NCBI GenBank assembly: GCA_017543595.1
Contig: JAFYFU010000088.1
Location: 16,621 to 80,620 of the forward strand
Length of the DNA stretch: 64,000 bases
Source of the DNA: Ruminococcus sp.
Lineage (GTDB): Bacteria; Bacillota; Clostridia; Oscillospirales; Ruminococcaceae
Direction: 5' to 3'
The notes under the pieces were generated by a model. The model was not told the DNA's origin and did not search any database. It saw only the letters and a list, made by a program, of their open reading frames with translations. The position numbers and the translations under genes were made by a program. Shown here in pieces: positions 1 through 64,000 of this stretch (the stretch's first letter is position 1; every line of letters begins with the position of its first letter).

Positions 1-155
1 TAAACAGCATCAACGTTCATTTCTTTGAGATGAGGAATCCATTCGAGAACCTTGTCGAGGCGGTATACAATTTCGCCTCCGTTGTTGAATTTCGGCGCGC
101 CGCAGAAACCAAGCGGATAGATGTGATAAATTATGGCATTGTCGTACCAGTTCAT
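1..155 (-). CDS. Alpha-amylase family (GH13) protein, N-terminal fragment
   Basis: Only the first 51 codons lie in the window; the gene runs off the left edge. The translation begins MNWYDNAIIYHIYPLGFCGAP and continues to a segment with WIPHLKEMNVDAV. The pattern 'Y.IYPLGF' near the start followed by a 'hL..lgv.ai' strand is the usual opening of the GH13 catalytic barrel in cyclomaltodextrinase or neopullulanase-like enzymes that cleave alpha-glucans. The ATG at 155-153 has a clear AAAGGAG ribosome site just upstream. Which GH13 subfamily it belongs to cannot be decided from this fragment. Confidence 0.75.
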   Translation of the reverse strand, partial: MNWYDNAIIYHIYPLGFCGAPKFNNGGEIVYRLDKVLEWIPHLKEMNVDAV

Positions 156-220
156 TTTTATTAACTCCTTTGTTTATATTTTTATATATTAATATGAAAA
201 CATATTATTATTTAATTTGG

Positions 221-494
221 GATTATAATAAAGTTTGATTAGAATTAAAAGGGGGGCTTGGGGGGAAAATTGCGCCCTTGACACAATGAACGAAAAAATC
301 TTTGATTTTTGAGTGAATGTGTCAAGCCCTGAAAGGCGCAATTTGCCCCCCATTCTAAATAATAAATCAGGAATATGCTTGTTTAAGATATTATTTAAAT
401 TCGGAATTATTATAAAGTTTGAATAGAATTAAAAAGGGGGCTTGGGGAATAATTTTAAATAATAAATCAGGAATATGCCTGACTAAGATATTAA
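221..494. repeat. Tandem direct repeat, one copy holding a palindrome and one copy empty
   Basis: Two copies of the same sequence lie side by side in the gap between the amylase and HD genes. Copy 1 (about 221-394) and copy 2 (about 405-494) share AAAGTTTGA, TAGAATTAAAA, GGGGGCTTGGGG, then TAAATAATAAATCAGGAATATG and AAGATATTA. Copy 1 carries an extra palindrome of about 90 bp between the G-run and TAAATAATA; copy 2 has only a few A/T bases there. No gene is seen in this gap. Confidence 0.8.
260..351 (+). repeat. Palindromic repeat, G-run subtype
   Basis: A nested perfect hairpin: GGGGGG (260-265) pairs with CCCCCC (346-351), AAATTGCGCC (267-276) pairs with GGCGCAATTT (335-344), and CTTGACAC (277-284) pairs with GTGTCAAG (319-326). 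The loop contains 'TGAACGAAA' and 'GAGTGAA', the same loop words seen in the other copies in this window. Confidence 0.85.
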
Positions 495-510
495 ATTATA
501 AATTAAATTA

Positions 511-1107
511 TTATTTTTCGCTGCCTTCAAGATAATATGATGCCTCCATGTCGGCAACATTGAGTGCAAGCGCAAGGGGATACATTTCAAGGGCTTTGCC
601 TATTGTATTTTTATCTTCTATTCCCGAAAATCCCATGTGCCAGCGTATCGCCATAGCCTCATCACGGGTAAGTCTGCCCTCTCCGTAGAGATAGCCCGAA
701 ATTATATAGACGGATTTTTCACCGTGACCGTAGGGAACATTGTCCTTGATTGTATAGAACGGAACTTTTTCCCACTGACCCGTTTCGTCATTTTTTCTGT
801 TTCTCATTTCGGTTGCATAGAAATCAATCTTGCATACGTCATGGAGAAGTGCAACAATCGCAATTGTTTCCTCGGAAAAATCCATATTGTACATTTCTTT
901 TGTGCGTGGGCGTGAAAGATAGTCTTTAAGGCAATGATATACATTCACACTGTGCTGTACAAGTCCGCCCTCATATGCACCGTGAAAGCGTGTACTGCTC
1001 GGTGCTTTGAAGAAATCGCTTTTTTTGAGAAATTCAAGAAGCTTGTCAGCACCTTTTCTTTTTATATTCTCAGTGTATATCGAAATAAATTCTTCTTTTG
1101 CGGTCAT
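511..1107 (-). CDS. HD-domain phosphohydrolase
   Basis: A 198-residue protein with a metal-binding HD fold: QHS with a following H near residue 52-58, the HD doublet in LLHDVCK near residue 88, GHGEKS near 128, RWHMG near 156 and ADMEA near 186. HD proteins hydrolyse phosphoesters such as nucleotides or RNA ends; the closest recognisable relatives are the HD portion of YhaM-type 3'-5' exoribonucleases and stand-alone HD hydrolases of Firmicutes and their phages. The N-terminal OB fold of YhaM is absent. It has its own promoter (1140-1168) and appears to be a single-gene unit. Substrate unknown. Confidence 0.75.
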   Translation of the reverse strand: MTAKEEFISIYTENIKRKGADKLLEFLKKSDFFKAPSSTRFHGAYEGGLVQHSVNVYHCLKDYLSRPRTKEMYNMDFSEETIAIVALLHDVCKIDFYATEMRNRKNDETGQWEKVPFYTIKDNVPYGHGEKSVYIISGYLYGEGRLTRDEAMAIRWHMGFSGIEDKNTIGKALEMYPLALALNVADMEASYYLEGSEK

Positions 1108-1139
1108 TATTCAATCTCCTTTTCAGATTCTTTATATCA

Positions 1140-1168
1140 ATTATAACACAAAAGATATAATTATTCAA
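1140..1168 (-). promoter_or_regulatory. Sigma-A type promoter of the HD-domain gene
   Basis: On the minus strand TTGAAT (plus 1163-1168) and TATAAT (plus 1140-1145) are separated by 17 bases, about 35 bases upstream of the start codon. An AAAGGAG ribosome site follows. Confidence 0.7.
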
Positions 1169-1268
1169 GTCTTTTTTTATTTTTTTCACGAAAATTAAAA
1201 TTTTTTTAATATTAAACTGTAATATTTTGCTGTTTTCAAAAAAAATTGAAAAAATTTTCAAAAAGTAC

Positions 1269-1297
1269 TTGACAAATCAAAAACCTTGTGATATAAT
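1269..1297 (+). promoter_or_regulatory. Promoter of tRNA-Pro
   Basis: Perfect TTGACA (1269-1274) and TATAAT (1292-1297) with a 17-base spacer, ending 29 bases before the tRNA. Confidence 0.85.
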
Positions 1298-1326
1298 ATA
1301 TATCGTTGAGTTACGAAAGACATCAT

Positions 1327-1402
1327 CTGGGTGTGGCGCAGTTGGTAGCGCGCTACCTTGGGGTGGTAGAGGCCGTGGGTTCAAGTCCCGTCACTCAGAC
1401 CA
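1327..1402 (+). tRNA. tRNA-Pro (anticodon GGG)
   Basis: A full 76-base cloverleaf. The acceptor stem CTGGGTG pairs with CACTCAG (one G-T), followed by A and an encoded CCA. The anticodon stem CTACC/GGTAG encloses the loop TTGGGGT, giving anticodon GGG with U33 and G37, as expected for a proline tRNA. The first base C is also typical of tRNA-Pro. Confidence 0.93.
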
Positions 1403-1452
1403 TGATAAGACGCTTTGATTATACCCCATTTGAGAAGCGTGTCGTAACCGCA

Positions 1453-1483
1453 GAACAGTCCTGCAAAGGGCTGTTCTTTTTTT
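1453..1483 (+). terminator. Intrinsic terminator after tRNA-Pro
   Basis: GAACAGTCC and GGGCTGTTC form a 9-bp stem with one G-T pair, followed by a run of T residues. Confidence 0.85.
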
Positions 1484-1508
1484 ATAAATTTTAATTTTTA
1501 AATTTTGC

Positions 1509-1537
1509 TTGACAAATCAAAATAAATCGTTTATAAT
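1509..1537 (+). promoter_or_regulatory. Promoter of the valS T-box leader
   Basis: TTGACA (1509-1514) and TATAAT (1532-1537) with 17-base spacing. It lies about 310 bases before valS, which leaves room for the T-box leader. Confidence 0.85.
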
Positions 1538-1549
1538 AATATCATTATA

Positions 1550-1810
1550 TCGGAAAAGCTGTGATGAAAAGGAGTATGCATATTTTTCCATGCAAAGAGA
1601 ATCTGCGGTCGGTGTGAGCAGATGTTGGACGTATGTTGAAGTAGTTTCGGAGCTGTGCGGGCGAACTTTCAGTAACCCGTGCCGTATTTCCCACGTTACA
1701 GGGAAAGAGGTTTGATGACCTCGCAGAGTGCGGAGTTTTTCCGAATACAGGTGGTAACACGGACATTTTTGTTCGCCCTGAACCTTTTACGGTTCGGGGC
1801 TTTATTTATT
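1550..1810 (+). promoter_or_regulatory. T-box riboswitch controlling valS (tRNA-Val sensing)
   Basis: The leader contains an AGTA element (1573-1576), a distal GGTGTGAGCAGA segment and the conserved T-box core ACAGGTGGTAACACGG around 1748-1762, whose TGG pairs with the CCA end of uncharged tRNA. A terminator follows at once: GCCCTGAACC (1775-1784) pairs with GGTTCGGGGC (1791-1800), then TTTATTTATTT. The best candidate for the specifier codon is GTA at 1641-1643 (Val), followed by a purine; that placement rests on reading the helix by eye. Known T-box behaviour is that uncharged tRNA-Val prevents termination and raises valS expression when valine is scarce. Confidence 0.9.
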
Positions 1811-1849
1811 TCCGCCTGAAAATTTATCAATAAAAAGGAGATATCACCA

Positions 1850-4471
1850 ATGGCAAAAGAACTCGCAAAAGCCTATAACCCCAAAGATTTTGAGGACAGA
1901 ATTTACAGTGCATGGAATGACAAAGGCTGTTTCCGTGCCGAGGCTGACCCTAAAAAAACACCCTATACTATCGTTATCCCCCCTCCGAACATAACAGGTC
2001 AGTTACACATGGGTCATGCACTTGACGAAACTTTACAGGATATTCTTATCCGCTGGAAAAGAATGAGCGGTTATGCCGCATTATGGCTTCCCGGTACAGA
2101 CCACGCAGCTATCGCAACTGAGGCTAAAATCGTTGAGGCTATGCGTAAAGAAGGCATCACCAAAGAGGATTTGGGTCGTGACGGCTTCATGAAACGTGCC
2201 TGGGAATGGAAAAAACAATACGGCGGTCGTATCGTTGAACAGCTTAAAAAGCTCGGTTCTTCATGTGACTGGTCAAGAGAAAGATTCACTATGGACGAGG
2301 GCTGTTCAAAAGCCGTTAAGGAAGTTTTTGTTAAATATTATGAAAAAAGTCTTATCTACCGTGGTGAGAGAATTATAAACTGGTGTCCGAAATGCCTTAC
2401 ATCTCTTTCAGATGCGGAAGTAACCTATGAAGACCAGGCAGGTCATTTCTGGCACTTGCGCTATAAAATAAAGGATTCTGACGGCTATCTCGAACTTGCA
2501 ACAACAAGACCCGAAACCCTCCTCGGCGATACAGCAGTAGCCGTAAACCCCAATGACGAACGCTACAAGGATTTAGTTGGCAAAACAGTTATCCTCCCCA
2601 TTGTTCACCGTGAAATTCCCATTATTGCCGATGATTACGTTGAAATGGATTTCGGTACGGGCGTAGTTAAAATTACCCCTGCACATGACCCCAATGACTT
2701 TGAAGTTGGTTTAAGGCATAATCTCCCCGTTATCAATGTTATGAACGATAACGCAACTATCAATGACGATTATCCCGCATACGCAGGTATGGACAGATAC
2801 GAGGCAAGAAAGAAAATCGTTGAGGATTTGGAAAAAGAAGGCGCACTCGTTGAAATTGAGGATTACAGCCACAATGTAGGTACTTGCTACCGCTGCGGAA
2901 CTACCGTTGAACCGAAAGTTTCAACACAATGGTTTGTTAAGATGAAACCCCTCGCACAGCCTGCAATTGACGCTGTTAAGAACGGCGATACAAAATTCGT
3001 TCCCGAAAGATTTAATAAAATATATTTCCACTGGCTTGAAAATATCCGTGACTGGTGCATTTCCCGTCAGATTTGGTGGGGACATCAGATTCCCGCATTT
3101 TACTGCGATGAGTGCGGAGAAATGACCGTTACAAAGGAAAGTTCCTGCAACTGTCCGAAATGCGGAAAGCCCATGAGACAAGACCCCGATACTCTCGATA
3201 CATGGTTCAGCTCTGCATTATGGCCTTTCTCAACTCTCGGATTCCCCGAAAAAACTCCCGATTTGGATTATTTCTATCCCACAAATACACTTGTTACAGG
3301 CTATGATATAATTTTCTTCTGGGTAATAAGAATGATGTTCAGCGGTCTTGAAAATATGGGAAAAGTTCCGTTTGATACTGTTCTTATTCACGGACTTGTA
3401 AGAGACTCTCAGGGTCGCAAGATGTCAAAATCTCTCGGAAACGGTATTGACCCCCTCGAAGTTATTGACCAGTACGGTGCGGACGCTTTGAGATTTATGC
3501 TCGCAACAGGAAACTCCCCCGGAAACGATATGCGTTATATTGACGATAAAGTTAAGGCTGCCCGTAACTTTGCAAATAAGCTTTGGAACGCATCAAGATT
3601 TATCATGATGAATCTCCCCGAAAACTTTGAATTTAAGGGTCTGCCCGATGAACTCGAACTTGAAGACAAGTGGCTTGTAAACAAATTCAACCTCCTTGCA
3701 AAAGAAGTTGGCGAAAACCTCGAAAAATATGAACTCGGTGTTGCTTCACAGAAAATCTACGACTTCATATGGGACGTTTACTGCGACTGGTATATTGAAC
3801 TCACAAAGCCCAGAATACAGGCAGGCGGAGAAACTATGGCAAAAGCTCAGGCTGTCCTTGTATGGGCTATGCAGGGTATGCTTAAACTCCTCCACCCCTT
3901 CATGCCTTTTATAACAGAGGAAATATGGCAGGTTCTCACTAATGAGAAATCCATGATAATTCTTGAAACTTATCCCATATATGATGAGAGCATAAATTTC
4001 TCCGCAGAGGAAAAAGCTTTTGAGAAAATTATTTCGGCTATCAAGGCTGTAAGAAATACAAGAACAGACATGAACGTTCCGCCGTCCGTAAAGGCTAAAA
4101 TATTTATCGAAACAGAAGATAAAGATGTTTTTGAAAACGGAAAAATTTTCTTTGAAAAGCTTGCATCTGCATCTGCTGTTGAAATAGGCGACAGCTTTGA
4201 ACACGAAAACTGTGCAAATGCCGTTACAGATTCCGCAAGAATCTTTATCCCTATGGACGAACTCGTTGACAGAGAAAAGGAAATTGCACGCCTTGAAAAA
4301 GAAAAGGCTAAGGTTCAGAAAGACCTCGACTTCCTTAACAATAAATTAAACAATCAGGGATTTATTGCAAAAGCCCCAGAAAAACTCATAGAAGCCGAAA
4401 AAGCAAAGCTTGCAAAGGCTGTTGAGAAAATGGAAAAAATCAATCAGTCCATTGAGGCTTTCAGAAAATAA
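1850..4471 (+). CDS. valS: Valyl-tRNA synthetase
   Basis: Cytosolic class I synthetase that charges tRNA-Val, with a CP1 editing domain that removes misactivated threonine. At 873 residues it is full length. The HIGH signature appears as HMGH in PPPNITGQLHMGHALDE near residue 45-60, KMSKS lies in GRKMSKSLGNG near residue 523, and a four-Cys zinc module (CDECG...CPKCG) is inserted near residue 420-440. The last 60 residues form the tRNA-binding coiled coil, rich in E, K and A. It is controlled by the T-box leader directly upstream, and its stop overlaps the start of the next gene (TAATG), so at least four genes are likely co-transcribed. Confidence 0.97.
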   Translation: MAKELAKAYNPKDFEDRIYSAWNDKGCFRAEADPKKTPYTIVIPPPNITGQLHMGHALDETLQDILIRWKRMSGYAALWLPGTDHAAIATEAKIVEAMRKEGITKEDLGRDGFMKRAWEWKKQYGGRIVEQLKKLGSSCDWSRERFTMDEGCSKAVKEVFVKYYEKSLIYRGERIINWCPKCLTSLSDAEVTYEDQAGHFWHLRYKIKDSDGYLELATTRPETLLGDTAVAVNPNDERYKDLVGKTVILPIVHREIPIIADDYVEMDFGTGVVKITPAHDPNDFEVGLRHNLPVINVMNDNATINDDYPAYAGMDRYEARKKIVEDLEKEGALVEIEDYSHNVGTCYRCGTTVEPKVSTQWFVKMKPLAQPAIDAVKNGDTKFVPERFNKIYFHWLENIRDWCISRQIWWGHQIPAFYCDECGEMTVTKESSCNCPKCGKPMRQDPDTLDTWFSSALWPFSTLGFPEKTPDLDYFYPTNTLVTGYDIIFFWVIRMMFSGLENMGKVPFDTVLIHGLVRDSQGRKMSKSLGNGIDPLEVIDQYGADALRFMLATGNSPGNDMRYIDDKVKAARNFANKLWNASRFIMMNLPENFEFKGLPDELELEDKWLVNKFNLLAKEVGENLEKYELGVASQKIYDFIWDVYCDWYIELTKPRIQAGGETMAKAQAVLVWAMQGMLKLLHPFMPFITEEIWQVLTNEKSMIILETYPIYDESINFSAEEKAFEKIISAIKAVRNTRTDMNVPPSVKAKIFIETEDKDVFENGKIFFEKLASASAVEIGDSFEHENCANAVTDSARIFIPMDELVDREKEIARLEKEKAKVQKDLDFLNNKLNNQGFIAKAPEKLIEAEKAKLAKAVEKMEKINQSIEAFRK

Positions 4472-4818
4472 TGCGTGGAAAATTACTGAAATACGCAAAG
4501 GAAAAATACGGCTCTGTTCCCGAATATCTCTGGCTTTCATCACCGAACAGTGCCGTATTGCGACACGATGACAACAAAAAATGGTATGTATTGTTTATGG
4601 AAGTTAAACGCTCTGTTTTCAGTCTCGGAGAAGGAAACATTCAGATTATGAACATAAAATGCAACGTTCCCGAAAGAGAATGTCTCATTGCTGAAAACAA
4701 GGCTTTTCCTGCATACCATATGAATAAAAGACTCTGGACTTCCGTCCTGCTGGACGGGAGTACAGATTATAACTCTCTTTGCAATCTGATTGATGAAAGT
4801 TTTAAACTAACAGAATAA
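4471..4818 (+). CDS. MmcQ/YjbR family protein
   Basis: A 115-residue protein of the MmcQ/YjbR family, small alpha/beta proteins with a fold like CyaY/double-wing DNA-binding proteins. The family signature is visible: YGSVPEYLW near residue 13-21, then an aromatic K-W-Y-V strand, and PAYHMNKRLWTSVLLDG near residue 80-96, where the H.NK..W motif is strongly conserved. The function of the family is not settled; DNA binding has been proposed. Its ATG overlaps the valS stop, so it depends on the valine T-box for expression. Confidence 0.85.
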   Translation: MRGKLLKYAKEKYGSVPEYLWLSSPNSAVLRHDDNKKWYVLFMEVKRSVFSLGEGNIQIMNIKCNVPERECLIAENKAFPAYHMNKRLWTSVLLDGSTDYNSLCNLIDESFKLTE

Positions 4819-4829
4819 GGAGTGATTTT

Positions 4830-5129
4830 ATGATAAAACATATCGTAATGTTCAAACTCAAAGATACTGACAAATCCGCTTATGAAAACGCCCTCGAAGC
4901 CAAAAAAAGATTTGAAAACGTTATCGCAAATGTTGAAACTCTCAAAAAGGGCGAACTCGTTATAAATTCCGAAAAAGCCCCGCAGGATAATTATACAATA
5001 TCCCTTATCTGCGACTTTGAGGATATTGACGGCTTGAATAAATATCAAGTTCACCCCGCACACGTTGAATTTGCAAAATTCATAGGAACAGTAAAGACAG
5101 ACAGGGCTTGTATAGATTATGAATTTTAA
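4830..5129 (+). CDS. Dabb-family (stress-responsive A/B barrel) protein
   Basis: A 99-residue protein starting MIKHIVMFKLKD, the standard opening of the Dabb dimeric alpha-beta barrel. The second half carries YQVHPAHVEFAKFI, the conserved 'Y..HP.H..f' helix of the family. In plants members respond to stress and one cyclises olivetolic acid; bacterial members are mostly uncharacterised. It has an AAGGAG site 7 bases before the ATG and its end overlaps folC by 11 bases, so it belongs to the valS-folC unit. Confidence 0.85.
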   Translation: MIKHIVMFKLKDTDKSAYENALEAKKRFENVIANVETLKKGELVINSEKAPQDNYTISLICDFEDIDGLNKYQVHPAHVEFAKFIGTVKTDRACIDYEF

Positions 5130-6372
5130 TCAGTGCATGGATTTTATAAACTCTTACAGCAAATCAGGCGGAAAAATTACTGACCTTTCAAGGGCAAAAG
5201 AACTTATGGACAGTATCGGCAACCCCGAAAAAAGCCTTAAATTCGTACATATCGCAGGCACGAACGGCAAAGGCTCAACCCTTGAATATATCTCAAATGC
5301 ACTTATATTTTCAGGATATAAAACAGGTCAGTTCACTTCTCCGTTTATAATCAGATACAACGACAGAATAAGAATAAACGGCATTGAAATAGATGATGAA
5401 TCTCTCTGCGAAATCGCAGATTTTGTAAAAAGCAAAGTTTCCGACAGGGAATATTCGCAGTTTGAAATAACTATGGCAATTGCTTTTCTGTGGTTTCAGC
5501 GTGAAAAATGTGACATTGTTGTCCTTGAAACGGGAATAGGCGGTCTGCTTGACTGCACAAATATAATCCCCTCTCCCCTTTTGTCGGTTATAACTTCAAT
5601 ATCCCTTGACCATACGGCTTTGCTTGGAAATACCGTTGAGGAAATCGCCGCACAAAAAGCAGGTATCATAAAAGAAAATTCCGCTGTGATAATCTCTCCT
5701 GACAACAGCGACAAAGTAACAGATATAATCCTGAAAACTGCAAAGGAAAAAAATGCTGAGTTCTTACAGCATGAGAAAACTTCCCCCTACGGTGACGGCG
5801 GTCTGTATGCGTCTTTTATTTATAAAAATCAGCGTTATCAGCCGAAAATGGTCGGTATTCACCAGTATTACAACGCCTTGACTTCTTTGAGTGCCTGCTG
5901 TTACCTGCGTAAAAAGGGCTTTGATATTTCCGATGAAAATATTAAAAAATCCGTTGAAACTACTCAGGTTATGGCAAGAGTTCAGATAATTGACGGTGAA
6001 CCGACTGTAATAGTTGACGGCGGTCACAATCCGTCAGGGGCTTCAATGCTTGCCCTGACACTTATGTATCTCGGAACAAGGGGACATAAAATTTATACTG
6101 TCATGGGAATGATAGATTCAAAGGATTACTGCGAATGTGTAAAGGCAATTGCTCCGCTTTCGGATAAATTTACAGCCGTTGACGGATTTGCTCCCAATGC
6201 GGTTAAAACTGAAAATATAGTTGATATTGCATCATTCTATACAAATGCCGAAACGGCTGAATCACTTGAAAGTGCCGTTGAAAACGCAAAAAATCTCGCC
6301 CTTGAAAATAACGGGATAGTTGTTGTCTGCGGTTCGCTTTACCTCGCAAGTGAATACCTGAATTTAAAATAA
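5119..6372 (+). CDS. folC: Folylpolyglutamate synthase / dihydrofolate synthase
   Basis: Adds glutamate to dihydropteroate and to reduced folates, using ATP. The protein is 417 residues, normal for FolC. The P-loop HIAGTNGKGST lies near residue 43-53, followed by TGQFTSPF and R.NDRIRINGIEI; DHTALLGNTVEEIAAQKAGI near residue 165-185 is the family signature and VDGGHNPSGA near residue 300 is the Mur-ligase C-domain motif. Its start overlaps the preceding Dabb gene. A bidirectional terminator ends the unit. Whether it has both folate activities cannot be read from the sequence. Confidence 0.95.
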   Translation: MNFNQCMDFINSYSKSGGKITDLSRAKELMDSIGNPEKSLKFVHIAGTNGKGSTLEYISNALIFSGYKTGQFTSPFIIRYNDRIRINGIEIDDESLCEIADFVKSKVSDREYSQFEITMAIAFLWFQREKCDIVVLETGIGGLLDCTNIIPSPLLSVITSISLDHTALLGNTVEEIAAQKAGIIKENSAVIISPDNSDKVTDIILKTAKEKNAEFLQHEKTSPYGDGGLYASFIYKNQRYQPKMVGIHQYYNALTSLSACCYLRKKGFDISDENIKKSVETTQVMARVQIIDGEPTVIVDGGHNPSGASMLALTLMYLGTRGHKIYTVMGMIDSKDYCECVKAIAPLSDKFTAVDGFAPNAVKTENIVDIASFYTNAETAESLESAVENAKNLALENNGIVVVCGSLYLASEYLNLK

Positions 6373-6384
6373 TTACAAAAAAAA

Positions 6385-6410
6385 GCGCAGTATCAAAACT
6401 GCGCCTTTTT
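6385..6410. terminator. Bidirectional intrinsic terminator
   Basis: GCGCAG and CTGCGC form the stem, flanked by A residues on the left and T residues on the right, so it can serve folC (plus) and the DUF1858 gene (minus), which converge here. Confidence 0.85.
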
Positions 6411-6428
6411 ATTCTTTCGGGAAATCAA

Positions 6429-6632
6429 TCAAGCCTGTGCAAGTTTTTCGTTGATAGTTTTTACGAGTTCGTCAGCGTCAACACCGTGAACCATAGCAGC
6501 TTCTTCAATGGATTCATTCTGTGATGCGGGACATCCGAGACAGTGCATACCTATGCTGAGAAGAATAGGTGCAACGTCCATGTTGATTTCAAGAAGTTCT
6601 CCGATTTTTGTTTCCTTAGTTATCTGTGCCAT
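6429..6632 (-). CDS. DUF1858 domain protein with CxxC motif
   Basis: A 67-residue protein consisting of a single DUF1858 domain. It shows the pattern [12 protein letters not shown], then a segment ending in [10 protein letters not shown], where the C-x2-C-P motif near residue 31-34 is the hallmark of the family and is suspected to bind a metal or act in redox chemistry. Function is unproven. It is transcribed away from the TetR gene from a promoter that overlaps the TetR promoter, so the TetR protein is a natural candidate regulator. The start has a GGAGG site (TTGGAGG) just upstream. Confidence 0.85.
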
Positions 6633-6656
6633 TTTTTTTCCTCCAAAAAGTATTTA

Positions 6657-6713
6657 CTTGACATCTGTCAAGGTTTATGATATAATAATAACACAGCTTG
6701 TTGAATTTGTCAA
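6657..6713. promoter_or_regulatory. Overlapping divergent promoters with a perfect palindrome (candidate TetR operator)
   Basis: Plus promoter: TTGACA (6658-6663), 17 bases, TATAAT (6681-6686). Minus promoter: TTGACA (plus 6708-6713), 17 bases, TATTAT (plus 6685-6690). The two -10 boxes share bases. The palindrome CTTGACA-TC-TGTCAAG (6657-6672) covers the -35 box of the tetR gene and the early transcribed region of the DUF1858 gene. Binding by the TetR protein is inference. Confidence 0.75.
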
Positions 6714-6753
6714 TAGCTTATCAAAAACTTTTACAGAATGAGGTATTTTGTCA

Positions 6754-7302
6754 ATGTATCAGGGAAAAAACAAAACTGCTTTAATGTCACAGAAAATGAT
6801 ATCCGAAACCATGCTTGAAATGCTCGAAAATCAGCCGTTTGCGGATATAAGCATAAGCGAACTCTGCCGTAATGCGGATATTTCAAGACAGACTTTCTAT
6901 TCGGCTTTCGGTTCAAAGGAAAATGTAATAATATACGAATTGCGGAACAATTGCCGTTTCACTCCGAAGAATGACGACAAGCCCTGCAAATCCGCATCTT
7001 TCAGGCAGTTCTGCCGTGATTACAGCAAATACATAACCGAAAAGAAAAAAATACTTGAAATACTTGTGAAAAATGACATGATGCATTATCTTTATGATAT
7101 TCAGTATAAAAGTTTCATGGAATGTGAATATTTCATGTGTGACCTTGACGATGAAAGCCGTGTTTACCTTGTGGATTTCATAACCTGCGGAATAAACAGC
7201 ATAGCTAAAAATTATGTTCTTTCGGGCTGTATCGCAGACGAAAAATTCCTTGAAAATATAATGTTCCGTCTTTTCGGAGGACTTTATTTCATGGGCGGAT
7301 AA
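6754..7302 (+). CDS. TetR/AcrR family transcriptional regulator
   Basis: A 182-residue repressor-type protein. The N-terminal helix-turn-helix reads MISETMLEMLENQPFADISI then SELCRNADISRQTFYSAFGSKENVI, the canonical TetR recognition helix region near residue 30-55. The C-terminal half should bind a ligand, which cannot be guessed. I choose ATG 6754 because GAGGT (6740-6744) is 9 bases upstream; an in-frame TTG at 6748 is too close to it. Its promoter overlaps that of the divergent DUF1858 gene and contains a palindrome, suggesting autoregulation. The 3' end overlaps the convergent DUF3810 gene by 19 bases. Confidence 0.85.
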   Translation: MYQGKNKTALMSQKMISETMLEMLENQPFADISISELCRNADISRQTFYSAFGSKENVIIYELRNNCRFTPKNDDKPCKSASFRQFCRDYSKYITEKKKILEILVKNDMMHYLYDIQYKSFMECEYFMCDLDDESRVYLVDFITCGINSIAKNYVLSGCIADEKFLENIMFRLFGGLYFMGG

Positions 7303-8381
7303 TAATAATCAAGAAGTAAATTTACCATTCTCGAATAGCTTTCGATTCCGTCCTCAACACCGCTTATTTTAAGGCTTGCATCTGAAACGGTTGTTGAAAC
7401 GGAACTTACTGTTTCGGTTTTTATTATTTCTTTTTCTTCATTTTCTTCCCAGTAATTTTCAGGCATGAACCTGAACCAGTCATTTGTTACTTTTTCGGAA
7501 ATACTGCCTGTAAGTTCATATCCCGATGATATTTTATTCTTGTAAATCTGATTATGTACATATCCGAGGGCTTCAAGATAACCGCTGTACTGCACCTGCG
7601 GGTCATCGCTTCCGCAAGTCGCCACGAACGATATGAAATTAGCCTCATCTTCCTGAATAAAGCCTTTCAGATGTGCATATTCATGGCAGATAACTTCCGG
7701 CAGATTTGTCCGCACCATATCATCGTTATAATTTGCCTCCATTGAAAACGGAAAATACATTCCCAGCAAATTTGTCTGGCTCATAAAATAAGAAAACTGT
7801 ATGGGCTTTGCCTTTGGGTAATAACCTGAAAGCTGCGGATATTTTTCTGCGGCTTTTTTCATAGCCTTTACGGATTCCTCCTGCGGGTCAATAGTCAGTT
7901 CAAAGCGGTCATGTTCGTCACGTGGGACTTTTTCCGCAAGTTCATTTGTTTTTTCGATAAGCATTGAATAAAGCGATACAAGTTCTTCTTTCGGGTGTTC
8001 TTTTGATTCAAAATATCTCTCCGAAAATGTCGTACAGCCGTACATTATGAAACAGTTAAAGCTTTCCGTACTGCTTACAAAAGCAAGCACCCACAAGGCG
8101 AAACATACCGAAAATCTCGCTGTTTTAAGCCTTGAATCTTTCTTAAATATCAATAATATTATCATAAGCGGTATGCCGACTGCGACACATAAAAGCCCCA
8201 TTATTATTAATATTTCCCCGACAGAAAAAGGAAAAAGCCCGTTTATAAACGAAAGCGGCAGTGATATGTACGGGAATATTTTATCCGTATAAAAATCCGA
8301 AAAAGGCTTTGAAAATCTTGCAAGCACCGCAAGCCCGAACGATACAAGCGATATAACAAGCGGAATTATATATTTCTTCAT
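7284..8381 (-). CDS. DUF3810 membrane-bound putative zinc metalloprotease
   Basis: A 365-residue membrane protein with three hydrophobic segments in the first 115 residues (about 1-20, 50-80 and 90-110), followed by a large domain. The HExxH motif appears as CHEYAH near residue 233-238 with a downstream E in EDEANF, a gluzincin-like zinc site. This arrangement is that of the DUF3810 family, whose substrate is unknown. The last 60 residues are rich in E and S. It has its own promoter at 8450-8478 and converges on the TetR gene. Confidence 0.8.
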   Translation of the reverse strand: MKKYIIPLVISLVSFGLAVLARFSKPFSDFYTDKIFPYISLPLSFINGLFPFSVGEILIIMGLLCVAVGIPLMIILLIFKKDSRLKTARFSVCFALWVLAFVSSTESFNCFIMYGCTTFSERYFESKEHPKEELVSLYSMLIEKTNELAEKVPRDEHDRFELTIDPQEESVKAMKKAAEKYPQLSGYYPKAKPIQFSYFMSQTNLLGMYFPFSMEANYNDDMVRTNLPEVICHEYAHLKGFIQEDEANFISFVATCGSDDPQVQYSGYLEALGYVHNQIYKNKISSGYELTGSISEKVTNDWFRFMPENYWEENEEKEIIKTETVSSVSTTVSDASLKISGVEDGIESYSRMVNLLLDYYYPPMK

Positions 8382-8449
8382 CTCGCACCCCTGTAAATTA
8401 ATTTGGAATTAGAAATTATTTTTATTCCCAATATTATAATTCTGCTTTC

Positions 8450-8478
8450 ATTATATCATGAATCAAAAAAATATTCAA
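8450..8478 (-). promoter_or_regulatory. Promoter of the DUF3810 gene
   Basis: Minus-strand TTGAAT (plus 8473-8478) and TATAAT (plus 8450-8455) with a 17-base spacer, about 70 bases before the start codon. Confidence 0.65.
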
Positions 8479-8542
8479 TGGAATTTTATAGTTTATTTCG
8501 TGATAATCTTCGGAAAATTATTCCTGAGATTTAAAAAAACTA

Positions 8543-8570
8543 TTGATTTTTTTCTGTTATGCTGTATAAT
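8543..8570 (+). promoter_or_regulatory. Promoter of the phospholipase C-like gene
   Basis: TTGATT (8543-8548) and TATAAT (8565-8570), 16-base spacer, with an AAGGAGG ribosome site ending 7 bases before ATG 8607. Confidence 0.65.
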
Positions 8571-8606
8571 ATAATTATAGAACAAAAGAAATATAAGGAG
8601 GTATTT

Positions 8607-9644
8607 ATGGGAAAATGGAACAGAGCAAGGAAAATTCTCCTTGTACAGACAAACCGCTATAATTCCGAACGCACGACAAAAATAAGAAGCGTTCACCAGA
8701 CAATTCTCGCAAGGGCTTTGATGATACTTAAAAATATTAATCCCGAAACGGAAAATTTTTTCGCACCCATGCTTAAAACCATGATGCAGACCGTCATAAA
8801 GCCCGACAACAAAGGCGATTATCAGAAAGGTATGGGTCTGCATTATTACTGCGCCTCTGATTCGTCAGGGAAAAAATATGCCCTAAAAGGCGGTTATCAT
8901 GCAAACGGTACAGGGGATTTTTCAAGGAGTGCAAGAACAATGTTTGAAGAAAGTTTCTCTATGGCTCTTGCTTTCGGCTATGCGGGCTTTGAAAATCAGT
9001 GTGCCGATAATCTGGGGCGTGCCGTTCATATGATTTCGGATATCTGCTGTCTGCCCCATGCGACAAAAATGACATATTATTCTTCAAAAAGAAAAATACA
9101 TAAGGCTTATGAAAATTTTGCGGAGGCTTATTATCCCGAATTTCTCCCCGAACAGAATTTAAGCTCCCTGCCTGATATATTTTCCTCACGTTCGGGATTT
9201 GAAAAGCCCGTAAACAAAATTTCCGAAAAAATTTCAAAGGAAATAGCAGATTTCCTCAGCGACCCCATAAAGGAAATATGCGACAGGCTCTATCATACGG
9301 AAATAGTCGTTGCTTCGCTGCTTATGCGCTTCTATGAAGATATTCACTCAGACGGAAGAAATGCAAACTTTATAATGACGGGTCTTGAATGTAATATAAA
9401 CAACAATCCGCTTTCCCTGAAAGTCACTAAAAAAGGCATTGAATTTCACGGTGTAAACCCTTTTCCCTCATCAAACCTTAACATGGTTAAAACAAATTTC
9501 AATGCCGCACACCGCCGTGACGGAATGTATACTTTCTCGGTAGCAGGCGACAAAAGCGGAAAAGTTATTGAAGTTTCAGGCGGTAAAATAAGCCTGAACA
9601 AATTTTCCCCCGTCAATAAAAACCAGCTTTTTAAAGTGAGATAA
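8607..9644 (+). CDS. Zinc-dependent phospholipase C-like protein without a signal peptide
   Basis: A 345-residue protein. The metal ligands of the bacterial phospholipase C family (PC-PLC of Bacillus cereus, alpha-toxin of Clostridium perfringens) are present with matching spacing: H30 in VHQTILARA, D71, H79, then H141-x3-D145-x5-H151-x13-H165-x3-E169. The spacing from H141 to E169 equals that of the B. cereus enzyme. Residues beyond about 265 form a separate beta-rich region. Odd points: no signal peptide is seen, and the N-terminal Trp that binds zinc in the mature enzymes has no equivalent, since the only nearby Trp is W4 of an unprocessed chain. The start follows a strong AAGGAGG. Cytosolic or unusually exported hydrolase; lipid substrate not shown. 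Confidence 0.75.
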   Translation: MGKWNRARKILLVQTNRYNSERTTKIRSVHQTILARALMILKNINPETENFFAPMLKTMMQTVIKPDNKGDYQKGMGLHYYCASDSSGKKYALKGGYHANGTGDFSRSARTMFEESFSMALAFGYAGFENQCADNLGRAVHMISDICCLPHATKMTYYSSKRKIHKAYENFAEAYYPEFLPEQNLSSLPDIFSSRSGFEKPVNKISEKISKEIADFLSDPIKEICDRLYHTEIVVASLLMRFYEDIHSDGRNANFIMTGLECNINNNPLSLKVTKKGIEFHGVNPFPSSNLNMVKTNFNAAHRRDGMYTFSVAGDKSGKVIEVSGGKISLNKFSPVNKNQLFKVR

Positions 9645-9647
9645 AAA

Positions 9648-9672
9648 AATTCCCCGTTTCTTGCGGGGAATT
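9648..9672 (+). terminator. Intrinsic terminator after the phospholipase C-like gene
   Basis: AATTCCCCG (9648-9656) pairs with CGGGGAATT (9664-9672), followed by TTAATTAAAT. Confidence 0.8.
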
Positions 9673-9702
9673 TAATTAAATATATAAAATATATTATTTC
9701 TC

Positions 9703-9731
9703 TTGCAATTTGAATTAATCTGTGCTATAAT
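9703..9731 (+). promoter_or_regulatory. Promoter of tRNA-Arg
   Basis: TTGCAA (9703-9708) and TATAAT (9726-9731) with 17-base spacing, ending 9 bases before the tRNA. Confidence 0.75.
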
Positions 9732-9740
9732 ATAAAAGAT

Positions 9741-9814
9741 GTCCCGATAGCTCAGTTGGATAGAGCGACCGCCTCCTAAGCGGTAGGCCGGAGGTTCAAA
9801 TCCTCTTCGGGACG
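9741..9814 (+). tRNA. tRNA-Arg (anticodon CCT)
   Basis: A 74-base cloverleaf without encoded CCA. The acceptor stem GTCCCGA pairs with TCGGGAC; the anticodon stem ACCGC/GCGGT encloses CTCCTAA, giving CCT, which reads the rare Arg codon AGG. GGAGG-TTCAAAT-CCTCT forms the T arm. Confidence 0.93.
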
Positions 9815-9820
9815 CTTTAA

Positions 9821-9847
9821 ATGCCCCTTTTACGGGGCATTTTTTTA
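9821..9847. terminator. Terminator after tRNA-Arg, usable from both sides
   Basis: ATGCCCC (9821-9827) pairs with GGGGCAT (9834-9840), followed by seven T residues; AAA precedes the left arm so it can also stop the minus-strand secreted-protein gene that ends at 9849. Confidence 0.8.
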
Positions 9848-9848
9848 T

Positions 9849-10208
9849 TTAAAACCATGATAAAATCCATTCACACACACTATCAAGACAGCTCTTTTCA
9901 GGAATATTCGGTTCAACATAGCTGCCTCCCAACTTAGCCGGATTCATCTGAGTTACAGTCAGTTCATAATCTTTTACCTCAATTTTCTTTTCCTTAACAG
10001 TATTAGCTTTCTTTCTCATCTGATTGGCTTCCCATGCAATAATGTTACGTTCGTTAGGGATACACGCTTCACAACCTTCTTCCTGAAGTTCCATAGCGAT
10101 TGAAGCTGTCTCCGATGCACTTGCGGAAATTGATGCTGTTGAAACGGATAAAGCGGATACAATTGTGAGTGCTGCCATAGCAGCTGCGATTTTGTTTGTT
10201 TTTTTCAT
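9849..10208 (-). CDS. Small secreted protein, paralogue 1
   Basis: A 119-residue protein that I do not recognise. It starts MKKTNKIAAAMAALTIVSAL and continues through SVSTASISASASE, a classic signal peptide with an AxA cleavage region near residue 30-33. The mature part has two Cys (GCEAC) early, a basic stretch (RKKANTVKEKK) and ends KSCLDSVCEWILSWF. A second gene at 10372-10713 has nearly the same signal peptide and a related tail (KSWWDKVCDFFTFW) but an unrelated middle. The start at 10208 is chosen because AGAGGTAATTATT precedes it. The 74 bases upstream are identical in both genes. Confidence 0.7.
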   Translation of the reverse strand: MKKTNKIAAAMAALTIVSALSVSTASISASASETASIAMELQEEGCEACIPNERNIIAWEANQMRKKANTVKEKKIEVKDYELTVTQMNPAKLGGSYVEPNIPEKSCLDSVCEWILSWF

Positions 10209-10282
10209 AATAATTACCTCTTTCAATTTTTTTCTTTGCCTTTCGGCTTTTGTTTTTGCTTACACTCATATATTCGTTTCAG
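10209..10282 (-). repeat. Conserved 74-base leader of secreted-protein gene 1
   Basis: Identical base for base to 10714-10787. It holds the AGAGG ribosome site, a small GCC-GAAA-GGC hairpin and an ATG (plus 10267-10269) that opens a reading frame running across the real start codon. That short frame has no ribosome site and is probably a by-product of the conserved leader. Confidence 0.8.
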
Positions 10283-10338
10283 CGTATCAAAAAGGGACAT
10301 AAATTTTAAAATTTTCTGAAATTTTTTGTGAATCAAAA

Positions 10339-10367
10339 ATCCCCGCCATTAAGACGGGGATTTTTTA
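10339..10367 (-). terminator. Intrinsic terminator of secreted-protein gene 2
   Basis: ATCCCCG (10339-10345) pairs with CGGGGAT (10355-10361); T-runs flank it on both strands, and it lies just after the stop of the gene at 10372. Confidence 0.8.
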
Positions 10368-10371
10368 CTTA

Positions 10372-10713
10372 TTACCAGAATGTAAAGAAATCACAAACCT
10401 TATCCCACCAGCTCTTTTCAACTTCAACTGTTGTTCCGTCAGCAGTAGTGGTTGTAGTTGTCTGTTTCTTGATGTGTCTTGTTGTGTGTCTTGTTGTTAC
10501 TGGTGTAGTAACTCTTGCAGTAGGTCTTGAAAGACGATTTCCGCAGCTGTTTACGGCGAAATTAACAGTTGACATATGTTTTTCGGCAGTGGAACTTGCC
10601 ACAATTGTAGCAGGTGTTTTTGCGTAGGTTGAAATTGATGCTGTCGAAACCGATAAAGCGGATATCATTGTGAGTGATGCCATAACGGCTGCGATTTTGT
10701 TTGTTTTTTTCAT
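10372..10713 (-). CDS. Small secreted protein, paralogue 2
   Basis: A 113-residue protein of unknown function. Signal peptide MKKTNKIAAVMASLTMISAL followed by SVSTASISTYAK, nearly identical to its neighbour. The mature region is different: one Cys in NSCGNRLSRP, a Thr/Arg/His-rich stretch with six consecutive T, then KSWWDKVCDFFTFW at the end. The shared tail pattern is K-S-x-x-D-x-V-C-[DE]-[FW]. The start at 10713 is set by the AGAGGTAATTATT site. Like its paralogue it seems to be transcribed alone, with its own terminator. Confidence 0.7.
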   Translation of the reverse strand: MKKTNKIAAVMASLTMISALSVSTASISTYAKTPATIVASSTAEKHMSTVNFAVNSCGNRLSRPTARVTTPVTTRHTTRHIKKQTTTTTTADGTTVEVEKSWWDKVCDFFTFW

Positions 10714-10787
10714 AATAATTACCTCTTTCAATTTTTTTCTTTGCCTTTCGGCTTTTGTTTTTGCTTACACTCATATATTCGTTTCAG
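10714..10787 (-). repeat. Conserved 74-base leader of secreted-protein gene 2
   Basis: Perfect copy of 10209-10282, continuing into the first codons of the signal peptide. Upstream of it the two loci still share a TGTCC.CTTTTG-like stretch, then diverge. Confidence 0.8.
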
Positions 10788-10835
10788 AAAGGCAAAAGCG
10801 GACAATAATTTTCAAAGTTTTCACATAAAAAATAA

Positions 10836-10853
10836 TCCCGTCAAAAGACGGGA
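10836..10853 (-). terminator. Intrinsic terminator of the MFS/spermidine synthase gene
   Basis: TCCCGTC (10836-10842), loop AAAA, GACGGGA (10847-10853). On the minus strand it is followed by TTATTTTTTAT and lies directly after the stop codon at 10858. Confidence 0.8.
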
Positions 10854-10857
10854 ATTT

Positions 10858-12462
10858 TTATTCAAGAAGTCCCTGTATACCTTTTTCTTTGAAAACTTTC
10901 CTGTAATAGATAAGTTCTCTCTGAATCAAATCATCTATTACGCTCATTCCGAGGAGTTCAACGGGGGCTTTGTCGTCTGTAAAAATTTTGTCTCCGCCGT
11001 GATATTCAACAAGCCCTTCATTTACACGGCTCATCATTGAATATAAATCCCTATTCTGTAATTCTTCGGATTTTTCAAGGAAAATGTTAATCATTTCGGG
11101 ATTGTCCGAGGCAAAAAGTTCTCTGTTTGTAGAACCTGAAACATCAACAGTATATACGTTTTTAAATTCGCTTGCAATAGTGTCAGAAAGCCATATATTT
11201 ATGCCGTCTGATTCTTCGGAACGCATATTCATATTTACTACCATTACGCCGTTTTCTTTGAGATGTTCATGCACAAGGCTGAAAAATTCCTTTGACGACA
11301 TCTGAAACGGAATCGTTATATCCTGATATGCGTCAACCATTATGACATCATATTTCTTTTCACAGACGTTTAAAAAAGCCCGTCCGTCATACTCCGTAAC
11401 GGGGATATCTTCGGGAAGTTCAAAATATTCATGGGCGAGATTTGTTATTTTCCCGTCAATTTCAACACCCTCTGCGGAAATATTTTCAAGATATGCCTTG
11501 CATTGTTTGGCATAAGTACCCGTACCCATTCCGAGGACAAGAATATCTGTTCCTTCACCTGTATAGCCTGCCATAAGGGGCGCAGCCATAGCATAATCAT
11601 AATAAAGCCCCGTGAGTTCTCCTGATTTCATATAAACAGACTGCACTCCGAAAAGTACATTTGTGGAAAGTGCAGTCATTTTTTCATTTTCCGAAACCTG
11701 TAAGTAATTATAAACAGATTCACCCTCATAGACAAGATTTTTCTGCCAGAAAGCAAATCCCGCAGACTGCGAAAGGAAACAGCTTGCTATAAATAAAACA
11801 GATATTACCGCCGTTTTTGCCTTGTTTTTCTTTGCGCTTATGAAGTATATTATTCCCAGAATCAGGAGTATTCCCGAAAATATGAGAAAAGTTGCGGAAG
11901 TTCCTACTGCGGGTATTGATACGAATGTGGGAATAAAAGTTCCGATTATACTGCCTATTGTGTTGTATGCACCGAGAGTTCCGACAGTTTTTCCGCTGTC
12001 GCTGATATTTTCAACAGTATACCTTGCAAGCGATGGCGTTACCGTTCCCAGAAGAAAAAGCGGATAGACAAACACTATCATGCAGGTTATAAAGGCTGCC
12101 CATATCAGGAAATTCGTGTTTACGGTCATTACAAGAAGTGCGGATATTCCGAGTATCACGAATTTTCCGACAAAGGGAATAAGCGCAATCCATACCGCCG
12201 AAACAAGTATCCTTAAATAAAGCTTGTCGGGATTGGGATTTTTGTCAGCACTCTTTCCGCCGTAGATATTTCCGAGTGCCATAGCTATCATGATAGTGCC
12301 TATTATTATAGTCCAGACTATCTGAGAGGAACTGAAATAAGGTGCTAAAAGTCTGCTTGCACCAAGTTCCACAGCCATTACCGACATACCCGAAAAAAAT
12401 TCCGTGAGGTACAGATAATATTTATTTTTTAAAATTTTTGGTTTACTTTCCAGTTCTACCAC
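10858..12462 (-). CDS. Fused MFS-like membrane protein / spermidine synthase-like protein
   Basis: A 534-residue fusion. About the first 225 residues hold seven or more hydrophobic segments, with FFSGMSVMAVELGASRLLAP at the start, the signature of the bacterial MFS-spermidine synthase fusions. Residues about 310-430 are a methyltransferase-like Rossmann domain (DILVLGMGTGTYAKQ, then GVEIDGKI and DVIMVDAYQ) as in polyamine aminopropyltransferases. Whether it makes or moves polyamines is not known. The start is uncertain: the reading frame begins with GTG 12462, but GAGGTG there is itself the best ribosome site, which would favour CTG 12453. A palindromic repeat ends directly at this start. Confidence 0.8.
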   Translation of the reverse strand: MVELESKPKILKNKYYLYLTEFFSGMSVMAVELGASRLLAPYFSSSQIVWTIIIGTIMIAMALGNIYGGKSADKNPNPDKLYLRILVSAVWIALIPFVGKFVILGISALLVMTVNTNFLIWAAFITCMIVFVYPLFLLGTVTPSLARYTVENISDSGKTVGTLGAYNTIGSIIGTFIPTFVSIPAVGTSATFLIFSGILLILGIIYFISAKKNKAKTAVISVLFIASCFLSQSAGFAFWQKNLVYEGESVYNYLQVSENEKMTALSTNVLFGVQSVYMKSGELTGLYYDYAMAAPLMAGYTGEGTDILVLGMGTGTYAKQCKAYLENISAEGVEIDGKITNLAHEYFELPEDIPVTEYDGRAFLNVCEKKYDVIMVDAYQDITIPFQMSSKEFFSLVHEHLKENGVMVVNMNMRSEESDGINIWLSDTIASEFKNVYTVDVSGSTNRELFASDNPEMINIFLEKSEELQNRDLYSMMSRVNEGLVEYHGGDKIFTDDKAPVELLGMSVIDDLIQRELIYYRKVFKEKGIQGLLE

Positions 12463-12780
12463 CTCTATTTAAAATCGTCAAATTTGCGCTTTTGGGGCTT
12501 GCGCTTTCATTCACTCCGCTTTGCTCCGTTCATTTTCAGCGCAAGGCGCAAATTTTCCTCTGATTTAAAATCGTCAGATTTGCACTTTTGGGGCTTGCGC
12601 TTTCATTCACTCCGCTTTGCTCCGTTCATTTTCAGCGCAAGGCGCAAATTTTCCTCTAATTAAAACCGTCAGATTTGCACTTTTGGGGCTTGCACTTTCA
12701 TCACTACGCTTTGCTCCGTTCATTCTCAGCGCAAGGCGCAAATTTTCCTCTGATTTAAAACCGTCAGATTTTGCCTTTGT
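12463..12780 (-). repeat. Three tandem palindromic repeat units upstream of the MFS/spermidine synthase gene
   Basis: The whole gap is filled by units read on the minus strand. Each has an outer arm of the AAATTTGCGC/GCGCAAATTT kind, an inner arm CTTGCGCT/AGCGCAAG, a loop with TGAACGGAGCAAAGCGGAGTGAA, then GACGATTTTAAAT. The unit nearest the gene has fully matched arms; the outer arms of the other two have drifted (GTGCAAATCT opposite AAATTTGCGC). The motif ending GACGATTTTAAATAGAGGTG merges with the ribosome site. Confidence 0.85.
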
Positions 12781-13560
12781 TCACTTATTGACAGCTTTTA
12801 TTTTATTACAAGCTTTTACAGCACATCTGTAACCTTTTGCGGCAAATTTATTTATATCATAGAGTGCCTTAAAATTTTTATATCTTTTCTGAGCCTGCTT
12901 TGGAAGCAACCATTCCATGTTACATTCCATTTTCTGCTGGCACGGTCTGCAAAGTCCGCAGGGCTTTCCGTTAATCGGCATATGGCAAAACCAAATCATT
13001 TTCATAATATCCTCATATCCCCATGATTTGATATTCTCTGCCATTTCCACTTCCGTTGTTTTGCAGATTGGGAAAGACAGATTTCCAAAAACCGAAAGCA
13101 GAGTTTCGGAGGACTGTTCACGGTCAACAACATACGAATCATTTACTTTTTTTAATTTGCCGTACTTCTGTATCACTGTCATACAGCCGCTGTATTCTCC
13201 ATGCGGTTTTTCGATTCCGATTTCCAGACCCTTATAGACTGCCGAAAGTCTGCCTATCCATTCGTACTGAGAGCCGAGTTTTACTGTTTCCGAAAGTTCG
13301 CTGAAAGCTTGGGTAACAGATTCATTCAGGGGTATTTTATCCATGTTTATGATTTTAACATCATCAATTTCAGCCTGTGTTCCTTTTTTGTTTCTCAGTG
13401 CTGAGAGTATCTTTCTCATGGTGGCAATTTCGATTTTTTTGCTCTTTCTTTCTTTATCCAAAATATAAACAGGTACAATGTGTATGTTTCTCATTGAAAG
13501 TTCAACAAGACGGTATGTTGAATCCCAGCCGCCTGTCCATAATATTCTGACTGTTTCCAT
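12781..13560 (-). CDS. QueC-like PP-loop ATPase (7-cyano-7-deazaguanine synthase-like)
   Basis: A 259-residue protein with an N-type ATP pyrophosphatase loop, LWTGGWDSTYRL near residue 7-18, and a cysteine cluster C-x8-C-x2-C-x2-C (WFCHMPINGKPCGLCRPC near residue 195-210), the same spacing as the zinc site of QueC. QueC turns 7-carboxy-7-deazaguanine into preQ0. No queC partner (queD, queE, folE) is near, and the sequence between the two motifs is not obviously QueC, so a related nucleophile-activating reaction is possible. A GTTAAGAGGTT ribosome site precedes the ATG. Confidence 0.7.
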   Translation of the reverse strand: METVRILWTGGWDSTYRLVELSMRNIHIVPVYILDKERKSKKIEIATMRKILSALRNKKGTQAEIDDVKIINMDKIPLNESVTQAFSELSETVKLGSQYEWIGRLSAVYKGLEIGIEKPHGEYSGCMTVIQKYGKLKKVNDSYVVDREQSSETLLSVFGNLSFPICKTTEVEMAENIKSWGYEDIMKMIWFCHMPINGKPCGLCRPCQQKMECNMEWLLPKQAQKRYKNFKALYDINKFAAKGYRCAVKACNKIKAVNK

Positions 13561-13623
13561 AGTATCAACCTCTTAACATAAATTCAGTAATATTTTATTT
13601 GTTTAAACCGTCTGACCCGCAAA

Positions 13624-14994
13624 TTATTGTATAGTTGAAAAAGCCTGTCTTAATGACGAAGCGGGAATTATTTCCATGCTGTATTCTTTGGGATTTATTG
13701 AAGATGCAGACTGTTTCGGGATTATGCATTTTGTAAAGCCCATTCTTTCAGCCTCATGCAGACGCTGAGTTATATGCGACACGGAGCGTATTTCTCCGCC
13801 AAGACCTATTTCCCCGAAAGAAACAAGCTGTTCGTCAATCTGTTTGTCCATTACCGCAGAATACAAAGCCATAGCGACAGGCAAATCTCCCGCAGGTTCA
13901 TCAAGCTTGAATCCGCCCACTATATTCAGGTATACATCAAGCGAACCCAGAAATATTCCGAGCCTTTTTTCAAGGACGGCAATTATTATATAAAGCCTGT
14001 TATAGTCAAAGCCCGTTGCCATTCTGCGTGGTGCGGAATAGCTTGTCTTTGACGCAAGTGCCTGAACTTCCGCAAGAATCGGTCTTGTACCTTCCATTAC
14101 GCAGGCAACGCAAGTTCCCGAAACGTTATGCGGTCTGCCTTCAAGAAGCATTTGTGACGGGTTGGAAACTTCCGCAAGACCCTTGTCAAGCATTTCAAAA
14201 ACACCTATTTCATTTGTTGAACCGAAACGGTTTTTAACAGCCCTGAGAATCCTGTAACTCTGATGTCTTTCGCCCTCAAAATGCAGTACGGCATCAACAA
14301 TATGCTCCATGACTTTCGGACCTGCAATTGCACCGTCCTTATTTACATGACCGACTATTATAACGGGGATTTCGTTTTCCTTTGCGGTATGCATGAATAA
14401 ATTTGTACATTCACGCACCTGAGTAAGACTTCCGGGGCTTGATGATATGCCCTTTATGCACATTGTCTGAATAGAATCTATTATTGCGATATCGGGCGCA
14501 CTTTCGGAAATTGTCTGTGCAACGGCTTCCGCATCGGTTGCGGTCAGGATATATAAATTTTCTGTATCAACGCCGAGGCGTTTAGCCCTTAATTTTATCT
14601 GCCTTGCGGATTCCTCACCCGATATATACAATACGGAATGTTCCTCTCCGAGAAACTGACATATCTGCAATAAAAGCGTACTCTTTCCGATACCCGGTTC
14701 ACCGCCGAGAAGAACAAGAGAACCCTTTACAAGTCCTCCGCCGAGTACACGATTTAATTCGCCCAGACCCGTATCATATCTTACATCATCTTCATCGCCT
14801 ATATTTTCGAGTTCGAGAATGTTTTCCGAAAGGTTCGGGGCTGAATTTGCGGAACTGCCTTTTGATACATTCGGCTTTTCGGCAATTTCCTCCTCAAAGC
14901 TGTTCCATGCACCGCAGGAAGGGCATTTTCCGTTCCATTTTGAACTTTCGTAACCGCACTGATTACAGGTATAAATATATTTTGATTTAGCCAT
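13624..14994 (-). CDS. radA: DNA repair protein RadA (Sms)
   Basis: A 456-residue RecA-like motor that helps branch migration during recombination. All hallmarks are present: a zinc finger C-x2-C-x(n)-C-x2-C in the first 30 residues (CNQCG...CPSCG), Walker A GGEPGIGKST near residue 92, Walker B IAIIDSIQT, the RadA-specific KNRFGSTNEIG near residue 255, and a Lon-like C-terminal domain from about residue 320 (GGFKLDEPAGDLPVA). Length is normal. Only one base separates it from the lipoprotein gene upstream (14996), so the two may be co-transcribed. Confidence 0.97.
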   Translation of the reverse strand: MAKSKYIYTCNQCGYESSKWNGKCPSCGAWNSFEEEIAEKPNVSKGSSANSAPNLSENILELENIGDEDDVRYDTGLGELNRVLGGGLVKGSLVLLGGEPGIGKSTLLLQICQFLGEEHSVLYISGEESARQIKLRAKRLGVDTENLYILTATDAEAVAQTISESAPDIAIIDSIQTMCIKGISSSPGSLTQVRECTNLFMHTAKENEIPVIIVGHVNKDGAIAGPKVMEHIVDAVLHFEGERHQSYRILRAVKNRFGSTNEIGVFEMLDKGLAEVSNPSQMLLEGRPHNVSGTCVACVMEGTRPILAEVQALASKTSYSAPRRMATGFDYNRLYIIIAVLEKRLGIFLGSLDVYLNIVGGFKLDEPAGDLPVAMALYSAVMDKQIDEQLVSFGEIGLGGEIRSVSHITQRLHEAERMGFTKCIIPKQSASSINPKEYSMEIIPASSLRQAFSTIQ

Positions 14995-14995
14995 A

Positions 14996-16072
14996 TTACT
15001 TGAATGCCTTTAAGATATTTTCTTCCGTGAGGAGATATTTTCTGCCGAACTGCATTATATTTCCCGAACTCTGATAATTGTCTGCGGAGAAATCAGATGA
15101 CGCAAGACTCCAATACATATTTCCGTCAGATGTGGAAGCATAGAACACGTTGTTTTCTATATCGAACCAGATAACTCCGCTGCCTCTGTATGCGCCTTCA
15201 AGCTGTTTGAGTTCGTTGTCGGAAAAATAATATATTCTGCATGAGGAATTTTCCGATGAACCCTCGGATATTATAAGTTCGGGGGTTTCGTCATTGTTCA
15301 AATCGCAAAGCTCAAATGCGGGCTGCAATTCGTTGTCGTCCGAGCCTGTAACCGCAGATTGAAGTAATTTTTTGCAGTTTTCTTTCTGCTGTGAGTTTAA
15401 AACCGCTCCCCAGCTTTCGGAACACTGAATTGCATAATCTATCGTTTCTGAACCGAAAGTATATTTTCTTCCGAGATATTCCGTATATTTGTCCTTGTAT
15501 TCTTTCAGTGCGGCATCATATTCGGGCAGGGAAACATCTTCATCATTTATCTTGTGGGCTATTACTGCGCCGTTTGAGGCTGAGGCGGTATTGTCGTAAT
15601 AGGTCATGACCTCCGAAAACTCACCGTTTACAAAGCTGAGATATTTTCCTATTACAAAGCCGTTGCCCTGAAACTCATCGCAGACTACCGACATATCGGG
15701 AATATATCCGACTTCGCCGTTATTTCCGTAAGAGCCGAGACTGTGAACCGAACCGTTGTAAGATGTATATATTTCGCATTTTGTGGTTCTTCCGCCGTCA
15801 GGCGATATGATAAGTTCGGGCGTTCCGTCATTTGTTATGTCGTAAAGTTCAAACATGGATTCATTTCCCTCTGCGGAAGAATATTCCGAACTCTGCATAA
15901 ACTCGGTGAGTTTTGAATTATATACATACTGCCAGTCAAATACAATGCTTCTCGGCGATATTTTTACGATTTCCTCGGCAGCAGGTTCTTCTTCGGTTTT
16001 TTCCTGACAGCCGAAAGCCGTACAAACCGAAAGAACTGCTGTTATCAATGATAATATTCTGAATTTTTTCAC
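14996..16072 (-). CDS. Lipoprotein with two D-x-N-x-D repeats
   Basis: A 358-residue protein of unknown function. N-terminal lipoprotein signal ending TAFGC (Cys22). The mature chain contains two related halves, each with an acidic loop in a fixed context: FELYDITNDGTPELIIS near residue 75 and FELCDLNNDETPELIIS near residue 255. The loops resemble calcium-binding D-x-[ND]-x-D sequences of FG-GAP or dockerin type. Each half continues with a 'C.IY' strand and an aromatic-rich region. It is likely to be anchored on the outer face of the membrane. Promoter at 16197-16226; radA follows directly. Confidence 0.7.
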   Translation of the reverse strand: MKKFRILSLITAVLSVCTAFGCQEKTEEEPAAEEIVKISPRSIVFDWQYVYNSKLTEFMQSSEYSSAEGNESMFELYDITNDGTPELIISPDGGRTTKCEIYTSYNGSVHSLGSYGNNGEVGYIPDMSVVCDEFQGNGFVIGKYLSFVNGEFSEVMTYYDNTASASNGAVIAHKINDEDVSLPEYDAALKEYKDKYTEYLGRKYTFGSETIDYAIQCSESWGAVLNSQQKENCKKLLQSAVTGSDDNELQPAFELCDLNNDETPELIISEGSSENSSCRIYYFSDNELKQLEGAYRGSGVIWFDIENNVFYASTSDGNMYWSLASSDFSADNYQSSGNIMQFGRKYLLTEENILKAFK

Positions 16073-16196
16073 ATTAAGTCCTCCATTGGTTATTTTCCGT
16101 TTACAATCATGCGGAAATTTCAGATAAAAATTTTAACGGACAACAAAAAATACACAGACAGTAAAAAATTTTCTCAAATCTGACCATGCCAATAGT

Positions 16197-16226
16197 AGTA
16201 TATCACATATTTCCGAATTTTGTCAA
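16197..16226 (-). promoter_or_regulatory. Promoter of the lipoprotein-radA unit
   Basis: Minus-strand TTGACA (plus 16221-16226) and TATACT (plus 16197-16202), 18-base spacer. It leaves a leader of about 120 bases in which I see no clear structure. Confidence 0.7.
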
Positions 16227-16456
16227 GTACAATCTGAGTGTGTTATATATCCGCAGGCAAGAGCTATATATATTCATATTATATACTCTCCGAAAATTTT
16301 AACTGATATGCCTTTTATAAGATATATTTTTATCTTTTTAAATAGATAACATACATATCTTTTGTGTATTTCTACAAATTTTATTTTTTCTCTTTATTAC
16401 ACCGACAGTTTATGTTATAATTAAAGAGGTATAATTTATGAAAGGAAGGTATGGGT
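16227..16456. other. A/T-rich intergenic region, no gene seen
   Basis: Together with 16073-16196 this gap is nearly 400 bases. It is rich in A and T, holds the lipoprotein promoter on the left, and near 16413 a TATAAT (in GTTATAATTAAAG) that may serve the GGDEF/EAL gene, with no convincing -35 box. Nothing else is recognisable. Confidence 0.5.
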
Positions 16457-18145
16457 ATGTCAGAAAGTATGAGTTACAGTGACCTTAAAAATTTCCTCCT
16501 GAAAATGGAAGCCGTCCCCGATACCCTCTTCGGTGACGTTGAAGGTCCTATATCAGAACTTTGCATTAAACTGCGGATAGGCAGACTTGATGTTATATTT
16601 TATGAAAATTCGCAGAAAGAAACAGCGGGCGAATTTGAAAGCAGAATTTTCTATCAGTCGGATAACTGCAATATGGAAAGCTTTATTTCCGAAAGACGCA
16701 CGACAGGTATATCAAACATCGTTATCTACAATGTATACAGACTTAAAAACAATTCAGACTGGAATGAAAACGAAAAAGAATGTATAAATCTTATGCTCAC
16801 CATGCTGTTTGTGTTCAACGGCAGGAGCAGACTTATGGATTTAAGCTATAAACTCAGTTTCTATGACCGTGACCTTGACATATATAATCTTAAAGCCTTC
16901 ATGAGAAGAACGGGCGAACTTCTCGCATCAGGCGAAATATTTGAATATACGGCTGTTTATTTCAACCTTAAAAAATTTTCTGTCGTGAATCTCCAAATAG
17001 GCAGGGAAAACGGCACCCGTGTAATGAAACGCTATATCGAATATATAAGCTCACTCATGAACGACAAAAACGAAATGACCGCAAGAATAGGCGGTGACAA
17101 TTTTGTACTGCTGGTGAAAAATGAAAATATTATTGCCATAACCGAGGCTGTGAACGGTGTGTCCCTCGTCTATGACGATTCAACGGGCGACAGGATTTTT
17201 ATTTCCGCAACCGCAGGCGTATACAAAATAGACGGAAAAATCCCCCTTCATGCACCTACTGACATAATGGACAGGCTGAAAATTGCTTTCAATGCCGCAA
17301 AAATCCGCACAAAACACAGTACGGCATATTTCGATGAAGTGATGATGGAAAGAAGCAGAAAAGAACTCCATATAAGTTCCGTATTCCGTAAAGCTATGGG
17401 CGATGAGGAGTTTCTCGTCTACTATCAGCCGAAAGTCGCTATGGACGAATATAAAATATGCGGTGCGGAAGCTCTTTGCAGGTGGAAACATCAGGGAAAA
17501 CTCGTTTCGCCCTCGGAATTTATCCCCGTCCTTGAAAGAGGCATGGAAATATGCCGACTCGATTTCTATATGCTTGACCATGTTTGCAAAGATATAAGGC
17601 GTTGGCTTGATTCGGGGAAAAAAGCCGTGAAAATTTCCGTAAACCTCTCACGCCGTCACCTCGCAAACGTTTCACTTCTCGAAGATATTCTCGAAACCAT
17701 TGACAGAAACAATGTTCCACATGAATACATAGAACTTGAACTGACGGAAACAACAACGGACGTTGAATTTAATGTCCTGAAAGAATTGATAAACGGTTTG
17801 CAGAAAGCAGGAATTTCTACTTCCGTTGACGATTTCGGCGTGGGATATTCTTCACTCACGCTTATAAAGGATATTTCTTGGGACGTTCTCAAAATAGACA
17901 AAAGTTTTCTCCCCGAAGCAGGCGAACAGTATGACCTCAAAAAGAAAATAATGCTCAGGCACGTTGTTTCTATTGCAAAGGAAATAGGTCTTGAATGTGT
18001 TGCGGAAGGCGTTGAAACAAAAGAACAGGTTGAACTCCTCAAAGCAGACAACTGTAATATTGTGCAGGGATTCTATTTTGACAAGCCCCTGCCTGCGGAG
18101 GAATTTGAAAAACGCCTTAACAATTATCAGTATTTCGTAGTATAG
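16457..18145 (+). CDS. Cyclic di-GMP phosphodiesterase with degenerate GGDEF and intact EAL domain
   Basis: A 562-residue signalling protein. Residues about 1-130 are an unrecognised sensory region. The GGDEF domain follows, but its signature is GGDNF (in ARIGGDNFVLL), so cyclase activity is doubtful; such domains may bind GTP and regulate the partner. The EAL domain (about 305-555) has the catalytic pattern: GAEALCRWKH, NLSRRH, ELTE, VDDFGVGYSSL, K in DVLKIDKSF and AEGVET, consistent with hydrolysis of c-di-GMP. No membrane segment is seen. I choose ATG 16457, 7 bases after GGAAGG; ATG 16451 is too close to it. Confidence 0.88.
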   Translation: MSESMSYSDLKNFLLKMEAVPDTLFGDVEGPISELCIKLRIGRLDVIFYENSQKETAGEFESRIFYQSDNCNMESFISERRTTGISNIVIYNVYRLKNNSDWNENEKECINLMLTMLFVFNGRSRLMDLSYKLSFYDRDLDIYNLKAFMRRTGELLASGEIFEYTAVYFNLKKFSVVNLQIGRENGTRVMKRYIEYISSLMNDKNEMTARIGGDNFVLLVKNENIIAITEAVNGVSLVYDDSTGDRIFISATAGVYKIDGKIPLHAPTDIMDRLKIAFNAAKIRTKHSTAYFDEVMMERSRKELHISSVFRKAMGDEEFLVYYQPKVAMDEYKICGAEALCRWKHQGKLVSPSEFIPVLERGMEICRLDFYMLDHVCKDIRRWLDSGKKAVKISVNLSRRHLANVSLLEDILETIDRNNVPHEYIELELTETTTDVEFNVLKELINGLQKAGISTSVDDFGVGYSSLTLIKDISWDVLKIDKSFLPEAGEQYDLKKKIMLRHVVSIAKEIGLECVAEGVETKEQVELLKADNCNIVQGFYFDKPLPAEEFEKRLNNYQYFVV

Positions 18146-18180
18146 TAAAATCAAGAAAGTAAACGGAATAAAGGGGGTTT

Positions 18181-18268
18181 GGGGGAATAAAGCCGCCCCT
18201 TGACCTGAAAGTGAACGGAGCGCAGCGCAGTGAACGAAAGGTCAAGATTACAAAGGGCGGCTTCCCCC
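18181..18268 (+). repeat. Palindromic repeat, G-run subtype
   Basis: Nested arms: GGGGG/CCCCC at the ends, AAGCCGCCC (18190-18198) with GGGCGGCTT (18255-18263), CTTGACCT (18199-18206) with AGGTCAAG (18239-18246). Loop GAAAGTGAACGGAGCGCAGC. Confidence 0.85.
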
Positions 18269-18286
18269 ATTCAAAATAATATACAA

Positions 18287-18415
18287 GCCCCAAAAGTGCA
18301 AATTTGACGATTTTAATAAGAGGAAAATTTGCACCTTGTCATGGAAGTGAACGGAACGAAGTGAAGTGAACGAAATGACAAGCCCCAAAGTGCAAATTTG
18401 ACGATTTTAAACAGG
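18287..18415 (+). repeat. Palindromic repeat directly before pyrC
   Basis: AAATTTGCAC (18325-18334) pairs with GTGCAAATTT (18390-18399); CTTGTCAT (18335-18342) pairs with ATGACAAG (18375-18382). It is flanked by GACGATTTTAATAAGAGG on the left and GACGATTTTAAACAGGAGG on the right, the latter being the ribosome site of pyrC. Confidence 0.85.
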
Positions 18416-18423
18416 AGGTAATC

Positions 18424-19695
18424 ATGTCATCAATCTTAATCAAAAATATCCGTGCCGTGGATTCAAAAAATGATATGCTCACGGATATTCTCATAAATGA
18501 CGGCTTAATAACAGAACTCGGAACAAATATCCGCAGCGGTGCGGACGAGCTGATAGACGGTACAGACCTCGTTCTCATGCCGTCAATATTTGATATGCAC
18601 GTTCATTTCCGTGACCCCGGACAGACCGAAAAAGAAGATGTTCTCACAGGCTGTTCGGCAGCCCTTGCGGGCGGTGTCACGGGTGTCCTTGCCATGCCCA
18701 ATACTTATCCTCCCTGCGACAACCCCGAAATTATAAGATATATCATCGACAAGGCAAAAGATACAGGCGTTGACGTTTACCCCGTAGGCTGTATAACTCA
18801 GGGCATGAAAGGAGAAAAACTCTGCGATTACGATTCCATGAAAGATGCAGGCTGTATCTGCATATCAGATGACGGACGACCTGTCGAAAATGCCGAACTC
18901 ATGCGGAAAGCCCTCGAACTTTCAAATCAGAACGGTCTGCTTGTGGCTTCTCACTGTGAGGATTTGAACATAATCAACGGCGGTATCGTCAACAAGGGCG
19001 AAACTTCCGAAAAACTCGGCATAAAGGGTATGGACAGGGCTTCCGAAAACTACATTACCGCAAGGGAAATTATTCTCGCTTCCTCCGTAAATTCAAGAAT
19101 ACATATCTGCCATGTAAGCACAGAAGAAAGCACGGCTATTATAAGATTCGCTAAATCAAGGGGAATTAAAGTCACCTGCGAAACCGCTCCGCATTATTTC
19201 ATGCTTACCGATAAATTAATTGAAAAGCGTGATGCCGATTACAGAATGAATCCTCCGCTGAGAACTCCCGATGATGTAAGGGCAATTATTGACGGAATAA
19301 AGGACGGCACTATCGACTGCATAATCACAGACCACGCCCCCCATACCGCAGAACAGAAAGCAGATTTTGAAAAAGCTCCCAACGGTGTTGTGGGTCTTGA
19401 AACATCTCTTGCCGCAACCCTTACAGCTTTATATCACACGGGAGAAGTTTCTCTCAAAAAAATAGTGGAACTCATGTGCATAAACCCCAGAAGAATCCTC
19501 GGTCTTGAAATTCCTGCAATTCAGGTCGGAAAACCCGCTGATTTGATTATCGCAGACCTGAATAAAAAATGGACGGCAGACCCCGAAAAACTCCATTCAA
19601 AATCCCATAACACAGTATTCAAGGGTATGACCCTAACAGGAAAAAACCTTGTTACTATATCAAAAGGTATCATAAGATACGACGAAAGGAAGTAA
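18424..19695 (+). CDS. pyrC: Dihydroorotase
   Basis: Third step of pyrimidine synthesis: cyclises carbamoyl-aspartate to dihydroorotate, in the cytosol. The protein is 423 residues, class I type. Zinc ligands and signature are visible: DMHVHFRDPGQTEKED near residue 58, SHCED near residue 180, HICHVST near residue 230 and DHAPH near residue 305. It opens a pyrC-pyrF-carA-carB cluster; four bases separate it from pyrF. Its ribosome site AGGAGG sits at the very end of a palindromic repeat. Confidence 0.96.
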   Translation: MSSILIKNIRAVDSKNDMLTDILINDGLITELGTNIRSGADELIDGTDLVLMPSIFDMHVHFRDPGQTEKEDVLTGCSAALAGGVTGVLAMPNTYPPCDNPEIIRYIIDKAKDTGVDVYPVGCITQGMKGEKLCDYDSMKDAGCICISDDGRPVENAELMRKALELSNQNGLLVASHCEDLNIINGGIVNKGETSEKLGIKGMDRASENYITAREIILASSVNSRIHICHVSTEESTAIIRFAKSRGIKVTCETAPHYFMLTDKLIEKRDADYRMNPPLRTPDDVRAIIDGIKDGTIDCIITDHAPHTAEQKADFEKAPNGVVGLETSLAATLTALYHTGEVSLKKIVELMCINPRRILGLEIPAIQVGKPADLIIADLNKKWTADPEKLHSKSHNTVFKGMTLTGKNLVTISKGIIRYDERK

Positions 19696-19699
19696 TACT

Positions 19700-20626
19700 A
19701 TGTCATTTGACAGACTTATTGAAAGAATTATCGAACTCAAAAATCCGACTGTTGTCGGACTTGACCCGAAACTTGAATACGTCCCCGAATTTATCAGAAA
19801 AAAATACACCGATGAGGACGGCGGTACAATCAAAGCCGCAGCAAAAGCTATTTTCGACTTCAACAAGGCTATAATTGACGAAATCCATGACATAGTACCT
19901 GCTATAAAACCGCAGGCGGCTTACTATGAAATGTACGGTCATTCGGGTATAAAAGCCCTTGCCAAAACTATACGCTACGCTCAGGTGAACGGTATGTTCG
20001 TTATCACTGACGGAAAAAGAAACGATATCGGCGCAACTATGGAGGCTTACACAAATGCCCACCTCGGAAGCGTTGACATCATCGGAAATAAAATCTCTCC
20101 GTTCAATGCAGATGCCCTCACCGTAAACGGCTATCTCGGCACGGACGGAATAACTCCGCTCCTCAATGTCTGCAAGGAACGTGACAAGGGTATTTATGTC
20201 CTTGTAAAAACTTCCAATCCGTCAAGCGGAGAACTTCAGGATATGAAACTCGAAGATGGCAGGACAATCTATGAGGCTATGGGCGATATGTGCGAAAAAT
20301 GGGGCGCAGATACCATAGGAAAATACGGATATTCCGCAGTAGGCGCAGTTGTCGGTGCGACTTATCCCGAAATGCTTGCGGAATTAAGAAAAAGACTCCC
20401 CCACACAATGTTCCTTGTTCCGGGATACGGCGCACAGGGCGGCGGTGCGGAAGGTCTTAAAGGCGGATTTGACGAAAACGGTCTCGGCGCAATTGTAAAT
20501 TCCTCCCGTGCTGTTATGTGTGCCTACAAAAAAGAAGGCTGCAACGAAAGAGAATTTGCAAAAGCCGCAAGGCGTGAAGTTATCCGTATGAGAGATGACA
20601 TAACTCAGTATATAAACCTTAAATAA
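19700..20626 (+). CDS. pyrF: Orotidine 5'-phosphate decarboxylase (type 2)
   Basis: Last step to UMP: removes CO2 from OMP. At 308 residues it belongs to the longer type-2 group. The catalytic Asp-Lys-Asp pattern is TDGKRNDIGATM near residue 94, with VGLDPKLEYVP at the N-terminus and PGYGAQGGG near residue 240. Spaced four bases after pyrC with a GGAAG ribosome site; followed by a 92-base gap with two hairpins before carA. Confidence 0.95.
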   Translation: MSFDRLIERIIELKNPTVVGLDPKLEYVPEFIRKKYTDEDGGTIKAAAKAIFDFNKAIIDEIHDIVPAIKPQAAYYEMYGHSGIKALAKTIRYAQVNGMFVITDGKRNDIGATMEAYTNAHLGSVDIIGNKISPFNADALTVNGYLGTDGITPLLNVCKERDKGIYVLVKTSNPSSGELQDMKLEDGRTIYEAMGDMCEKWGADTIGKYGYSAVGAVVGATYPEMLAELRKRLPHTMFLVPGYGAQGGGAEGLKGGFDENGLGAIVNSSRAVMCAYKKEGCNEREFAKAARREVIRMRDDITQYINLK

Positions 20627-20638
20627 TTCAGCTTTTAC

Positions 20639-20695
20639 CATATGCCTGCAATGGGGCAGGCATATGATGATAATACAGATGCAGAATGTTTTCTG
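20639..20695 (+). promoter_or_regulatory. Two tandem hairpins between pyrF and carA
   Basis: A strong 11-bp stem, CATATGCCTGC (20639-20649) with GCAGGCATATG (20656-20666), is followed by GCAGAA-TGTT-TTCTGC (about 20681-20696). Neither has a T-run, so they are not ordinary terminators. They may set RNA processing, stability or attenuation between pyrF and carA; that is inference. Confidence 0.55.
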
Positions 20696-20718
20696 CGATA
20701 ATTGAAAGGACTGGTAAA

Positions 20719-21834
20719 ATGTCTTTGTTTAACATTGGCGAAAAAGCTTATCTCATGCTTGAAAACGGTCAGATATTCGAGGGCAGAAGTTTCGGCGCAA
20801 AGGGTACTGTTATCGGTGAAGTCGTATTCACAACAGGTATCACGGGCTATCAGGAAACTCTCACAGACCCCAGCTATTACGGACAGATAGTCACCCAGAC
20901 TTTTCCGCTTATCGGAAATTACGGCGTAAATTCGGAAGATGCAGAATCCGAAAAAAGCTATGTCAGCGGCTATATAGCAAGGGAATGGTGCAATGCCCCG
21001 TCAAATTTCCGCTGTGAGGGAAATATTGACGACTTTCTCAAAAAGCATAACATAATCGGCATACACAATATTGATACCCGTCAGCTTACAAGAATTATCC
21101 GTGAGGCAGGCGTTATGAACGGTGTTATAACTACCGAAAATATCTTTGACAAAAAAGATGAACTCATGGAAAAAATAAAGGCTTTCTCGGTGAAAAATGC
21201 CGTTAAATCCGTTTCCGACACGAAAATACATATCTATAAGCCGAAAGAACCGAATGAAACAAAATACCGTGTCGTGCTTTTCGATTTCGGTTACAAGAGA
21301 AATATCCGCAGGGAATTGATTAAAAGAAACTGCGAGGTGATTGTTGTTCCCGCCAATACAAAAGCATCTTTCATAAAAGAAGCAAATCCCAATGGCATTA
21401 TGTTCTCAAACGGTCCGGGAGACCCTGCCGAAAATACCGAAATTATCGAAAATATCAGGGAAATCCAGAAACTTAATATCCCCATTTTCGGAATTTGTCT
21501 CGGTCATCAGCTTATGGCTCTCGCAAACGGCGCAAAGACCGAAAAATTAAAATACGGTCACAGAGGCGCAAATCAGCCCGTTATTGACCTTGAAAGCGGT
21601 CTGACATACGTAACAAGCCAGAACCACGGATATGCCGTAATCGGTGACAGCATTGACCCAAAAATCGGTCACGTTTCCCATATCAACGCCAACGACAAAA
21701 CCTGCGAGGGCATACGCTATACTGCGGTAAATGCAAGAACTGTACAGTTCCACCCCGAAGCACACGGCGGTCCTCTTGATACTGCTTATCTTTTTGATGA
21801 ATTTGTTGAAACTATGAAAAGGGAGCGTGACTGA
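20719..21834 (+). CDS. carA: Carbamoyl-phosphate synthase small subunit
   Basis: Glutamine amidotransferase subunit that feeds ammonia to CarB. 371 residues from ATG 20719, which has AAAGGA upstream; earlier in-frame starts lack a site and precede the family's first conserved segment (LMLENGQIFEGRSFG). N-terminal CPSase domain with TGYQETLTDPSY; class I glutaminase domain from about residue 185 with nucleophile Cys in FGICLGHQL and the His-Glu pair in FHPEAHGGP. Ends two bases before the ATG of carB. Confidence 0.96.
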   Translation: MSLFNIGEKAYLMLENGQIFEGRSFGAKGTVIGEVVFTTGITGYQETLTDPSYYGQIVTQTFPLIGNYGVNSEDAESEKSYVSGYIAREWCNAPSNFRCEGNIDDFLKKHNIIGIHNIDTRQLTRIIREAGVMNGVITTENIFDKKDELMEKIKAFSVKNAVKSVSDTKIHIYKPKEPNETKYRVVLFDFGYKRNIRRELIKRNCEVIVVPANTKASFIKEANPNGIMFSNGPGDPAENTEIIENIREIQKLNIPIFGICLGHQLMALANGAKTEKLKYGHRGANQPVIDLESGLTYVTSQNHGYAVIGDSIDPKIGHVSHINANDKTCEGIRYTAVNARTVQFHPEAHGGPLDTAYLFDEFVETMKRERD

Positions 21835-21835
21835 T

Positions 21836-24800
21836 ATGCCACTCAGAAAAGATATTAAAAAAGTCCTCGTTATAGGTTCAGGTCCTATTGTCATAGGTCA
21901 GGCTGCGGAATTTGACTATGCAGGCACTCAGGCTTGCCGTGCATTGAAACAGGAAGGTCTTGAAGTTGTACTCATAAACTCAAACCCCGCTACTATCATG
22001 ACCGATAAGGCTATGGCTGACAAAGTGTATATTGAACCGCTTACGCTTGATGTTGTAAAAAGAATTATCGAAATGGAAAAGCCCGACAGTCTGTTGTCTA
22101 CTCTCGGAGGACAGACAGGTCTTACTCTCTCCATGCAGCTTGCGGAGGAGGGATTCCTTGATTCCCACAATGTAAAGCTTCTCGGCGCAGACCCCCTGAC
22201 TATTCACAAGGCTGAGGACAGACAGGCTTTCAAGGACACTATGGAAAAAATCGGTCAGCCCTGTATCCCGTCAAAAGTCGTTGAAACCGTTGAGGACGCT
22301 ATGGATTTTGCGGAGGTTATAAATTATCCCGTAATAGTCCGCCCTGCATTTACTCTCGGCGGTACAGGCGGAGGAATTGCAAATACTCCCGAAGAACTCC
22401 ACGAAATTGCCGAAAACGGTCTGAGACTTTCACCTATCACGCAGATTCTCGTTGAAAAATGCATAAGCGGCTGGAAAGAAATAGAATTTGAAGTTATCCG
22501 TGACGCAAAGGGAAATGTTATAACCGTATGCTCAATGGAGAACTTTGACCCCGTAGGCGTTCATACGGGCGACAGCATAGTTATTGCACCTGCGGTAACT
22601 CTTTCCGACAGGGAATATCAGATGCTCAGAACTGCCGCAATAAACATCATAAAAGAATTAAAAGTTGAGGGCGGCTGCAACTGTCAGTTTGCACTTCACC
22701 CGACAAGCTTTGAGTATGCCGTAATAGAAGTAAATCCCCGTGTTTCACGTTCTTCCGCACTTGCTTCAAAGGCTGCGGGCTATCCTATCGCAAAGACAGC
22801 CGCAAAAATCGCTATCGGATATACTCTTGACGAAATCATAAATCAGGTTACGGGAAAAACATATGCCTGCTTTGAACCTGCCCTTGACTATGTTGTTGTA
22901 AAGTTCCCGAAATGGGCTTTTGACAAGTTTGTTTATGCAAAGAGGACTCTCGGCACTCAGATGAAGGCAACGGGAGAAGTTATGGCTATCGGCACAAGCT
23001 TTGAACAGGCTATCATGAAAGCAGTCCGTTCAACGGAACTCGGCGTTGACAGCATGAATATGAAGAAATTCTCAAAGCTTACAGATGAGGAACTGAGAAC
23101 AAAACTTCATGACATTGATGATGAGCGTTCATTTGTAATATTTGAGGCTCTCAAACGTGGCATAACTCCCGAAGAAATCCACGATATAACAAAAATAGAC
23201 AACTGGTTCTTATATAAATTGTTAAACCTTGCAGAGCTTGAAAAATGGCTTGCAGACGGCGAACTGACCCTCGAAAAATACGATATCGCAAAACAGTACG
23301 GCTATCTTGACAGCACTATTGAAAGAATTTCCGGTCAGAAATGCCCTGCACGAAAAAGAGCAGTTTTCAAGACTGTTGATACCTGTGCGGGAGAGTTCAA
23401 AGCCGAAACACCTTATTTTTACTCAACCTTTGACGAGGAAAACGAAGCCAAGGAATTTATAGAGCATAAAAATTCGGGAAAGAAAAAAATTATAGTTTTC
23501 GGTTCAGGTCCTATAAGAATCGGACAGGGAATAGAATTTGACTACTGTTCCGTTCACTGTGTATGGACTCTGAAAGAACTCGGCTATGAGGCTGTTATCT
23601 GCAACAATAACCCCGAAACCGTTTCAACCGATTTCGATACGGGCGACAGACTTTATTTCGACCCCCTGACAAAAGAGGACGTTGAGGCTATTATCGAAAC
23701 CGAACAGCCTGACGGCGTAATAGTTCAGTTCGGCGGTCAGACTGCCATAAAATTAACAAGACATCTGTCGGACATGGGCGTAAATATTCTGGGTACTTCT
23801 GCGGATATGATTGACGCTGCCGAGGACAGGGAACGTTTTGACGAAATACTCGAAAAATGCGGAATACCCCGTCCTGCGGGTCATACTGTAATGACTACCG
23901 AAGAAGCCGTGAAAGCTGCGGAAGATTTGGGCTATCCCGTACTTTTAAGACCCTCTTATGTACTCGGCGGACAGAATATGATTATTGCCCACTCAAAAGC
24001 CGATGTAGTTGAATACATGGGAATAATCACAAGCCATATGATTGAAAATCCCGTGCTTATAGACAAATACATGATGGGTACGGAAGTTGAAGTCGATGCA
24101 ATATGTGACGGAGAAGATTTCCTTATCCCCGGAATTATGGAGCATATCGAACGTGCGGGCGTTCATTCGGGAGATTCAATTTCTATCTATCCCGCACAGC
24201 ATTTGTCCGAAAGAATCAAGAGAATAATTGTTGAATATACAAGAAAACTCTCAAAGGAATTAAACGTCATCGGTCTGGTAAATATTCAGTATGTTGTGTA
24301 CAATCATGAGGTATTCGTAATAGAAGTAAACCCCCGTTCTTCAAGAACTGTTCCCTATATCAGCAAGGTAACGGGTATTCCTATGGTTGACATAGCAACT
24401 AAAATAATGTTCGGCGCAAAACTCAAAGATATGGGCTATGAAAGCGGTCTGTACCCCGCAGGCGACTATGTTGCCGTAAAAGTACCCGTGTTCAGCTTTG
24501 AGAAATTGACCGATGTTGATACAATGCTCGGACCTGAAATGAAATCAACAGGCGAATGTCTCGGTATCGGCAGAAATCTCGAAGATGCACTCTTAAAGGG
24601 TCTTATAGCAGCAGGCTTTGACCTCAAACGTGAGGGCGGTGTGCTTATATCCGTCCGTGACAGCGACAAGAGAGAAGTTTTGCCTATCGCTGACAAGTTT
24701 GAACAGATGGGCTTTGAACTCTATGCAACATCAGGCACTCAAAGCGTTCTGACAAGAAATATGATAGCTTCCAACCTTGTGAGAAAAATTTCTGACGGAG

Positions 24801-25027
24801 AACCGAACGTTGTTACTCTCCTCGAAAGCGGAAAAATTCACTATGTTATTTCGACTTCCGCAAAGGGCAGACTTCCCGAACGTGACAGCGTTAAGATGAG
24901 AAGAAAATCAATAGAGCGTGGTGTTTGCTCTCTCACAGCAATTGATACCGCTAAATCTCTTGTGAAAGTTCTTGAATCCGGCAGAACAATAAATGACGTT
25001 GAACTTATTGACATAACAGAAATATAA
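21836..25027 (+). CDS. carB: Carbamoyl-phosphate synthase large subunit
   Basis: Makes carbamoyl phosphate from bicarbonate, ammonia and two ATP for pyrimidine and arginine synthesis. 1063 residues, full length, with two homologous ATP-grasp halves: IGSGPIVIGQAAEFDYAGTQA at the start and FGSGPIRIGQGIEFDYCSVH near residue 555, each followed by LSTLGGQTG or VQFGGQTA. The C-terminal MGS-like domain (about 930-1063) is the usual site of allosteric control. ATG 21836 is chosen over GTG 21827 because GGGAG is 10 bases upstream of the former. pyrB, pyrK, pyrD and pyrE are not in the cluster. Confidence 0.96.
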   Translation: MPLRKDIKKVLVIGSGPIVIGQAAEFDYAGTQACRALKQEGLEVVLINSNPATIMTDKAMADKVYIEPLTLDVVKRIIEMEKPDSLLSTLGGQTGLTLSMQLAEEGFLDSHNVKLLGADPLTIHKAEDRQAFKDTMEKIGQPCIPSKVVETVEDAMDFAEVINYPVIVRPAFTLGGTGGGIANTPEELHEIAENGLRLSPITQILVEKCISGWKEIEFEVIRDAKGNVITVCSMENFDPVGVHTGDSIVIAPAVTLSDREYQMLRTAAINIIKELKVEGGCNCQFALHPTSFEYAVIEVNPRVSRSSALASKAAGYPIAKTAAKIAIGYTLDEIINQVTGKTYACFEPALDYVVVKFPKWAFDKFVYAKRTLGTQMKATGEVMAIGTSFEQAIMKAVRSTELGVDSMNMKKFSKLTDEELRTKLHDIDDERSFVIFEALKRGITPEEIHDITKIDNWFLYKLLNLAELEKWLADGELTLEKYDIAKQYGYLDSTIERISGQKCPARKRAVFKTVDTCAGEFKAETPYFYSTFDEENEAKEFIEHKNSGKKKIIVFGSGPIRIGQGIEFDYCSVHCVWTLKELGYEAVICNNNPETVSTDFDTGDRLYFDPLTKEDVEAIIETEQPDGVIVQFGGQTAIKLTRHLSDMGVNILGTSADMIDAAEDRERFDEILEKCGIPRPAGHTVMTTEEAVKAAEDLGYPVLLRPSYVLGGQNMIIAHSKADVVEYMGIITSHMIENPVLIDKYMMGTEVEVDAICDGEDFLIPGIMEHIERAGVHSGDSISIYPAQHLSERIKRIIVEYTRKLSKELNVIGLVNIQYVVYNHEVFVIEVNPRSSRTVPYISKVTGIPMVDIATKIMFGAKLKDMGYESGLYPAGDYVAVKVPVFSFEKLTDVDTMLGPEMKSTGECLGIGRNLEDALLKGLIAAGFDLKREGGVLISVRDSDKREVLPIADKFEQMGFELYATSGTQSVLTRNMIASNLVRKISDGEPNVVTLLESGKIHYVISTSAKGRLPERDSVKMRRKSIERGVCSLTAIDTAKSLVKVLESGRTINDVELIDITEI

Positions 25028-25029
25028 TC

Positions 25030-25081
25030 AAAAGGAAAATTTGCACCTTGACCTGAAAATGCAAATTTGACAATTTGAAAT
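25030..25081 (+). repeat. Loop-deleted relic of the palindromic repeat before mscS
   Basis: Keeps AGGAAAATTTGCACCTTGACCTGAAAA then GCAAATTTGAC and AATTTGAAATAAGGTG, but the loop and the returning inner arm are missing. It still runs into the AAGGTG ribosome site of the next gene. Confidence 0.75.
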
Positions 25082-25092
25082 AAGGTGATTTT

Positions 25093-25986
25093 ATGACAAC
25101 TGCCGAAATAATTGAAACAACTCAGGAAACTACGGAAGTGACTTATGCCGCATTGGAGGCTGTTCAGGAACAGGTTGACAAGGCTTCGGGCTTTGTCGAA
25201 AAATCAAGAGAATATTTAAGCCGTGCCTTGCCTCTTGTCGCAATAGCTTTAATTATTTTTGTACTCGGCATATTTCTCTCGAAACTTATCTCGAAAATCT
25301 TTGCAAGAACTCTGAAAAATGCAAATATTGACGGCACGGCTAAAAATTTCCTTGTATCTCTTGTGAGAATCTTTCTGTATATCATGGTTGCGATAATGGC
25401 TCTTTCATTTATGAATGTCCCAATGTCGTCAATTATAACCGTTTTCGGTGCGGCAGGTCTTGCCGTCAGCCTTGCTTTGCAAAACTGTCTTTCAAATCTC
25501 TGCGGAGGATTTATTCTGCTTTTTTCAAAGCTTTTCTCCGCAGGAGATATGATTGAACTTGACGGTACTTCGGGAAGAGTCGAATCAATCGGTATTTTAT
25601 ATACAAAAATAAATACTCTCGACAACAAGACTGTTTTCATCCCGAACGGCAAAGTCTCGGACGCTAAAATTATAAACTATACTGAAAGCCCCACAAGAAG
25701 AATTGACCTCTGCTTTGATATCGCTTACAGCGCAGATTTCAACAAAGCAAGGGAAACTGTCCTTGAAATTATCGGGGACAACAAAAATATACTTCAAAGT
25801 CCTGCGCCCGTTGTCAGAATGTCAGCCCATAAGGAAAGTTCCGTTTCAATAGATGTCCTCATATGGGTCATGAATCAGGATTACTATACCGTAAGATATG
25901 ACATGATTGAAAATGTAAAGGCAGGATTTGAAAAGAATAATATAGAAATTCCGTTTAATCAGCTTGACATACATATGAAAGATTAA
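25093..25986 (+). CDS. Small-conductance mechanosensitive channel (MscS family)
   Basis: A 297-residue membrane protein that opens under membrane tension to release solutes. After a 45-residue polar N-terminus come hydrophobic segments at about 46-68, 85-110 and 112-140. The third is the pore helix: GAAGLAVSLALQNCLSNLCGG, matching the MscS TM3 Gly/Ala pattern and the QN..sn..gG motif. The soluble beta domain contains GDMIELDGTSGRVESIGILYT and PNGKVSDAKIINYT. AAGGTG is the ribosome site, in the relic repeat. It is separate in function from the preceding pyrimidine genes. Confidence 0.92.
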   Translation: MTTAEIIETTQETTEVTYAALEAVQEQVDKASGFVEKSREYLSRALPLVAIALIIFVLGIFLSKLISKIFARTLKNANIDGTAKNFLVSLVRIFLYIMVAIMALSFMNVPMSSIITVFGAAGLAVSLALQNCLSNLCGGFILLFSKLFSAGDMIELDGTSGRVESIGILYTKINTLDNKTVFIPNGKVSDAKIINYTESPTRRIDLCFDIAYSADFNKARETVLEIIGDNKNILQSPAPVVRMSAHKESSVSIDVLIWVMNQDYYTVRYDMIENVKAGFEKNNIEIPFNQLDIHMKD

Positions 25987-26019
25987 TTCGGAACGTATAA
26001 TTTGAATCAGGAGGTTTTA

Positions 26020-27246
26020 ATGAATATTGATATAGCTGTTATCGGGGGCGGTGCTTCGGGACTTACTGCCGCTATTGAGGCGAAAAAAATATGCCCGTTT
26101 GCAAAAGTTTCAATAATTGAAAAATTACCGAAATGCGGTAAAAAAATTACCGCAACGGGAAACGGAAAATGCAATCTCAGCAACGTTAACCTTTCCGAAA
26201 AAAATTATCACGGCTCTGTAAAGGCTATGAATATAATTAAAAATGCTCCCGATTATTATGAATTTTTTACCAAAACTCTCGGCGTCCTCTGCGTTACGGG
26301 TTCTGAGGGCAGACAGGGCGGTGTCTATCCGTCAAGCAACAGTGCCTCCACGGTTCTCGGTGCGTTAAGACTTAAAACAGCCGAACTCGGCATAGACGAA
26401 ATCTGCGATTTCAACGTGGTTTCCGTAAAGCAGACAAAAAACGGCTTTGTCGTTTCCTCTGATAACAATGAGGTTTTTTGCAGAAAATTAATAATCGCCT
26501 GCGGAGGATATGCAGGTACTTCTTTCGGCACAGACGGCTCAATGCTCAGAATTTTAAGGGATATGGGCTATAAAATAAGCAAAATTTCCCCCGCAGTCGC
26601 TCCCCTGAAAGCAGACCGCAAACAGCTTAAAGGGCTGAAAGGTATAAGGGCTAAGGGAAATATTTCCGCCGTTTATAAAAATAAAATCCTCCGCACCGAA
26701 AAAGGCGAAATTCAATTCAATGAGGATAATATCTCAGGGGTCTGCGTTTTCAATCTCGCCTATCTTTTCAGGGATTACGAAAATCTTGTCCTTATGGCTG
26801 ACATAATGCCACATATGAATGAAAACGAACTCGCCGATTATCTCGTATGCATACGCAAAATGAGAAGAATCTATCCCCTCGAAGAACTCCTTACAGGACT
26901 TTTTGTCAGAAATCTTTCTCTGTATCTGGTTAAAAATATTCTTGGAAAATCCCCTGAAAGCCTTATTTCTTCACTCTCGGACAACGATATCAGGGTTATC
27001 GCACACAGAATAAAAAAGCTTGAATTTAATGTCACAGGCTGTTCTTCATGGCAGAACGCTCAGGCTACTTACGGCGGTATCCATGCAGACTGCATAACCG
27101 ACAAGCTTGAATCAAGATTACATAAGGGAATTTATTTCTGCGGCGAAATTCTCGATACTGTCGGCGACTGCGGAGGATATAACTTGCAGTTTGCATGGTC
27201 ATCGGGAATAACCGCAGGAAGAAACTGCGGGAGAGATTTAAAATAA
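26020..27246 (+). CDS. BaiN/RdsA-family (HI0933-like) FAD oxidoreductase
   Basis: A 408-residue flavoprotein. The N-terminal dinucleotide fold reads IDIAVIGGGASGLTAAIEAKK, followed by KCGKKITATGNGKCNLSN, the diagnostic motif of the HI0933 group, and AIGCGG-type strand IIACGGYAGTSFGTDG. The C-terminal FAD site is YFCGEILDTVGDCGGYNLQFAWSSG in which GE.lD..G..GGYN is conserved. Members include bile-acid and other dehydrogenases, but the substrate of most is unknown. ATG 26020 follows AGGAGG; the annotated-frame TTG further upstream overlaps that site. Confidence 0.88.
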   Translation: MNIDIAVIGGGASGLTAAIEAKKICPFAKVSIIEKLPKCGKKITATGNGKCNLSNVNLSEKNYHGSVKAMNIIKNAPDYYEFFTKTLGVLCVTGSEGRQGGVYPSSNSASTVLGALRLKTAELGIDEICDFNVVSVKQTKNGFVVSSDNNEVFCRKLIIACGGYAGTSFGTDGSMLRILRDMGYKISKISPAVAPLKADRKQLKGLKGIRAKGNISAVYKNKILRTEKGEIQFNEDNISGVCVFNLAYLFRDYENLVLMADIMPHMNENELADYLVCIRKMRRIYPLEELLTGLFVRNLSLYLVKNILGKSPESLISSLSDNDIRVIAHRIKKLEFNVTGCSSWQNAQATYGGIHADCITDKLESRLHKGIYFCGEILDTVGDCGGYNLQFAWSSGITAGRNCGRDLK

Positions 27247-27254
27247 GGGGGTTT

Positions 27255-27434
27255 GGGGGAATAAAGCCGCCCCTTGACCTGAAAGTGAACGAAGCACAAG
27301 GAAAATTTGCGCCTTGTCATGAAAGTGAACGGAGCAAAGCGAAGTGAACGAAATGACAAGCCACGAAAGCGCAAATTTGACGATTTTAAATAGCAGTGAA
27401 CGAAAGGTCAAGATTACAAAGGGCGGCTTCCCCC
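27255..27434 (+). repeat. G-run palindromic repeat split by a second copy
   Basis: The outer unit keeps its arms: AAGCCGCCC (27264-27272) with GGGCGGCTT (27421-27429), CTTGACCT (27273-27280) with AGGTCAAG (27405-27412), GGGGG/CCCCC at the ends. Its loop is interrupted after GTGAACGAAGCA by another palindromic unit, and resumes at TAGCAGTGAACGAAAGG. Confidence 0.88.
27297..27390 (+). repeat. Inner palindromic unit inserted in the loop of the outer one
   Basis: AAATTTGCGC (27303-27312) pairs with GCGCAAATTT (27369-27378); CTTGTCAT (27313-27320) pairs with ATGACAAG (27353-27360). The inserted segment starts CAAGGAAAATTTG and ends GACGATTTTAAA, which defines the ends of one mobile unit of about 94 bp. 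No clear target duplication is seen. Confidence 0.85.
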
Positions 27435-27443
27435 ATTTTAAAT

Positions 27444-29033
27444 ATGATTAGAATAAATAATATTAAAGTTCCGCTTGATTTTGATTTTGATAATCTTAAA
27501 AGTTTTATTTCAAAAAAATTCTGTATAAATAATCTCAAAGATGTTAAATTATCAAAGAAATCTGTTGACGCAAGAAAAAAATCAGACGTTCATTTTATTG
27601 TTTCAGTCGATATTTCAGCGGAAAACGAAAATAAATTACTGAAAAAAATTAAAAATGCCGTTTTAATTGAAAAATATAATTATAAAATTAAATATGTTCC
27701 CATTGATTGTGAAAGACCCGTTATTGTCGGGTTCGGTCCTGCGGGAATGTTTGCAGGTCTGGTTCTCGCACTGTCGGGCGCAAGACCCATAATCCTCGAA
27801 AGAGGAGGCGATGTTGACAGCAGAATTGAGGCTGTTGAAAACTTCCGCAAAACAGGCATTTTAAACACCGAAAACAATGTTCAGTTCGGTGAAGGCGGTG
27901 CGGGGACTTTCTCGGACGGAAAACTCACCACGGGTATCAAGGATAAAAGAATAAGTTGGATTTTTAAGAAATTCGTTGAGTTCAGTGCGCCCAATGAGAT
28001 TTTGTACCTCGCAAAGCCCCATATCGGTACGGACAAATTAAGACAGGTAGTTAAAAATTTAAGGGAGAAAATTATTTCCCTCGGCGGTCAGGTTATTTTC
28101 AATGCAAAATTCTGCGGTTTTGAAACGGAAAATAATTGCATTTCTTCCGTATCATACCAAAAAAACGGGGAATTATATACAGTAAACACACATAATTTGA
28201 TTCTTGCAACGGGTCACAGCGCAAGAGATGTATTTGAACTTTTATATAATAAAAATATATATCTCACTCAGAAAAATTTTGCCGTGGGTGTGAGAATCGA
28301 ACACAAAAGAAAAGATATAAATAAAGCTATGTACGGCGCATTTGCCGAAAATCCAAACCTTAAAGCCGCTGATTACAAGCTTGTAATTCATCTTCCAAAC
28401 GGCAGAACGCTATATACTTTCTGTATGTGTCCGGGGGGAGAAGTTGTTGCGGCTTCTTCCGAAAATAACAGGCTTGCCGTCAACGGCATGAGTTATTTTT
28501 CCCGTGATGCGGAAAATTCAAATTCCGCACTTCTCGTCAATGTGGATACTTCGGATTTCGGCAGCAGTCACCCACTCGCAGGTATGTATTTTCAGCGAAA
28601 TATAGAGGAAAAAGCTTTTATTTCAGGTGGCGGGGATTATTCCGCTCCCGTATGCACTGTCGGGGATTTGCTCGGAACAAAATCAAAAAATAATCCTGTT
28701 ATTCCGTCTTATCGTCCGTCTTGCAAATATGCCCTGCCTGATGAATACCTCCCTGATTTCGTCTGTGAAAGCCTCAGACTCGGTATCCCCGAAATGGGCA
28801 GGAAAATCAGCGGTTTCGACAATCCTGCGGCAGTTCTCACGGGCGTTGAAAGCAGAAGCAGTTCCCCTGTCAGAATATCAAGAAATGAAAACCTGCAATC
28901 CGTTTCGGTGAACGGTCTTTTCCCGTGCGGTGAGGGCGCAGGCTATGCGGGCGGTATAGTTTCCGCAGCCGTTGACGGCATGAAATGCGCTGAAATGATA
29001 ATAGATTTACAAGGAGGTCAGTATGAAAATTAA
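27444..29033 (+). CDS. FAD-dependent dehydrogenase (COG2509 type)
   Basis: A 529-residue flavoprotein of unknown substrate. A 90-residue N-terminal domain precedes the FAD fold PVIVGFGPAGMFAGLVLAL near residue 91, then NVQFGEGGAGTFSDGKLTTG near residue 150, which is diagnostic for the COG2509 family. A C-terminal GLFPCGEGAGYAGGIVSAAVDG closes the FAD site. I take ATG 27444 (MIRINN); the frame is open upstream only within the palindromic repeat. No good ribosome site precedes this ATG, since the G-run repeat ends four bases before it, so the exact start is less certain. Confidence 0.85.
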   Translation: MIRINNIKVPLDFDFDNLKSFISKKFCINNLKDVKLSKKSVDARKKSDVHFIVSVDISAENENKLLKKIKNAVLIEKYNYKIKYVPIDCERPVIVGFGPAGMFAGLVLALSGARPIILERGGDVDSRIEAVENFRKTGILNTENNVQFGEGGAGTFSDGKLTTGIKDKRISWIFKKFVEFSAPNEILYLAKPHIGTDKLRQVVKNLREKIISLGGQVIFNAKFCGFETENNCISSVSYQKNGELYTVNTHNLILATGHSARDVFELLYNKNIYLTQKNFAVGVRIEHKRKDINKAMYGAFAENPNLKAADYKLVIHLPNGRTLYTFCMCPGGEVVAASSENNRLAVNGMSYFSRDAENSNSALLVNVDTSDFGSSHPLAGMYFQRNIEEKAFISGGGDYSAPVCTVGDLLGTKSKNNPVIPSYRPSCKYALPDEYLPDFVCESLRLGIPEMGRKISGFDNPAAVLTGVESRSSSPVRISRNENLQSVSVNGLFPCGEGAGYAGGIVSAAVDGMKCAEMIIDLQGGQYEN

Positions 29034-29286
29034 TGTTATCGGCGGAGAAATCAGCCGACAGGAAATTGATGAGTATATCGAATACGGCAGAAAAAAATAT
29101 GTCGGCAGACAGATAACAGGCATTGATATTACATTGGACGGCGATTTCGTGAACCTTGAATTTCATTTCGGCGACACGGATTTTCAGCGTGCATACAGAA
29201 GTGCTGACTATCTTGTGAACGATATGGATAAAATCAATGACGCAAAACAATCCGAATTTAAAGAGAAAGAAAAACACAAGGTATAA
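29023..29286 (+). CDS. Small protein resembling the C-terminal tail of anaerobic ribonucleotide reductase
   Basis: An 87-residue protein starting MKINVIGGEISRQEIDEYIEYG. Its second half, FQRAYRSADYLVNDMDKINDAKQSEFKEKEKH, recalls the last 30 residues of NrdD (pattern R..GYLv...d.fN.aK..E...R.KH), though the glycyl radical site and zinc cysteines are absent. Small proteins of this kind occur in Clostridia, often annotated as NrdD-like; the function is unknown. It overlaps the end of the preceding dehydrogenase gene, has a strong AAGGAGG and is four bases before rsmA. Confidence 0.6.
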   Translation: MKINVIGGEISRQEIDEYIEYGRKKYVGRQITGIDITLDGDFVNLEFHFGDTDFQRAYRSADYLVNDMDKINDAKQSEFKEKEKHKV

Positions 29287-29289
29287 TTT

Positions 29290-30141
29290 ATGAATTTAAC
29301 TAATATCAGTACAATCAGGGACGTAATGTCAAGAAACGGTTTCAATTTCTCAAAAAGCCTCGGTCAGAATTTTATCATAAATCCTGATATCTGCCCGAAA
29401 ATAGCCGAATACGGCAACGCAAAACAAGGTTTCGGAATAATTGAAATCGGTACGGGTGTAGGTGTTCTCACAAAGGAACTCGCTCTCCGTGCGGATAAAG
29501 TTGTTGCCGTTGAAATCGACAAAAGACTTATGCCCGTTCTGAATGAAACTCTTGCCGAATTTGACAATATTAAAATTATTAACGATGATGTCATGAAATG
29601 CGATTTGCACAAGATAATAGATGAGGAATTTAAAGGGCTGAAAGTCGCTGTCTGTGCAAATCTCCCCTATTATATAACTTCTCCGATTATTATGATGCTC
29701 CTTGAAAATAATCTCCCCGTTGAATCAATAACTGTTATGGTTCAGAAAGAGGCTGCCGACAGGCTTTGTGCCGATATCGGAACAAGAAATTCAGGTGCTA
29801 TTACTGTCGGAGTGAATTATTACGGAAATGCAGAAAAATTATTCAGCGTTTCAAGGGGAAATTTCATGCCCTCCCCGAATGTCGATTCGGCTGTTATAAG
29901 AATTAATTTAAATCATGAAAGAAAATTTGACGAAATTCAGGAAAAATTTTTCTTTTCAATGGTCAAGGCGGGATTCTCCCAGAGAAGAAAAACTATTGCA
30001 AATTCTCTCTCTCAGATTGGAATTGACAAGCAGAAAGTTTATTCCTCCCTCAGAAATATGAATCTTTCGGAGACTTCACGAATTGAACAGCTTAACATGA
30101 ATCAGCTTATTGATTTGTCAACAAGGCTGAACGAAAAATAA
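29290..30141 (+). CDS. rsmA: 16S rRNA dimethyladenosine transferase
   Basis: Dimethylates A1518 and A1519 of 16S rRNA during small-subunit assembly, using SAM. 283 residues. SLGQNFIINPDI near residue 22 is the family start motif, IEIGTGVGVLTKEL is the SAM-binding loop, and CANLPYYITSPIIMMLLE near residue 123 contains the catalytic NLPY. The stop overlaps the start of the cobalamin operon (TAATG), so B12 synthesis genes appear to be read from the same transcript as this housekeeping gene. Confidence 0.96.
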   Translation: MNLTNISTIRDVMSRNGFNFSKSLGQNFIINPDICPKIAEYGNAKQGFGIIEIGTGVGVLTKELALRADKVVAVEIDKRLMPVLNETLAEFDNIKIINDDVMKCDLHKIIDEEFKGLKVAVCANLPYYITSPIIMMLLENNLPVESITVMVQKEAADRLCADIGTRNSGAITVGVNYYGNAEKLFSVSRGNFMPSPNVDSAVIRINLNHERKFDEIQEKFFFSMVKAGFSQRRKTIANSLSQIGIDKQKVYSSLRNMNLSETSRIEQLNMNQLIDLSTRLNEK

Positions 30142-30815
30142 TGGGTATATTCTATGGTGTCAGTGTCGGTTCTGGCGACCCTGAATTAATTACTTTAAAG
30201 GCTGTAAAAATTATCGAGAAATGCCCCATGATAATTGCCCCCCGTACAGGCGAAAATTCCCTTGCTTTGTCGATAGCGGAAAAAATTATGGATTTTTCGG
30301 GCAAAAAAATAATCTATGCGGATTTTCCAATGTCAAAAGATGAGAATATCCTGAAAAATAATTATTTAAACATATCCGATATGATATGCCGTGAACTTGA
30401 ATTTAATGATGTCGCTATGCTGAATTTAGGCGATATTTCGATATATTCGACTTTTTCGTATATCGCTGACATTATTGAAAAAAGGGGCTTTGAAGTCGTG
30501 AGATGTTCAGGGGTTACAAGTTTCTGTGCCTGTGCAAATGCCTGCGGAATAAGCCTTACAGATAAAAATATGCCCGTAATTATTATCCCTTACGGGTGCG
30601 AAAATTTTGATAGTTTAATTAATTCATACGGCACGAAAATTATTATGAAATGCGGTAAAAATACCGATAAATTAATAAATATTCTCAAAGAATCAAATTT
30701 ATTGAACAATACTTATGCCGTTGAAAACTGCGGGCTTGAAAACCAGAAAATTCTCAAAGGAAATGAAATAACCAATGATTTGGGCTATTTCACGGTGTTT
30801 ATAGTCAATGCTTGA
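30141..30815 (+). CDS. cbiL: Cobalt-precorrin-2 C20-methyltransferase
   Basis: First methylation specific to the corrin ring, with SAM as donor. 224 residues, normal for the family. The SAM-binding tetrapyrrole methylase pattern is present: GVSVGSGDPELITLKAVKII at the N-terminus (VGxGPGD-like) and LNLGDISIYSTFSYIAD in the middle. Its start overlaps the rsmA stop by one base and its end overlaps cbiD by eight bases. It leads a run of sixteen cobalamin genes on the same strand. Confidence 0.93.
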   Translation: MGIFYGVSVGSGDPELITLKAVKIIEKCPMIIAPRTGENSLALSIAEKIMDFSGKKIIYADFPMSKDENILKNNYLNISDMICRELEFNDVAMLNLGDISIYSTFSYIADIIEKRGFEVVRCSGVTSFCACANACGISLTDKNMPVIIIPYGCENFDSLINSYGTKIIMKCGKNTDKLINILKESNLLNNTYAVENCGLENQKILKGNEITNDLGYFTVFIVNA

Positions 30816-31947
30816 AAGATATGTCTTTGTCGGAAATAAAAAATTAAGGTGCGGATATACTACGGGGTCATGTGCAACCGCAGCCGCAAAAGCTGCCGCA
30901 TTTATGCTTCTAACAGGGAAAATTACGGATTTTTCCGATATAGTCACCCCCGACAACACTCCCCTGCACCTTGACATAATAAATCAGGAAATAGGCGAAA
31001 ATTATGCCTCATGTGCCGTCATAAAGGACGGCGGTGATGACCCCGATATAACTTCGGGACTTGAAATTTATGCCCGTGTTTCGCTTATTCCCTGCGGTAT
31101 CGAAATAACAGGCGGTAAGGGCGTGGGAATCGTCACGAAAGCAGGTCTTGACCAGCCTGTCGGAGAATATGCCATAAATTCAACGCCAAGAAAGACAATA
31201 AAATCCGCTGTTTCGGAAATTGCCGAAGAACTGGGATATTCGGGCGGTTTTCATGTGGAAATTTCCGTCCCCGAAGGCGAAAAAACCGCAGAAAAAACCT
31301 ATAACCCAAGAATGGGAATTGTCGGCGGTATCTCCATAATCGGCACTTCGGGAATTGTCGAACCTATGAGCAATTCCGCACTTGTCGAAACTATTCGCAC
31401 TGAATCGAAAATGTTGAAAATGCAGGGCGTTGAAAATATGCTTCTCACCCTCGGAAATTACAGCGAAACTTTTATAAATGACAAAATGCCGTTTTCCCTC
31501 GGAAACAGCGTAAAATGCAGTAATTTTATAGGTGATGCCCTCGAAATCGCAAAAGAGCTTGAATTTAAATCAGTCCTGATTGTCGGGCATATCGGAAAAC
31601 TCGTGAAACTCGGTGCAGGTATCATGAACACACATTCGGCTTTTGCGGACGGAAGAATGGAAGTTCTGACTTCATGCGGGGCAATTGCAGGCGTAAACAG
31701 CGATATTTTGAGGAATATTCAGGATTGTGCCACTGTCGATTCTGCACTTGATATCCTCGAAAATTCGGGGCTTGTCAATGAAATTTTATCCGCTCTGATT
31801 AAAAAAATTGAATATCACCTGAATATAAAGTCAGCAAATTTAATTAAAATCGGTGCGGTTGTTTTCTCTTTCAAGCACGAATTTGTCCTGAAAACTCAAA
31901 ATGCGGACGAAATTATTAAACTTATCACGGAGGAAGAAAATGGTTGA
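30808..31947 (+). CDS. cbiD: Cobalt-precorrin-5B C1-methyltransferase
   Basis: 379-residue enzyme of the anaerobic pathway that methylates C1 after ring contraction. The N-terminal signature LRCGYTTGSCATAAAKAA near residue 12-28 is typical of CbiD, with GGDDPDITSG and GGKGVGIVTKAGL following. CbiD is a marker of the cobalt-early route. Overlaps both neighbours. Confidence 0.95.
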   Translation: MLERYVFVGNKKLRCGYTTGSCATAAAKAAAFMLLTGKITDFSDIVTPDNTPLHLDIINQEIGENYASCAVIKDGGDDPDITSGLEIYARVSLIPCGIEITGGKGVGIVTKAGLDQPVGEYAINSTPRKTIKSAVSEIAEELGYSGGFHVEISVPEGEKTAEKTYNPRMGIVGGISIIGTSGIVEPMSNSALVETIRTESKMLKMQGVENMLLTLGNYSETFINDKMPFSLGNSVKCSNFIGDALEIAKELEFKSVLIVGHIGKLVKLGAGIMNTHSAFADGRMEVLTSCGAIAGVNSDILRNIQDCATVDSALDILENSGLVNEILSALIKKIEYHLNIKSANLIKIGAVVFSFKHEFVLKTQNADEIIKLITEEENG

Positions 31948-32689
31948 TTTTGTGGGTGCAGGCTGTGGGGCTGTTGACCTCATAACGCTGAGAGGAAAAT
32001 TTTTAATCGAAAATGCGGACGTGATAATTTATGCAGGCTCGCTTGTAAATCCCGAATTATTGCAGTTTGCAAAGTCTGACTGTCAGGTTTTCGACAGCTC
32101 GAAAATGACCCTTGATGAAGTGATTGAAGTGATAAAAAATGCCGAAAAATCGGGCAAAAATACCGTAAGACTGCATACGGGCGACCCGTCATTATATGGC
32201 GCAATAAGGGAACAAATGGACAGGCTGAACGCCCTCGGAATTGAGTACAAAATCTGCCCCGGAGTGAGTTCGTTCTGCGGTGCGGCGGCGGCTCTCAAAG
32301 CCGAATACACGCTCCCCGATGTTTCGCAGACCGTGATAATTACCCGAATGGCGGGGCGGACACCCGTTCCCGAACGGGAAAGCATTGAAAAACTTGCCGC
32401 ACACGGTTCGACTATGGTAATATTTTTAAGTACGTCCATGCTTGAAAAGCTGTCGGAAGAACTGATTAAAGGCGGTTACAAACCCGAAACTCCTGCGGCA
32501 ATTGTCTATAAGGCAAGCTGGAAAAATGAAAAAATTTTGCGGTGCAAAGTTTCAGAACTCGCCCAAACCGCAGAAAAATATAATATCAAAAAAACCGCTC
32601 TTATAACTGTCGGTAATTTTCTTGGTGATAATTACTCTCTGTCTAAACTCTACGACCCGAATTTTGAAACGGAGTTCAGAAAAATATGA
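31940..32689 (+). CDS. cbiF: Cobalt-precorrin-4 C11-methyltransferase
   Basis: 249 residues from ATG 31940, which has GGAGG nine bases upstream and starts with VDFVGAGCGAVDLITLRG, the family's SAM-binding loop. LHTGDPSLYGAIREQMD near residue 80 is the second methylase motif and ITRMAGRTPVPERE near residue 135 is typical of CobM/CbiF. Overlaps cbiD by eight bases and cbiG by four. Confidence 0.95.
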   Translation: MVDFVGAGCGAVDLITLRGKFLIENADVIIYAGSLVNPELLQFAKSDCQVFDSSKMTLDEVIEVIKNAEKSGKNTVRLHTGDPSLYGAIREQMDRLNALGIEYKICPGVSSFCGAAAALKAEYTLPDVSQTVIITRMAGRTPVPERESIEKLAAHGSTMVIFLSTSMLEKLSEELIKGGYKPETPAAIVYKASWKNEKILRCKVSELAQTAEKYNIKKTALITVGNFLGDNYSLSKLYDPNFETEFRKI

Positions 32690-33714
32690 ATATTGCAATT
32701 GTTTCCGTAACTGAAAATGGCAGAATTTTGTCATATGATATAAAAAGCTCTCTGCCTGAACACAATGCTAAAAGATACTGTTTTAAGCGATATACAGACG
32801 ATTCAGCAATTTCATACGACAGCGTTTCAAAAATTGTTTCCGAAATATTTTATCAATATGATGCAGTAGTTTTTATATGCGCCTGCGGAATCGCAGTCAG
32901 GGCAACAGCCCCGCATATTTCCTCAAAAACCACCGACCCAGCCGTTATCGTAATTGACGAGCAGGGAAAGTTTGCGATTTCCTTGCTTTCGGGACACATA
33001 GGCGGCGCAAATGCCTTAACATCGCTGATTTCCGAGCGAATCGGCGCAGTTCCCGTGATAACCACAGCCACCGACACGGGCGGAAAATTCTCGCCTGACA
33101 GCTTCGCTAAGGCAAATAATTTAATTATAACAGACATGGAAAAAGCAAAACTTATCGCCGCAGCAGTTCTCAACGGCGAAAAAATTGGATTTTTATGCAA
33201 TTATCCATATAAAAATACACCTCCTGAAATTACAGAAAAGCCTTGCAGATACGGAATTTACATCGGAACAAATCCCGATTTTAAGCCATTTGAAAGCACT
33301 TTGCAACTCGTGCCGAAAAATATTTCCATCGGAATAGGCTGCAAGAAAAACGCACATTTTTCCGCTATTTACAGCCTATTTTCAGAAATAATGCATAAAA
33401 ATTCAATTATTCATGAAAGGGTCTGTTCTGTCTCCTCCATAACTTTGAAGAAAAACGAAAGCGGTATTCTTGAATTTTGCCGAAAATTAGGCATAAATCC
33501 GACTTTTTACACTCCTGAGAAACTTGCAGAAGTCAAAGGAGAATTTTCGGATTCAGAGTTTGTCAAAAAAATAACAGGAGTCGGAAATATTTGCGAAAGG
33601 TGTGCGGTATACGGTGGAAAAAGGCTTATTATAGCCAAATGCGCCGCCAACGGGGTTACCATGGCTGTTGCGGAAAAAGATTTAATTATTGACTTTGAAA
33701 GGAGAATTTTATGA
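32686..33714 (+). CDS. cbiG: Cobalt-precorrin-5A hydrolase
   Basis: Opens the delta-lactone of cobalt-precorrin-5A and releases acetaldehyde; unique to the anaerobic pathway. 342 residues. N-terminal domain with ICACGIAVRATAPHI near residue 65, the loop LLSGHIGGANALTSLI near residue 102, and C-terminal domain from about residue 220 (IGIGCKKN...) with the conserved GVGNICERCA...TMAVAEK tail. Four-base overlap on both sides suggests translational coupling. Confidence 0.93.
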   Translation: MNIAIVSVTENGRILSYDIKSSLPEHNAKRYCFKRYTDDSAISYDSVSKIVSEIFYQYDAVVFICACGIAVRATAPHISSKTTDPAVIVIDEQGKFAISLLSGHIGGANALTSLISERIGAVPVITTATDTGGKFSPDSFAKANNLIITDMEKAKLIAAAVLNGEKIGFLCNYPYKNTPPEITEKPCRYGIYIGTNPDFKPFESTLQLVPKNISIGIGCKKNAHFSAIYSLFSEIMHKNSIIHERVCSVSSITLKKNESGILEFCRKLGINPTFYTPEKLAEVKGEFSDSEFVKKITGVGNICERCAVYGGKRLIIAKCAANGVTMAVAEKDLIIDFERRIL

Positions 33715-34439
33715 AATTATACGTTGTCGGATTTGGCTGCGGAAGCCGTGACGGAATGACGATTGAAGCAGAAAATACGCTAAAATCAAGTGATTTAATT
33801 ATAGGCTACACCGTTTATGTAGATATTTTAAAAAAATATTTCCCTGAAAAAAATTTCCTGTCAACAGGAATGAAAATGGAAAAAGACCGTGTAAAAACAG
33901 CCTTAAAATGCGTAGAATCGGGAAAAATCGTTTCTCTTGTTTGCAGCGGTGACAGCGAGGTTTATGGAATGGCCGGGCTTGCTTTTGAAATGTCCGTCGA
34001 ATTTCCGACCGTGGAAATTAAGGTTGTCGCAGGCGTGACAGCCGCCCTCAGCGGGGGCGCAGTCCTCGGCGCACCGCTCACGCACGATTTCGCCGTAATA
34101 AGTCTTTCCGATTTGCTTACACCTTTTGACAAAATCGAAAAAAGGCTTAGATTAGCCTCGCAAGCCGATTTCACGATAGTTTTATACAATCCTTCTTCAC
34201 GAAAAAGAGCCGATTATCTAAAAAAAGCCTGCGAAATTATGCTCAATTTTAAAGCACCCGAAACTGTCTGCGGATACGTTTCAAACATAGGCAGGGAGGG
34301 ACAAAATAGTAAAATTTTGACATTGAGAGAACTCATGGGCGAAAGCATCGATATGTTCACTACTGTCTTTGTCGGAAACTCGGAAACAAAAGCCATAAAT
34401 GGTAAAATGATTACCCCAAGGGGATACGCAAATGTCTAA
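33711..34439 (+). CDS. cbiH: Cobalt-precorrin-3 C17-methyltransferase
   Basis: Methylates C17 and contracts the ring in the anaerobic pathway. 242 residues, a stand-alone CbiH/CobJ methylase with VVGFGCGSRDGMTIEAENTL at the start, VCSGDSEVYGMAGLAFE near residue 80 and VAGVTAALSGGAVLGAPLTHDF near residue 105. Overlaps cbiG and cbiJ. Confidence 0.94.
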   Translation: MKLYVVGFGCGSRDGMTIEAENTLKSSDLIIGYTVYVDILKKYFPEKNFLSTGMKMEKDRVKTALKCVESGKIVSLVCSGDSEVYGMAGLAFEMSVEFPTVEIKVVAGVTAALSGGAVLGAPLTHDFAVISLSDLLTPFDKIEKRLRLASQADFTIVLYNPSSRKRADYLKKACEIMLNFKAPETVCGYVSNIGREGQNSKILTLRELMGESIDMFTTVFVGNSETKAINGKMITPRGYANV

Positions 34440-35172
34440 ATTTCTGATATTCGGCGGGACAACGGAGGGGCGGATTCTTGCGGAATTTTGCGCCAAAAAC
34501 AAAATATTTGCCGATATTTCGGTTGCTACTGAACACGGTGCAGAGTTCTTGCCAAAAAGTAAATATATTACCATTATGACCGGTAGAAAAAGCGAATCAG
34601 AAATAGCTGAAATTCTCAAAAATCAGCGATATACAGCCGTTATAGACGCAACACACCCATATGCTGAGGAAGTTAAAAAAAATATAAAATCTGCCTGCAC
34701 GGAAGTTAAATATATCCGTTTAAAGCGTGAAAATCAACTTAAATTATCGGGCTTAATTTTTGATAATTTAAGTGAAATAATAACTTTATGCAATAAAATT
34801 AATGGAAATATTTTAAGTACGCTTGGCTCAAAAGAATGTCATGAAATTACCAAAATTAATAATTTTAAAGGAAGAGTCTGGCTGAGAATTTTACCTTTGG
34901 AAGAAAATATTAAAAAATGTCTTGATGAAGGATTTGCAAGAGAACACATAATTGCTGAAAATCCTCCTTTTTCAATTGAACAGAATATTCGGCATATAAG
35001 GCTTTGTAATGCAGATATTCTGCTTACAAAAGAAAGCGGCTCAACAGGCGGATACCCTGAAAAAGTAAAAGCTGCGGAAATTTGCGGTGTTCAGCTTATA
35101 ACTTTAAGTCGTCCAAAAGATGACGGATTGCTGTTGGACGAGGTAAAAAAATTACTATTAACGAAAGGATAA
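34432..35172 (+). CDS. cbiJ: Cobalt-precorrin-6A reductase
   Basis: NAD(P)H-dependent reduction of the macrocycle. 246 residues. The N-terminal FLIFGGTTEGRILAEFCA is the nucleotide-binding signature of the CobK/CbiJ family; IDATHPYAEEVKKNI near residue 70 and LTKESGSTGGYPEKVKAA near residue 198 are the other conserved blocks. AT content is higher than in the early part of the operon. Confidence 0.94.
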   Translation: MSKFLIFGGTTEGRILAEFCAKNKIFADISVATEHGAEFLPKSKYITIMTGRKSESEIAEILKNQRYTAVIDATHPYAEEVKKNIKSACTEVKYIRLKRENQLKLSGLIFDNLSEIITLCNKINGNILSTLGSKECHEITKINNFKGRVWLRILPLEENIKKCLDEGFAREHIIAENPPFSIEQNIRHIRLCNADILLTKESGSTGGYPEKVKAAEICGVQLITLSRPKDDGLLLDEVKKLLLTKG

Positions 35173-35177
35173 TTTAA

Positions 35178-36374
35178 GTGAAAGTCTACATTATCGGAAC
35201 GGGAATGGAGGGAAATCTGACCCTCACCGTTCACGCCAAGGAGCTTATCGAAAAATCCGATGTGATTATCGGGGCTGAAAGAATCGTTCGCCCCTTTAAA
35301 AGCACTGGAAAGCAAATAAAAATCACTTACGACACTGACGAAATTTGCCGATATATTGCGGAATTTAAAGATTTTCAGGTTGCCGTTCTCATGTCAGGCG
35401 ACTGCGGATTTTTCAGCGGCGCAAAAAAATTGGCTGACCGTCTGGACGACTGCGAAATTATCTGCGGAATCTCCTCGCCCGTTTATCTATGCTCAAAATT
35501 TGGCTTAACATGGGAAAATATGCGCTTTGTCAGCCTTCACGGAACTAAAAACAACATCGCCGTCAACGTGAAAACAAGTCAAAAATGTTTCTTTCTTTTA
35601 GATAATAAAATTAACATTTCTTCGCTGTGTCAGACCCTGTGTGAATATAATTTAAGTAACACAAAGGTTTATTTAGGCGAAAATTTAAGTTATTTTAATG
35701 AAAAAATTAAGTATGATTTTGCCTTTAATTTAATTAATTATAAGTCCGATAATTTAAGCTGCGCCGTGGTTGTGAACGACAATTTTATGGATTATGCGCC
35801 GTGCGGAATTAGCGACAGCGAGTTCATAAGAGAAAAAATTCCAATGACAAAATCAGAAATTCGGTGTGTCATCGCCTCAAAAATGAATGTGAAAAAAGGC
35901 GATATTTGTTGGGATATAGGCTGTGGGACGGGTTCTGTCTCGGTCGAAATCGCTTTGCGCTGCACAAGCGGAAGGGTGTTTTCCTTTGACAAAAATGAAG
36001 ATGCTCTGAGGCTTACGCAGGCTAACGCCCACAAATTCAGCTGCGATAATTTAAGTACGTTTAAATGCTGCCTGCCTGAAATTTCGGACGACATTCCCGC
36101 ACCCGACAAGGTTTTTATAGGCGGCAGCAGCGGAAAAATTAAGAAAATATTTAAGTTAATTTTACTTAAAAATCCGAATGTTTTAATCTGCGTCACGGCG
36201 GTTTCTTTGGAAACGCTAAGGGACGCTCAATCCGCTTTTGAAGATTTCGGACTTAATGTTGAAATCTCACAAATATCATCTTCGAGGATTGTGAAAATTG
36301 GTAAAAACTCCATGTTTTCAGCCAATAATCCCGTTTTTGTTCTTACAGGAGGCAAAAAATGCGGAGAATCATGA
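35178..36374 (+). CDS. cbiET: Bifunctional cobalt-precorrin-7 C5-methyltransferase / precorrin-6B C15-methyltransferase
   Basis: A 398-residue fusion of CbiE (about 1-200) and CbiT (about 210-390), equivalent to CobL. CbiE part: IIGTGMEGNLTLTVHAKEL and VLMSGDCGFFSGAKKL. CbiT part: a class I methyltransferase fold with GDICWDIGCGTGSVSVEIAL near residue 240; it also decarboxylates ring C. Starts with an AAGGAT site (ACGAAAGGAT) five bases after cbiJ and overlaps cbiA by 16 bases. Confidence 0.94.
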   Translation: MKVYIIGTGMEGNLTLTVHAKELIEKSDVIIGAERIVRPFKSTGKQIKITYDTDEICRYIAEFKDFQVAVLMSGDCGFFSGAKKLADRLDDCEIICGISSPVYLCSKFGLTWENMRFVSLHGTKNNIAVNVKTSQKCFFLLDNKINISSLCQTLCEYNLSNTKVYLGENLSYFNEKIKYDFAFNLINYKSDNLSCAVVVNDNFMDYAPCGISDSEFIREKIPMTKSEIRCVIASKMNVKKGDICWDIGCGTGSVSVEIALRCTSGRVFSFDKNEDALRLTQANAHKFSCDNLSTFKCCLPEISDDIPAPDKVFIGGSSGKIKKIFKLILLKNPNVLICVTAVSLETLRDAQSAFEDFGLNVEISQISSSRIVKIGKNSMFSANNPVFVLTGGKKCGES

Positions 36375-37705
36375 TTGCCGGAGCGAACAGCGGGTGCGGA
36401 AAAACTACAATTACTTGCTCATTACTTAAATCATTGCAAAGGCGTAAACTTAAATTATCATCATTTAAGTGCGGACCTGATTATATCGACCCGATGTTTC
36501 ACAAAAAGGTAATTTCTTTACCTTCTTATAATCTTGACAGTTTTTTCTGTGATGATAACACGATAAAATATCTCATTTTAGAGAACTCAAAAAACAGCGA
36601 TATTTCGATAATTGAAGGGGTCATGGGTTTCTATGACGGCGGACGTGGTTCGGCATTTTCCATATCTGAAATTACGGACACGCCCATAATTATGGTAATA
36701 AATTGCAGAGGAATGAGTGAATCTCTGGGGGCTGTCATGAAAGGCTTCCTGACTTACAAAACGCCCAATAAAATCATTGGTTTTATCTTTAACAAACTGC
36801 CAAAAAAGCTCGAAAAACAGGCGATTTCTCTGTGTGAAGAACTCAATACGGAATACTTCGGATTCTTTCCCGAAAATGATTTTAATTTTGACAGCCGACA
36901 CCTCGGACTTGTCACAGCAGATGAAATTATTAACTTAAATGATAAACTTGTTAAGCTTGCCGACTTATGCGATAAGTATATTTTAATTAATAAAATACTT
37001 AAATTTTCGGAGTCAGATAACTTAAATTATCAGAAAATCAACTTAAATTCGCCCATAACTTCATACCGCCCGACTATTGCGATAAGCAACGACAATGCAT
37101 TTTGTTTCAATTATTCGGACAATATTGCTCTGCTTGAAAATATGGGCTGCCATATAAAATATTTTTCTCCGCTTGATGATAAATATATACCAAAAGATGC
37201 GGACGGCTTGATTCTTTCGGGCGGTTATCCTGAACTCCATGCGAAAAAATTAAGCCTTAACCGTTCAATGATTGATTCCGTAAAATCCGCTATAAATTCA
37301 GGGATTCCGACTGTTGCAGAGTGTGGAGGATTCATGTATCTGCACGAATTTCTTGAAGATAAAGACGGCAGAATTTTCCCAATGGCAGGAATTATAAACG
37401 GCACAGCTTATAAAACCGACAGGCTCGGACATTTCGGATATGTTACACTAAAACCAAAAAACGACAGCCTTTTATTCAAAAAATCGGACAATATTGCTTC
37501 GCATGAGTTTCACTACTGGGAGAGTACCGCAAATGCCCAGGATTTATTGATTTCCAAGCGAAACGGCACTTCATGGAACGGCGGAATATGCAATAAATCG
37601 CTGTATGCAGGCTTTCCGCACCTTTATTTTTACTCCGACTTAAATATTCCACGGCGTTTAATTAAATCATGCATTAAATTTGGTGAAAAGAATGGAAAGA
37701 ATTAA
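36359..37705 (+). CDS. cbiA: Cobyrinate a,c-diamide synthase
   Basis: Amidates the a and c side chains using glutamine and ATP. 448 residues. N-terminal dethiobiotin synthetase-like domain with P-loop IAGANSGCGKTTITCSLLK; C-terminal class I glutaminase domain with the nucleophile Cys in TVAECGGFMYLHE near residue 320 and the His in SHEFHYWE near residue 383. Family and length agree with CbiA of the anaerobic pathway. Overlaps cobT. Confidence 0.95.
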   Translation: MRRIMIAGANSGCGKTTITCSLLKSLQRRKLKLSSFKCGPDYIDPMFHKKVISLPSYNLDSFFCDDNTIKYLILENSKNSDISIIEGVMGFYDGGRGSAFSISEITDTPIIMVINCRGMSESLGAVMKGFLTYKTPNKIIGFIFNKLPKKLEKQAISLCEELNTEYFGFFPENDFNFDSRHLGLVTADEIINLNDKLVKLADLCDKYILINKILKFSESDNLNYQKINLNSPITSYRPTIAISNDNAFCFNYSDNIALLENMGCHIKYFSPLDDKYIPKDADGLILSGGYPELHAKKLSLNRSMIDSVKSAINSGIPTVAECGGFMYLHEFLEDKDGRIFPMAGIINGTAYKTDRLGHFGYVTLKPKNDSLLFKKSDNIASHEFHYWESTANAQDLLISKRNGTSWNGGICNKSLYAGFPHLYFYSDLNIPRRLIKSCIKFGEKNGKN

Positions 37706-38741
37706 GTTAATTAATCCCACAGACAAAAAATTTGTCGGACTTTCAAGGCAAAAATGGAACAATGTTGCGAAACCCCTCGGAAGTCTCGGTGAATTTGAGA
37801 AAATCATTGAAAAAATTTCAGCCGTTCAGGAGTCCGCAAATGTCGATATATCGCAGAGAACAGCGGTTATCATGTGCGCTGACAACGGCGTTGTAAAGCA
37901 GAATATCTCCCAGTCGGGGCAGGAGGTCACCGCCCTCTGCGCCCGTTCAATCGCTGAGGGCAGGTCGAATATCAACGCCCTTGCAAGACGGTTCAATGCG
38001 GACGTTTTAGCCGTTGACATCGGTATAAATGCGGATATTAATTGTAAAAATTTGCTCACAAAAAAAATCATGTACGGCACAAATGATATTTCAACAGGTG
38101 CGGCTATGTCCGAAAATCAGGCGAAATCTGCAATTTCCGCAGGAATTGATATTGTCAGGCAGCTTAAAGAAAATGGTAAAAATATGATAATCACGGGCGA
38201 AATGGGAATCGGAAACACAACGACTTCTTCCGCCGTTGCATCGGTCATTCTCGGTGTCAGTGCGGAGTGCGTGACGGGCAGGGGCGCAGGGCTTACAGAT
38301 GACGGTTTAAAGCGGAAAATCGAGGTTATCAACACTGCCCTGAAAGTAAATTCGCCCGACAAAAACAATCCCCTTGACATTCTCGCAAAGGTGGGCGGTC
38401 TGGATATCGCAGGCATGACGGGGCTTTTCCTCGGCGGAGCGATTTATCATGTTCCGACAGTCATAGACGGCGTAATTTCGGCAGTTTCGGCAGCTCTTGC
38501 CTTTATGATTTCGCCGCATTGTGCGGACTATATGCTTGCCTCCCACGTTTCGGAAGAACCTGCGGGGAAAATGCTGCTTGACTTTATCGGGCTGAAACCC
38601 GTGATAAATGCAGGTCTGAGACTTGGCGAAGGGACGGGCGGAATTTTTCTGCTTCCTCTGCTTGACGGCGCACTTTCGGTATATAAAAATTCCCATACCT
38701 TTGAAGAACTGGGAATTGAAAAATATGAGGAATTATCATGA
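37692..38741 (+). CDS. cobT: Nicotinate-nucleotide dimethylbenzimidazole phosphoribosyltransferase
   Basis: Activates the lower ligand base as alpha-ribazole phosphate. 349 residues from ATG 37692. Signatures: KPLGSLGEFEKI near residue 30, VIMCADNGVVKQNISQSGQEVT near residue 60, GEMGIGNTTTSSAV near residue 175 and AGLRLGEGTGGIFLLPLLDGA near residue 310, where the Glu is catalytic. A GTG at 37683 is an alternative start. Overlaps the ends of cbiA and cobU by a few bases. Confidence 0.94.
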   Translation: MERIKLINPTDKKFVGLSRQKWNNVAKPLGSLGEFEKIIEKISAVQESANVDISQRTAVIMCADNGVVKQNISQSGQEVTALCARSIAEGRSNINALARRFNADVLAVDIGINADINCKNLLTKKIMYGTNDISTGAAMSENQAKSAISAGIDIVRQLKENGKNMIITGEMGIGNTTTSSAVASVILGVSAECVTGRGAGLTDDGLKRKIEVINTALKVNSPDKNNPLDILAKVGGLDIAGMTGLFLGGAIYHVPTVIDGVISAVSAALAFMISPHCADYMLASHVSEEPAGKMLLDFIGLKPVINAGLRLGEGTGGIFLLPLLDGALSVYKNSHTFEELGIEKYEELS

Positions 38742-39247
38742 CTATACTTGTTACAGGCGGCTCTAAATGCGGGAAATCAAGCTTTGCGGAGAACTGTCTT
38801 AAAGATTTCAAAGGATATAAATATTATATAGCAACTATGAAACCTTACGGTGAAGATGCCTATGAAATTATTCAAAGGCACAGAAAAGCAAGGGCTGAAA
38901 AAAATTTCATTACAATTGAAAAATATACAGATGTACATGAGCTTGAATTTCCCGAAAATTCGGCAGTTTTGCTTGAATGTACGGGGAATCTCCTTGCAAA
39001 TGAAATGTTTTCGGAAAACGGCATTGAAAATCCCGTTGATAAAATATTAAAAGGTTTAAAAAAAATAAGCCTGAGCGTTTCGGAATTTGTCATAGTGTCA
39101 AATGAAGTTTCCTCGGACGGAATAAGTTATCCGCCCGAAACCATGAAATATATTGAATATCTATGTGCGATAAACAGGGGCATTTTGGAATTTGCCGACA
39201 AAACCGCAGAATGTGTATACGGAATCCCTGTTTTGATTCGGAATTAA
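38738..39247 (+). CDS. cobU: Adenosylcobinamide kinase / adenosylcobinamide-phosphate guanylyltransferase
   Basis: Phosphorylates and then guanylylates adenosylcobinamide. 169 residues. P-loop VTGGSKCGKSSFAENCL at the N-terminus, IATMKPYGEDAYEIIQRHRKAR near residue 31 (the H..R segment carries the guanylylated His) and LLECTGNLLANEMF and VSNEVSSDGI further on. A second, degenerate CobU-like gene is found three positions downstream (40028). Confidence 0.94.
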   Translation: MTILVTGGSKCGKSSFAENCLKDFKGYKYYIATMKPYGEDAYEIIQRHRKARAEKNFITIEKYTDVHELEFPENSAVLLECTGNLLANEMFSENGIENPVDKILKGLKKISLSVSEFVIVSNEVSSDGISYPPETMKYIEYLCAINRGILEFADKTAECVYGIPVLIRN

Positions 39248-39260
39248 AAAGGGGGTTTTT

Positions 39261-40010
39261 ATGCTGAAATCAATGCTTTCGGCTTTTCTGATGTATTCGA
39301 GAATACCCGTTCCGCAGGTTGAATGGAAAGAGGAAAACAGGCGGTATTCCCTGTGTTTTTTCCCGCTGATAGGCGTTATTCAGGGGATAATATTTATTCT
39401 TTGGAAAATCCTCTGCACGAAATTAAATTTCGGGGAAATATTATTTTCCTGCGTGGCGGTATTTATTCCCGTGCTTGTAAACGGCGGAATACACCTTGAC
39501 GGATTCTGCGACACTTCCGATATGCTTGCGTCCTACGGAGACAAAGAAAAAAGATTAAAAATTCTCAGTGATTCGCACATAGGAGCATTTGCAGGAATCA
39601 GGCTTGCAGTGTATTTCATTCTGCAAATCGGGATATATTCGGAAGTCAAAAATATAAAACTTTCAGTAATTATATCTCTCACTTTTGTATTGTCAAGAAT
39701 TTTAAGTTCATTCGGGGCGGTAACTTTCAGATGCGCCAAAAAAAGCGGTTCTTTGCAGGATTTTGTCAGACCCTCGCACAAGAAAATAAGTCTTGTAATT
39801 CTTTCGGCATGGCTTTTGGTATGCGTTTCGGGATTTGTAATTACAAGCCTTAAAATCGGGATATGTGCCGTAATTCTGGCAACTTCGGTATTTGTTTATT
39901 ACAGATATAAATTCTATAAGGAAATAGGCGGAATAACAGGAGATACGGCAGGCTGGTTCTTGCAGGTCTGCGAACTTGTCACGGCATTTTCCATATTAAT
40001 TGATAATTAA
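39261..40010 (+). CDS. cobS: Adenosylcobinamide-GDP ribazoletransferase
   Basis: Joins adenosylcobinamide-GDP with alpha-ribazole (or its phosphate) in the membrane. 249 residues with five to six hydrophobic segments. The active-site region NGGIHLDGFCDTSDMLASYG near residue 74 and KILSDSHIGAFAG near residue 98 are the diagnostic CobS blocks (DG..D..D...). GGITGDTAGW near residue 225 is the third. Separated from cobU by 13 bases. Confidence 0.95.
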   Translation: MLKSMLSAFLMYSRIPVPQVEWKEENRRYSLCFFPLIGVIQGIIFILWKILCTKLNFGEILFSCVAVFIPVLVNGGIHLDGFCDTSDMLASYGDKEKRLKILSDSHIGAFAGIRLAVYFILQIGIYSEVKNIKLSVIISLTFVLSRILSSFGAVTFRCAKKSGSLQDFVRPSHKKISLVILSAWLLVCVSGFVITSLKIGICAVILATSVFVYYRYKFYKEIGGITGDTAGWFLQVCELVTAFSILIDN

Positions 40011-40027
40011 AGGAGAGTCATTCAAAT

Positions 40028-40405
40028 ATGCACATGATAGCTGGCGGAGCTTTTCAGGGGAAAAGAGAATTTGCAAAGAATTATTTTAAGACAAAAAATA
40101 TGACCAATGGCGAAATATGCGGATTTGATGAGGTTTTCAGCGCAGAATGTATTTACAATTTTCATATGCTTGTAAAAAGACTTACTGCCGAAAATATCAA
40201 TTGCATTGAGTTTACTGAAAGAATCATAAGGGAAAATAAAAATTTAATTGTTATAATCAATGAGATAGGGTGCGGAATAGTTCCCATTGACAAAAATGAA
40301 AGAATATGGCGTGAAAATGTCGGAAAATGCGGCTGTATGATTGCGGCTGCATCTGAGAAAGTTATAAGGATTTTCTATGGAAAAGCAGTTTTTATTAAAA
40401 ATTAA
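40028..40405 (+). CDS. CobU-like protein with degenerate P-loop
   Basis: A 125-residue protein that resembles a shortened CobU. The N-terminus reads MHMIAGGAFQGKREFAKNYF, where GGAFQGKR replaces the GxxxxGK[ST] P-loop: the Ser/Thr is missing. The C-terminal half has INEIGCGIVPIDKNERIWRE and then IAAASEKVIRIFYGKAVFIK, matching the 'tNEvG.GivP.....R.wrd..G' end of CobU kinases. The guanylyl-His segment is not evident. It may be a decayed copy, a regulatory paralogue or a specialised kinase; the intact cobU nearby makes the first two more likely. Its end overlaps cobC by 29 bases, so it is translated within the operon. Confidence 0.7.
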   Translation: MHMIAGGAFQGKREFAKNYFKTKNMTNGEICGFDEVFSAECIYNFHMLVKRLTAENINCIEFTERIIRENKNLIVIINEIGCGIVPIDKNERIWRENVGKCGCMIAAASEKVIRIFYGKAVFIKN

Positions 40406-40946
40406 TTTTATCCGTCACGGCTTGACGGCAGGCAACGAAACTAAAAAATATATCGGACGGACTGATGAAAATTTATCCGAAAAGGGCATAGATATGCTGA
40501 AAAATATAAAATATCCCGAATGTGATATTTTATTTGTAAGCCCCATGAAAAGATGTATTCAGACAGCGGAAATAATTTATCCCGACAAAAAATATACAAT
40601 TTGCGATGATTTGAGGGAATGTGATTTCGGAGATTTTGAAGGAAAAAATTATCAGGAACTCAAAGATAATATATTGTATCAGAAATGGATTGACAGTAAC
40701 GGAACGGATACTTTCCCGAACGGCGAAAACCCCGAAAATTTCAAGAAAAGATGCGTAAAAGCATTTCTTGAAATTATTAAAAATACCGACAGTAAAAATA
40801 TTTCTTTTGTGGTTCACGGGGGAACAATCATGGCTATACTTGAAAAATTATCAAATAAATCTTTCTATGAATGGCATATTGAAAATGCACACGGATTTAT
40901 TACGGAATATGACGGAGAAAAAATAAACGTATGGAAAAAATTTTAA
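40377..40946 (+). CDS. cobC: Alpha-ribazole phosphatase (histidine phosphatase family)
   Basis: Removes the 5' phosphate of alpha-ribazole phosphate. 189 residues of the phosphoglycerate-mutase-like superfamily: the phosphorylated His lies in NFIRHGLTAGNE near residue 12, YIGRTDENLSEKG follows, SPMKRC near residue 55 and VVHGGTIMAIL near residue 145 carry the second Arg and His. The position between cobS and cbiB supports the CobC assignment over a general phosphatase. Confidence 0.88.
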   Translation: MEKQFLLKINFIRHGLTAGNETKKYIGRTDENLSEKGIDMLKNIKYPECDILFVSPMKRCIQTAEIIYPDKKYTICDDLRECDFGDFEGKNYQELKDNILYQKWIDSNGTDTFPNGENPENFKKRCVKAFLEIIKNTDSKNISFVVHGGTIMAILEKLSNKSFYEWHIENAHGFITEYDGEKINVWKKF

Positions 40947-41896
40947 TAATTCTTCCGCTTGCAATCGGATTTATTCTTGATTCAATAATAGGCGACCCGT
41001 ACAGTTTGCCGCACCCCATAAGGCTTATCGGGAATCTTATTTCTGGGCTTGAAAAATTTGCAAGAAAAAATTTCAGAAATCTTAAAATCGGCGGACTGAT
41101 ACTTGTCATATGCACAGTAATATTATCTTCGGGAATACCATTTCTGATTTTATTTATTTCATATAAAATATCTGTTGTACTCGGAATAATTGCCGAAAGC
41201 ATAATGTGCTTTTATCTGACGGCTGCGAAATGTCTTAAAGACGAAAGCATGAAAGTATATAAAGCCTTTGAAAATAATGATACCGAAAAAGCAAGAAAAG
41301 CCGTTTCAATGATTGTCGGCAGAGATACCGATATTCTCGATAAAAACGGAATTATCCGTGCCGCAGTCGAAACCGTTGCGGAGAATACTTCCGATGGCGT
41401 GACAGCACCTTTAATGTATATGTCTCTTGGCGGTGCAGTCCTCGGATTTTTCTATAAATCGGTAAACACTATGGATTCAATGATTGGCTATAAAAATGAA
41501 AAATATGCGGATTTGGGATATTTTGGTGCAAAACTCGATGATGTTTTAAATTATATTCCGTCAAGGCTTACAGCGGTTATAATGATATTTTCGGCATTTA
41601 TTCTTGGATATGACTATAAAAACGCATATAAAATATGGCAGCGTGACAGAAGAAAACACGCAAGCCCAAACTCCGCACAGACAGAATCAGTTTGTGCAGG
41701 GGCATTGAATGTCCGTCTTGCGGGAGATGCCTATTATTTCGGAGAACTTCATAAAAAAGAATACATAGGCGATAATATAAGGGAAATTAAAAATGATGAC
41801 ATAAAATCCGCAAACAAGCTTATGTATATGTCAGCAGTCATAACACTGATTTTTTCAATTATATTCAGATTTATTTTATGGGGAGTGATATTGTGA
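40931..41896 (+). CDS. cbiB: Adenosylcobinamide-phosphate synthase
   Basis: Attaches aminopropanol phosphate to adenosylcobyric acid. 321-residue membrane protein with four to five hydrophobic segments. ILDSIIGDPYSLPHPIRLIG near residue 17-36 is the CbiB signature, then SMIVGRDTDILDKNGIIRAAVETVAENTSDGV near residue 125 and DRRKHASPNSAQTESVCAGAL near residue 240. Written here in short pieces of one conserved block; length is normal. Starts within the end of cobC. Confidence 0.94.
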   Translation: MEKILIILPLAIGFILDSIIGDPYSLPHPIRLIGNLISGLEKFARKNFRNLKIGGLILVICTVILSSGIPFLILFISYKISVVLGIIAESIMCFYLTAAKCLKDESMKVYKAFENNDTEKARKAVSMIVGRDTDILDKNGIIRAAVETVAENTSDGVTAPLMYMSLGGAVLGFFYKSVNTMDSMIGYKNEKYADLGYFGAKLDDVLNYIPSRLTAVIMIFSAFILGYDYKNAYKIWQRDRRKHASPNSAQTESVCAGALNVRLAGDAYYFGELHKKEYIGDNIREIKNDDIKSANKLMYMSAVITLIFSIIFRFILWGVIL

Positions 41897-42903
41897 TTCA
41901 CGGCGGAGATATTTTCGACAAAGATATATTATATGATTTTTCCTCAAATGTAAATCCTCTCGGTATGCCCGAAAATGTAAGGAAAATTCTTGTATCTTCC
42001 GTTGATTTGTGGGAAAAATACCCCGATTATAAATGCAGGGAATTAATAAAAAAATTATCCGTTTATGAGAATATTTCGCCCGAAAACATAGTCTGCGGAA
42101 ACGGTGCGGACGATTTGATATTCAGGATAAAATATGCACTCAACCCTAAGAAAATATTAATATGCGAACCGACTTTCAGCGAATATGAAAGGGCTTTTTC
42201 GGATTCTGATATAAAAAAATATATCCTTAAAGAAGAAAATAATTTTAATATACAGAAGGATATTCTGAATTATATCAATGATATTGACATGATGATAATA
42301 TGTTCTCCAAATAACCCGACAGGAATTATTCCCGATATAAATATAATCAAATCAATCGCAGAAAAGTGCATGGAGAAAAATATAATTCTCCTCTGTGACG
42401 AATGTTTTCTTGACTTTGCGGAAAATGCCGAAAATCTCAGCATTAAGAATTACCTGAACAAAAATACAATAATTCTCAAAGCCTTTACAAAAATATATGC
42501 AATGGCAGGATTAAGGCTTGGATATGCACTTTTCGGAGACAGTGAAACTGCGGAAAGAATAAAAAATACAGGGCAGTTCTGGTCTGTTTCCTATCCTGCA
42601 CAAACCGCAGGAATTTATGCACTTGACGAAAAAAACTACATAAAAAACACTGTAAAATATATCAAGCATGAAAGAGAATATCTCACCGAAAATTTAAGAA
42701 AATACAATATAAAAGTCTTTGATTCAAGTGTAAATTTTATCCTGCTTAAAACGGATATTCCGCTTTATAAAATACTCCTGAAAGACAAAATTCTGATAAG
42801 AAAAAATCTCAGCGGTCTTGATGATAAATTCTATCGCATGGCAGTAAGAACGCACGAAGAAAACGAATATTTTATAAATACAATAAAAAAGGGGCTGAAA
42901 TAA
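41878..42903 (+). CDS. cobD: L-threonine-O-3-phosphate decarboxylase
   Basis: PLP enzyme that makes (R)-1-amino-2-propanol phosphate for CbiB. 341 residues, fold type I aminotransferase. LYDFSSNVNPLGMPENV near residue 18, GNGADDLIFRI near residue 75, CSPNNPTGIIPD near residue 142 and AFTKIYAMAGLRLGYALF near residue 201, in which the Lys holds PLP. Aminotransferases such as histidinol-phosphate aminotransferase are related, but the place between cbiB and cbiP supports CobD. Overlaps cbiB by 19 bases. Confidence 0.92.
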   Translation: MGSDIVIHGGDIFDKDILYDFSSNVNPLGMPENVRKILVSSVDLWEKYPDYKCRELIKKLSVYENISPENIVCGNGADDLIFRIKYALNPKKILICEPTFSEYERAFSDSDIKKYILKEENNFNIQKDILNYINDIDMMIICSPNNPTGIIPDINIIKSIAEKCMEKNIILLCDECFLDFAENAENLSIKNYLNKNTIILKAFTKIYAMAGLRLGYALFGDSETAERIKNTGQFWSVSYPAQTAGIYALDEKNYIKNTVKYIKHEREYLTENLRKYNIKVFDSSVNFILLKTDIPLYKILLKDKILIRKNLSGLDDKFYRMAVRTHEENEYFINTIKKGLK

Positions 42904-42906
42904 AAA

Positions 42907-44361
42907 ATGGGCAAATCTGTAATGATTCAGGGTACTATGTCAAATTCGGGAAAGTCTTTTATTTCGGCAGGACTTTGCAGAATATTCATGCAGGACGGTT
43001 ATTCCTGTGCGCCTTTTAAATCGCAGAATATGGCTTTAAATTCCTATGTCACAAAAGAGGGGCTTGAAATAGGCAGGGCGCAGGCTGTACAGGCTGAATC
43101 CGCAGGAATAAAGCCTTCTGTCCTTATGAACCCGATTTTATTGAAACCCACTACAAATATCGGCTCGCAGGTTATTCTCAACGGCAAGCCTTTCGGAAAT
43201 ATGAGTGCAGGTGAATATTTCAAGAGAAAAACAGAATTTATTCCGCATATAAAAAATGCCTATGAAAAATTATCATCAATGCATGATATAATTGTCATTG
43301 AGGGTGCAGGAAGTCCCGTTGAATTAAATCTGAAAATAAATGATATTGTCAATATGGGCATGGCTGAAATGGCGGATTCTCCCGTTATTATTGTCGGAGA
43401 TATAGACAGGGGCGGAATTTTCGCACAGCTTTACGGCACTGTTTCGCTTTTAAATCCTGATGAGAGAAAACGTGTAAAAGGCTTGATAGTAAATAAATTC
43501 AGGGGCGATATTTCGCTTTTTGATGAGGGTGTAAAAATTCTTGAAAATCTCTGCGGAGTGCCTGTACTCGGCGTTGTTCCGTATATAAAATGCGATATGG
43601 AAGATGAGGACAGCCTCTCGGAAAAGCTTGAAAACAATAAAACTTCTTATATAAATATAGCGGTTATAAAACTACCTAAGCTTTCAAACTTCACAGATTT
43701 TGATGTTTTTCTGCAATATAAGGGCGTGGGGGTATATTATGCCGAAAAGCCCGAAGATTTGCTTTCTGCGGATATGATTGTAATTCCCGGGACAAAGAAT
43801 ACTGTTGCGGATATGAAATATTTACGTGAATCAGGCTTTGAATATGCCGTAAAATCTGCCGTTTCAAAGAATATCCCCATATTCGGAATATGCGGAGGTT
43901 ATCAGATTCTCGGCAAAAAAATTTCAGACCCTTTAAATTCTGAGGGCGGAGAAAATATTGACGGCATGGGACTTTTGGACTGCGAAACTGTTTTTTCGGA
44001 CGAAAAGAAAACTGTTCTCACGAACGGGAAATTCAAAGATATTTCGGGGTATTTCAGTTTTCTTTCGGGGAAATCTTTCAGCGGTTACGAAATACACATG
44101 GGAGTTACTGAAAATACAGGAAATATTCTTACCGACTGCGGAGGGGCTTATAAAGACAATGTTGCAGGCTGTTATATTCACGGAATTTTTGATATTGTCG
44201 CAGAGGATATAATCAAAAATTTATTCCTGAAAAAAGGCATTGAATATATGGGCGGTATCACCGACAGAAACAAATACAAAAATCAGCAGCTTGACATTCT
44301 CGCCGAAAATATCAGGAAAAATATTGACATGAAAAAATTATACGAAATAACAGGAGTTTAA
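42907..44361 (+). CDS. cbiP: Cobyric acid synthase
   Basis: Amidates the b, d, e and g side chains using glutamine and ATP. 484 residues. N-terminal MIQGTMSNSGKSFISAGLCR P-loop and PFKSQNMALNSYVTKEGLEI near residue 36, glutaminase domain with Cys in IFGICGGYQILGK near residue 328 and the His in YIHGIF near residue 425. Length matches CbiP/CobQ. Follows cobD by three bases. Confidence 0.95.
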   Translation: MGKSVMIQGTMSNSGKSFISAGLCRIFMQDGYSCAPFKSQNMALNSYVTKEGLEIGRAQAVQAESAGIKPSVLMNPILLKPTTNIGSQVILNGKPFGNMSAGEYFKRKTEFIPHIKNAYEKLSSMHDIIVIEGAGSPVELNLKINDIVNMGMAEMADSPVIIVGDIDRGGIFAQLYGTVSLLNPDERKRVKGLIVNKFRGDISLFDEGVKILENLCGVPVLGVVPYIKCDMEDEDSLSEKLENNKTSYINIAVIKLPKLSNFTDFDVFLQYKGVGVYYAEKPEDLLSADMIVIPGTKNTVADMKYLRESGFEYAVKSAVSKNIPIFGICGGYQILGKKISDPLNSEGGENIDGMGLLDCETVFSDEKKTVLTNGKFKDISGYFSFLSGKSFSGYEIHMGVTENTGNILTDCGGAYKDNVAGCYIHGIFDIVAEDIIKNLFLKKGIEYMGGITDRNKYKNQQLDILAENIRKNIDMKKLYEITGV

Positions 44362-44363
44362 TT

Positions 44364-44993
44364 ATGGAACTTGAATACGTCCTCCCGAAAGATATCGAAA
44401 AAAGAAGCTTTGAGATAATTTCCTCTGAACTTAAAAAAGATATTCCCGAAAATATAAAGCCTGTCGTCATGAGGGTAATTCATACAACTGCGGACTTTGA
44501 ATATGCGGATAATTTGTATTTCTCGGAAAATGCAGTCGAAAAAGCTCTTGAAATTCTCAAAAAAGGCGCAGTAATCGTAACTGATACAAATATGGCATTA
44601 TCGGGAATAAATAAAAATGCACTGAATATTTTAGGCTGTAAGGCGGTATGTTTCATGGCTGACAGAGAGGTTGCCGAAACTGCAATTGAAAAAAATCTGA
44701 CCCGTGCAATGGTTTCGGTTGACAAGACCGCAGAAATAAAAGAACCTGTAATATTTGTTTCGGGAAATGCCCCCACTTCATTGATAAGGCTTTGCGAACA
44801 TATGGAAAAAGGCGATTTTACCCCTGAATTTGTAATAGCCTGTCCTGTCGGCTTTGTAAATGTAATCCAGTCAAAAGAAATGATAATTAATTCGGGCGTT
44901 CCCTGCATAGTCGCAAGAGGAAGAAAGGGCGGAAGCAATGTTGCCGCCGCCGTATGTAATGCCCTTATGTATATGATAACAAGAAATAAATAA
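44364..44993 (+). CDS. cbiC: Cobalt-precorrin-8 methylmutase
   Basis: Moves the methyl group from C11 to C12, giving cobyrinic acid. 209 residues. IEKRSFEII near residue 10 and VMRVIHTTADFEYAD near residue 38, with the catalytic His in RVIHTT, VTDTNMALSGIN near residue 73 and CPVGFVNVIQSKE near residue 155 are all conserved. Last gene of the synthesis block; no terminator is evident after it, and a new promoter and riboswitch follow within 60 bases. Confidence 0.95.
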   Translation: MELEYVLPKDIEKRSFEIISSELKKDIPENIKPVVMRVIHTTADFEYADNLYFSENAVEKALEILKKGAVIVTDTNMALSGINKNALNILGCKAVCFMADREVAETAIEKNLTRAMVSVDKTAEIKEPVIFVSGNAPTSLIRLCEHMEKGDFTPEFVIACPVGFVNVIQSKEMIINSGVPCIVARGRKGGSNVAAAVCNALMYMITRNK

Positions 44994-45050
44994 TATACGG
45001 TTAATTTTATATGCGTAAATTGTATAATTTCATGATTTCATTAAAAATAC

Positions 45051-45078
45051 TTGCATTTTTTATATTATATGGTATAAT
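45051..45078 (+). promoter_or_regulatory. Promoter of the riboswitch-controlled chelatase/importer unit
   Basis: TTGCAT (45051-45056) and TATAAT (45073-45078), 16-base spacer, directly before the cobalamin riboswitch. Confidence 0.65.
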
Positions 45079-45100
45079 ATTATTATCATAGCTATGAATA

Positions 45101-45334
45101 TTGCAGTCGGTGCTTTTGTGCTTATGTGGAAAAGTTAAAAGGGAAGCGTGTGAAATTCACGCACGAACTCGTCACTGTAAGCATGGAGTTTAAAGCTTTT
45201 TATGTCACTGAGAAATTGGGAAGGCTCGCTTTAAGCATTGATATGCAAGTCAGGAAACCTGCCGGCTGTTGTACAGAAACACAAGTTTCAGGTCACGAGG
45301 TATTGACCGTACATTACAGACAAAACCTGTCTGT
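45101..45334 (+). promoter_or_regulatory. Cobalamin (B12) riboswitch
   Basis: The aptamer elements appear in order: GTCGGTGC opening, GGGAAGCGTGTGAAATTCACGC, ACTCGTCACTGTAA, CACTGAGAAATTGGGAAGGC and the B12 box GCAAGTCAGGAAACCTGCC (45245-45263). Downstream lies a hairpin, ACAGACA (45316-45322) with TGTCTGT (45328-45334), as the likely expression platform. There is no clear T-run after it, so translational control or processing is as likely as termination. In this class, adenosylcobalamin binding normally lowers expression of the genes downstream. Confidence 0.92.
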
Positions 45335-45390
45335 TATGCTTTAAAAAACATATGGGTCATGCCTTTCTTATTGAAAGGATTGATTTTACA

Positions 45391-46554
45391 ATGAAAAAAT
45401 TAAGTATATTTTTAACTTGCCTTGCACTTACTGCTGCAATGGCTTCATGCGGAAGTTCAGATACATCTAATGCGGATTCAAAGAGTTCCGCTCCGAAGGC
45501 AGAAGAATCTGCTGTTGAAGAAACTGAACCTGAAACCGAAGAAGTTTCAGAAGAAGAAACTGAACCCGAAACAGAAGCAACTACCAAGAAATCCAAGAAG
45601 AAAAAGGAAAAGACCACAGAAGCCGCTACCGAAGCTGCTACCGAAGCCGCAACAGAAGAAACTTCAACAGAAGCCGCTACCGAGGAAGAAGAAGAATATG
45701 ACGGTGACGACTACGACACAGGTGACCCCACTCTCGACAATATAAGAAATGAGGACGAAATCGGTGAAAATGAAATCCTTGTTGTAAGTTTCGGAACAAG
45801 CTACAACGACAGCAGACGACTTACTATCGGCGCAATAGAGGATTCAATCGAAAATGCTTTCCCTGATTATGCCGTAAGACGTGGCTTTACTTCCGATATA
45901 ATCATTGACCACGTTAAAAAACGTGACAAGATAACCATTGACAGTCTTGATGATGCACTTAAAAGAGCCTCTGACAATAAAGTTAAAAATCTTGTTATAC
46001 AGCCCACTCACCTTATGAACGGCTTTGAATACGAAGAAATTGAAGAAAAAATCGCTCAGTATTCAGATGCTTTTGACAAGGTTGCAATCGGACTTCCCCT
46101 CCTTACAAATGATGACGATTTCAAGAAAGTTGAAGAAGCAATAGTTGACTGGACAAGCGATTACAACAACGATGAAACTGCTGTTGTTTTCATGGGTCAC
46201 GGCACAGAGGCTGATTCAAACGGCGTATACCAGAAAATGCAGGATTTGCTCACAGAGGACGGTCACAAGAATTACTTTATCGGAACTGTTGAGGCTACAC
46301 CAAGCCTTGATGACGTTATCGCAAAGGTAAAGGAAGGCAATTACAAGAAAGTTGTTCTTGAACCCCTTATGGTAGTTGCAGGTGACCACGCAAACAACGA
46401 TATGGCTGGCGATGAGGACGATTCATGGAAATCAGCTTTTGAAAGAGAAGGCTTTGAGGTTGAATGTCTGCTCAGAGGTCTCGGCGAAAATGATGCAATA
46501 AGACAGATATATGTTGACCACGCTCAGGAAGCAATTAACGCAATAAATCAGTAA
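45391..46554 (+). CDS. Exported CbiK-type cobaltochelatase lipoprotein
   Basis: A 387-residue lipoprotein. The signal MKKLSIFLTCLALTAAMASC ends in a lipobox with Cys20. A linker of about 95 residues rich in Glu, Thr, Ala and Lys follows, then a complete CbiK domain starting EILVVSFGTSYNDSR. The metal-binding triad of CbiK is present: H270 in FMGHGTEAD, E301 in GTVEATP and H333 in VVAGDHANNDMAGD. Cytosolic CbiK inserts Co2+ into sirohydrochlorin; a periplasmic form (CbiKP) is known in Desulfovibrio. Here the enzyme should be outside the cell. The start at 45391 has GAAAGGA upstream; earlier in-frame starts would spoil the signal. It follows a B12 riboswitch. Confidence 0.9.
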   Translation: MKKLSIFLTCLALTAAMASCGSSDTSNADSKSSAPKAEESAVEETEPETEEVSEEETEPETEATTKKSKKKKEKTTEAATEAATEAATEETSTEAATEEEEEYDGDDYDTGDPTLDNIRNEDEIGENEILVVSFGTSYNDSRRLTIGAIEDSIENAFPDYAVRRGFTSDIIIDHVKKRDKITIDSLDDALKRASDNKVKNLVIQPTHLMNGFEYEEIEEKIAQYSDAFDKVAIGLPLLTNDDDFKKVEEAIVDWTSDYNNDETAVVFMGHGTEADSNGVYQKMQDLLTEDGHKNYFIGTVEATPSLDDVIAKVKEGNYKKVVLEPLMVVAGDHANNDMAGDEDDSWKSAFEREGFEVECLLRGLGENDAIRQIYVDHAQEAINAINQ

Positions 46555-46566
46555 TTTTAAAATTTC

Positions 46567-46598
46567 GGCGGAGGGATTTCGGTTCTTCCGCCATTTTA
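46567..46598 (+). terminator. Weak hairpin between the chelatase and the next lipoprotein gene
   Basis: GGCGGA (46567-46572) pairs with TCCGCC (46587-46592), then ATTTTAA. The short T-run suggests partial read-through rather than a full stop. Confidence 0.4.
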
Positions 46599-46614
46599 AC
46601 GGGAGAATATACTT

Positions 46615-47571
46615 ATGAAAAAATTAATTATTTCGGCAATTATCTTATCAATGGCACTTGCATCATGTTCTTCGGGAAACAGCGTTTCCGAAAGTTCACA
46701 GGATACAAAATCGGAAGTTATTCAGGAAACTACGGAAGAAATTACGGAAGAACCAACAGAAGAAACCACAGAGGAAATCACAGAGGAAATTACGGAAGAA
46801 TCAACTCAGGAGGCAAGTGAGGAAAAACAGACCGTCCCCCCGGAAGAAGTAGGCTATGAGGGAATGACGGCAGTCTATGCGGAAAATCTTGTTGACGGGG
46901 AATATGATATTTCTGTCGATTCAAGTTCTTCAATGTTTAATATAACAGCCTGCAAATTAACTGTCGCTGACGGGGAAATGACCGCTGAAATAACTATGGG
47001 CGGAACAGGTTACAAATGGCTTTTCATGGGAACGGGCGAAGATGCCGAAAATGCCGATGAAAGCGAATATATCCCCTATACCGAACAGGACGGACTTAAT
47101 ATATTTACCGTTCCCGTATCAGCTCTTGATGAAGTAATCGACTGCACAGCTTTCAGCAAAAAGAAAGAAACATGGTACGACAGACAGCTTGTATTCCGTG
47201 CGGATTCTCTCCCCATGACGGCATTTAAAGAGGGCAGAGGAAACACTGTTGAAACTCTCGGACTTGCGGACGGAACTTATAATATGAATGTAAGTCTTTC
47301 AGGCGGTTCAGGCAGGGCAAGCATAAACTCCCCCGCAAAGGTAACCGTAACAGACGGAAAAGCCGTTGCAGAAATTATTTGGAGCAGTAACAAATATGAC
47401 TATATGATTGTAAATGACGAAAAATATTTACCCGTATCCGTTGAGGAAAATTCCGTATTTGAGATACCCGTTGATATTTTCGACTGCGAATTTACGGTAT
47501 ACGCAGATACTACTGCGATGAGTACCCCCCATGAAATAGAATACAAGCTTTGTTTTGATTCTTCAACATGA
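46615..47571 (+). CDS. Two-domain surface lipoprotein of unknown function
   Basis: 318 residues; I do not recognise the family. Lipoprotein signal MKKLIISAIILSMALASC (Cys18), then a Glu/Thr linker with EITEE-like repeats to about residue 75. Two related beta-rich domains follow: about 93-200 (LVDGEYDISVDSSSSMFNIT...) and about 220-318 (LADGTYNMNVSLSGGSGRAS...). Shared features are DG.Y.(I/M).V at the start, (L/V)TV.DG...AEI in the middle, a Y.W/YDYM strand, FTVPVSALDE or FEIPVDIFDC, and a closing strand. The second domain ends ADTTAMSTPHEIEYKLCF. Its stop overlaps the start of the importer binding protein (ATGA), which argues for a role in ligand capture at the surface. Confidence 0.7.
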   Translation: MKKLIISAIILSMALASCSSGNSVSESSQDTKSEVIQETTEEITEEPTEETTEEITEEITEESTQEASEEKQTVPPEEVGYEGMTAVYAENLVDGEYDISVDSSSSMFNITACKLTVADGEMTAEITMGGTGYKWLFMGTGEDAENADESEYIPYTEQDGLNIFTVPVSALDEVIDCTAFSKKKETWYDRQLVFRADSLPMTAFKEGRGNTVETLGLADGTYNMNVSLSGGSGRASINSPAKVTVTDGKAVAEIIWSSNKYDYMIVNDEKYLPVSVEENSVFEIPVDIFDCEFTVYADTTAMSTPHEIEYKLCFDSST

Positions 47572-48683
47572 AAAGATTTATTATATTAATTCCGCTTTTA
47601 ATTCTTTGTTCCTGCGGAGAGAAAAATAATACACAGCCTGAAAATTCGGAGAAAATAAACCTTGAATATGCACAGCAGTTTTCAGTTGAAAAAATCGGGG
47701 ATATATCATATGTAAAAACAGGCAAGGGAGATGAATTTCTGCTTGTTCCGAAAAATACTCCCGTCCCCGATGAGTATAAAAATATAAAGACTATATATAC
47801 TCCCGTTGAAAATATCTATGTTGCATCATCTTCCGCAACGGATTTATTTCACGAAATAAATTCCCTCGATTCAATAAAATTCACCTCAACGGACGAAAAA
47901 GACCAAAGCACGGAATATGCAAAAACCGCAATAAAAAACGGGGATATTATATATGCGGGAAAATACAGAACCCCCGACTTTGAATTATTATTGTCGGAAA
48001 ACTGCGGTCTTGCCATAGAAAACACCATGATTTATCATACCCCCGAAATCAAGGAACAGCTCGAAAATCTGAATATTCCCGTAATTGTTGAATATTCAAG
48101 CTACGAACCGCACCCCCTCGGAAGAATGGAATGGGTAAAGCTTTACGGACTTCTCACGGGTCACGAAAAAGAGGCAGAGGAATTTTTCAGCGAAAAATCA
48201 AAGCTTGTTGAAAATCTCAATCTTGACAATATAAACCCCGATGAGAAAAAATCCGTTGCATTTTTCTATATAACTTCAAACGGCTACGCAAGCGTGAGAA
48301 AACCAAATGACTATGTTTCAAAAATGATTGAACTCGCAGGCGGAGAATATATTTTTACGGCAGATGATTTGAATGTTGACGAAAATGCACTCTCAACAAT
48401 GAATATTCAGATAGAAACTTTCTACGAAAAAGCCAAAGATGCGGATATTATCGTCTATAACAGCACCATTGACGGAGAAATCCAAAATGTCCAACAGCTT
48501 ATTGAAAAAAGCAGTGTTCTGGCGGATTTTAAAGCCGTTAAAAATAATAACATCTGGTGCAGTGAAAAAAATATGTTTCAGCAGACAGGCGCAGCCGCAG
48601 ATATTATAATCGAAATGAATAAAATAATTACCGATACTGCGGAGGACGATACGGAATTTTTCCATCGTGTTAAGAATGAATAA
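47568..48683 (+). CDS. ABC importer substrate-binding lipoprotein (BtuF/FecB type)
   Basis: 371 residues with a lipoprotein signal MKRFIILIPLLILCSC. The body is a class III periplasmic-binding fold: a start with VPKNTPVPDEYKNIKTIYTP, IYVASSSATDLFHEIN, then LLLSENCGLAIEN and IPVIVEYSSYEPHPLGRMEWVKLYG, and a second lobe with VAFFYITSNGYASVRKPNDYVSKMIELAGG. This family binds corrinoids, haem or iron chelates. The B12 riboswitch and the CbiK lipoprotein upstream favour a tetrapyrrole ligand. Translationally coupled to the genes on both sides. Confidence 0.88.
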   Translation: MKRFIILIPLLILCSCGEKNNTQPENSEKINLEYAQQFSVEKIGDISYVKTGKGDEFLLVPKNTPVPDEYKNIKTIYTPVENIYVASSSATDLFHEINSLDSIKFTSTDEKDQSTEYAKTAIKNGDIIYAGKYRTPDFELLLSENCGLAIENTMIYHTPEIKEQLENLNIPVIVEYSSYEPHPLGRMEWVKLYGLLTGHEKEAEEFFSEKSKLVENLNLDNINPDEKKSVAFFYITSNGYASVRKPNDYVSKMIELAGGEYIFTADDLNVDENALSTMNIQIETFYEKAKDADIIVYNSTIDGEIQNVQQLIEKSSVLADFKAVKNNNIWCSEKNMFQQTGAAADIIIEMNKIITDTAEDDTEFFHRVKNE

Positions 48684-49653
48684 GAAATCAAGATATGCAA
48701 TCTGCTTTTTGATTTTAATAATTTTATATTTTTTCCTGATATTTTTAAATCTAATCAAAGGCAGTACAAATATAAATATTTCAGATGATTCAGTCGCAAG
48801 AAATATTGTGATGAATATAAGACTTCCACGGACGCTTGCGGCGGCAATACTCGGCGGAGCATTGGCAGTATCAGGATTTTTATTGCAGAATTTTTTCTCA
48901 AATCCGATAGCAGGACCTTTTGTTTTGGGAATTTCATCGGGCGCAAAACTCATTGTCGCTTTAAGCATGATATTTACTCTCTCAATGGGGATAGCATCAA
49001 ATTCATTTATAACGGTTTCGGCGGCTTTTGTCGGCTCAATGATGTCAATGGGCTTTATATTATTGATATCGGGAAAAATAAAAAACGTATCGCTTTTAAT
49101 AATTGCAGGCGTTATGACGGGATATATCTGCAATTCAATTACGGAACTTGCCGTAACTTTTGCGGACGATTCAAACATAGTAAATCTTCATAACTGGTCT
49201 GTCGGAACATTTTCGGGAACGGATATGGAAGAAGTTTATTTCATGTCGGCAATAGTTATTCCCTGCGTATTTTTCACGTTTATGCTTTCAAAACCGCTTT
49301 CGGCATTTCAGCTCGGAGAGGCTTATGCGGAGAGCATGGGCGTAAATATAAAACTTTTCAGATTTGAATTAATATTGTTGTCGAGTATACTTTCCGCCTG
49401 TGTTACGGCATTTGCAGGACCTGTATCATTTCTGGGAGTGGCAGTACCGCACATTATAAAAGGAATGTTCCGAACCGCAAAACCTATAATAATTATTCCG
49501 GCGGTATTTCTTGGCGGAGGAGTTATGTGTCTTTTCTGCGACTTAATCGCAAGAACTTTATTCTCCCCTACCGAACTGAGTATCAGCACTGTAACGGCTA
49601 TTTTCGGCGCACCTGTCGTTATATTGATAATGATTAGACGAAAGAGGGGTTAA
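48676..49653 (+). CDS. ABC importer permease (FecCD/BtuC family)
   Basis: 325 residues with about nine hydrophobic helices. LPRTLAAAILGGALAVSGFLLQNFFSNPIAGPF near residue 47-80 is the defining FecCD motif (R.pR...a...G..La.sG...Q....NPLA.P), seen here with FVLGISSGA after it, and GPVSFLGVAVPHIIKGMF near residue 248. ATG 48676 is within the end of the binding-protein gene. Substrate as for its partner. Confidence 0.92.
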   Translation: MNKKSRYAICFLILIILYFFLIFLNLIKGSTNINISDDSVARNIVMNIRLPRTLAAAILGGALAVSGFLLQNFFSNPIAGPFVLGISSGAKLIVALSMIFTLSMGIASNSFITVSAAFVGSMMSMGFILLISGKIKNVSLLIIAGVMTGYICNSITELAVTFADDSNIVNLHNWSVGTFSGTDMEEVYFMSAIVIPCVFFTFMLSKPLSAFQLGEAYAESMGVNIKLFRFELILLSSILSACVTAFAGPVSFLGVAVPHIIKGMFRTAKPIIIIPAVFLGGGVMCLFCDLIARTLFSPTELSISTVTAIFGAPVVILIMIRRKRG

Positions 49654-49654
49654 T

Positions 49655-50734
49655 ATGCTTGAAACAAAATCTCTCAATGCGGGTTACGGCAAAAAAATAA
49701 TTGTAAACAATGCCGATATTCATATAAACAGGGGCGAAATAACTACTCTTATAGGTTCTAACGGTTCAGGGAAATCAACCCTTCTGAAAACAATATCATC
49801 TCAGCTTGAAAAAATTTCAGGGAATATTTATATACAGGACAAAGATATATCATTGTATCAGAGAAATGAACTTGCAAGAACTGTTTCTCTCATGCTTACG
49901 GGCAAAACCGAACCCGAACTTATGACCTGCCTTGAACTTGTCGAAAGCGGAAGATACCCCTATACGGGTACTTTGGGAATACTTTCGGCGGAGGACAAAA
50001 AAAAGGCTCTGGACGCAATAAAACTTGTCGGCGGTGAGGATATCGCCGACAACGATATAAATAAAACAAGTGACGGACAAAGACAAAAAATCATGCTTGC
50101 AAGGGCAATCTGTCAGGAAACAGATATAATGATTCTCGATGAACCGACATCTTTTCTTGACATAAAGCATAAACTTGAATTATTAAATATATTAAAAAAT
50201 CTTGTCCGTGAGAAAAATACAACTGTTATTATGTCCCTGCATGAACTTGACCTCGCACAGAAAATATCAGATAAAATTATCTGCGTAAAAAATAATAAAA
50301 TTGACCGCATAGGAACTCCCGAAGAAATATTTTCAGGGGATTACATCAATAAACTCTATGATATAAAGTGCGGAAGCTATAACGATATTTATGGTTTTTC
50401 GGAACTTGAAAAAATATCGGGAACTCCCGAAATATTTGTAATCTCAGGAAACTGCACCGAACTCTGCCGTAAACTTCAAAGGGACGGCATACCTTTTGCG
50501 GTGGGAGTGATTCAGGAAAATGATGCGGAATACCCCATAATTTCCGCCCTTGCATCTGTTACCGTTACGGAAAAAGCCTATGAACCCATAAGCCCCGAAA
50601 AATTACAGCTTGCAAAAGATATAATCAAAAACTGCCGTGAAGTTGTCTGCAACTGCAAAACTTTCGGAACTGTAAACAGGGGAAATCTTGAATTGCTTGA
50701 ATTTGCCGAAAAGCATAATAAATTAAAAAAATAA
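49655..50734 (+). CDS. ABC importer ATPase with an extra C-terminal domain
   Basis: 359 residues, longer than the usual 255 for BtuD/FecE. ABC part (about 1-240): Walker A GSNGSGKST at 34-42, signature TSDGQRQ (in place of LSGGQ), Walker B MILDEPTSFLD and the switch His in MSLHELD. Residues about 255-359 form an additional domain beginning TPEIFVISGNCTELCRKLQRDGIPFAVGV and ending VVCNCKTFGTVNRGNLELLEFA; I cannot name it, though it looks like a small alpha/beta domain. It may sense a ligand or regulate transport. The gene follows the permease by one base and ends at a terminator. Confidence 0.88.
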   Translation: MLETKSLNAGYGKKIIVNNADIHINRGEITTLIGSNGSGKSTLLKTISSQLEKISGNIYIQDKDISLYQRNELARTVSLMLTGKTEPELMTCLELVESGRYPYTGTLGILSAEDKKKALDAIKLVGGEDIADNDINKTSDGQRQKIMLARAICQETDIMILDEPTSFLDIKHKLELLNILKNLVREKNTTVIMSLHELDLAQKISDKIICVKNNKIDRIGTPEEIFSGDYINKLYDIKCGSYNDIYGFSELEKISGTPEIFVISGNCTELCRKLQRDGIPFAVGVIQENDAEYPIISALASVTVTEKAYEPISPEKLQLAKDIIKNCREVVCNCKTFGTVNRGNLELLEFAEKHNKLKK

Positions 50735-50757
50735 GCAGTCCATGACGGACTGCTTTT
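50735..50757 (+). terminator. Intrinsic terminator of the importer unit
   Basis: GCAGTCC (50735-50741) pairs with GGACTGC (50747-50753), followed by TTTTATTATG. It starts right at the end of the ATPase gene and may also serve the convergent aspartate kinase gene. Confidence 0.8.
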
Positions 50758-50764
50758 ATTATGC

Positions 50765-52099
50765 TTACTTTTCGGAATTTATGAACATATCATATATTCT
50801 TCTGATAGCTTCGGGGAGGTCGTTTTCGCTTACGCCTATGATAACATTCAGCTCGCTTGAACCCTGGTCAATCATCTTGACATTTATTCTTGCGTGTGCC
50901 ATAGATGCGAAAATTCTTGCAACAGTACCCCTTGTATTTTTCATTCTGCGACCAACAACGGCAAGGAGTGCAATATTGTCCTCAACGTCAATATGGTCGG
51001 GAGAAACTTCCTTGCGTATGCCTGCGATAACCTTTTCACGGACAGGTTCAAATTCCGAGCTGTCAACAGTGATACTCATAGTATCAATTCCGGAGGGCAT
51101 ATGTTCAAAGGATACACCGTTATCGAACAATACTTTGAGAACTTTCATTCCGAAACCTTTTTCGCTGTTCATCATAGCTTTTTCGATATTTATAGTGCTG
51201 AAACCTTTTCTTCCTGCGATACCTGTGATAGTGTGTTTCATGCTTTCCCTGCTGAAATCGAAATCATCGGAAACTATCATAGTGCCGTCATCTTCGGGGC
51301 GGTTTGTATTTCTTATATTAATCGGTATGCCTGCGGAACGTACAGGGAAAATAGCGTCCTCATGGAGAACAGATGCGCCCATATATGCAAGCTCACGGAG
51401 TTCCCTGTAAGTTATAACGCTTATAACATCGGGATTCTGAACTATACGGGGGTCAGCAACAAGGAAACCCGAAACATCTGTCCAGTTTTCATATATATCT
51501 GCTCTTACTGCATTTGCAACGATAGAACCCGTAACATCTGAACCGCCTCTTGAAAAAGTCTTTACAATTCCTTCGGTTGTTCTTCCGTAGAATCCCGGGA
51601 TAACGGCATTTTCAAGACTTTTTACCCTTGCTCTTATGGCTTTTACGGTATCGTCAAGGAGAAGTGAACCCTTTGTATCAAAAATTATAACTTCTGCTGC
51701 ATCAATGAAATTAAATCCGAGATATTTTGCAAGGACTTTACCGTTAAGGTATTCGCCACGGCTTGCGGCGTAATCCTTTGCGGGACGGGCTTTAAGTTCA
51801 CTGATTATTTTTTCAAACTCATCATCAAGGCTCATATCAATGCCGAGCTGAGAGATTATATCATTGTATCTGTTTTTTATAAGCTGGAAATCCTCGGAAA
51901 AATCTATACCGCTTCCTGCCTTTTCACAGCACTTGTAAAGCATATCAGTGACTTTTATATCATCTGAAAATCTCTTGCCGGGTGCAGAGGGTACGACATA
52001 TTTTCTTTTGGGGTCGCTTTTTATGATAGCGGCTACCTTTTCAAACTGTTTTGCATCGGCGAGACTGCTTCCGCCGAACTTAACTACTTTACTGCTCAT
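50765..52099 (-). CDS. lysC: Aspartate kinase
   Basis: Phosphorylates aspartate, the first step to lysine, threonine and methionine. 444 residues from ATG 52099: MSSKVVKFGGSSLAD is the kinase N-terminal signature, with AAKGKRFSD-like loop seen as SAPGKRFSDDIKVTDML, GFYGRTTEGIVKTFSRGGSDVTGS near residue 190 and EDAIFPV near 265. Two ACT domains follow (about 300-444), the sites of feedback control. The reading frame is open for 55 codons further upstream but that part is not protein-like. The feedback amino acid cannot be told from sequence. Transcribed alone. Confidence 0.93.
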   Translation of the reverse strand: MSSKVVKFGGSSLADAKQFEKVAAIIKSDPKRKYVVPSAPGKRFSDDIKVTDMLYKCCEKAGSGIDFSEDFQLIKNRYNDIISQLGIDMSLDDEFEKIISELKARPAKDYAASRGEYLNGKVLAKYLGFNFIDAAEVIIFDTKGSLLLDDTVKAIRARVKSLENAVIPGFYGRTTEGIVKTFSRGGSDVTGSIVANAVRADIYENWTDVSGFLVADPRIVQNPDVISVITYRELRELAYMGASVLHEDAIFPVRSAGIPINIRNTNRPEDDGTMIVSDDFDFSRESMKHTITGIAGRKGFSTINIEKAMMNSEKGFGMKVLKVLFDNGVSFEHMPSGIDTMSITVDSSEFEPVREKVIAGIRKEVSPDHIDVEDNIALLAVVGRRMKNTRGTVARIFASMAHARINVKMIDQGSSELNVIIGVSENDLPEAIRRIYDMFINSEK

Positions 52100-52252
52100 T
52101 ATATCATTCCTTTTATTGTTATTATTATGACAATATCTATTATATTCCAAATTCCGCAAAAAATCAATTGATATAAAGTCCAAATCTGAGGTTTTTATAA
52201 ATGTATTTTTGGTGAATACGCTTGTACACCGCTGACGGACAGAAATTTTATA

Positions 52253-52282
52253 AAAAAGCGGCACATTCTAAGTGAATGTGCC
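52253..52282 (-). terminator. Intrinsic terminator downstream of tex
   Basis: GGCACATTC (52260-52268) pairs with GAATGTGCC (52274-52282), followed on the minus strand by GCTTTTTTATAA. It lies about 90 bases after the tex stop. Confidence 0.75.
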
Positions 52283-52368
52283 AAAAACAAAACATTATGT
52301 CAGAGAGTATCGGAACTTTCTTTTATATTATATGCATAAAAATGCAGAAATATTCCTGTTTTCAAAAA

Positions 52369-54630
52369 TTATTTCTGTTTTATGCGGAAACTGCTGTTGC
52401 GGATTTTGTTCGGGTCAAAGCCTTTTTCTTTTCTTTCTCTTTTATCTTTTCTGTTTGGCTGCTTTTTCTTTTCGGCATTGTCACCGAGGAGCATTGTGAG
52501 AGAAATTCTGCCACGCTTTACATCAACGTCAAGGACTTTGACTTTGACAACCTGACCGACTTTAACGGCATCGAGAGGGTGAGAAATAAACTTGTTGGTA
52601 ATCTGCGAGATGTGAACAAGTCCGTCCTCATGGACACCGATATCAACGAACGCACCGAAATCTATAATATTTCTTATTGTGCCGACAAGCTCCATTCCGG
52701 GCTGTAAATCCTTTATTTCCATGATATCTCCGCTTCTCATGAGAGGGGGAGGAAGTTCGTCACGGAGGTCACGACCGGGCTTTTTGAGTTCGTTTATTAT
52801 ATCCGTAAGTGTGGGAACGCCTATGCCGACAGTATCGCTTATTTTCTGTATGCCTATTTCATCGGCTTTTTCCGATATGCCCTTTGCACCGCCCGAAGAA
52901 ATATCCGCAAGAGTAAATCCACATTCTTTCAGGAGTGAAGACGCTGCCGCATAGCTTTCGGGGTGAACTGCTGTATTGTCAAGGGGGTTATCGCCGTCAC
53001 GGACTCTTAAAAATCCCGCACACTGTTCAAAAGCTTTTTTTCCGAGTTTCGGAACTTTCATAAGCTGTTTCCTGTCGGTAAATCTGCCGTTTTCCTCACG
53101 GTAGGCAACGATATTTTTTGCAACTGCCGAGTTTATGCCCGAAACATATGACAAAAGCGAATATGAAGCTGTATTCAGGTCAACGCCTACGGAGTTTACG
53201 CAGTCCTCAACGACACCCGAAAGTGCATCGCTCATTCTTGCCTGTGGCATATCGTGCTGATACTGACCGACACCAATTGCCTTTGGTTCGATTTTAACGA
53301 GTTCTGCGAGGGGGTCTTGTAATCTTCTTGCTATGGAGATAGCACCCCTTATAGATACATCATATTCGGGAAATTCCTCTGCGGCGAGTTTAGATGCGGA
53401 ATAAACCGATGCGCCTGCCTCACTTACAACGACATAGCCGACTTTGCGTGAGACTTCCTTTATGATTTCGGCGGCAAAAGTTTCTGTTTCTCTTGACGCA
53501 GTACCGTTTCCTATGGATATAACGTCAACGTTATATTTTTCAATGAAATTTTTCATTTTAGTTTTTGCGGATTCATATGCGCCCTTGGAAGTTGTGATAT
53601 ATATTATTTCGTGGTCAAGGACTTTTCCCGTGGGGTCAATTACAGCGGTTTTGCAGCCGTGCATATATCCGGGGTCAAGACCGAGTACAACGCTGTTTTT
53701 GATAGGAGCTTGCAATAATAACTGACGGAGATTTGACGCAAAGACTTTTATTGAATCCTCTGCGGCTTTTGCGGTCATTTCGGAGCGTATTTCCCTTTCG
53801 ATTGACGGGAAAATAAGTCTTTTATAGCTGTCCTCTGCGGCAGTGCGTACAAGTTCACCGCACTGATTGTTAGCCTTTATATATTTTCCGTAGATAATAT
53901 CCGTTGCAAGTGATTCATCAAGGGAAACCGAAATTTTGAGGAATCCTTCCTTTTCGCCTCTGTCCATGGCGAGTACACGGTGATTTGCAACTTTCGGGAC
54001 GGGTTCGGAATAGTCGTAATAAGTCTGATAAACGCTTTCTGCTTCGGGGTCTGAGGCTTTTGAAACCATTTCGCCCTTAGTACCTGCGAGCGCACGGAGT
54101 TTCTTTCTTATATCGGCATCATCGGATATATCCTCAGCGATAATATCCATAGCACCCTGCAAAGCTGTTTTTACATCGGGGATTTTCTTTTCTTCGTCTA
54201 TGAAATTTTCCGCTTCCTTTTCGGGATTTGTTTTATTGTCCTGCTCCATGATGATAACGGCAAGGGGTTCAAGACCGTTTTCCCTTGCAACGCTTGCCCT
54301 TGTTTTTCTTTTGGGTTTAAATGGACGGTAAATATCCTCAACCTCAACGAGAGTAACGGCGGCAGCGATAGCGTTTTCGATTTCGGGAGTCATTTTTTCC
54401 TGTTCGGTAATGGCATTGGTGACTTCTTCCTTGCGCTTTTCGAGATTTCTCAGATAAGTCAGCCTGTCATTGAGTTCACGGAGAGTCTGGTCATCGAGAG
54501 AGCCTGTAACTTCCTTGCGGTAACGTGCAATAAAAGGAATTGTCATGCCCTCGTCAATGAGCTGTACAGTATTGTCAACCTGTTCTTTTTTCAGGCTGAA
54601 CTCCTCTGAAATTAATTTATTAATGTCCAT
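52369..54630 (-). CDS. tex: Tex-family RNA-binding transcription accessory protein
   Basis: 753 residues, a highly conserved nucleic-acid-binding protein related to eukaryotic Spt6. N-terminal helical domain with TIPFIARYRKEVTGSLDDQTLRELNDRL near residue 30-60 (pattern pFIaRYRKe.tG.ldd), a YqgF/RNase H-like domain around VLGLDPGYMHGCKTAVID near residue 320, helix-hairpin-helix segments around LNTASYSLLSYVSGINS near residue 495, and a C-terminal S1 domain (about 645-715) with GTIRNIIDFGAFVDIGVHEDGLVH. Ends with a basic tail. Starts within the end of the hydrolase gene (11-base overlap). Confidence 0.95.
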   Translation of the reverse strand: MDINKLISEEFSLKKEQVDNTVQLIDEGMTIPFIARYRKEVTGSLDDQTLRELNDRLTYLRNLEKRKEEVTNAITEQEKMTPEIENAIAAAVTLVEVEDIYRPFKPKRKTRASVARENGLEPLAVIIMEQDNKTNPEKEAENFIDEEKKIPDVKTALQGAMDIIAEDISDDADIRKKLRALAGTKGEMVSKASDPEAESVYQTYYDYSEPVPKVANHRVLAMDRGEKEGFLKISVSLDESLATDIIYGKYIKANNQCGELVRTAAEDSYKRLIFPSIEREIRSEMTAKAAEDSIKVFASNLRQLLLQAPIKNSVVLGLDPGYMHGCKTAVIDPTGKVLDHEIIYITTSKGAYESAKTKMKNFIEKYNVDVISIGNGTASRETETFAAEIIKEVSRKVGYVVVSEAGASVYSASKLAAEEFPEYDVSIRGAISIARRLQDPLAELVKIEPKAIGVGQYQHDMPQARMSDALSGVVEDCVNSVGVDLNTASYSLLSYVSGINSAVAKNIVAYREENGRFTDRKQLMKVPKLGKKAFEQCAGFLRVRDGDNPLDNTAVHPESYAAASSLLKECGFTLADISSGGAKGISEKADEIGIQKISDTVGIGVPTLTDIINELKKPGRDLRDELPPPLMRSGDIMEIKDLQPGMELVGTIRNIIDFGAFVDIGVHEDGLVHISQITNKFISHPLDAVKVGQVVKVKVLDVDVKRGRISLTMLLGDNAEKKKQPNRKDKRERKEKGFDPNKIRNSSFRIKQK

Positions 54631-55582
54631 ATTTTTTATCCTTTCTGTTATCTTTCCAAGATATTAATTTTTCGGCGGTATCGTGCCATACAACAGCCTT
54701 GTCCTTTTCGTTAAGCACCTCATGGCGCATATCCTTGTATAATTTATGCGATACGTTCGGAAAGCCCTGATGTTCAAGAAACCTGACAGCCTCAAAGAAT
54801 TTGTTCTCCGAAAACATACAGGGGTCGTCCTTTCCCGAGATAAAATGTATCGGCAGTTCCTTATTTTTTATAGAACCTTTTTTCCATTCTTCTTCCGAAT
54901 AAGTTCTCTGCATGAGCTTAATAAGAGCCTCATATCCGCTGAGAGCATATTGGAAATTGCAGAGCGGGTCATTTTTGAATCTCAGAACAACCATAGGGTC
55001 ACTGCATATCCATGAATGTGGCGATTCATTGAATCCCGCATTTAAAAAGCTGTCCGAAAGATTGCATATTCCCTTACTTCTGAAACCGTGTCCGAGACTG
55101 CTTTCAAGACCTTCTTCAATGATTCTTGCAAATCCCGAAAATTTACTGTAACAGGGACAGCCCGAAAGTATTACTCCGTCAACGAGTTCATTTCCGTTCT
55201 GCAAAAAGCACCTTGCCGAAAGCGAACCCATACTGTGTGCAAGCAGGAAGTGCGGAACATAGGGGTATTTTTCACGTATGAAAGCATTTATCCTGTAAAT
55301 ATCTCCGACAGCCCTTTCATCGGGCAGGTCATACATATCGCCGAGGTCATCGGGAGAAATAACGCTTTTGCCGTGTCCCCTTACATCGTTTATGATGCAG
55401 GCAAAGCCTTTTTTCGCAAGATATTCCATAAAAGGATAATATCTTTCCTTGTGTTCGCTCATTCCGTGAACGATTTGCAGGCAGGCAGACGGTTCTGTAT
55501 CCTGCGGTGCAATTACAGCCGTATGAAGCCTGAGCGGTGCAGGCTCGGAAGATATAAAAAATTCTTCTCTTGAAATATTCAT
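54620..55582 (-). CDS. Alpha/beta hydrolase (monoacylglycerol lipase-like)
   Basis: 320 residues. The fold shows IVHGMSEHKERYYPFMEYLA with the oxyanion HG, DVRGHGKS, and the nucleophile Ser in LLAHSMGSLSA near residue 112; the acid is probably in ISGKDDPCMF and the His in DMRHEVLNE near residue 290. This is the Hydrolase_4/lysophospholipase group that cleaves fatty acid esters. No signal peptide, so cytosolic. Start at 55582 follows GGAGGG. Co-transcribed with tex from the promoter at 55624-55652. Confidence 0.88.
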   Translation of the reverse strand: MNISREEFFISSEPAPLRLHTAVIAPQDTEPSACLQIVHGMSEHKERYYPFMEYLAKKGFACIINDVRGHGKSVISPDDLGDMYDLPDERAVGDIYRINAFIREKYPYVPHFLLAHSMGSLSARCFLQNGNELVDGVILSGCPCYSKFSGFARIIEEGLESSLGHGFRSKGICNLSDSFLNAGFNESPHSWICSDPMVVLRFKNDPLCNFQYALSGYEALIKLMQRTYSEEEWKKGSIKNKELPIHFISGKDDPCMFSENKFFEAVRFLEHQGFPNVSHKLYKDMRHEVLNEKDKAVVWHDTAEKLISWKDNRKDKKYGH

Positions 55583-55623
55583 AATAAATCCCTCCACTTA
55601 TATCATAAATTACCACAAGGAAT

Positions 55624-55652
55624 ATTATAACACATATATCAGAAAAATGCAA
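55624..55652 (-). promoter_or_regulatory. Promoter of the hydrolase-tex unit
   Basis: Minus-strand TTGCAT (plus 55647-55652) and TATAAT (plus 55624-55629), 17-base spacer, about 40 bases before the start codon. Confidence 0.65.
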
Positions 55653-55703
55653 GTCATAATAATATTTTTGAAAGCATATCTTTATTTCAGGAGGCGATTG
55701 ACT

Positions 55704-56513
55704 ATGGATAAAAAAGATTTAAATTCCAAAGCTGAAAAATACAGACTTGAAATGATGAAACTCTACGGGAAACGCTGTGAGGATAAAAAAAATATATATG
55801 AATCCGACCCGCCCGAAAAAGAAACAATCTCACGGGATAACAATATAAAAGAAGAAGAATATACACCCGAAAATATCCCCGAAAACGAAATCAGGGAGGA
55901 AACCCCTCCCCTGCCCGATAACGACAGCCTGCCCGAAGATACGGCTTTTTCCACGTATGAGGAAAATAAAGATGACAGCCCCGAAAATGAGGATAATTTC
56001 AATACACGCTATCCCGAACCCGATTTGTCATCTCTTAATACGGATTTCGGAATTTCCGAACACGAAAACGATTCTCCGCCCGAATATGTTTCAATTGAAA
56101 GTCTCGGAAATCAGATAGGCTATATAATAGTGAACGTCCGTGCAGGTGATGAATCTTCAGCTGTTGAAGGTGCGACAGTCCTTGTAACTGCCATTGTTGA
56201 CGGCAACAGAATAATAATTGCAAGCGGTCAGACCAACAGCAACGGAACAACTCCGATTTTTGAAGTTCCCGTCCCTGATTTATCGCTTTCGCAGTCGCCC
56301 TATCCGAATACAAGACCATATAATTTATTTGACGTATCGGTAACGGCAGAGGGATATTTCAATGCAAGAAGCGTTGATGTTCCCGTCTTTGAGGGAATAA
56401 CTTCCGTTCAGAATTTCAATATGATACCCGTACCGTCAATGATGAATGACAATGACGAAACACTGACTTATTTCAATCAAGAACCCGATTTTCCCGGTAA
56501 TGATAAAGCTTGA
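55704..56513 (+). CDS. Acidic protein with a carboxypeptidase-regulatory-like domain
   Basis: 269 residues, family not recognised. The first 135 residues are low complexity, rich in Glu, Asp, Pro and Asn, with no signal peptide. From about 140 a beta-sandwich-like domain reads GYIIVNVRAGDESSAVEGATVLVTA and later VSVTAEGYFNARSVDVPVF, the pattern of carboxypeptidase-regulatory-like or transthyretin-like domains (G..v.....V.GA.V.V...G....t...G). ATG 55704 follows AGGAGG. It is followed by two genes with peptidoglycan-binding domains, so a role in the spore or cell wall is possible but not shown. Confidence 0.6.
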   Translation: MDKKDLNSKAEKYRLEMMKLYGKRCEDKKNIYESDPPEKETISRDNNIKEEEYTPENIPENEIREETPPLPDNDSLPEDTAFSTYEENKDDSPENEDNFNTRYPEPDLSSLNTDFGISEHENDSPPEYVSIESLGNQIGYIIVNVRAGDESSAVEGATVLVTAIVDGNRIIIASGQTNSNGTTPIFEVPVPDLSLSQSPYPNTRPYNLFDVSVTAEGYFNARSVDVPVFEGITSVQNFNMIPVPSMMNDNDETLTYFNQEPDFPGNDKA

Positions 56514-56522
56514 AACAGGAAA

Positions 56523-56862
56523 AAAAGGGGGTTTGGGGGAATAAAGCCGCCCCTTGACCTGAAAGTGAACGGAGCATAGCGGAGTGAACGAAAGGTCAAG
56601 GGGCGGCTTCCCCCATTCTAAATAATAAGCAAGCCACAAAAGGCAAAATCTGACGATTTCAAACGGAGGAAGATTTTGCCCTTGACATGAGAGTGAACGG
56701 AGCATAGCGGAGTGAACGAAATGTCAAGCCACAAAAGGCAAAATCTGACGATTTCAAACGGAGGAAGATTTTGCCCTTGACATGAGAGTGAACGGAGCAT
56801 AGCGGAGTGAACGAAATGTCAAGCCACAAAAGGCAAAATCTGACGACTATAAATAGGAGGAA
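56523..56862 (+). repeat. One G-run palindrome plus two identical palindromic units before the SpoIID-like gene
   Basis: The block starts with a G-run palindrome (about 56535-56614: GGGGG, AAGCCGCCC, CTTGACCT and their complements). It continues with units having AGATTTTGCC/GGCAAAATCT and CTTGACAT/ATGTCAAG arms and a GTGAACGGAGCATAGCGGAG loop. AAGCCACAAAAGGC occurs at 56631, 56726 and 56821, a period of exactly 95. The last copy ends GACGACTATAAATAGGAGG, the ribosome site of the next gene. Confidence 0.88.
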
Positions 56863-56864
56863 AA

Positions 56865-58256
56865 ATGCTTACAGGAACACCGTATATTCCGGAAGTCATA
56901 ACAGTGCATCTCGGAAGTCCTGATTCAGATGCCCCGAATGTAACCGTTGACTTTGCATCATACATAAAGAATGTTGCATCAAGCGAAATATTCCCGACAT
57001 GGAACGAAAACGCTTTAAGGGCAAATATATATGCAATAGTCAGCTTTGCACTAAACAGAATATATACAGAATGGTACAGGTCAAGAGGATATGACTTTGA
57101 TATAACATCAACGACCCAGTACGACCAGAAATTTATAAACGGCAGGGAATATTTTCAGAATATAAGCTATCTCGTTGACGAGTTATTCAATGATTATGTA
57201 CAGCGTCAGGGAAGTGTCGAACCGCTTTTCACAGCTTTCTGCAACGGCACAACAGTAACCTGCAAGGGGCTTTCCCAATGGGGAACGGTCTATCTCGCAA
57301 ATCAAGGCTTTACCCCCTATGAGATACTTCAATATTACTACGGAGATGATATAAATATCGTGAAAAATGCACCTGTAAAAAGTACCATGCCGTCATTCCC
57401 CGGAATTAATCTTGAATTTGGTTCGGCAGGAAATGATGTGCGTTCAATGCAGATATATTTAAACAGAATATCGGGAAATTATCCTGCTATTCCGAAAATA
57501 CCGCAGGCAGACGGTATATTTGACAATGCAACTCAGGAAGCCGTAAAAGCTTTTCAGGAAATTTTCGGATTAAGAGTTACGGGAATTATTGACCAGCCGA
57601 CTTGGTACAGAATAACTTATATCTATACAAGCGTCAAGCGCATAGCTGAACTTGATTCGGAAGGCGTGCGCCTCGAAGAAGTTTCCCCCGCCTTTACGGA
57701 AGATTTGAAAATCGGTATGCAGAGCATTGAAGTAAGTATGTTGCAGTATTATCTTGCAGTCATAGGCGCATATTATGAAGCCGTTGAACCCGTTGAAATA
57801 ACAGGGTATTTCGGACAGATGACGGAAAAATCAGTAAAATCTTTCCAGAGAGTTTTCGGACTTCCGCAGACGGGAGAAGTTGACCGTGCAACAAGAAATG
57901 ACCTGTACAGGGCTTACAAGGGCATAGCCGAAACCGTAAAGCCCGAATATACCGCAGTTGCACTTTATCCGGGGACGGTACTGCGTGAGGGCGATTCAGG
58001 GGAATCCGTAAAAATAATTCAGGAATATCTGTCGCTGATAAACAACACTTACAGCAATATTCCTGCGGTAAACAATACTGGCTATTTCGGACCTCTTACA
58101 AAACAATCCGTAACGGCTTTCCAGAAACAGTTTGATATTAACCCGACAGGAATTGTCGGTGCTGTTACATGGGATAAAATAGCGGAAGTCTATTCGGATT
58201 TGAAGTACGGCTTTGACAAAAGACCCTACCAGAACCCCGGATACACAATAAGTTAA
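56865..58256 (+). CDS. SpoIID-like protein with three peptidoglycan-binding domains
   Basis: 463 residues without signal peptide or membrane segment. About 1-170 resembles the SpoIID/LytB amidase-enhancer fold, most clearly in CKGLSQWGTVYLANQGFTPYEILQYYYG near residue 143, the 'sQwG...lA..G..y..IL.yYYg' motif. Three PG_binding_1 domains follow at about 185-270, 285-365 and 375-455, each with G..G.dV...Q..L and a later F...T..AVk.FQ...gl..tGi.d..TW. The protein probably binds peptidoglycan stems. The absence of a signal suggests action inside the mother cell or as a spore component; inference. The start has AGGAGG supplied by the end of a palindromic repeat. Confidence 0.78.
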   Translation: MLTGTPYIPEVITVHLGSPDSDAPNVTVDFASYIKNVASSEIFPTWNENALRANIYAIVSFALNRIYTEWYRSRGYDFDITSTTQYDQKFINGREYFQNISYLVDELFNDYVQRQGSVEPLFTAFCNGTTVTCKGLSQWGTVYLANQGFTPYEILQYYYGDDINIVKNAPVKSTMPSFPGINLEFGSAGNDVRSMQIYLNRISGNYPAIPKIPQADGIFDNATQEAVKAFQEIFGLRVTGIIDQPTWYRITYIYTSVKRIAELDSEGVRLEEVSPAFTEDLKIGMQSIEVSMLQYYLAVIGAYYEAVEPVEITGYFGQMTEKSVKSFQRVFGLPQTGEVDRATRNDLYRAYKGIAETVKPEYTAVALYPGTVLREGDSGESVKIIQEYLSLINNTYSNIPAVNNTGYFGPLTKQSVTAFQKQFDINPTGIVGAVTWDKIAEVYSDLKYGFDKRPYQNPGYTIS

Positions 58257-58313
58257 TGAGGAATTAGGAATTATTTTAAAAGATTTCATTTTTATCTCAT
58301 TACACAAATAAGA

Positions 58314-58418
58314 AATGACCTATATGACATATAAACGCTTTTTTATATCCCTTTTTAAAAAAATAAATAAATATAGTAAGTATATATAAAACGGTAGTTA
58401 TAAGTCACATGGGTCATT
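58314..58418. repeat. Inverted repeat with 15-bp arms in an A/T-rich gap
   Basis: AATGACCTATATGAC (58314-58328) and GTCACATGGGTCATT (58404-58418) pair over 15 positions with one mismatch and one wobble. The 75 bases between are almost all A and T. It lies between the SpoIID-like gene and the next palindromic block, in a stretch (58257-58440) that holds no gene. Confidence 0.55.
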
Positions 58419-58440
58419 AATTCCGAATTTATTTAACCAA

Positions 58441-58782
58441 GAGGAAATTTTCGCCTGAAAAGGCAAAATCTGACAATTTTAAATAAGAGGAAGATTTTGC
58501 CCTTGCCATGAGAGTGAACGAAACGTAGTGCAGTGAACGAAATGGCAAGCCTTAAAAGGCAAAATCTGACGATTTTAAATAAGAGGAAGATTTTGCCCTT
58601 GCCATGAGAGTGAACGAAACGTAGTGCAGTGAATGAAAGCGCAAGCCTGAAAAGCGCAAATTTGACGATTTTAAATAAGAGGAAGATTTTGCCCTTGCCA
58701 TGAGAGTGAACGAAACGTAGTGCAGTGAACGAAATGGCAAGCCACAAAAGGCAAAATCTGACGATTTTAAATAGGAGTAACG
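58441..58782 (+). repeat. Tandem palindromic units before the second PG-binding gene, one of them chimeric
   Basis: Units with AGATTTTGCC/GGCAAAATCT and CTTGCCAT/ATGGCAAG arms and the loop GTGAACGAAACGTAGTGCAG. The middle unit (about 58587-58665) pairs a CTTGCCAT left arm with an AGCGCAAG right arm and GCGCAAATTT, so it is a hybrid of two types. The last unit ends GACGATTTTAAATAGGAG, the ribosome site of the next gene. Confidence 0.87.
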
Positions 58783-58783
58783 T

Positions 58784-59302
58784 ATGGCTTATACTAATAT
58801 TCAGAAAAAACAGCATATTTATGAATTGCAGACATATCTCCATGCAATTTCACTTATGAATGACAAAATACCGACAATTATCCCTGACGGAATATACGGC
58901 AAGGAAACTGCTCTCGCTGTTATGGCTTTTCAGCGTGAATACGGTCTTAAAGATACGGGCAGCACAGACCCCGCAACATGGAATAAGATTGTAAGCGTTT
59001 ACAGGTCTTATCTCAGCGGAAAACCAGACCCCTATGCGGTTTTCCCCTCTGCATCTTATATTGCCTCTGACGGCGATTCGGGACAGCTTATATATATAAT
59101 TCAGGCTATGCTCGGCGATATAGGCAAATGCTACGACAACGCCCCGAAAGTTGATGTTTGCGGAGAATATGACGAAAAAACCACTCTGGCAGTAAAACGT
59201 TTCCAGCAGTGGTGCGGTATTCCGCAAAACGGAAAAGTTGACAGCGGTACTTGGAATATGCTTGTTCACTGCTGCGAACATATTATCAAAATGCGAAATT
59301 GA
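58784..59302 (+). CDS. Protein with two peptidoglycan-binding domains
   Basis: 172 residues made of two PG_binding_1 domains: about 8-70 (ELQTYLHAIS..., then FQREYGLKDTGSTDPATWNKI) and about 93-165 (GDSGQLIYIIQAML..., then FQQWCGIPQNGKVDSGTWNML). No signal peptide, no catalytic domain. The sequence resembles the C-terminal domains of the preceding SpoIID-like protein, and both are introduced by the same kind of repeat. Ends at a terminator. Confidence 0.85.
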   Translation: MAYTNIQKKQHIYELQTYLHAISLMNDKIPTIIPDGIYGKETALAVMAFQREYGLKDTGSTDPATWNKIVSVYRSYLSGKPDPYAVFPSASYIASDGDSGQLIYIIQAMLGDIGKCYDNAPKVDVCGEYDEKTTLAVKRFQQWCGIPQNGKVDSGTWNMLVHCCEHIIKMRN

Positions 59303-59316
59303 ATATCTTAAAAAAT

Positions 59317-59349
59317 AATTCCCGCCCTGAAAAAATTCGGACGGGAATT
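59317..59349. terminator. Bidirectional terminator
   Basis: AATTCCCG (59317-59324) pairs with CGGGAATT (59342-59349), with T and A runs outside; it separates the PG-binding gene from the convergent lipoprotein gene at 59352. Confidence 0.75.
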
Positions 59350-59351
59350 TA

Positions 59352-60206
59352 TTAATAGTAGCCATAATAATCATAATCGTCATAGCCGTAACCGTAGTCA
59401 TCATATTCATAGCTTTCGTCATAATAATCATATTCCTGCTGTTCCTGACGATGTTCATCGGGGTCATAGGGACTTATTTCAGTCGGTGTATAGCTTTCGG
59501 GAATAGTTGAAAAATCATTTGATTTCTGCCATGAATCATCATAGGAAACACCCTCTTTATTGAACTGCGCCTGCAACTGTGATATTATATCCTCGGCGGG
59601 AGTGATTCCCGTATATTTGTTTATCATAGGGAAGTACATCTGCACATCGGGATTTTCCGAAAGATAAGGACAGTAAAAATCTATCACGGCACATTCTGAA
59701 CATACTCCCATTGAATCGGATATGTTATCCGCAGGAGTAAGTTTCGGGACGGAAGAAATTTTTTCATATACGTCATTGACAAGCGGTTCTATGTCCTCGC
59801 AGGATTTATAATTCAGCGTGAATCTCACGGAATTTATCATATTTTCGCCCTCATTCCAAGTGGGAATCATTTCTGCCGAAATATTCTGATAAGTTTCAGG
59901 GTGGGCTTTCATATACATGACCTGATAGTCCTCTGTTATGGTATAATAGGTATCGGGCATTAATTCATCATCTGTCGGAATATGATAGGTTTCAAGGACA
60001 AAATGACACTGTATTCCTTCTTCGTCTGCAAAAGTATAGCATAAATTTCCCTGCTCCCCGACAGAATTTACAAGAGTGAATTTTCTGTTATAAAGCTGAC
60101 TGATATAGTCGGCGGCTTTTTCCTGAGATATTCCGTTTTTTGCGGCACAACCGCAAGACATTACGGCAGATATTATTAACACGGCAAATAAAAATGACTT
60201 TTTCAT
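59352..60206 (-). CDS. Lipoprotein with Tyr/Asp-rich C-terminal tail
   Basis: 284 residues, family not recognised. A lipoprotein signal MKKSFLFAVLIISAVMSC with GCAAK after it. The central region (about 25-225) contains scattered Cys (CYTF, CHFV, CSECAV, FYCPY). The last 30 residues are almost only Tyr, Asp, Glu and Gly. Such tails are seen in exported proteins and could bind metal or wall polymer. Single gene with its own promoter (60239-60267). Confidence 0.65.
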   Translation of the reverse strand: MKKSFLFAVLIISAVMSCGCAAKNGISQEKAADYISQLYNRKFTLVNSVGEQGNLCYTFADEEGIQCHFVLETYHIPTDDELMPDTYYTITEDYQVMYMKAHPETYQNISAEMIPTWNEGENMINSVRFTLNYKSCEDIEPLVNDVYEKISSVPKLTPADNISDSMGVCSECAVIDFYCPYLSENPDVQMYFPMINKYTGITPAEDIISQLQAQFNKEGVSYDDSWQKSNDFSTIPESYTPTEISPYDPDEHRQEQQEYDYYDESYEYDDYGYGYDDYDYYGYY

Positions 60207-60238
60207 AAATCACCTGCTTTCCGAAATCTTATAATATA

Positions 60239-60267
60239 ATTATAAGATATTTTTCGGAAAACGTCAA
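60239..60267 (-). promoter_or_regulatory. Promoter of the Tyr/Asp-tail lipoprotein gene
   Basis: Minus-strand TTGACG (plus 60262-60267) and TATAAT (plus 60239-60244), 17-base spacer. Confidence 0.7.
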
Positions 60268-60294
60268 GTATTTTTATGCAGGAATTGTAAATTG

Positions 60295-61440
60295 TTATTT
60301 ATATCTCGCATAGCCGTCAGCACCCGTATTGATTGCAAGTTCTTCCTGTTCCCGGATTATATCGGGATTTTCAAGCCATTCGCTTTCTCCGTATTCTCCT
60401 GCCCATTCGTCAATTTTATTTAATTTATATTCGGCAAGTCCGACAATAAGTGAAACTCCGCTGTCTGCGGTGATACTTTCCCATTCCGCAAGAGTTTCCG
60501 CAAAGGGGCATATTTCGTTATTGAATCCGAAATATATCTGCGGTACGATATAATCGCAGTAACCTCTCTGACTTCCCCAAAGCCTAACATCTGCGTACTG
60601 ACTTTCATAGTCCGCATTTATGTTTCCCTGCGGACTTATGCCGAAAACAACATCATTTCCGCAGTTTTTGACGGTATCATACAAAGCCTTTACAAAAGCC
60701 GTACAGTTGTTTGTTCTCCATTCGGACAAATCATTTTCTCCGCTTTGATTAAATTCGACATCATCAAAACTTTCATAAGTTGTCGGATAGAAATAATCGT
60801 CAATATGAATACCGTCAACGTTATAATTATTTATTATTTCCTCGGCACAACTGCATATCAAATCCCTTACTTCATTATATGACGGGTCAAGGTAATATCT
60901 TCCGTTCACAAGCTTGACAAAACGGCAGTCGGGATTTTCAGCCCATTGTTTTATTATAAAATCATTGTCAAGATAATCCATTTCGTTTTCCGTCTGACAT
61001 CTGAGCGGATTTATCCATGCATGAACGGATATTTTAAGTTTATGCGCCTCCTCCGTCATAATTTCAAGGGGGTCATAATCTCCGTCAAGCATTGAGCCTT
61101 TCGGGAAAATTTCGGATTTATAATAAGCGTCCGCAAAGGGGTGTGCATGGATATAGAGAGTATTTACACCTTCCGCATATGCGTCCGAAAATTCTTTTTT
61201 GATTGTCTCCCTGAACTCGTCCTCTGATTTTCCGTGCATATATTCCTCATATCTGACATAGGGAATCCATAAAGCGTTCTGATTCTTGTAATTGATTCTT
61301 TCGGGAATTATATCGGTCTGCGAGGGCGGAATCTCCTCAATGAAAGAAGTTTCGGGCTGTCGGGATTCATTTTCGGGAATCTGCGGAACAGTACATGAAA
61401 CAAACGCAAGCACGGGAATAAAAATTAAAATTCTTTTCAT
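60295..61440 (-). CDS. Glycosyl hydrolase-like 10 (DUF187) lipoprotein
   Basis: 381 residues with a short lipoprotein signal (MKRILIFIPVLAFVSC). The catalytic barrel of the GHL10/YngK type starts ALWIPYVRYEEYMHG and continues with GVNTLYIHAHPFADAYY near residue 94, LKISVHAWINPLRC near residue 133, YNVDGIHIDDYFYP near residue 210 with acidic residues, and VVFGISPQGN. This family includes DigH, which cleaves denuded peptidoglycan glycan strands, so a wall-related role at the cell surface fits. The end follows shortly after the last barrel motif. The start is preceded by GGAG from a palindromic repeat. Confidence 0.88.
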   Translation of the reverse strand: MKRILIFIPVLAFVSCTVPQIPENESRQPETSFIEEIPPSQTDIIPERINYKNQNALWIPYVRYEEYMHGKSEDEFRETIKKEFSDAYAEGVNTLYIHAHPFADAYYKSEIFPKGSMLDGDYDPLEIMTEEAHKLKISVHAWINPLRCQTENEMDYLDNDFIIKQWAENPDCRFVKLVNGRYYLDPSYNEVRDLICSCAEEIINNYNVDGIHIDDYFYPTTYESFDDVEFNQSGENDLSEWRTNNCTAFVKALYDTVKNCGNDVVFGISPQGNINADYESQYADVRLWGSQRGYCDYIVPQIYFGFNNEICPFAETLAEWESITADSGVSLIVGLAEYKLNKIDEWAGEYGESEWLENPDIIREQEELAINTGADGYARYK

Positions 61441-61447
61441 AACATAC

Positions 61448-61552
61448 TCCTATTTAAAATCGTCAGATTTTGCCTTTTGTGGCTTGACATTTCGTTCACT
61501 TCGCAAGCTTCGTTCACTCTCATGTCAAGGGCAAAATCTTCCTCCTGAATTT
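61448..61552 (-). repeat. Palindromic repeat before the GHL10 gene
   Basis: On the minus strand: AGATTTTGCC, CTTGACAT, loop GAGTGAACGAAGCTTGCGAAGTGAACGAA in pieces, ATGTCAAG, GGCAAAATCT, then GACGATTTTAAATAGGAG and the start codon. Arms are perfectly matched. Confidence 0.87.
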
Positions 61553-61646
61553 ATATGACAATATATTATATGCGGAAAAATTTAAGGTTATTTCAAGATA
61601 TATTTATTATAATATATTATAATGAATTAAAACAGGAGCTGATAAA

Positions 61647-62504
61647 ATGAAAAGATTAACAGCATTGATAACTTTGTTCTTTATGATGTTTTCGCTTACT
61701 TCATGCACAGAAGAAGATGAAGTAATAATTATTGACGAAATACAGCAGGAAACCGTAAACGTAACAGAACTTGATTTGACAGTCTTTGATGTCGGAAAAG
61801 CCGATTCTATGGTTCTCACTTCCGAAAACAGTACGGTAATAATTGACTGCGGAGAAAAAGGTGACGGCAAAGAGATTCTTGAATATCTCGAAGAAAAAAA
61901 TATAACTTCCGTTGACTACCTGATAATTACCCATTATGACAAAGACCATGTTGGCGGTGCGGCAAAAGTTATAAATAATATAGAAGTAAAAAATGTTCTC
62001 GCTCCCGATTATGAGGAATCAAGCGATGAAACGGAAAAATATCAGAAAGCCTTGAATGAATCGGGTATAACTCCGCAGATTCTCACAAGCGATATTTCTT
62101 TTACTCTTGATGATGCGGAATATACCGTATATGCACCTAAACAGACCGACTACGGCGAAAATAACGACAACGATTTTTCACTTGTCACAAAAATAACCCA
62201 CGGCAATAATGTACTGCTTTTCACGGGGGATTCTATGGAGGCAAGGCTTGAAGAAATTATGGATATAGGAAACTGCGATTTCCTTAAAGTCCCCTATCAC
62301 GGCAGAAAACTTGATAATTTAAGCGAATTTCTAAACGCAGTAACCCCTGAAACGGCTGTCGTCTGCACCTCCGAAAGCGAATTTGCAAACAGTACAAAAA
62401 AAGAACTCGAAAAACGAAACATAGAATATTATACTACTTTTCAAAACGGACAGATTTCAGTGATAAGTGACGGCAACACAATTGATATAAGCACCGAAAA
62501 ATAA
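61647..62504 (+). CDS. MBL-fold lipoprotein (ComEC C-domain-like)
   Basis: 285 residues. Lipoprotein signal ending SLTSC (Cys20). The rest is a metallo-beta-lactamase domain of the ComEC/Rec2 type: LTVFDVGKADSMVLTS, IIDCGEKGDG, then LIITHYDKDHVGGAAKV with the metal-binding H-x-D-x-DH, VLLFTGDSMEARL and DFLKVPYHGR. Stand-alone exported forms are common in Clostridia and may be nucleases. Ribosome site CAGGAGC; a terminator follows the stop. Confidence 0.85.
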   Translation: MKRLTALITLFFMMFSLTSCTEEDEVIIIDEIQQETVNVTELDLTVFDVGKADSMVLTSENSTVIIDCGEKGDGKEILEYLEEKNITSVDYLIITHYDKDHVGGAAKVINNIEVKNVLAPDYEESSDETEKYQKALNESGITPQILTSDISFTLDDAEYTVYAPKQTDYGENNDNDFSLVTKITHGNNVLLFTGDSMEARLEEIMDIGNCDFLKVPYHGRKLDNLSEFLNAVTPETAVVCTSESEFANSTKKELEKRNIEYYTTFQNGQISVISDGNTIDISTEK

Positions 62505-62508
62505 AAAA

Positions 62509-62536
62509 ACAGCACCTCTTTCGGGGTGCTGTCTTT
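62509..62536 (+). terminator. Intrinsic terminator after the MBL-fold gene
   Basis: ACAGCACC (62509-62516) pairs with GGTGCTGT (62525-62532), followed by CTTTG; an A-run precedes it, so it may also stop the convergent aldolase gene. Confidence 0.75.
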
Positions 62537-62551
62537 GATAAATAAATTAAA

Positions 62552-63415
62552 TTATGCCTTGTTTACGCTGCCGAAAAGTTCCATTTTCTCCTTAACCTTA
62601 GCCTTGATAGCTTCAAATCCGGGAGCGAGGAGTTTTCTGGGGTCAAAGCCCTTGCCCTGCTTGTCCTTGCCTGCTTCGATGTAGCCTCTTGTTGCATCGG
62701 CAAATACGAGCTGGCACTCTGTATTAACATTGATTTTAGCAACGCCGAGAGAAATAGCCTTTGTAATCTGGTCATCGGGAATACCTGTACCGCCGTGGAG
62801 AACAAGAGGCATATCGCCTACTGTATTCTTGATAGCTTCGAGAGTTTCAAAGCTGAGACCCTCCCAGTTTGCGGGATATACACCGTGGATATTGCCGATA
62901 CCTGCTGCAAGGAAGTCAACGCCGAGGTCTGCAATCTGCTTGCACTCGTTGGGGTCAGCACATTCGCCCTTACCGATAACGCCGTCTTCTTCACCGCCGA
63001 TAGCACCTACTTCTGCTTCAATAGAAAGACCGAGGTGATGTGCAGCGTTTACGAGTTCGGTTGTCTTTGCAACGTTTTCCTCAATCGGGAAGTGTGAACC
63101 GTCAAACATAACAGAAGTAAATCCAGCTTCGATACAAGCCTTTGTTCCTTCGTATGTACCGTGATCCAAGTGAAGAGCTACAGGAACTGTAATTCCCAAA
63201 GACTCGTCCATAGCCTTAACCATAGCAGCTACGGTCTTGAATCCTGTCATGTACTTTCCTGCACCTTCAGATACACCAAGGATTACAGGTGACTTGCATT
63301 CTTCAGCAGTAAGTAAAATAGCCTTTGTCCATTCAAGGTTGTTGATGTTGAACTGACCAACGGCATAGTGTCCTGCTTTTGCTTTGTCTAACATTTCTTT
63401 TGCAGATACTAACAT
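62552..63415 (-). CDS. fba: Class II fructose-bisphosphate aldolase
   Basis: Cleaves fructose 1,6-bisphosphate in glycolysis, zinc dependent. 287 residues. Zinc ligands and active site: ALHLDHGTYEG near residue 82, MFDGSHFPIEENV near residue 104, EAEVGAIGG near residue 132, HGVYPANWEG near residue 178 and LHGGTGIPDDQI near residue 208, all conserved. An oddity is a change of codon use inside the gene: the first 95 codons use TTA/TTG/CTT for Leu, CCT for Pro and GGA for Gly with no CTC, while the rest uses CTC, CCC and GGC like the other genes in the window. See findings. Confidence 0.95.
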   Translation of the reverse strand: MLVSAKEMLDKAKAGHYAVGQFNINNLEWTKAILLTAEECKSPVILGVSEGAGKYMTGFKTVAAMVKAMDESLGITVPVALHLDHGTYEGTKACIEAGFTSVMFDGSHFPIEENVAKTTELVNAAHHLGLSIEAEVGAIGGEEDGVIGKGECADPNECKQIADLGVDFLAAGIGNIHGVYPANWEGLSFETLEAIKNTVGDMPLVLHGGTGIPDDQITKAISLGVAKINVNTECQLVFADATRGYIEAGKDKQGKGFDPRKLLAPGFEAIKAKVKEKMELFGSVNKA

Positions 63416-63522
63416 AAATAGTTTCCTCCATTCTTTCCCCCTCTGAAATTCAGAAGGATATTATTATCAACACGGGCTTTCCCGTAAGATTTCCGCTTTC
63501 AATTATAGCTTAAATCCCTGCC

Positions 63523-64000
63523 TCATTCAACTATGATTTCCATAGCCTGAGGGATATTGGCAATCAAAACACTTTCCGGATCTCCGCCATATTCCCCGTC
63601 CAATGTCCAGGGCACCTTTTCGTTACAGGTAAACTTAATTTGATTGGTTTTAAAGGAGTACACCAATTCCGTATCCTTTGCCAATCCTGTCAAAAAGGCC
63701 AGGATTTCATTTAACTCAATGGGATTCTTCGGTGTCTTAATCAAAGTCACCTCAAAAAGTCCGTCGTTTAATTCAATGTTTCCCGGAATAATACCTTTAA
63801 ATCCACCTACTGACATGGTATTTGTCACCATTCCGTAGATAAATTCATCATAGAAAATATTGCCGTCATGTTCTACCAACATACGGAAAGAAGGAATATC
63901 CCAAAGCTGTTTCATTCCTTCCAAAATATAAGCGGCATGTCCCAACATGTTTTTCAGATTCTGGTCTGTAGCATAGGATACTTCTGTAAAAATACAAAAA
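63523..64000 (-). CDS. Diacylglycerol/lipid kinase (YegS/DgkB type), C-terminal part
   Basis: The gene runs off the right edge; 158 codons are visible. In frame before the internal ATG at 63948 one reads FTEVSYATDQNLKN, then MLGHAAYILEGM, the 'f..vsY.t.q..Kn.lGh.aY.leG' segment of DgkB/YegS lipid kinases. Further on come FKGIIPGNIELNDGLFEV (pattern ..p.a.l.DG.l.v) and VPWTLDGEYGG. It would phosphorylate diacylglycerol or a related lipid. Codons are unlike the rest of the window (TTG dominant for Leu, CCG for Pro). Confidence 0.85.
   Translation of the reverse strand, partial: FCIFTEVSYATDQNLKNMLGHAAYILEGMKQLWDIPSFRMLVEHDGNIFYDEFIYGMVTNTMSVGGFKGIIPGNIELNDGLFEVTLIKTPKNPIELNEILAFLTGLAKDTELVYSFKTNQIKFTCNEKVPWTLDGEYGGDPESVLIANIPQAMEIIVE

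Follow-up and report, generated by a model that had tools for sequence, protein, structure and literature searches.

A B12-riboswitch-headed surface CbiK with NEAT-type domains and an ABC importer: a probable salvage unit for a tetrapyrrole precursor of vitamin B12 in Ruminococcus and relatives

The NEAT domain is the haem-capture fold of the Isd systems, which are under iron regulation and whose surface relay, to our knowledge, includes no chelatase. Desulfovibrio possesses an exported CbiK, for which a haem-related role was proposed, and a second one that is cytosolic; we know of no NEAT or importer unit associated with the periplasmic form. In Porphyromonas gingivalis, the surface protein FetB (IhtB) belongs to an outer-membrane system with TonB-type partners. 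According to the accessible part of PMC13402209, FetB is a porphyrin chelatase and is connected with the iron of haem and with Mn-porphyrin. The steps leading to precorrin-2 are also missing from P. gingivalis, as stated in the accessible part of PMC6461909 (Shelton et al. 2018), which describes tetrapyrrole precursor salvagers, mostly Firmicutes, with a complete corrin pathway and missing early tetrapyrrole genes. The same part reports ALA tests in three species and names no uptake unit for these predicted salvagers.

We analysed a stretch of 64,000 nucleotides from Ruminococcus sp. (contig JAFYFU010000088.1), hereafter the window, in which we identified the following features:

30141..44993, forward strand: corrin and cobamide genes (NCBIfam and Pfam matches)
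45091..45280, forward strand: cobalamin riboswitch aptamer (RF00174; cmscan 103.4 bits, E 8.8e-25)
45281..45375, forward strand: hairpins linking aptamer to gene, likely expression platform (folding)
45391..46554, forward strand: exported CbiK-type class II chelatase lipoprotein (PF06180, E 2.2e-87)
46615..47571, forward strand: lipoprotein (Cys18) with tandem NEAT-type domains (D1 about 46891-47217, D2 about 47254-47568)
47568..48683, forward strand: ABC substrate-binding lipoprotein, class III fold (PF01497, Peripla_BP_2, E 2.4e-26)
about 48673..49653, forward strand: ABC permease, FecCD/BtuC family (PF01032, E 6.8e-72)
49655..50734, forward strand: ABC ATPase, FecE/BtuD-like, with a C-terminal extension of about 110 residues (PF00005, E 2.4e-29)

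The window CbiK is homologous to FetB (PDB 9b86, E 9.1e-43), likewise an exported CbiK-family protein, and, over the catalytic domain, to the exported periplasmic CbiK of Desulfovibrio vulgaris (2xvx, 2xvy and 2xvz; E 1.2e-39). Unlike the FetB system, the unit of the window is of Gram-positive type, has NEAT partners and a B12 riboswitch, and is often joined to cbi genes in related loci. With the Gram-positive haem uptake systems Isd and Hup it shares NEAT-fold capture, an IsdE-like binding lipoprotein and a FecCD permease with its ATPase, but it differs from them by the B12 riboswitch, by the [H/Y]xxxY motif of D2 and by a lysine at the aligned place in D1. The genome also differs from the salvagers as described in the accessible part of PMC6461909, since uroporphyrinogen-III methyltransferase (SUMT) and precorrin-2 dehydrogenase (SirC) are missing too, so that neither ALA nor uroporphyrinogen III could feed the corrin pathway. 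In the open-access literature we found no paper combining a NEAT domain with CbiK, none combining a cobalt chelatase, a signal peptide and a cobalamin riboswitch, and no description of a NEAT/exported-CbiK uptake unit like this one. The earlier note on this DNA had called the arrangement little described, a just description as far as Gram-positives go; besides the Desulfovibrio enzyme, however, FetB/IhtB comes close as a precedent.

The gene order is B12 riboswitch, exported CbiK, two-domain lipoprotein, binding protein, permease and ATPase. The aptamer, which as previously noted lies 5' of cbiK, exceeds the RF00174 gathering score of 31.5 bits and is the sole cobalamin riboswitch match genome-wide; the start given earlier, 45101, cuts 10 bases off it. 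The hairpins that follow are likely the expression platform of the cbiK riboswitch, the region 45276-45375 folding with -25.8 kcal/mol (z -2.96 versus shuffles). The genes for the two-domain lipoprotein, the binding protein and the permease are coupled by overlaps, as had been claimed for all the downstream genes, but one base separates permease and ATPase. Among 80 related loci found with the CbiK alignment, the complete unit follows CbiK in 62 and another 13 are truncated by the locus end. Since the same gene set recurs in 62 of the 80, the arrangement seen in the window is not due to chance. A cobalamin riboswitch lies 5' of the unit in 33 of the 36 related loci scanned (17 from the 80-locus CbiK set, 10 from an 18-locus set and 9 from a 20-locus set), a corrin-ring gene is present inside the same locus in 32/80, and any cob/cbi match in 44/80. 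Isolates carrying the unit include Ruminococcus flavefaciens Y1 and ND2009, Evtepia gabavorous KLE1738 and Fusobacterium naviforme ATCC 25832. The linkage in relatives, proposed in the earlier note as a check, was thus found, and conservation of the surface location, the importer linkage and the B12 control in several families is supported.

The cbiK gene likely starts at ATG 45391, which makes the lipid Cys residue 20, and stops at 46554. The protein comprises a signal with lipobox, a Glu/Thr linker and a CbiK domain (residues 129-382; PF06180 score 293.2 bits, cut-off 26.2); the linker, put at 95 residues before, is indeed present but about 105 residues separate the lipid Cys from the domain. 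With 245.7 bits against a cut-off of 400 for the NCBIfam equivalog NF047852 (cobaltochelatase CbiK), the protein is a relative and is not filed as an equivalog; its solved relatives are 1qgo, 9b86 (FetB) and 2xvx. The metal triad was correctly described as complete: aligned with 1qgo it corresponds to H270, E301 and H333, identical in the window protein and in all 80 related loci, which makes 81 of 81 sequences aligned. The lipoprotein signal and the predicted surface location also held, as 86 of 96 CbiKs have a lipobox and 8 another signal, with N-terminal sequences that vary. An export signal occurring as a one-off was ruled out by the lipobox in 17/17 CbiKs (16 same-genus genomes including that of the window, plus G030). 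Within the first 140 codons of the window gene the in-frame starts are just 45391 and 45439, and both fall within the part encoding the signal, which rules out an internal start giving a cytosolic protein. This exported protein is the sole CbiK match, and also the sole CbiX match, of the genome.

The next lipoprotein had been described as two-domain and unknown; the two domains stand, and they are a pair of NEAT-type domains, D2 clearly and D1 by homology to D2. The computed fold of D2 is a NEAT fold. PF05031 matches the window protein below its gathering score (19.5 versus 32.8 bits, E 0.0014), D2 alone giving 15.8 bits and D1 alone no match. In relatives, at E<=1, the profile matches 66/70 whole pairs (best 1.9e-9), 15/24 D1 (best 0.006) and 20/24 D2 (best 1.1e-6). 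Position 232 of D2 is His in 57 and Tyr in 13 of the 70 members, and position 236 is an invariant Tyr; a weak profile alignment places this [H/Y]232xxxY236 two residues beyond the NEAT5 motif, with an ambiguous register for the axial ligand. The YxxxY haem-ligand motif is absent from D1, whose invariant Lys110 stands opposite His232 of D2 in the profile alignment. In five loci where the pair is split (L199, L201, L202, L204 and L205), D1 adjoins CbiK and D2 adjoins btuF.

Concerning the importer, the family profile of the binding protein matches Lmo2184 (7.5e-9) and IsdE (2e-4) in the PDB, and BtuF is not among its matches at E<=0.001. Its model has a pLDDT of 95.1; classing the importer by this fold was abandoned, as binders of siderophores, binders of haem and other class III proteins fit equally well, and the absence of the name BtuF among the fold matches listed proves nothing. 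The top NCBIfam model for the permease is BtuC, below the equivalog cut-off (204.9 versus 334 bits), and the alignment of the ATPase with NF007082, a corrinoid ATPase model, extends to residue 335.

The genes at 30141..44993 are cbiL, D, F, G, H, J, ET and A, cobT, cobU, cobS, a cobC-like phosphatase gene, cbiB, a cobD-like aminotransferase gene, cbiP and cbiC; the CbiL step and those after it in corrin synthesis are thus encoded in the genome. In this genome, which is 93.5% complete, we found neither hemB nor SUMT and no convincing SirC (best E 1.1e-4; SirC was counted when E < 1e-10). With a corrin pathway and without these three genes it belongs with the tetrapyrrole precursor salvagers; hem genes can form one cluster, so that such a cluster could fall in the gap. 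The cell seems unable to make sirohydrochlorin. The earlier note held that a CbiK outside the cell makes no sense for sirohydrochlorin made in the cytosol, a paradox that disappears if the substrate comes from outside.

We compared 80 genomes of the class, 38 of them unit-bearing, 16 of these from one genus. A genome was counted as unit-positive upon a D1/D2 match; G023 was included on account of an exported CbiK at the end of a contig. As controls we took, in list order, the first 41 genomes with cbiD and without the unit, together with G036, where cbiD gave no match; G119, G148, G169, G193 and G216 were skipped for completeness or contamination. G065 and G218, with a divergent cbiD and without CbiK, were retained in the unit counts, while G252 and G414 (no CbiK match), G287 (fragment with stops), G040 (divergent, 37 bits) and 11 controls without a full CbiK were dropped from the export counts. 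Some CbiK records of the 80-locus set are the same contigs as these genomes (for example L133/G004 and L129/G002), and the two sets overlap.

We observed that SUMT is present in only 4 of the 31 genomes with exported-only CbiK, against 30 of the 34 with cytosolic CbiK (p 5e-10); counted by genus, the figures are 1/12 and 21/24 (p 6e-6). At the genus level the NEAT unit taken by itself predicts the absence of SUMT less well (SUMT in 6/16 genera versus 24/30 control genera, p 0.008). hemB, SUMT and SirC are all absent from 27 of the 36 genomes with exported CbiK, and G061 and G134, which have an exported CbiK without NEAT proteins, lack hemB and SUMT. Five genomes have both forms, the second CbiK being cytosolic; SUMT and SirC are present in all five and hemB in three. 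In a sample of the class, cbiD was found in 20/22 NEAT-family genomes versus 108/391 overall. There are counterexamples. G005, G012, G016 and G350 have SUMT and an exported CbiK as the sole one; no second chelatase was seen in the hem cluster of G012, so SirC, CbiK or something else must act there. Conversely, G092, G171, G202 and G319 have a cytosolic CbiK without SUMT, hence a chelatase outside the cell is not needed for precursor salvage. Near the unit of G006, G007, G010 and G019 no cob genes were found within the stretch examined; in G019 a cob operon is located elsewhere in the genome (C2, L322), which rules out a unit without corrin pathway there. Taken as a whole, the comparison strongly supports a tie between the unit and precursor salvage.

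The unit is thus probably a surface salvage-and-import machine for a tetrapyrrole precursor of vitamin B12. An external tetrapyrrole at the sirohydrochlorin level (metal-free sirohydrochlorin, perhaps also sirohaem) would be captured at the surface by the NEAT-type pair, and the lipid-anchored CbiK would insert cobalt to give cobalt-sirohydrochlorin (cobalt-factor II). This product would pass to the binding lipoprotein, be imported by the permease and the ATPase and join the corrin pathway at CbiL. Adenosylcobalamin would turn the unit off via the riboswitch, hence a control at the entry step. The gene pairing in the split loci suggests that D1 may partner CbiK on the substrate and that the binding protein may receive the metallated product from D2. 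We infer the identity of the substrate, the direction of metal transfer by the surface CbiK, the import of a metallated ring and the off sense of the riboswitch. We give about even odds to the reading that the first committed step of cobamide synthesis, the insertion of cobalt, occurs outside the cell, a widespread clostridial machine metallating sirohydrochlorin shed by other cells and importing the cobalt complex.

B12 riboswitches commonly control corrinoid importers, the permease has BtuC as its top model and the organism has nucleotide-loop genes; the unit could then simply import B12 or cobinamide in the manner of BtuFCD, CbiK and the NEAT pair doing no more than helping to bind or re-cobalt damaged corrinoids. 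We consider this unlikely, as it leaves unexplained both the conservation of the CbiK triad and the way exported CbiK tracks the loss of hemB, SUMT and SirC while corrin-ring genes are kept. In addition, CbiK acts on sirohydrochlorin, not on corrins, and the PDB matches of the binding protein are Lmo2184 and IsdE rather than BtuF. No more probable is the role proposed for FetB/IhtB, the scavenging of haem or iron, with CbiK stripping or swapping the metal of haem at the surface and an Isd-like NEAT and ABC path importing haem or porphyrin. The NEAT domains, the IsdE-like binding protein, the place of FetB among the three solved relatives and its exchange of porphyrin metals (reported in the accessible part of PMC13402209) speak for it, and a genome that lacks hemB is unable to make haem; against it stand the riboswitch heading nearly all units scanned, the corrin-ring and cob/cbi genes in the same loci, cbiD in nearly all NEAT-bearing genomes of the sample, and the additional cytosolic CbiK accompanied by SUMT and SirC in five genomes. 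A sirohydrochlorin-level precursor fits the evidence better than haem does, and of the earlier suggestion that corrinoid precursors or haem are scavenged the first half is retained.

The surface chelatase might also work in reverse, removing iron from sirohaem, the metal-free sirohydrochlorin being imported and cobalted inside. Class II chelatases bind several metals, and G092 and G171 have their cytosolic CbiK beside BtuCD-type genes without SUMT, so metal-free import may exist. We nevertheless find this reading very doubtful for the window, where no cytosolic CbiK or CbiX was found in the genome to re-cobalt the ring; moreover, a motif that we take to mark the start of CbiM, a cobalt importer, occurs locally in three cytosolic-CbiK loci and in no exported-CbiK locus read. 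Finally, the export signal could be unused, or a cytosolic form also made, CbiK then being a normal biosynthetic enzyme: the gene adjoins the cob operon, like the cytosolic form in G035 and G202, and 49/80 relatives have an in-frame ATG, GTG or TTG ahead of the domain, accompanied in 24 of them by a Shine-Dalgarno-like stretch. This has hardly any probability left, given the recurrence of export signals despite variable N-termini, the absence of an internal start from the window gene and from 31/80 relatives, the signal-less cytosolic paralogs in five of the same genomes and the failure to find the upstream genes hemB, SUMT and SirC in the window genome.

Bacteria with a corrin pathway but without its early steps were predicted before, the source of their ring being left open, and the salvage unit offers a concrete answer at the gene level. 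If the salvage reading is right, reconstructions that take CbiK as evidence for B12 synthesis and ignore its location would miscall such species; one producer-route scheme, in the accessible part of PMC6593275, starts with CbiK/CbiX while the upstream steps are absent. NEAT domains would gain a role beyond haem, and the first dedicated step of B12 synthesis would sit outside the cell, cobalt entering together with the ring. Many gut and rumen relatives of Ruminococcus appear to have lost ring synthesis; instead, it seems, they charge a scavenged ring with cobalt at their surface before importing it. Sirohydrochlorin shed by other cells would then be a common resource of gut and rumen communities, and a new traded nutrient in their ecology.

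The arrangement described in the earlier note was confirmed at the locus, where every part that it listed is present:

30141-44993: corrin and cobamide synthesis genes, CbiL to CbiC, upstream of the riboswitch
45091-45280: cobalamin riboswitch, the sole match in the genome
45391 (most likely start): CbiK gene, encoding a lipobox with Cys20, a Glu/Thr-rich acidic linker (~105 residues) and the complete CbiK domain
46615 (start): two-domain NEAT-type lipoprotein (domains D1 and D2)
47568 (start): binding lipoprotein, btuF
48673 (start): permease, btuC
49655 (start): ATPase, btuD

The lipoprotein signal and Glu/Thr linker attributed to CbiK were both seen, as was the complete H-E-H metal triad, H270-E301-H333, which is identical in 81/81 aligned sequences (the window plus the best 80 of at least 592 relatives). 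The importer genes had also been described as coupled by overlaps; this holds for the pairs 46615/47568 and 47568/48673 but not for the last pair, 48673 and 49655, which lie 1 base apart. The ATPase (49655-50734) carries a C-terminal extension of ~110 residues, and its alignment to the corrinoid ATPase model NF007082 reaches residue 335. Elsewhere in the window, a T-box leader (1552-1783, 110 bits) precedes a long gene at 1850.

The CbiK alignment was scanned against one genome per species, which confirmed at least 592 relatives, and the best 80 were kept. Among these 80 loci, D1, D2, btuF, btuC and btuD follow CbiK within 6.5 kb in 62, the locus ends first in 13 and five differ (L140, L154, L163, L173, L189); D1 and D2 are present in 78, some cob or cbi match in 44 and a corrin-ring gene in 32. 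In L189, an exported CbiK stands with btuFCD and D1/D2 are not detectable. We read 96 CbiKs in loci L117-L216 and observed a lipobox in 86 (76 by pattern, 10 by eye), another export signal in eight, one protein cut by a contig end and a single cytosolic form (L216, the second copy of genome G142). The riboswitch precedes the unit in 33 of the 36 loci scanned and was not found at L169, L183 and L184. The co-occurrence of lipobox CbiK, the 46615-type lipoprotein and a B12 riboswitch, for which the earlier note proposed a search, extends to relatives. In L215 (genome G135; ~10035-11942, minus strand), a Sec-type signal begins a longer exported protein that ends in the CbiK domain; in front of that domain lie ~200 residues of a different one, perhaps a fused partner. 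D1/D2-type domains also occur in raw open frames of ~800-1200 residues, perhaps large surface proteins, in L088, L107, L108 and L105 (genomes G260, G135, G040 and G287).

Of the 16 CbiK-bearing genomes of the same genus, 13 have no detected hemB, an early step; the window's genome is one of the 13. We compared 38 unit-bearing genomes with 42 controls (41 with cbiD, plus G036): hemB is present in 8/38 versus 33/42, the uroporphyrinogen-III methyltransferase SUMT in 10/38 versus 34/42 and the precorrin-2 dehydrogenase SirC in 9/38 versus 34/42. Across these 80 genomes the split by CbiK location is sharper than that by unit presence. SUMT occurs in 4/31 genomes with exported CbiK only versus 30/34 with cytosolic CbiK (p 5e-10) and, with one row per genus, in 1/12 versus 21/24 (p 6e-6), the per-genus split by unit presence being weaker (6/16 versus 24/30 controls, p 0.008); these p values ignore kinship above genus. 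Both kinds of CbiK occur in five genomes (G142, G151, G269, G332, G427). SUMT and SirC are present in every one of them and hemB in three (G142, G151, G332), with SUMT or hemB no more than ~5 kb from the cytosolic copy. In G061 and G134, CbiK is exported and lacks a D1/D2 match, and neither hemB nor SUMT was found. These two patterns point to an outside CbiK serving import and an inside one serving the cell's own synthesis. The lipoprotein CbiKs of G061 (L233) and G134 (L230) apparently represent a separate version of the same arrangement.

Some genomes fit this division poorly. SUMT accompanies exported CbiK only in G005, G012, G016 and G350; the G012 cluster comprises hemA, sirC, hemC, cobA-hemD, hemB and hemL, and no second chelatase was found in it. 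Cytosolic CbiK occurs without SUMT in G092, G171, G202 and G319, adjoining BtuCD-type genes in the first two. A full CbiK is missing from four genomes of the unit set: G252 and G414 gave no match, G287 has a fragment and G040 a divergent match. Within the stretch fetched, the unit lies away from cob genes in G006, G007, G010 and G019, the cob operon of G019 being located elsewhere in its genome. Divergent cbiD homologs (~150-210 bits) were seen in G065, G218, G421, G317 and G405; CbiK, hemB and SUMT were not found in G065 and G218, the two tested further, and such genomes perhaps use a different pathway.

The substrate of CbiK is sirohydrochlorin, and the corrin enzymes from CbiL onward require a ring that already bears its C2 and C7 methyl groups. 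Without SUMT, ALA and uroporphyrinogen III could not feed them. The compound has to be precorrin-2 or sirohydrochlorin, sirohydrochlorin with a metal, or a later one. Outside the cell, sirohaem enzymes could be a source, as could the sirohydrochlorin present without metal in Desulfovibrio sulfite reductase.

In the proposed mechanism, the ring and cobalt would be taken up by D1 together with CbiK and the product received by D2 together with the binding protein; the ABC pair would then carry it into the cell and CbiL would continue the corrin pathway. This pairing is supported by the split loci L199, L201, L202, L204 and L205 (four of the five from one genus), in which D1 adjoins CbiK and D2 adjoins btuF. 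Against PDB, the family profile of the binding protein matches Lmo2184 of Listeria and IsdE, a haem binder, but fold comparison did not separate ligand classes. The CbiM start motif appeared in no loci other than L258, L264 and L271, each with cytosolic CbiK (local evidence).

Tetrapyrrole precursor salvagers were defined by Shelton et al. 2018, with ALA dependence shown in three species (PMC6461909). A review describes P. gingivalis FetB, by sequence a CbiK relative, as a chelatase exchanging porphyrin metals (PMC13402209), and IhtB is given as a putative ferrochelatase or reverse ferrochelatase (PMC13227078). The excerpts of a rumen metagenome study report one contig set with both sirohydrochlorin cobaltochelatase, said also to transport sirohydrochlorin, and BtuFCD, and another with 8/10 corrin steps and 0/5 early steps, classed as a cobinamide salvager; they describe no surface unit for these sets (PMC12654859). 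No published description of the NEAT-CbiK-importer unit was found in the literature searched.

The component families are already known, and the novelty is their arrangement and role. Insertion of cobalt outside the cell is the best-supported, but unproven, mechanism, and strong comparative evidence links the unit to B12 synthesis from a salvaged tetrapyrrole precursor.
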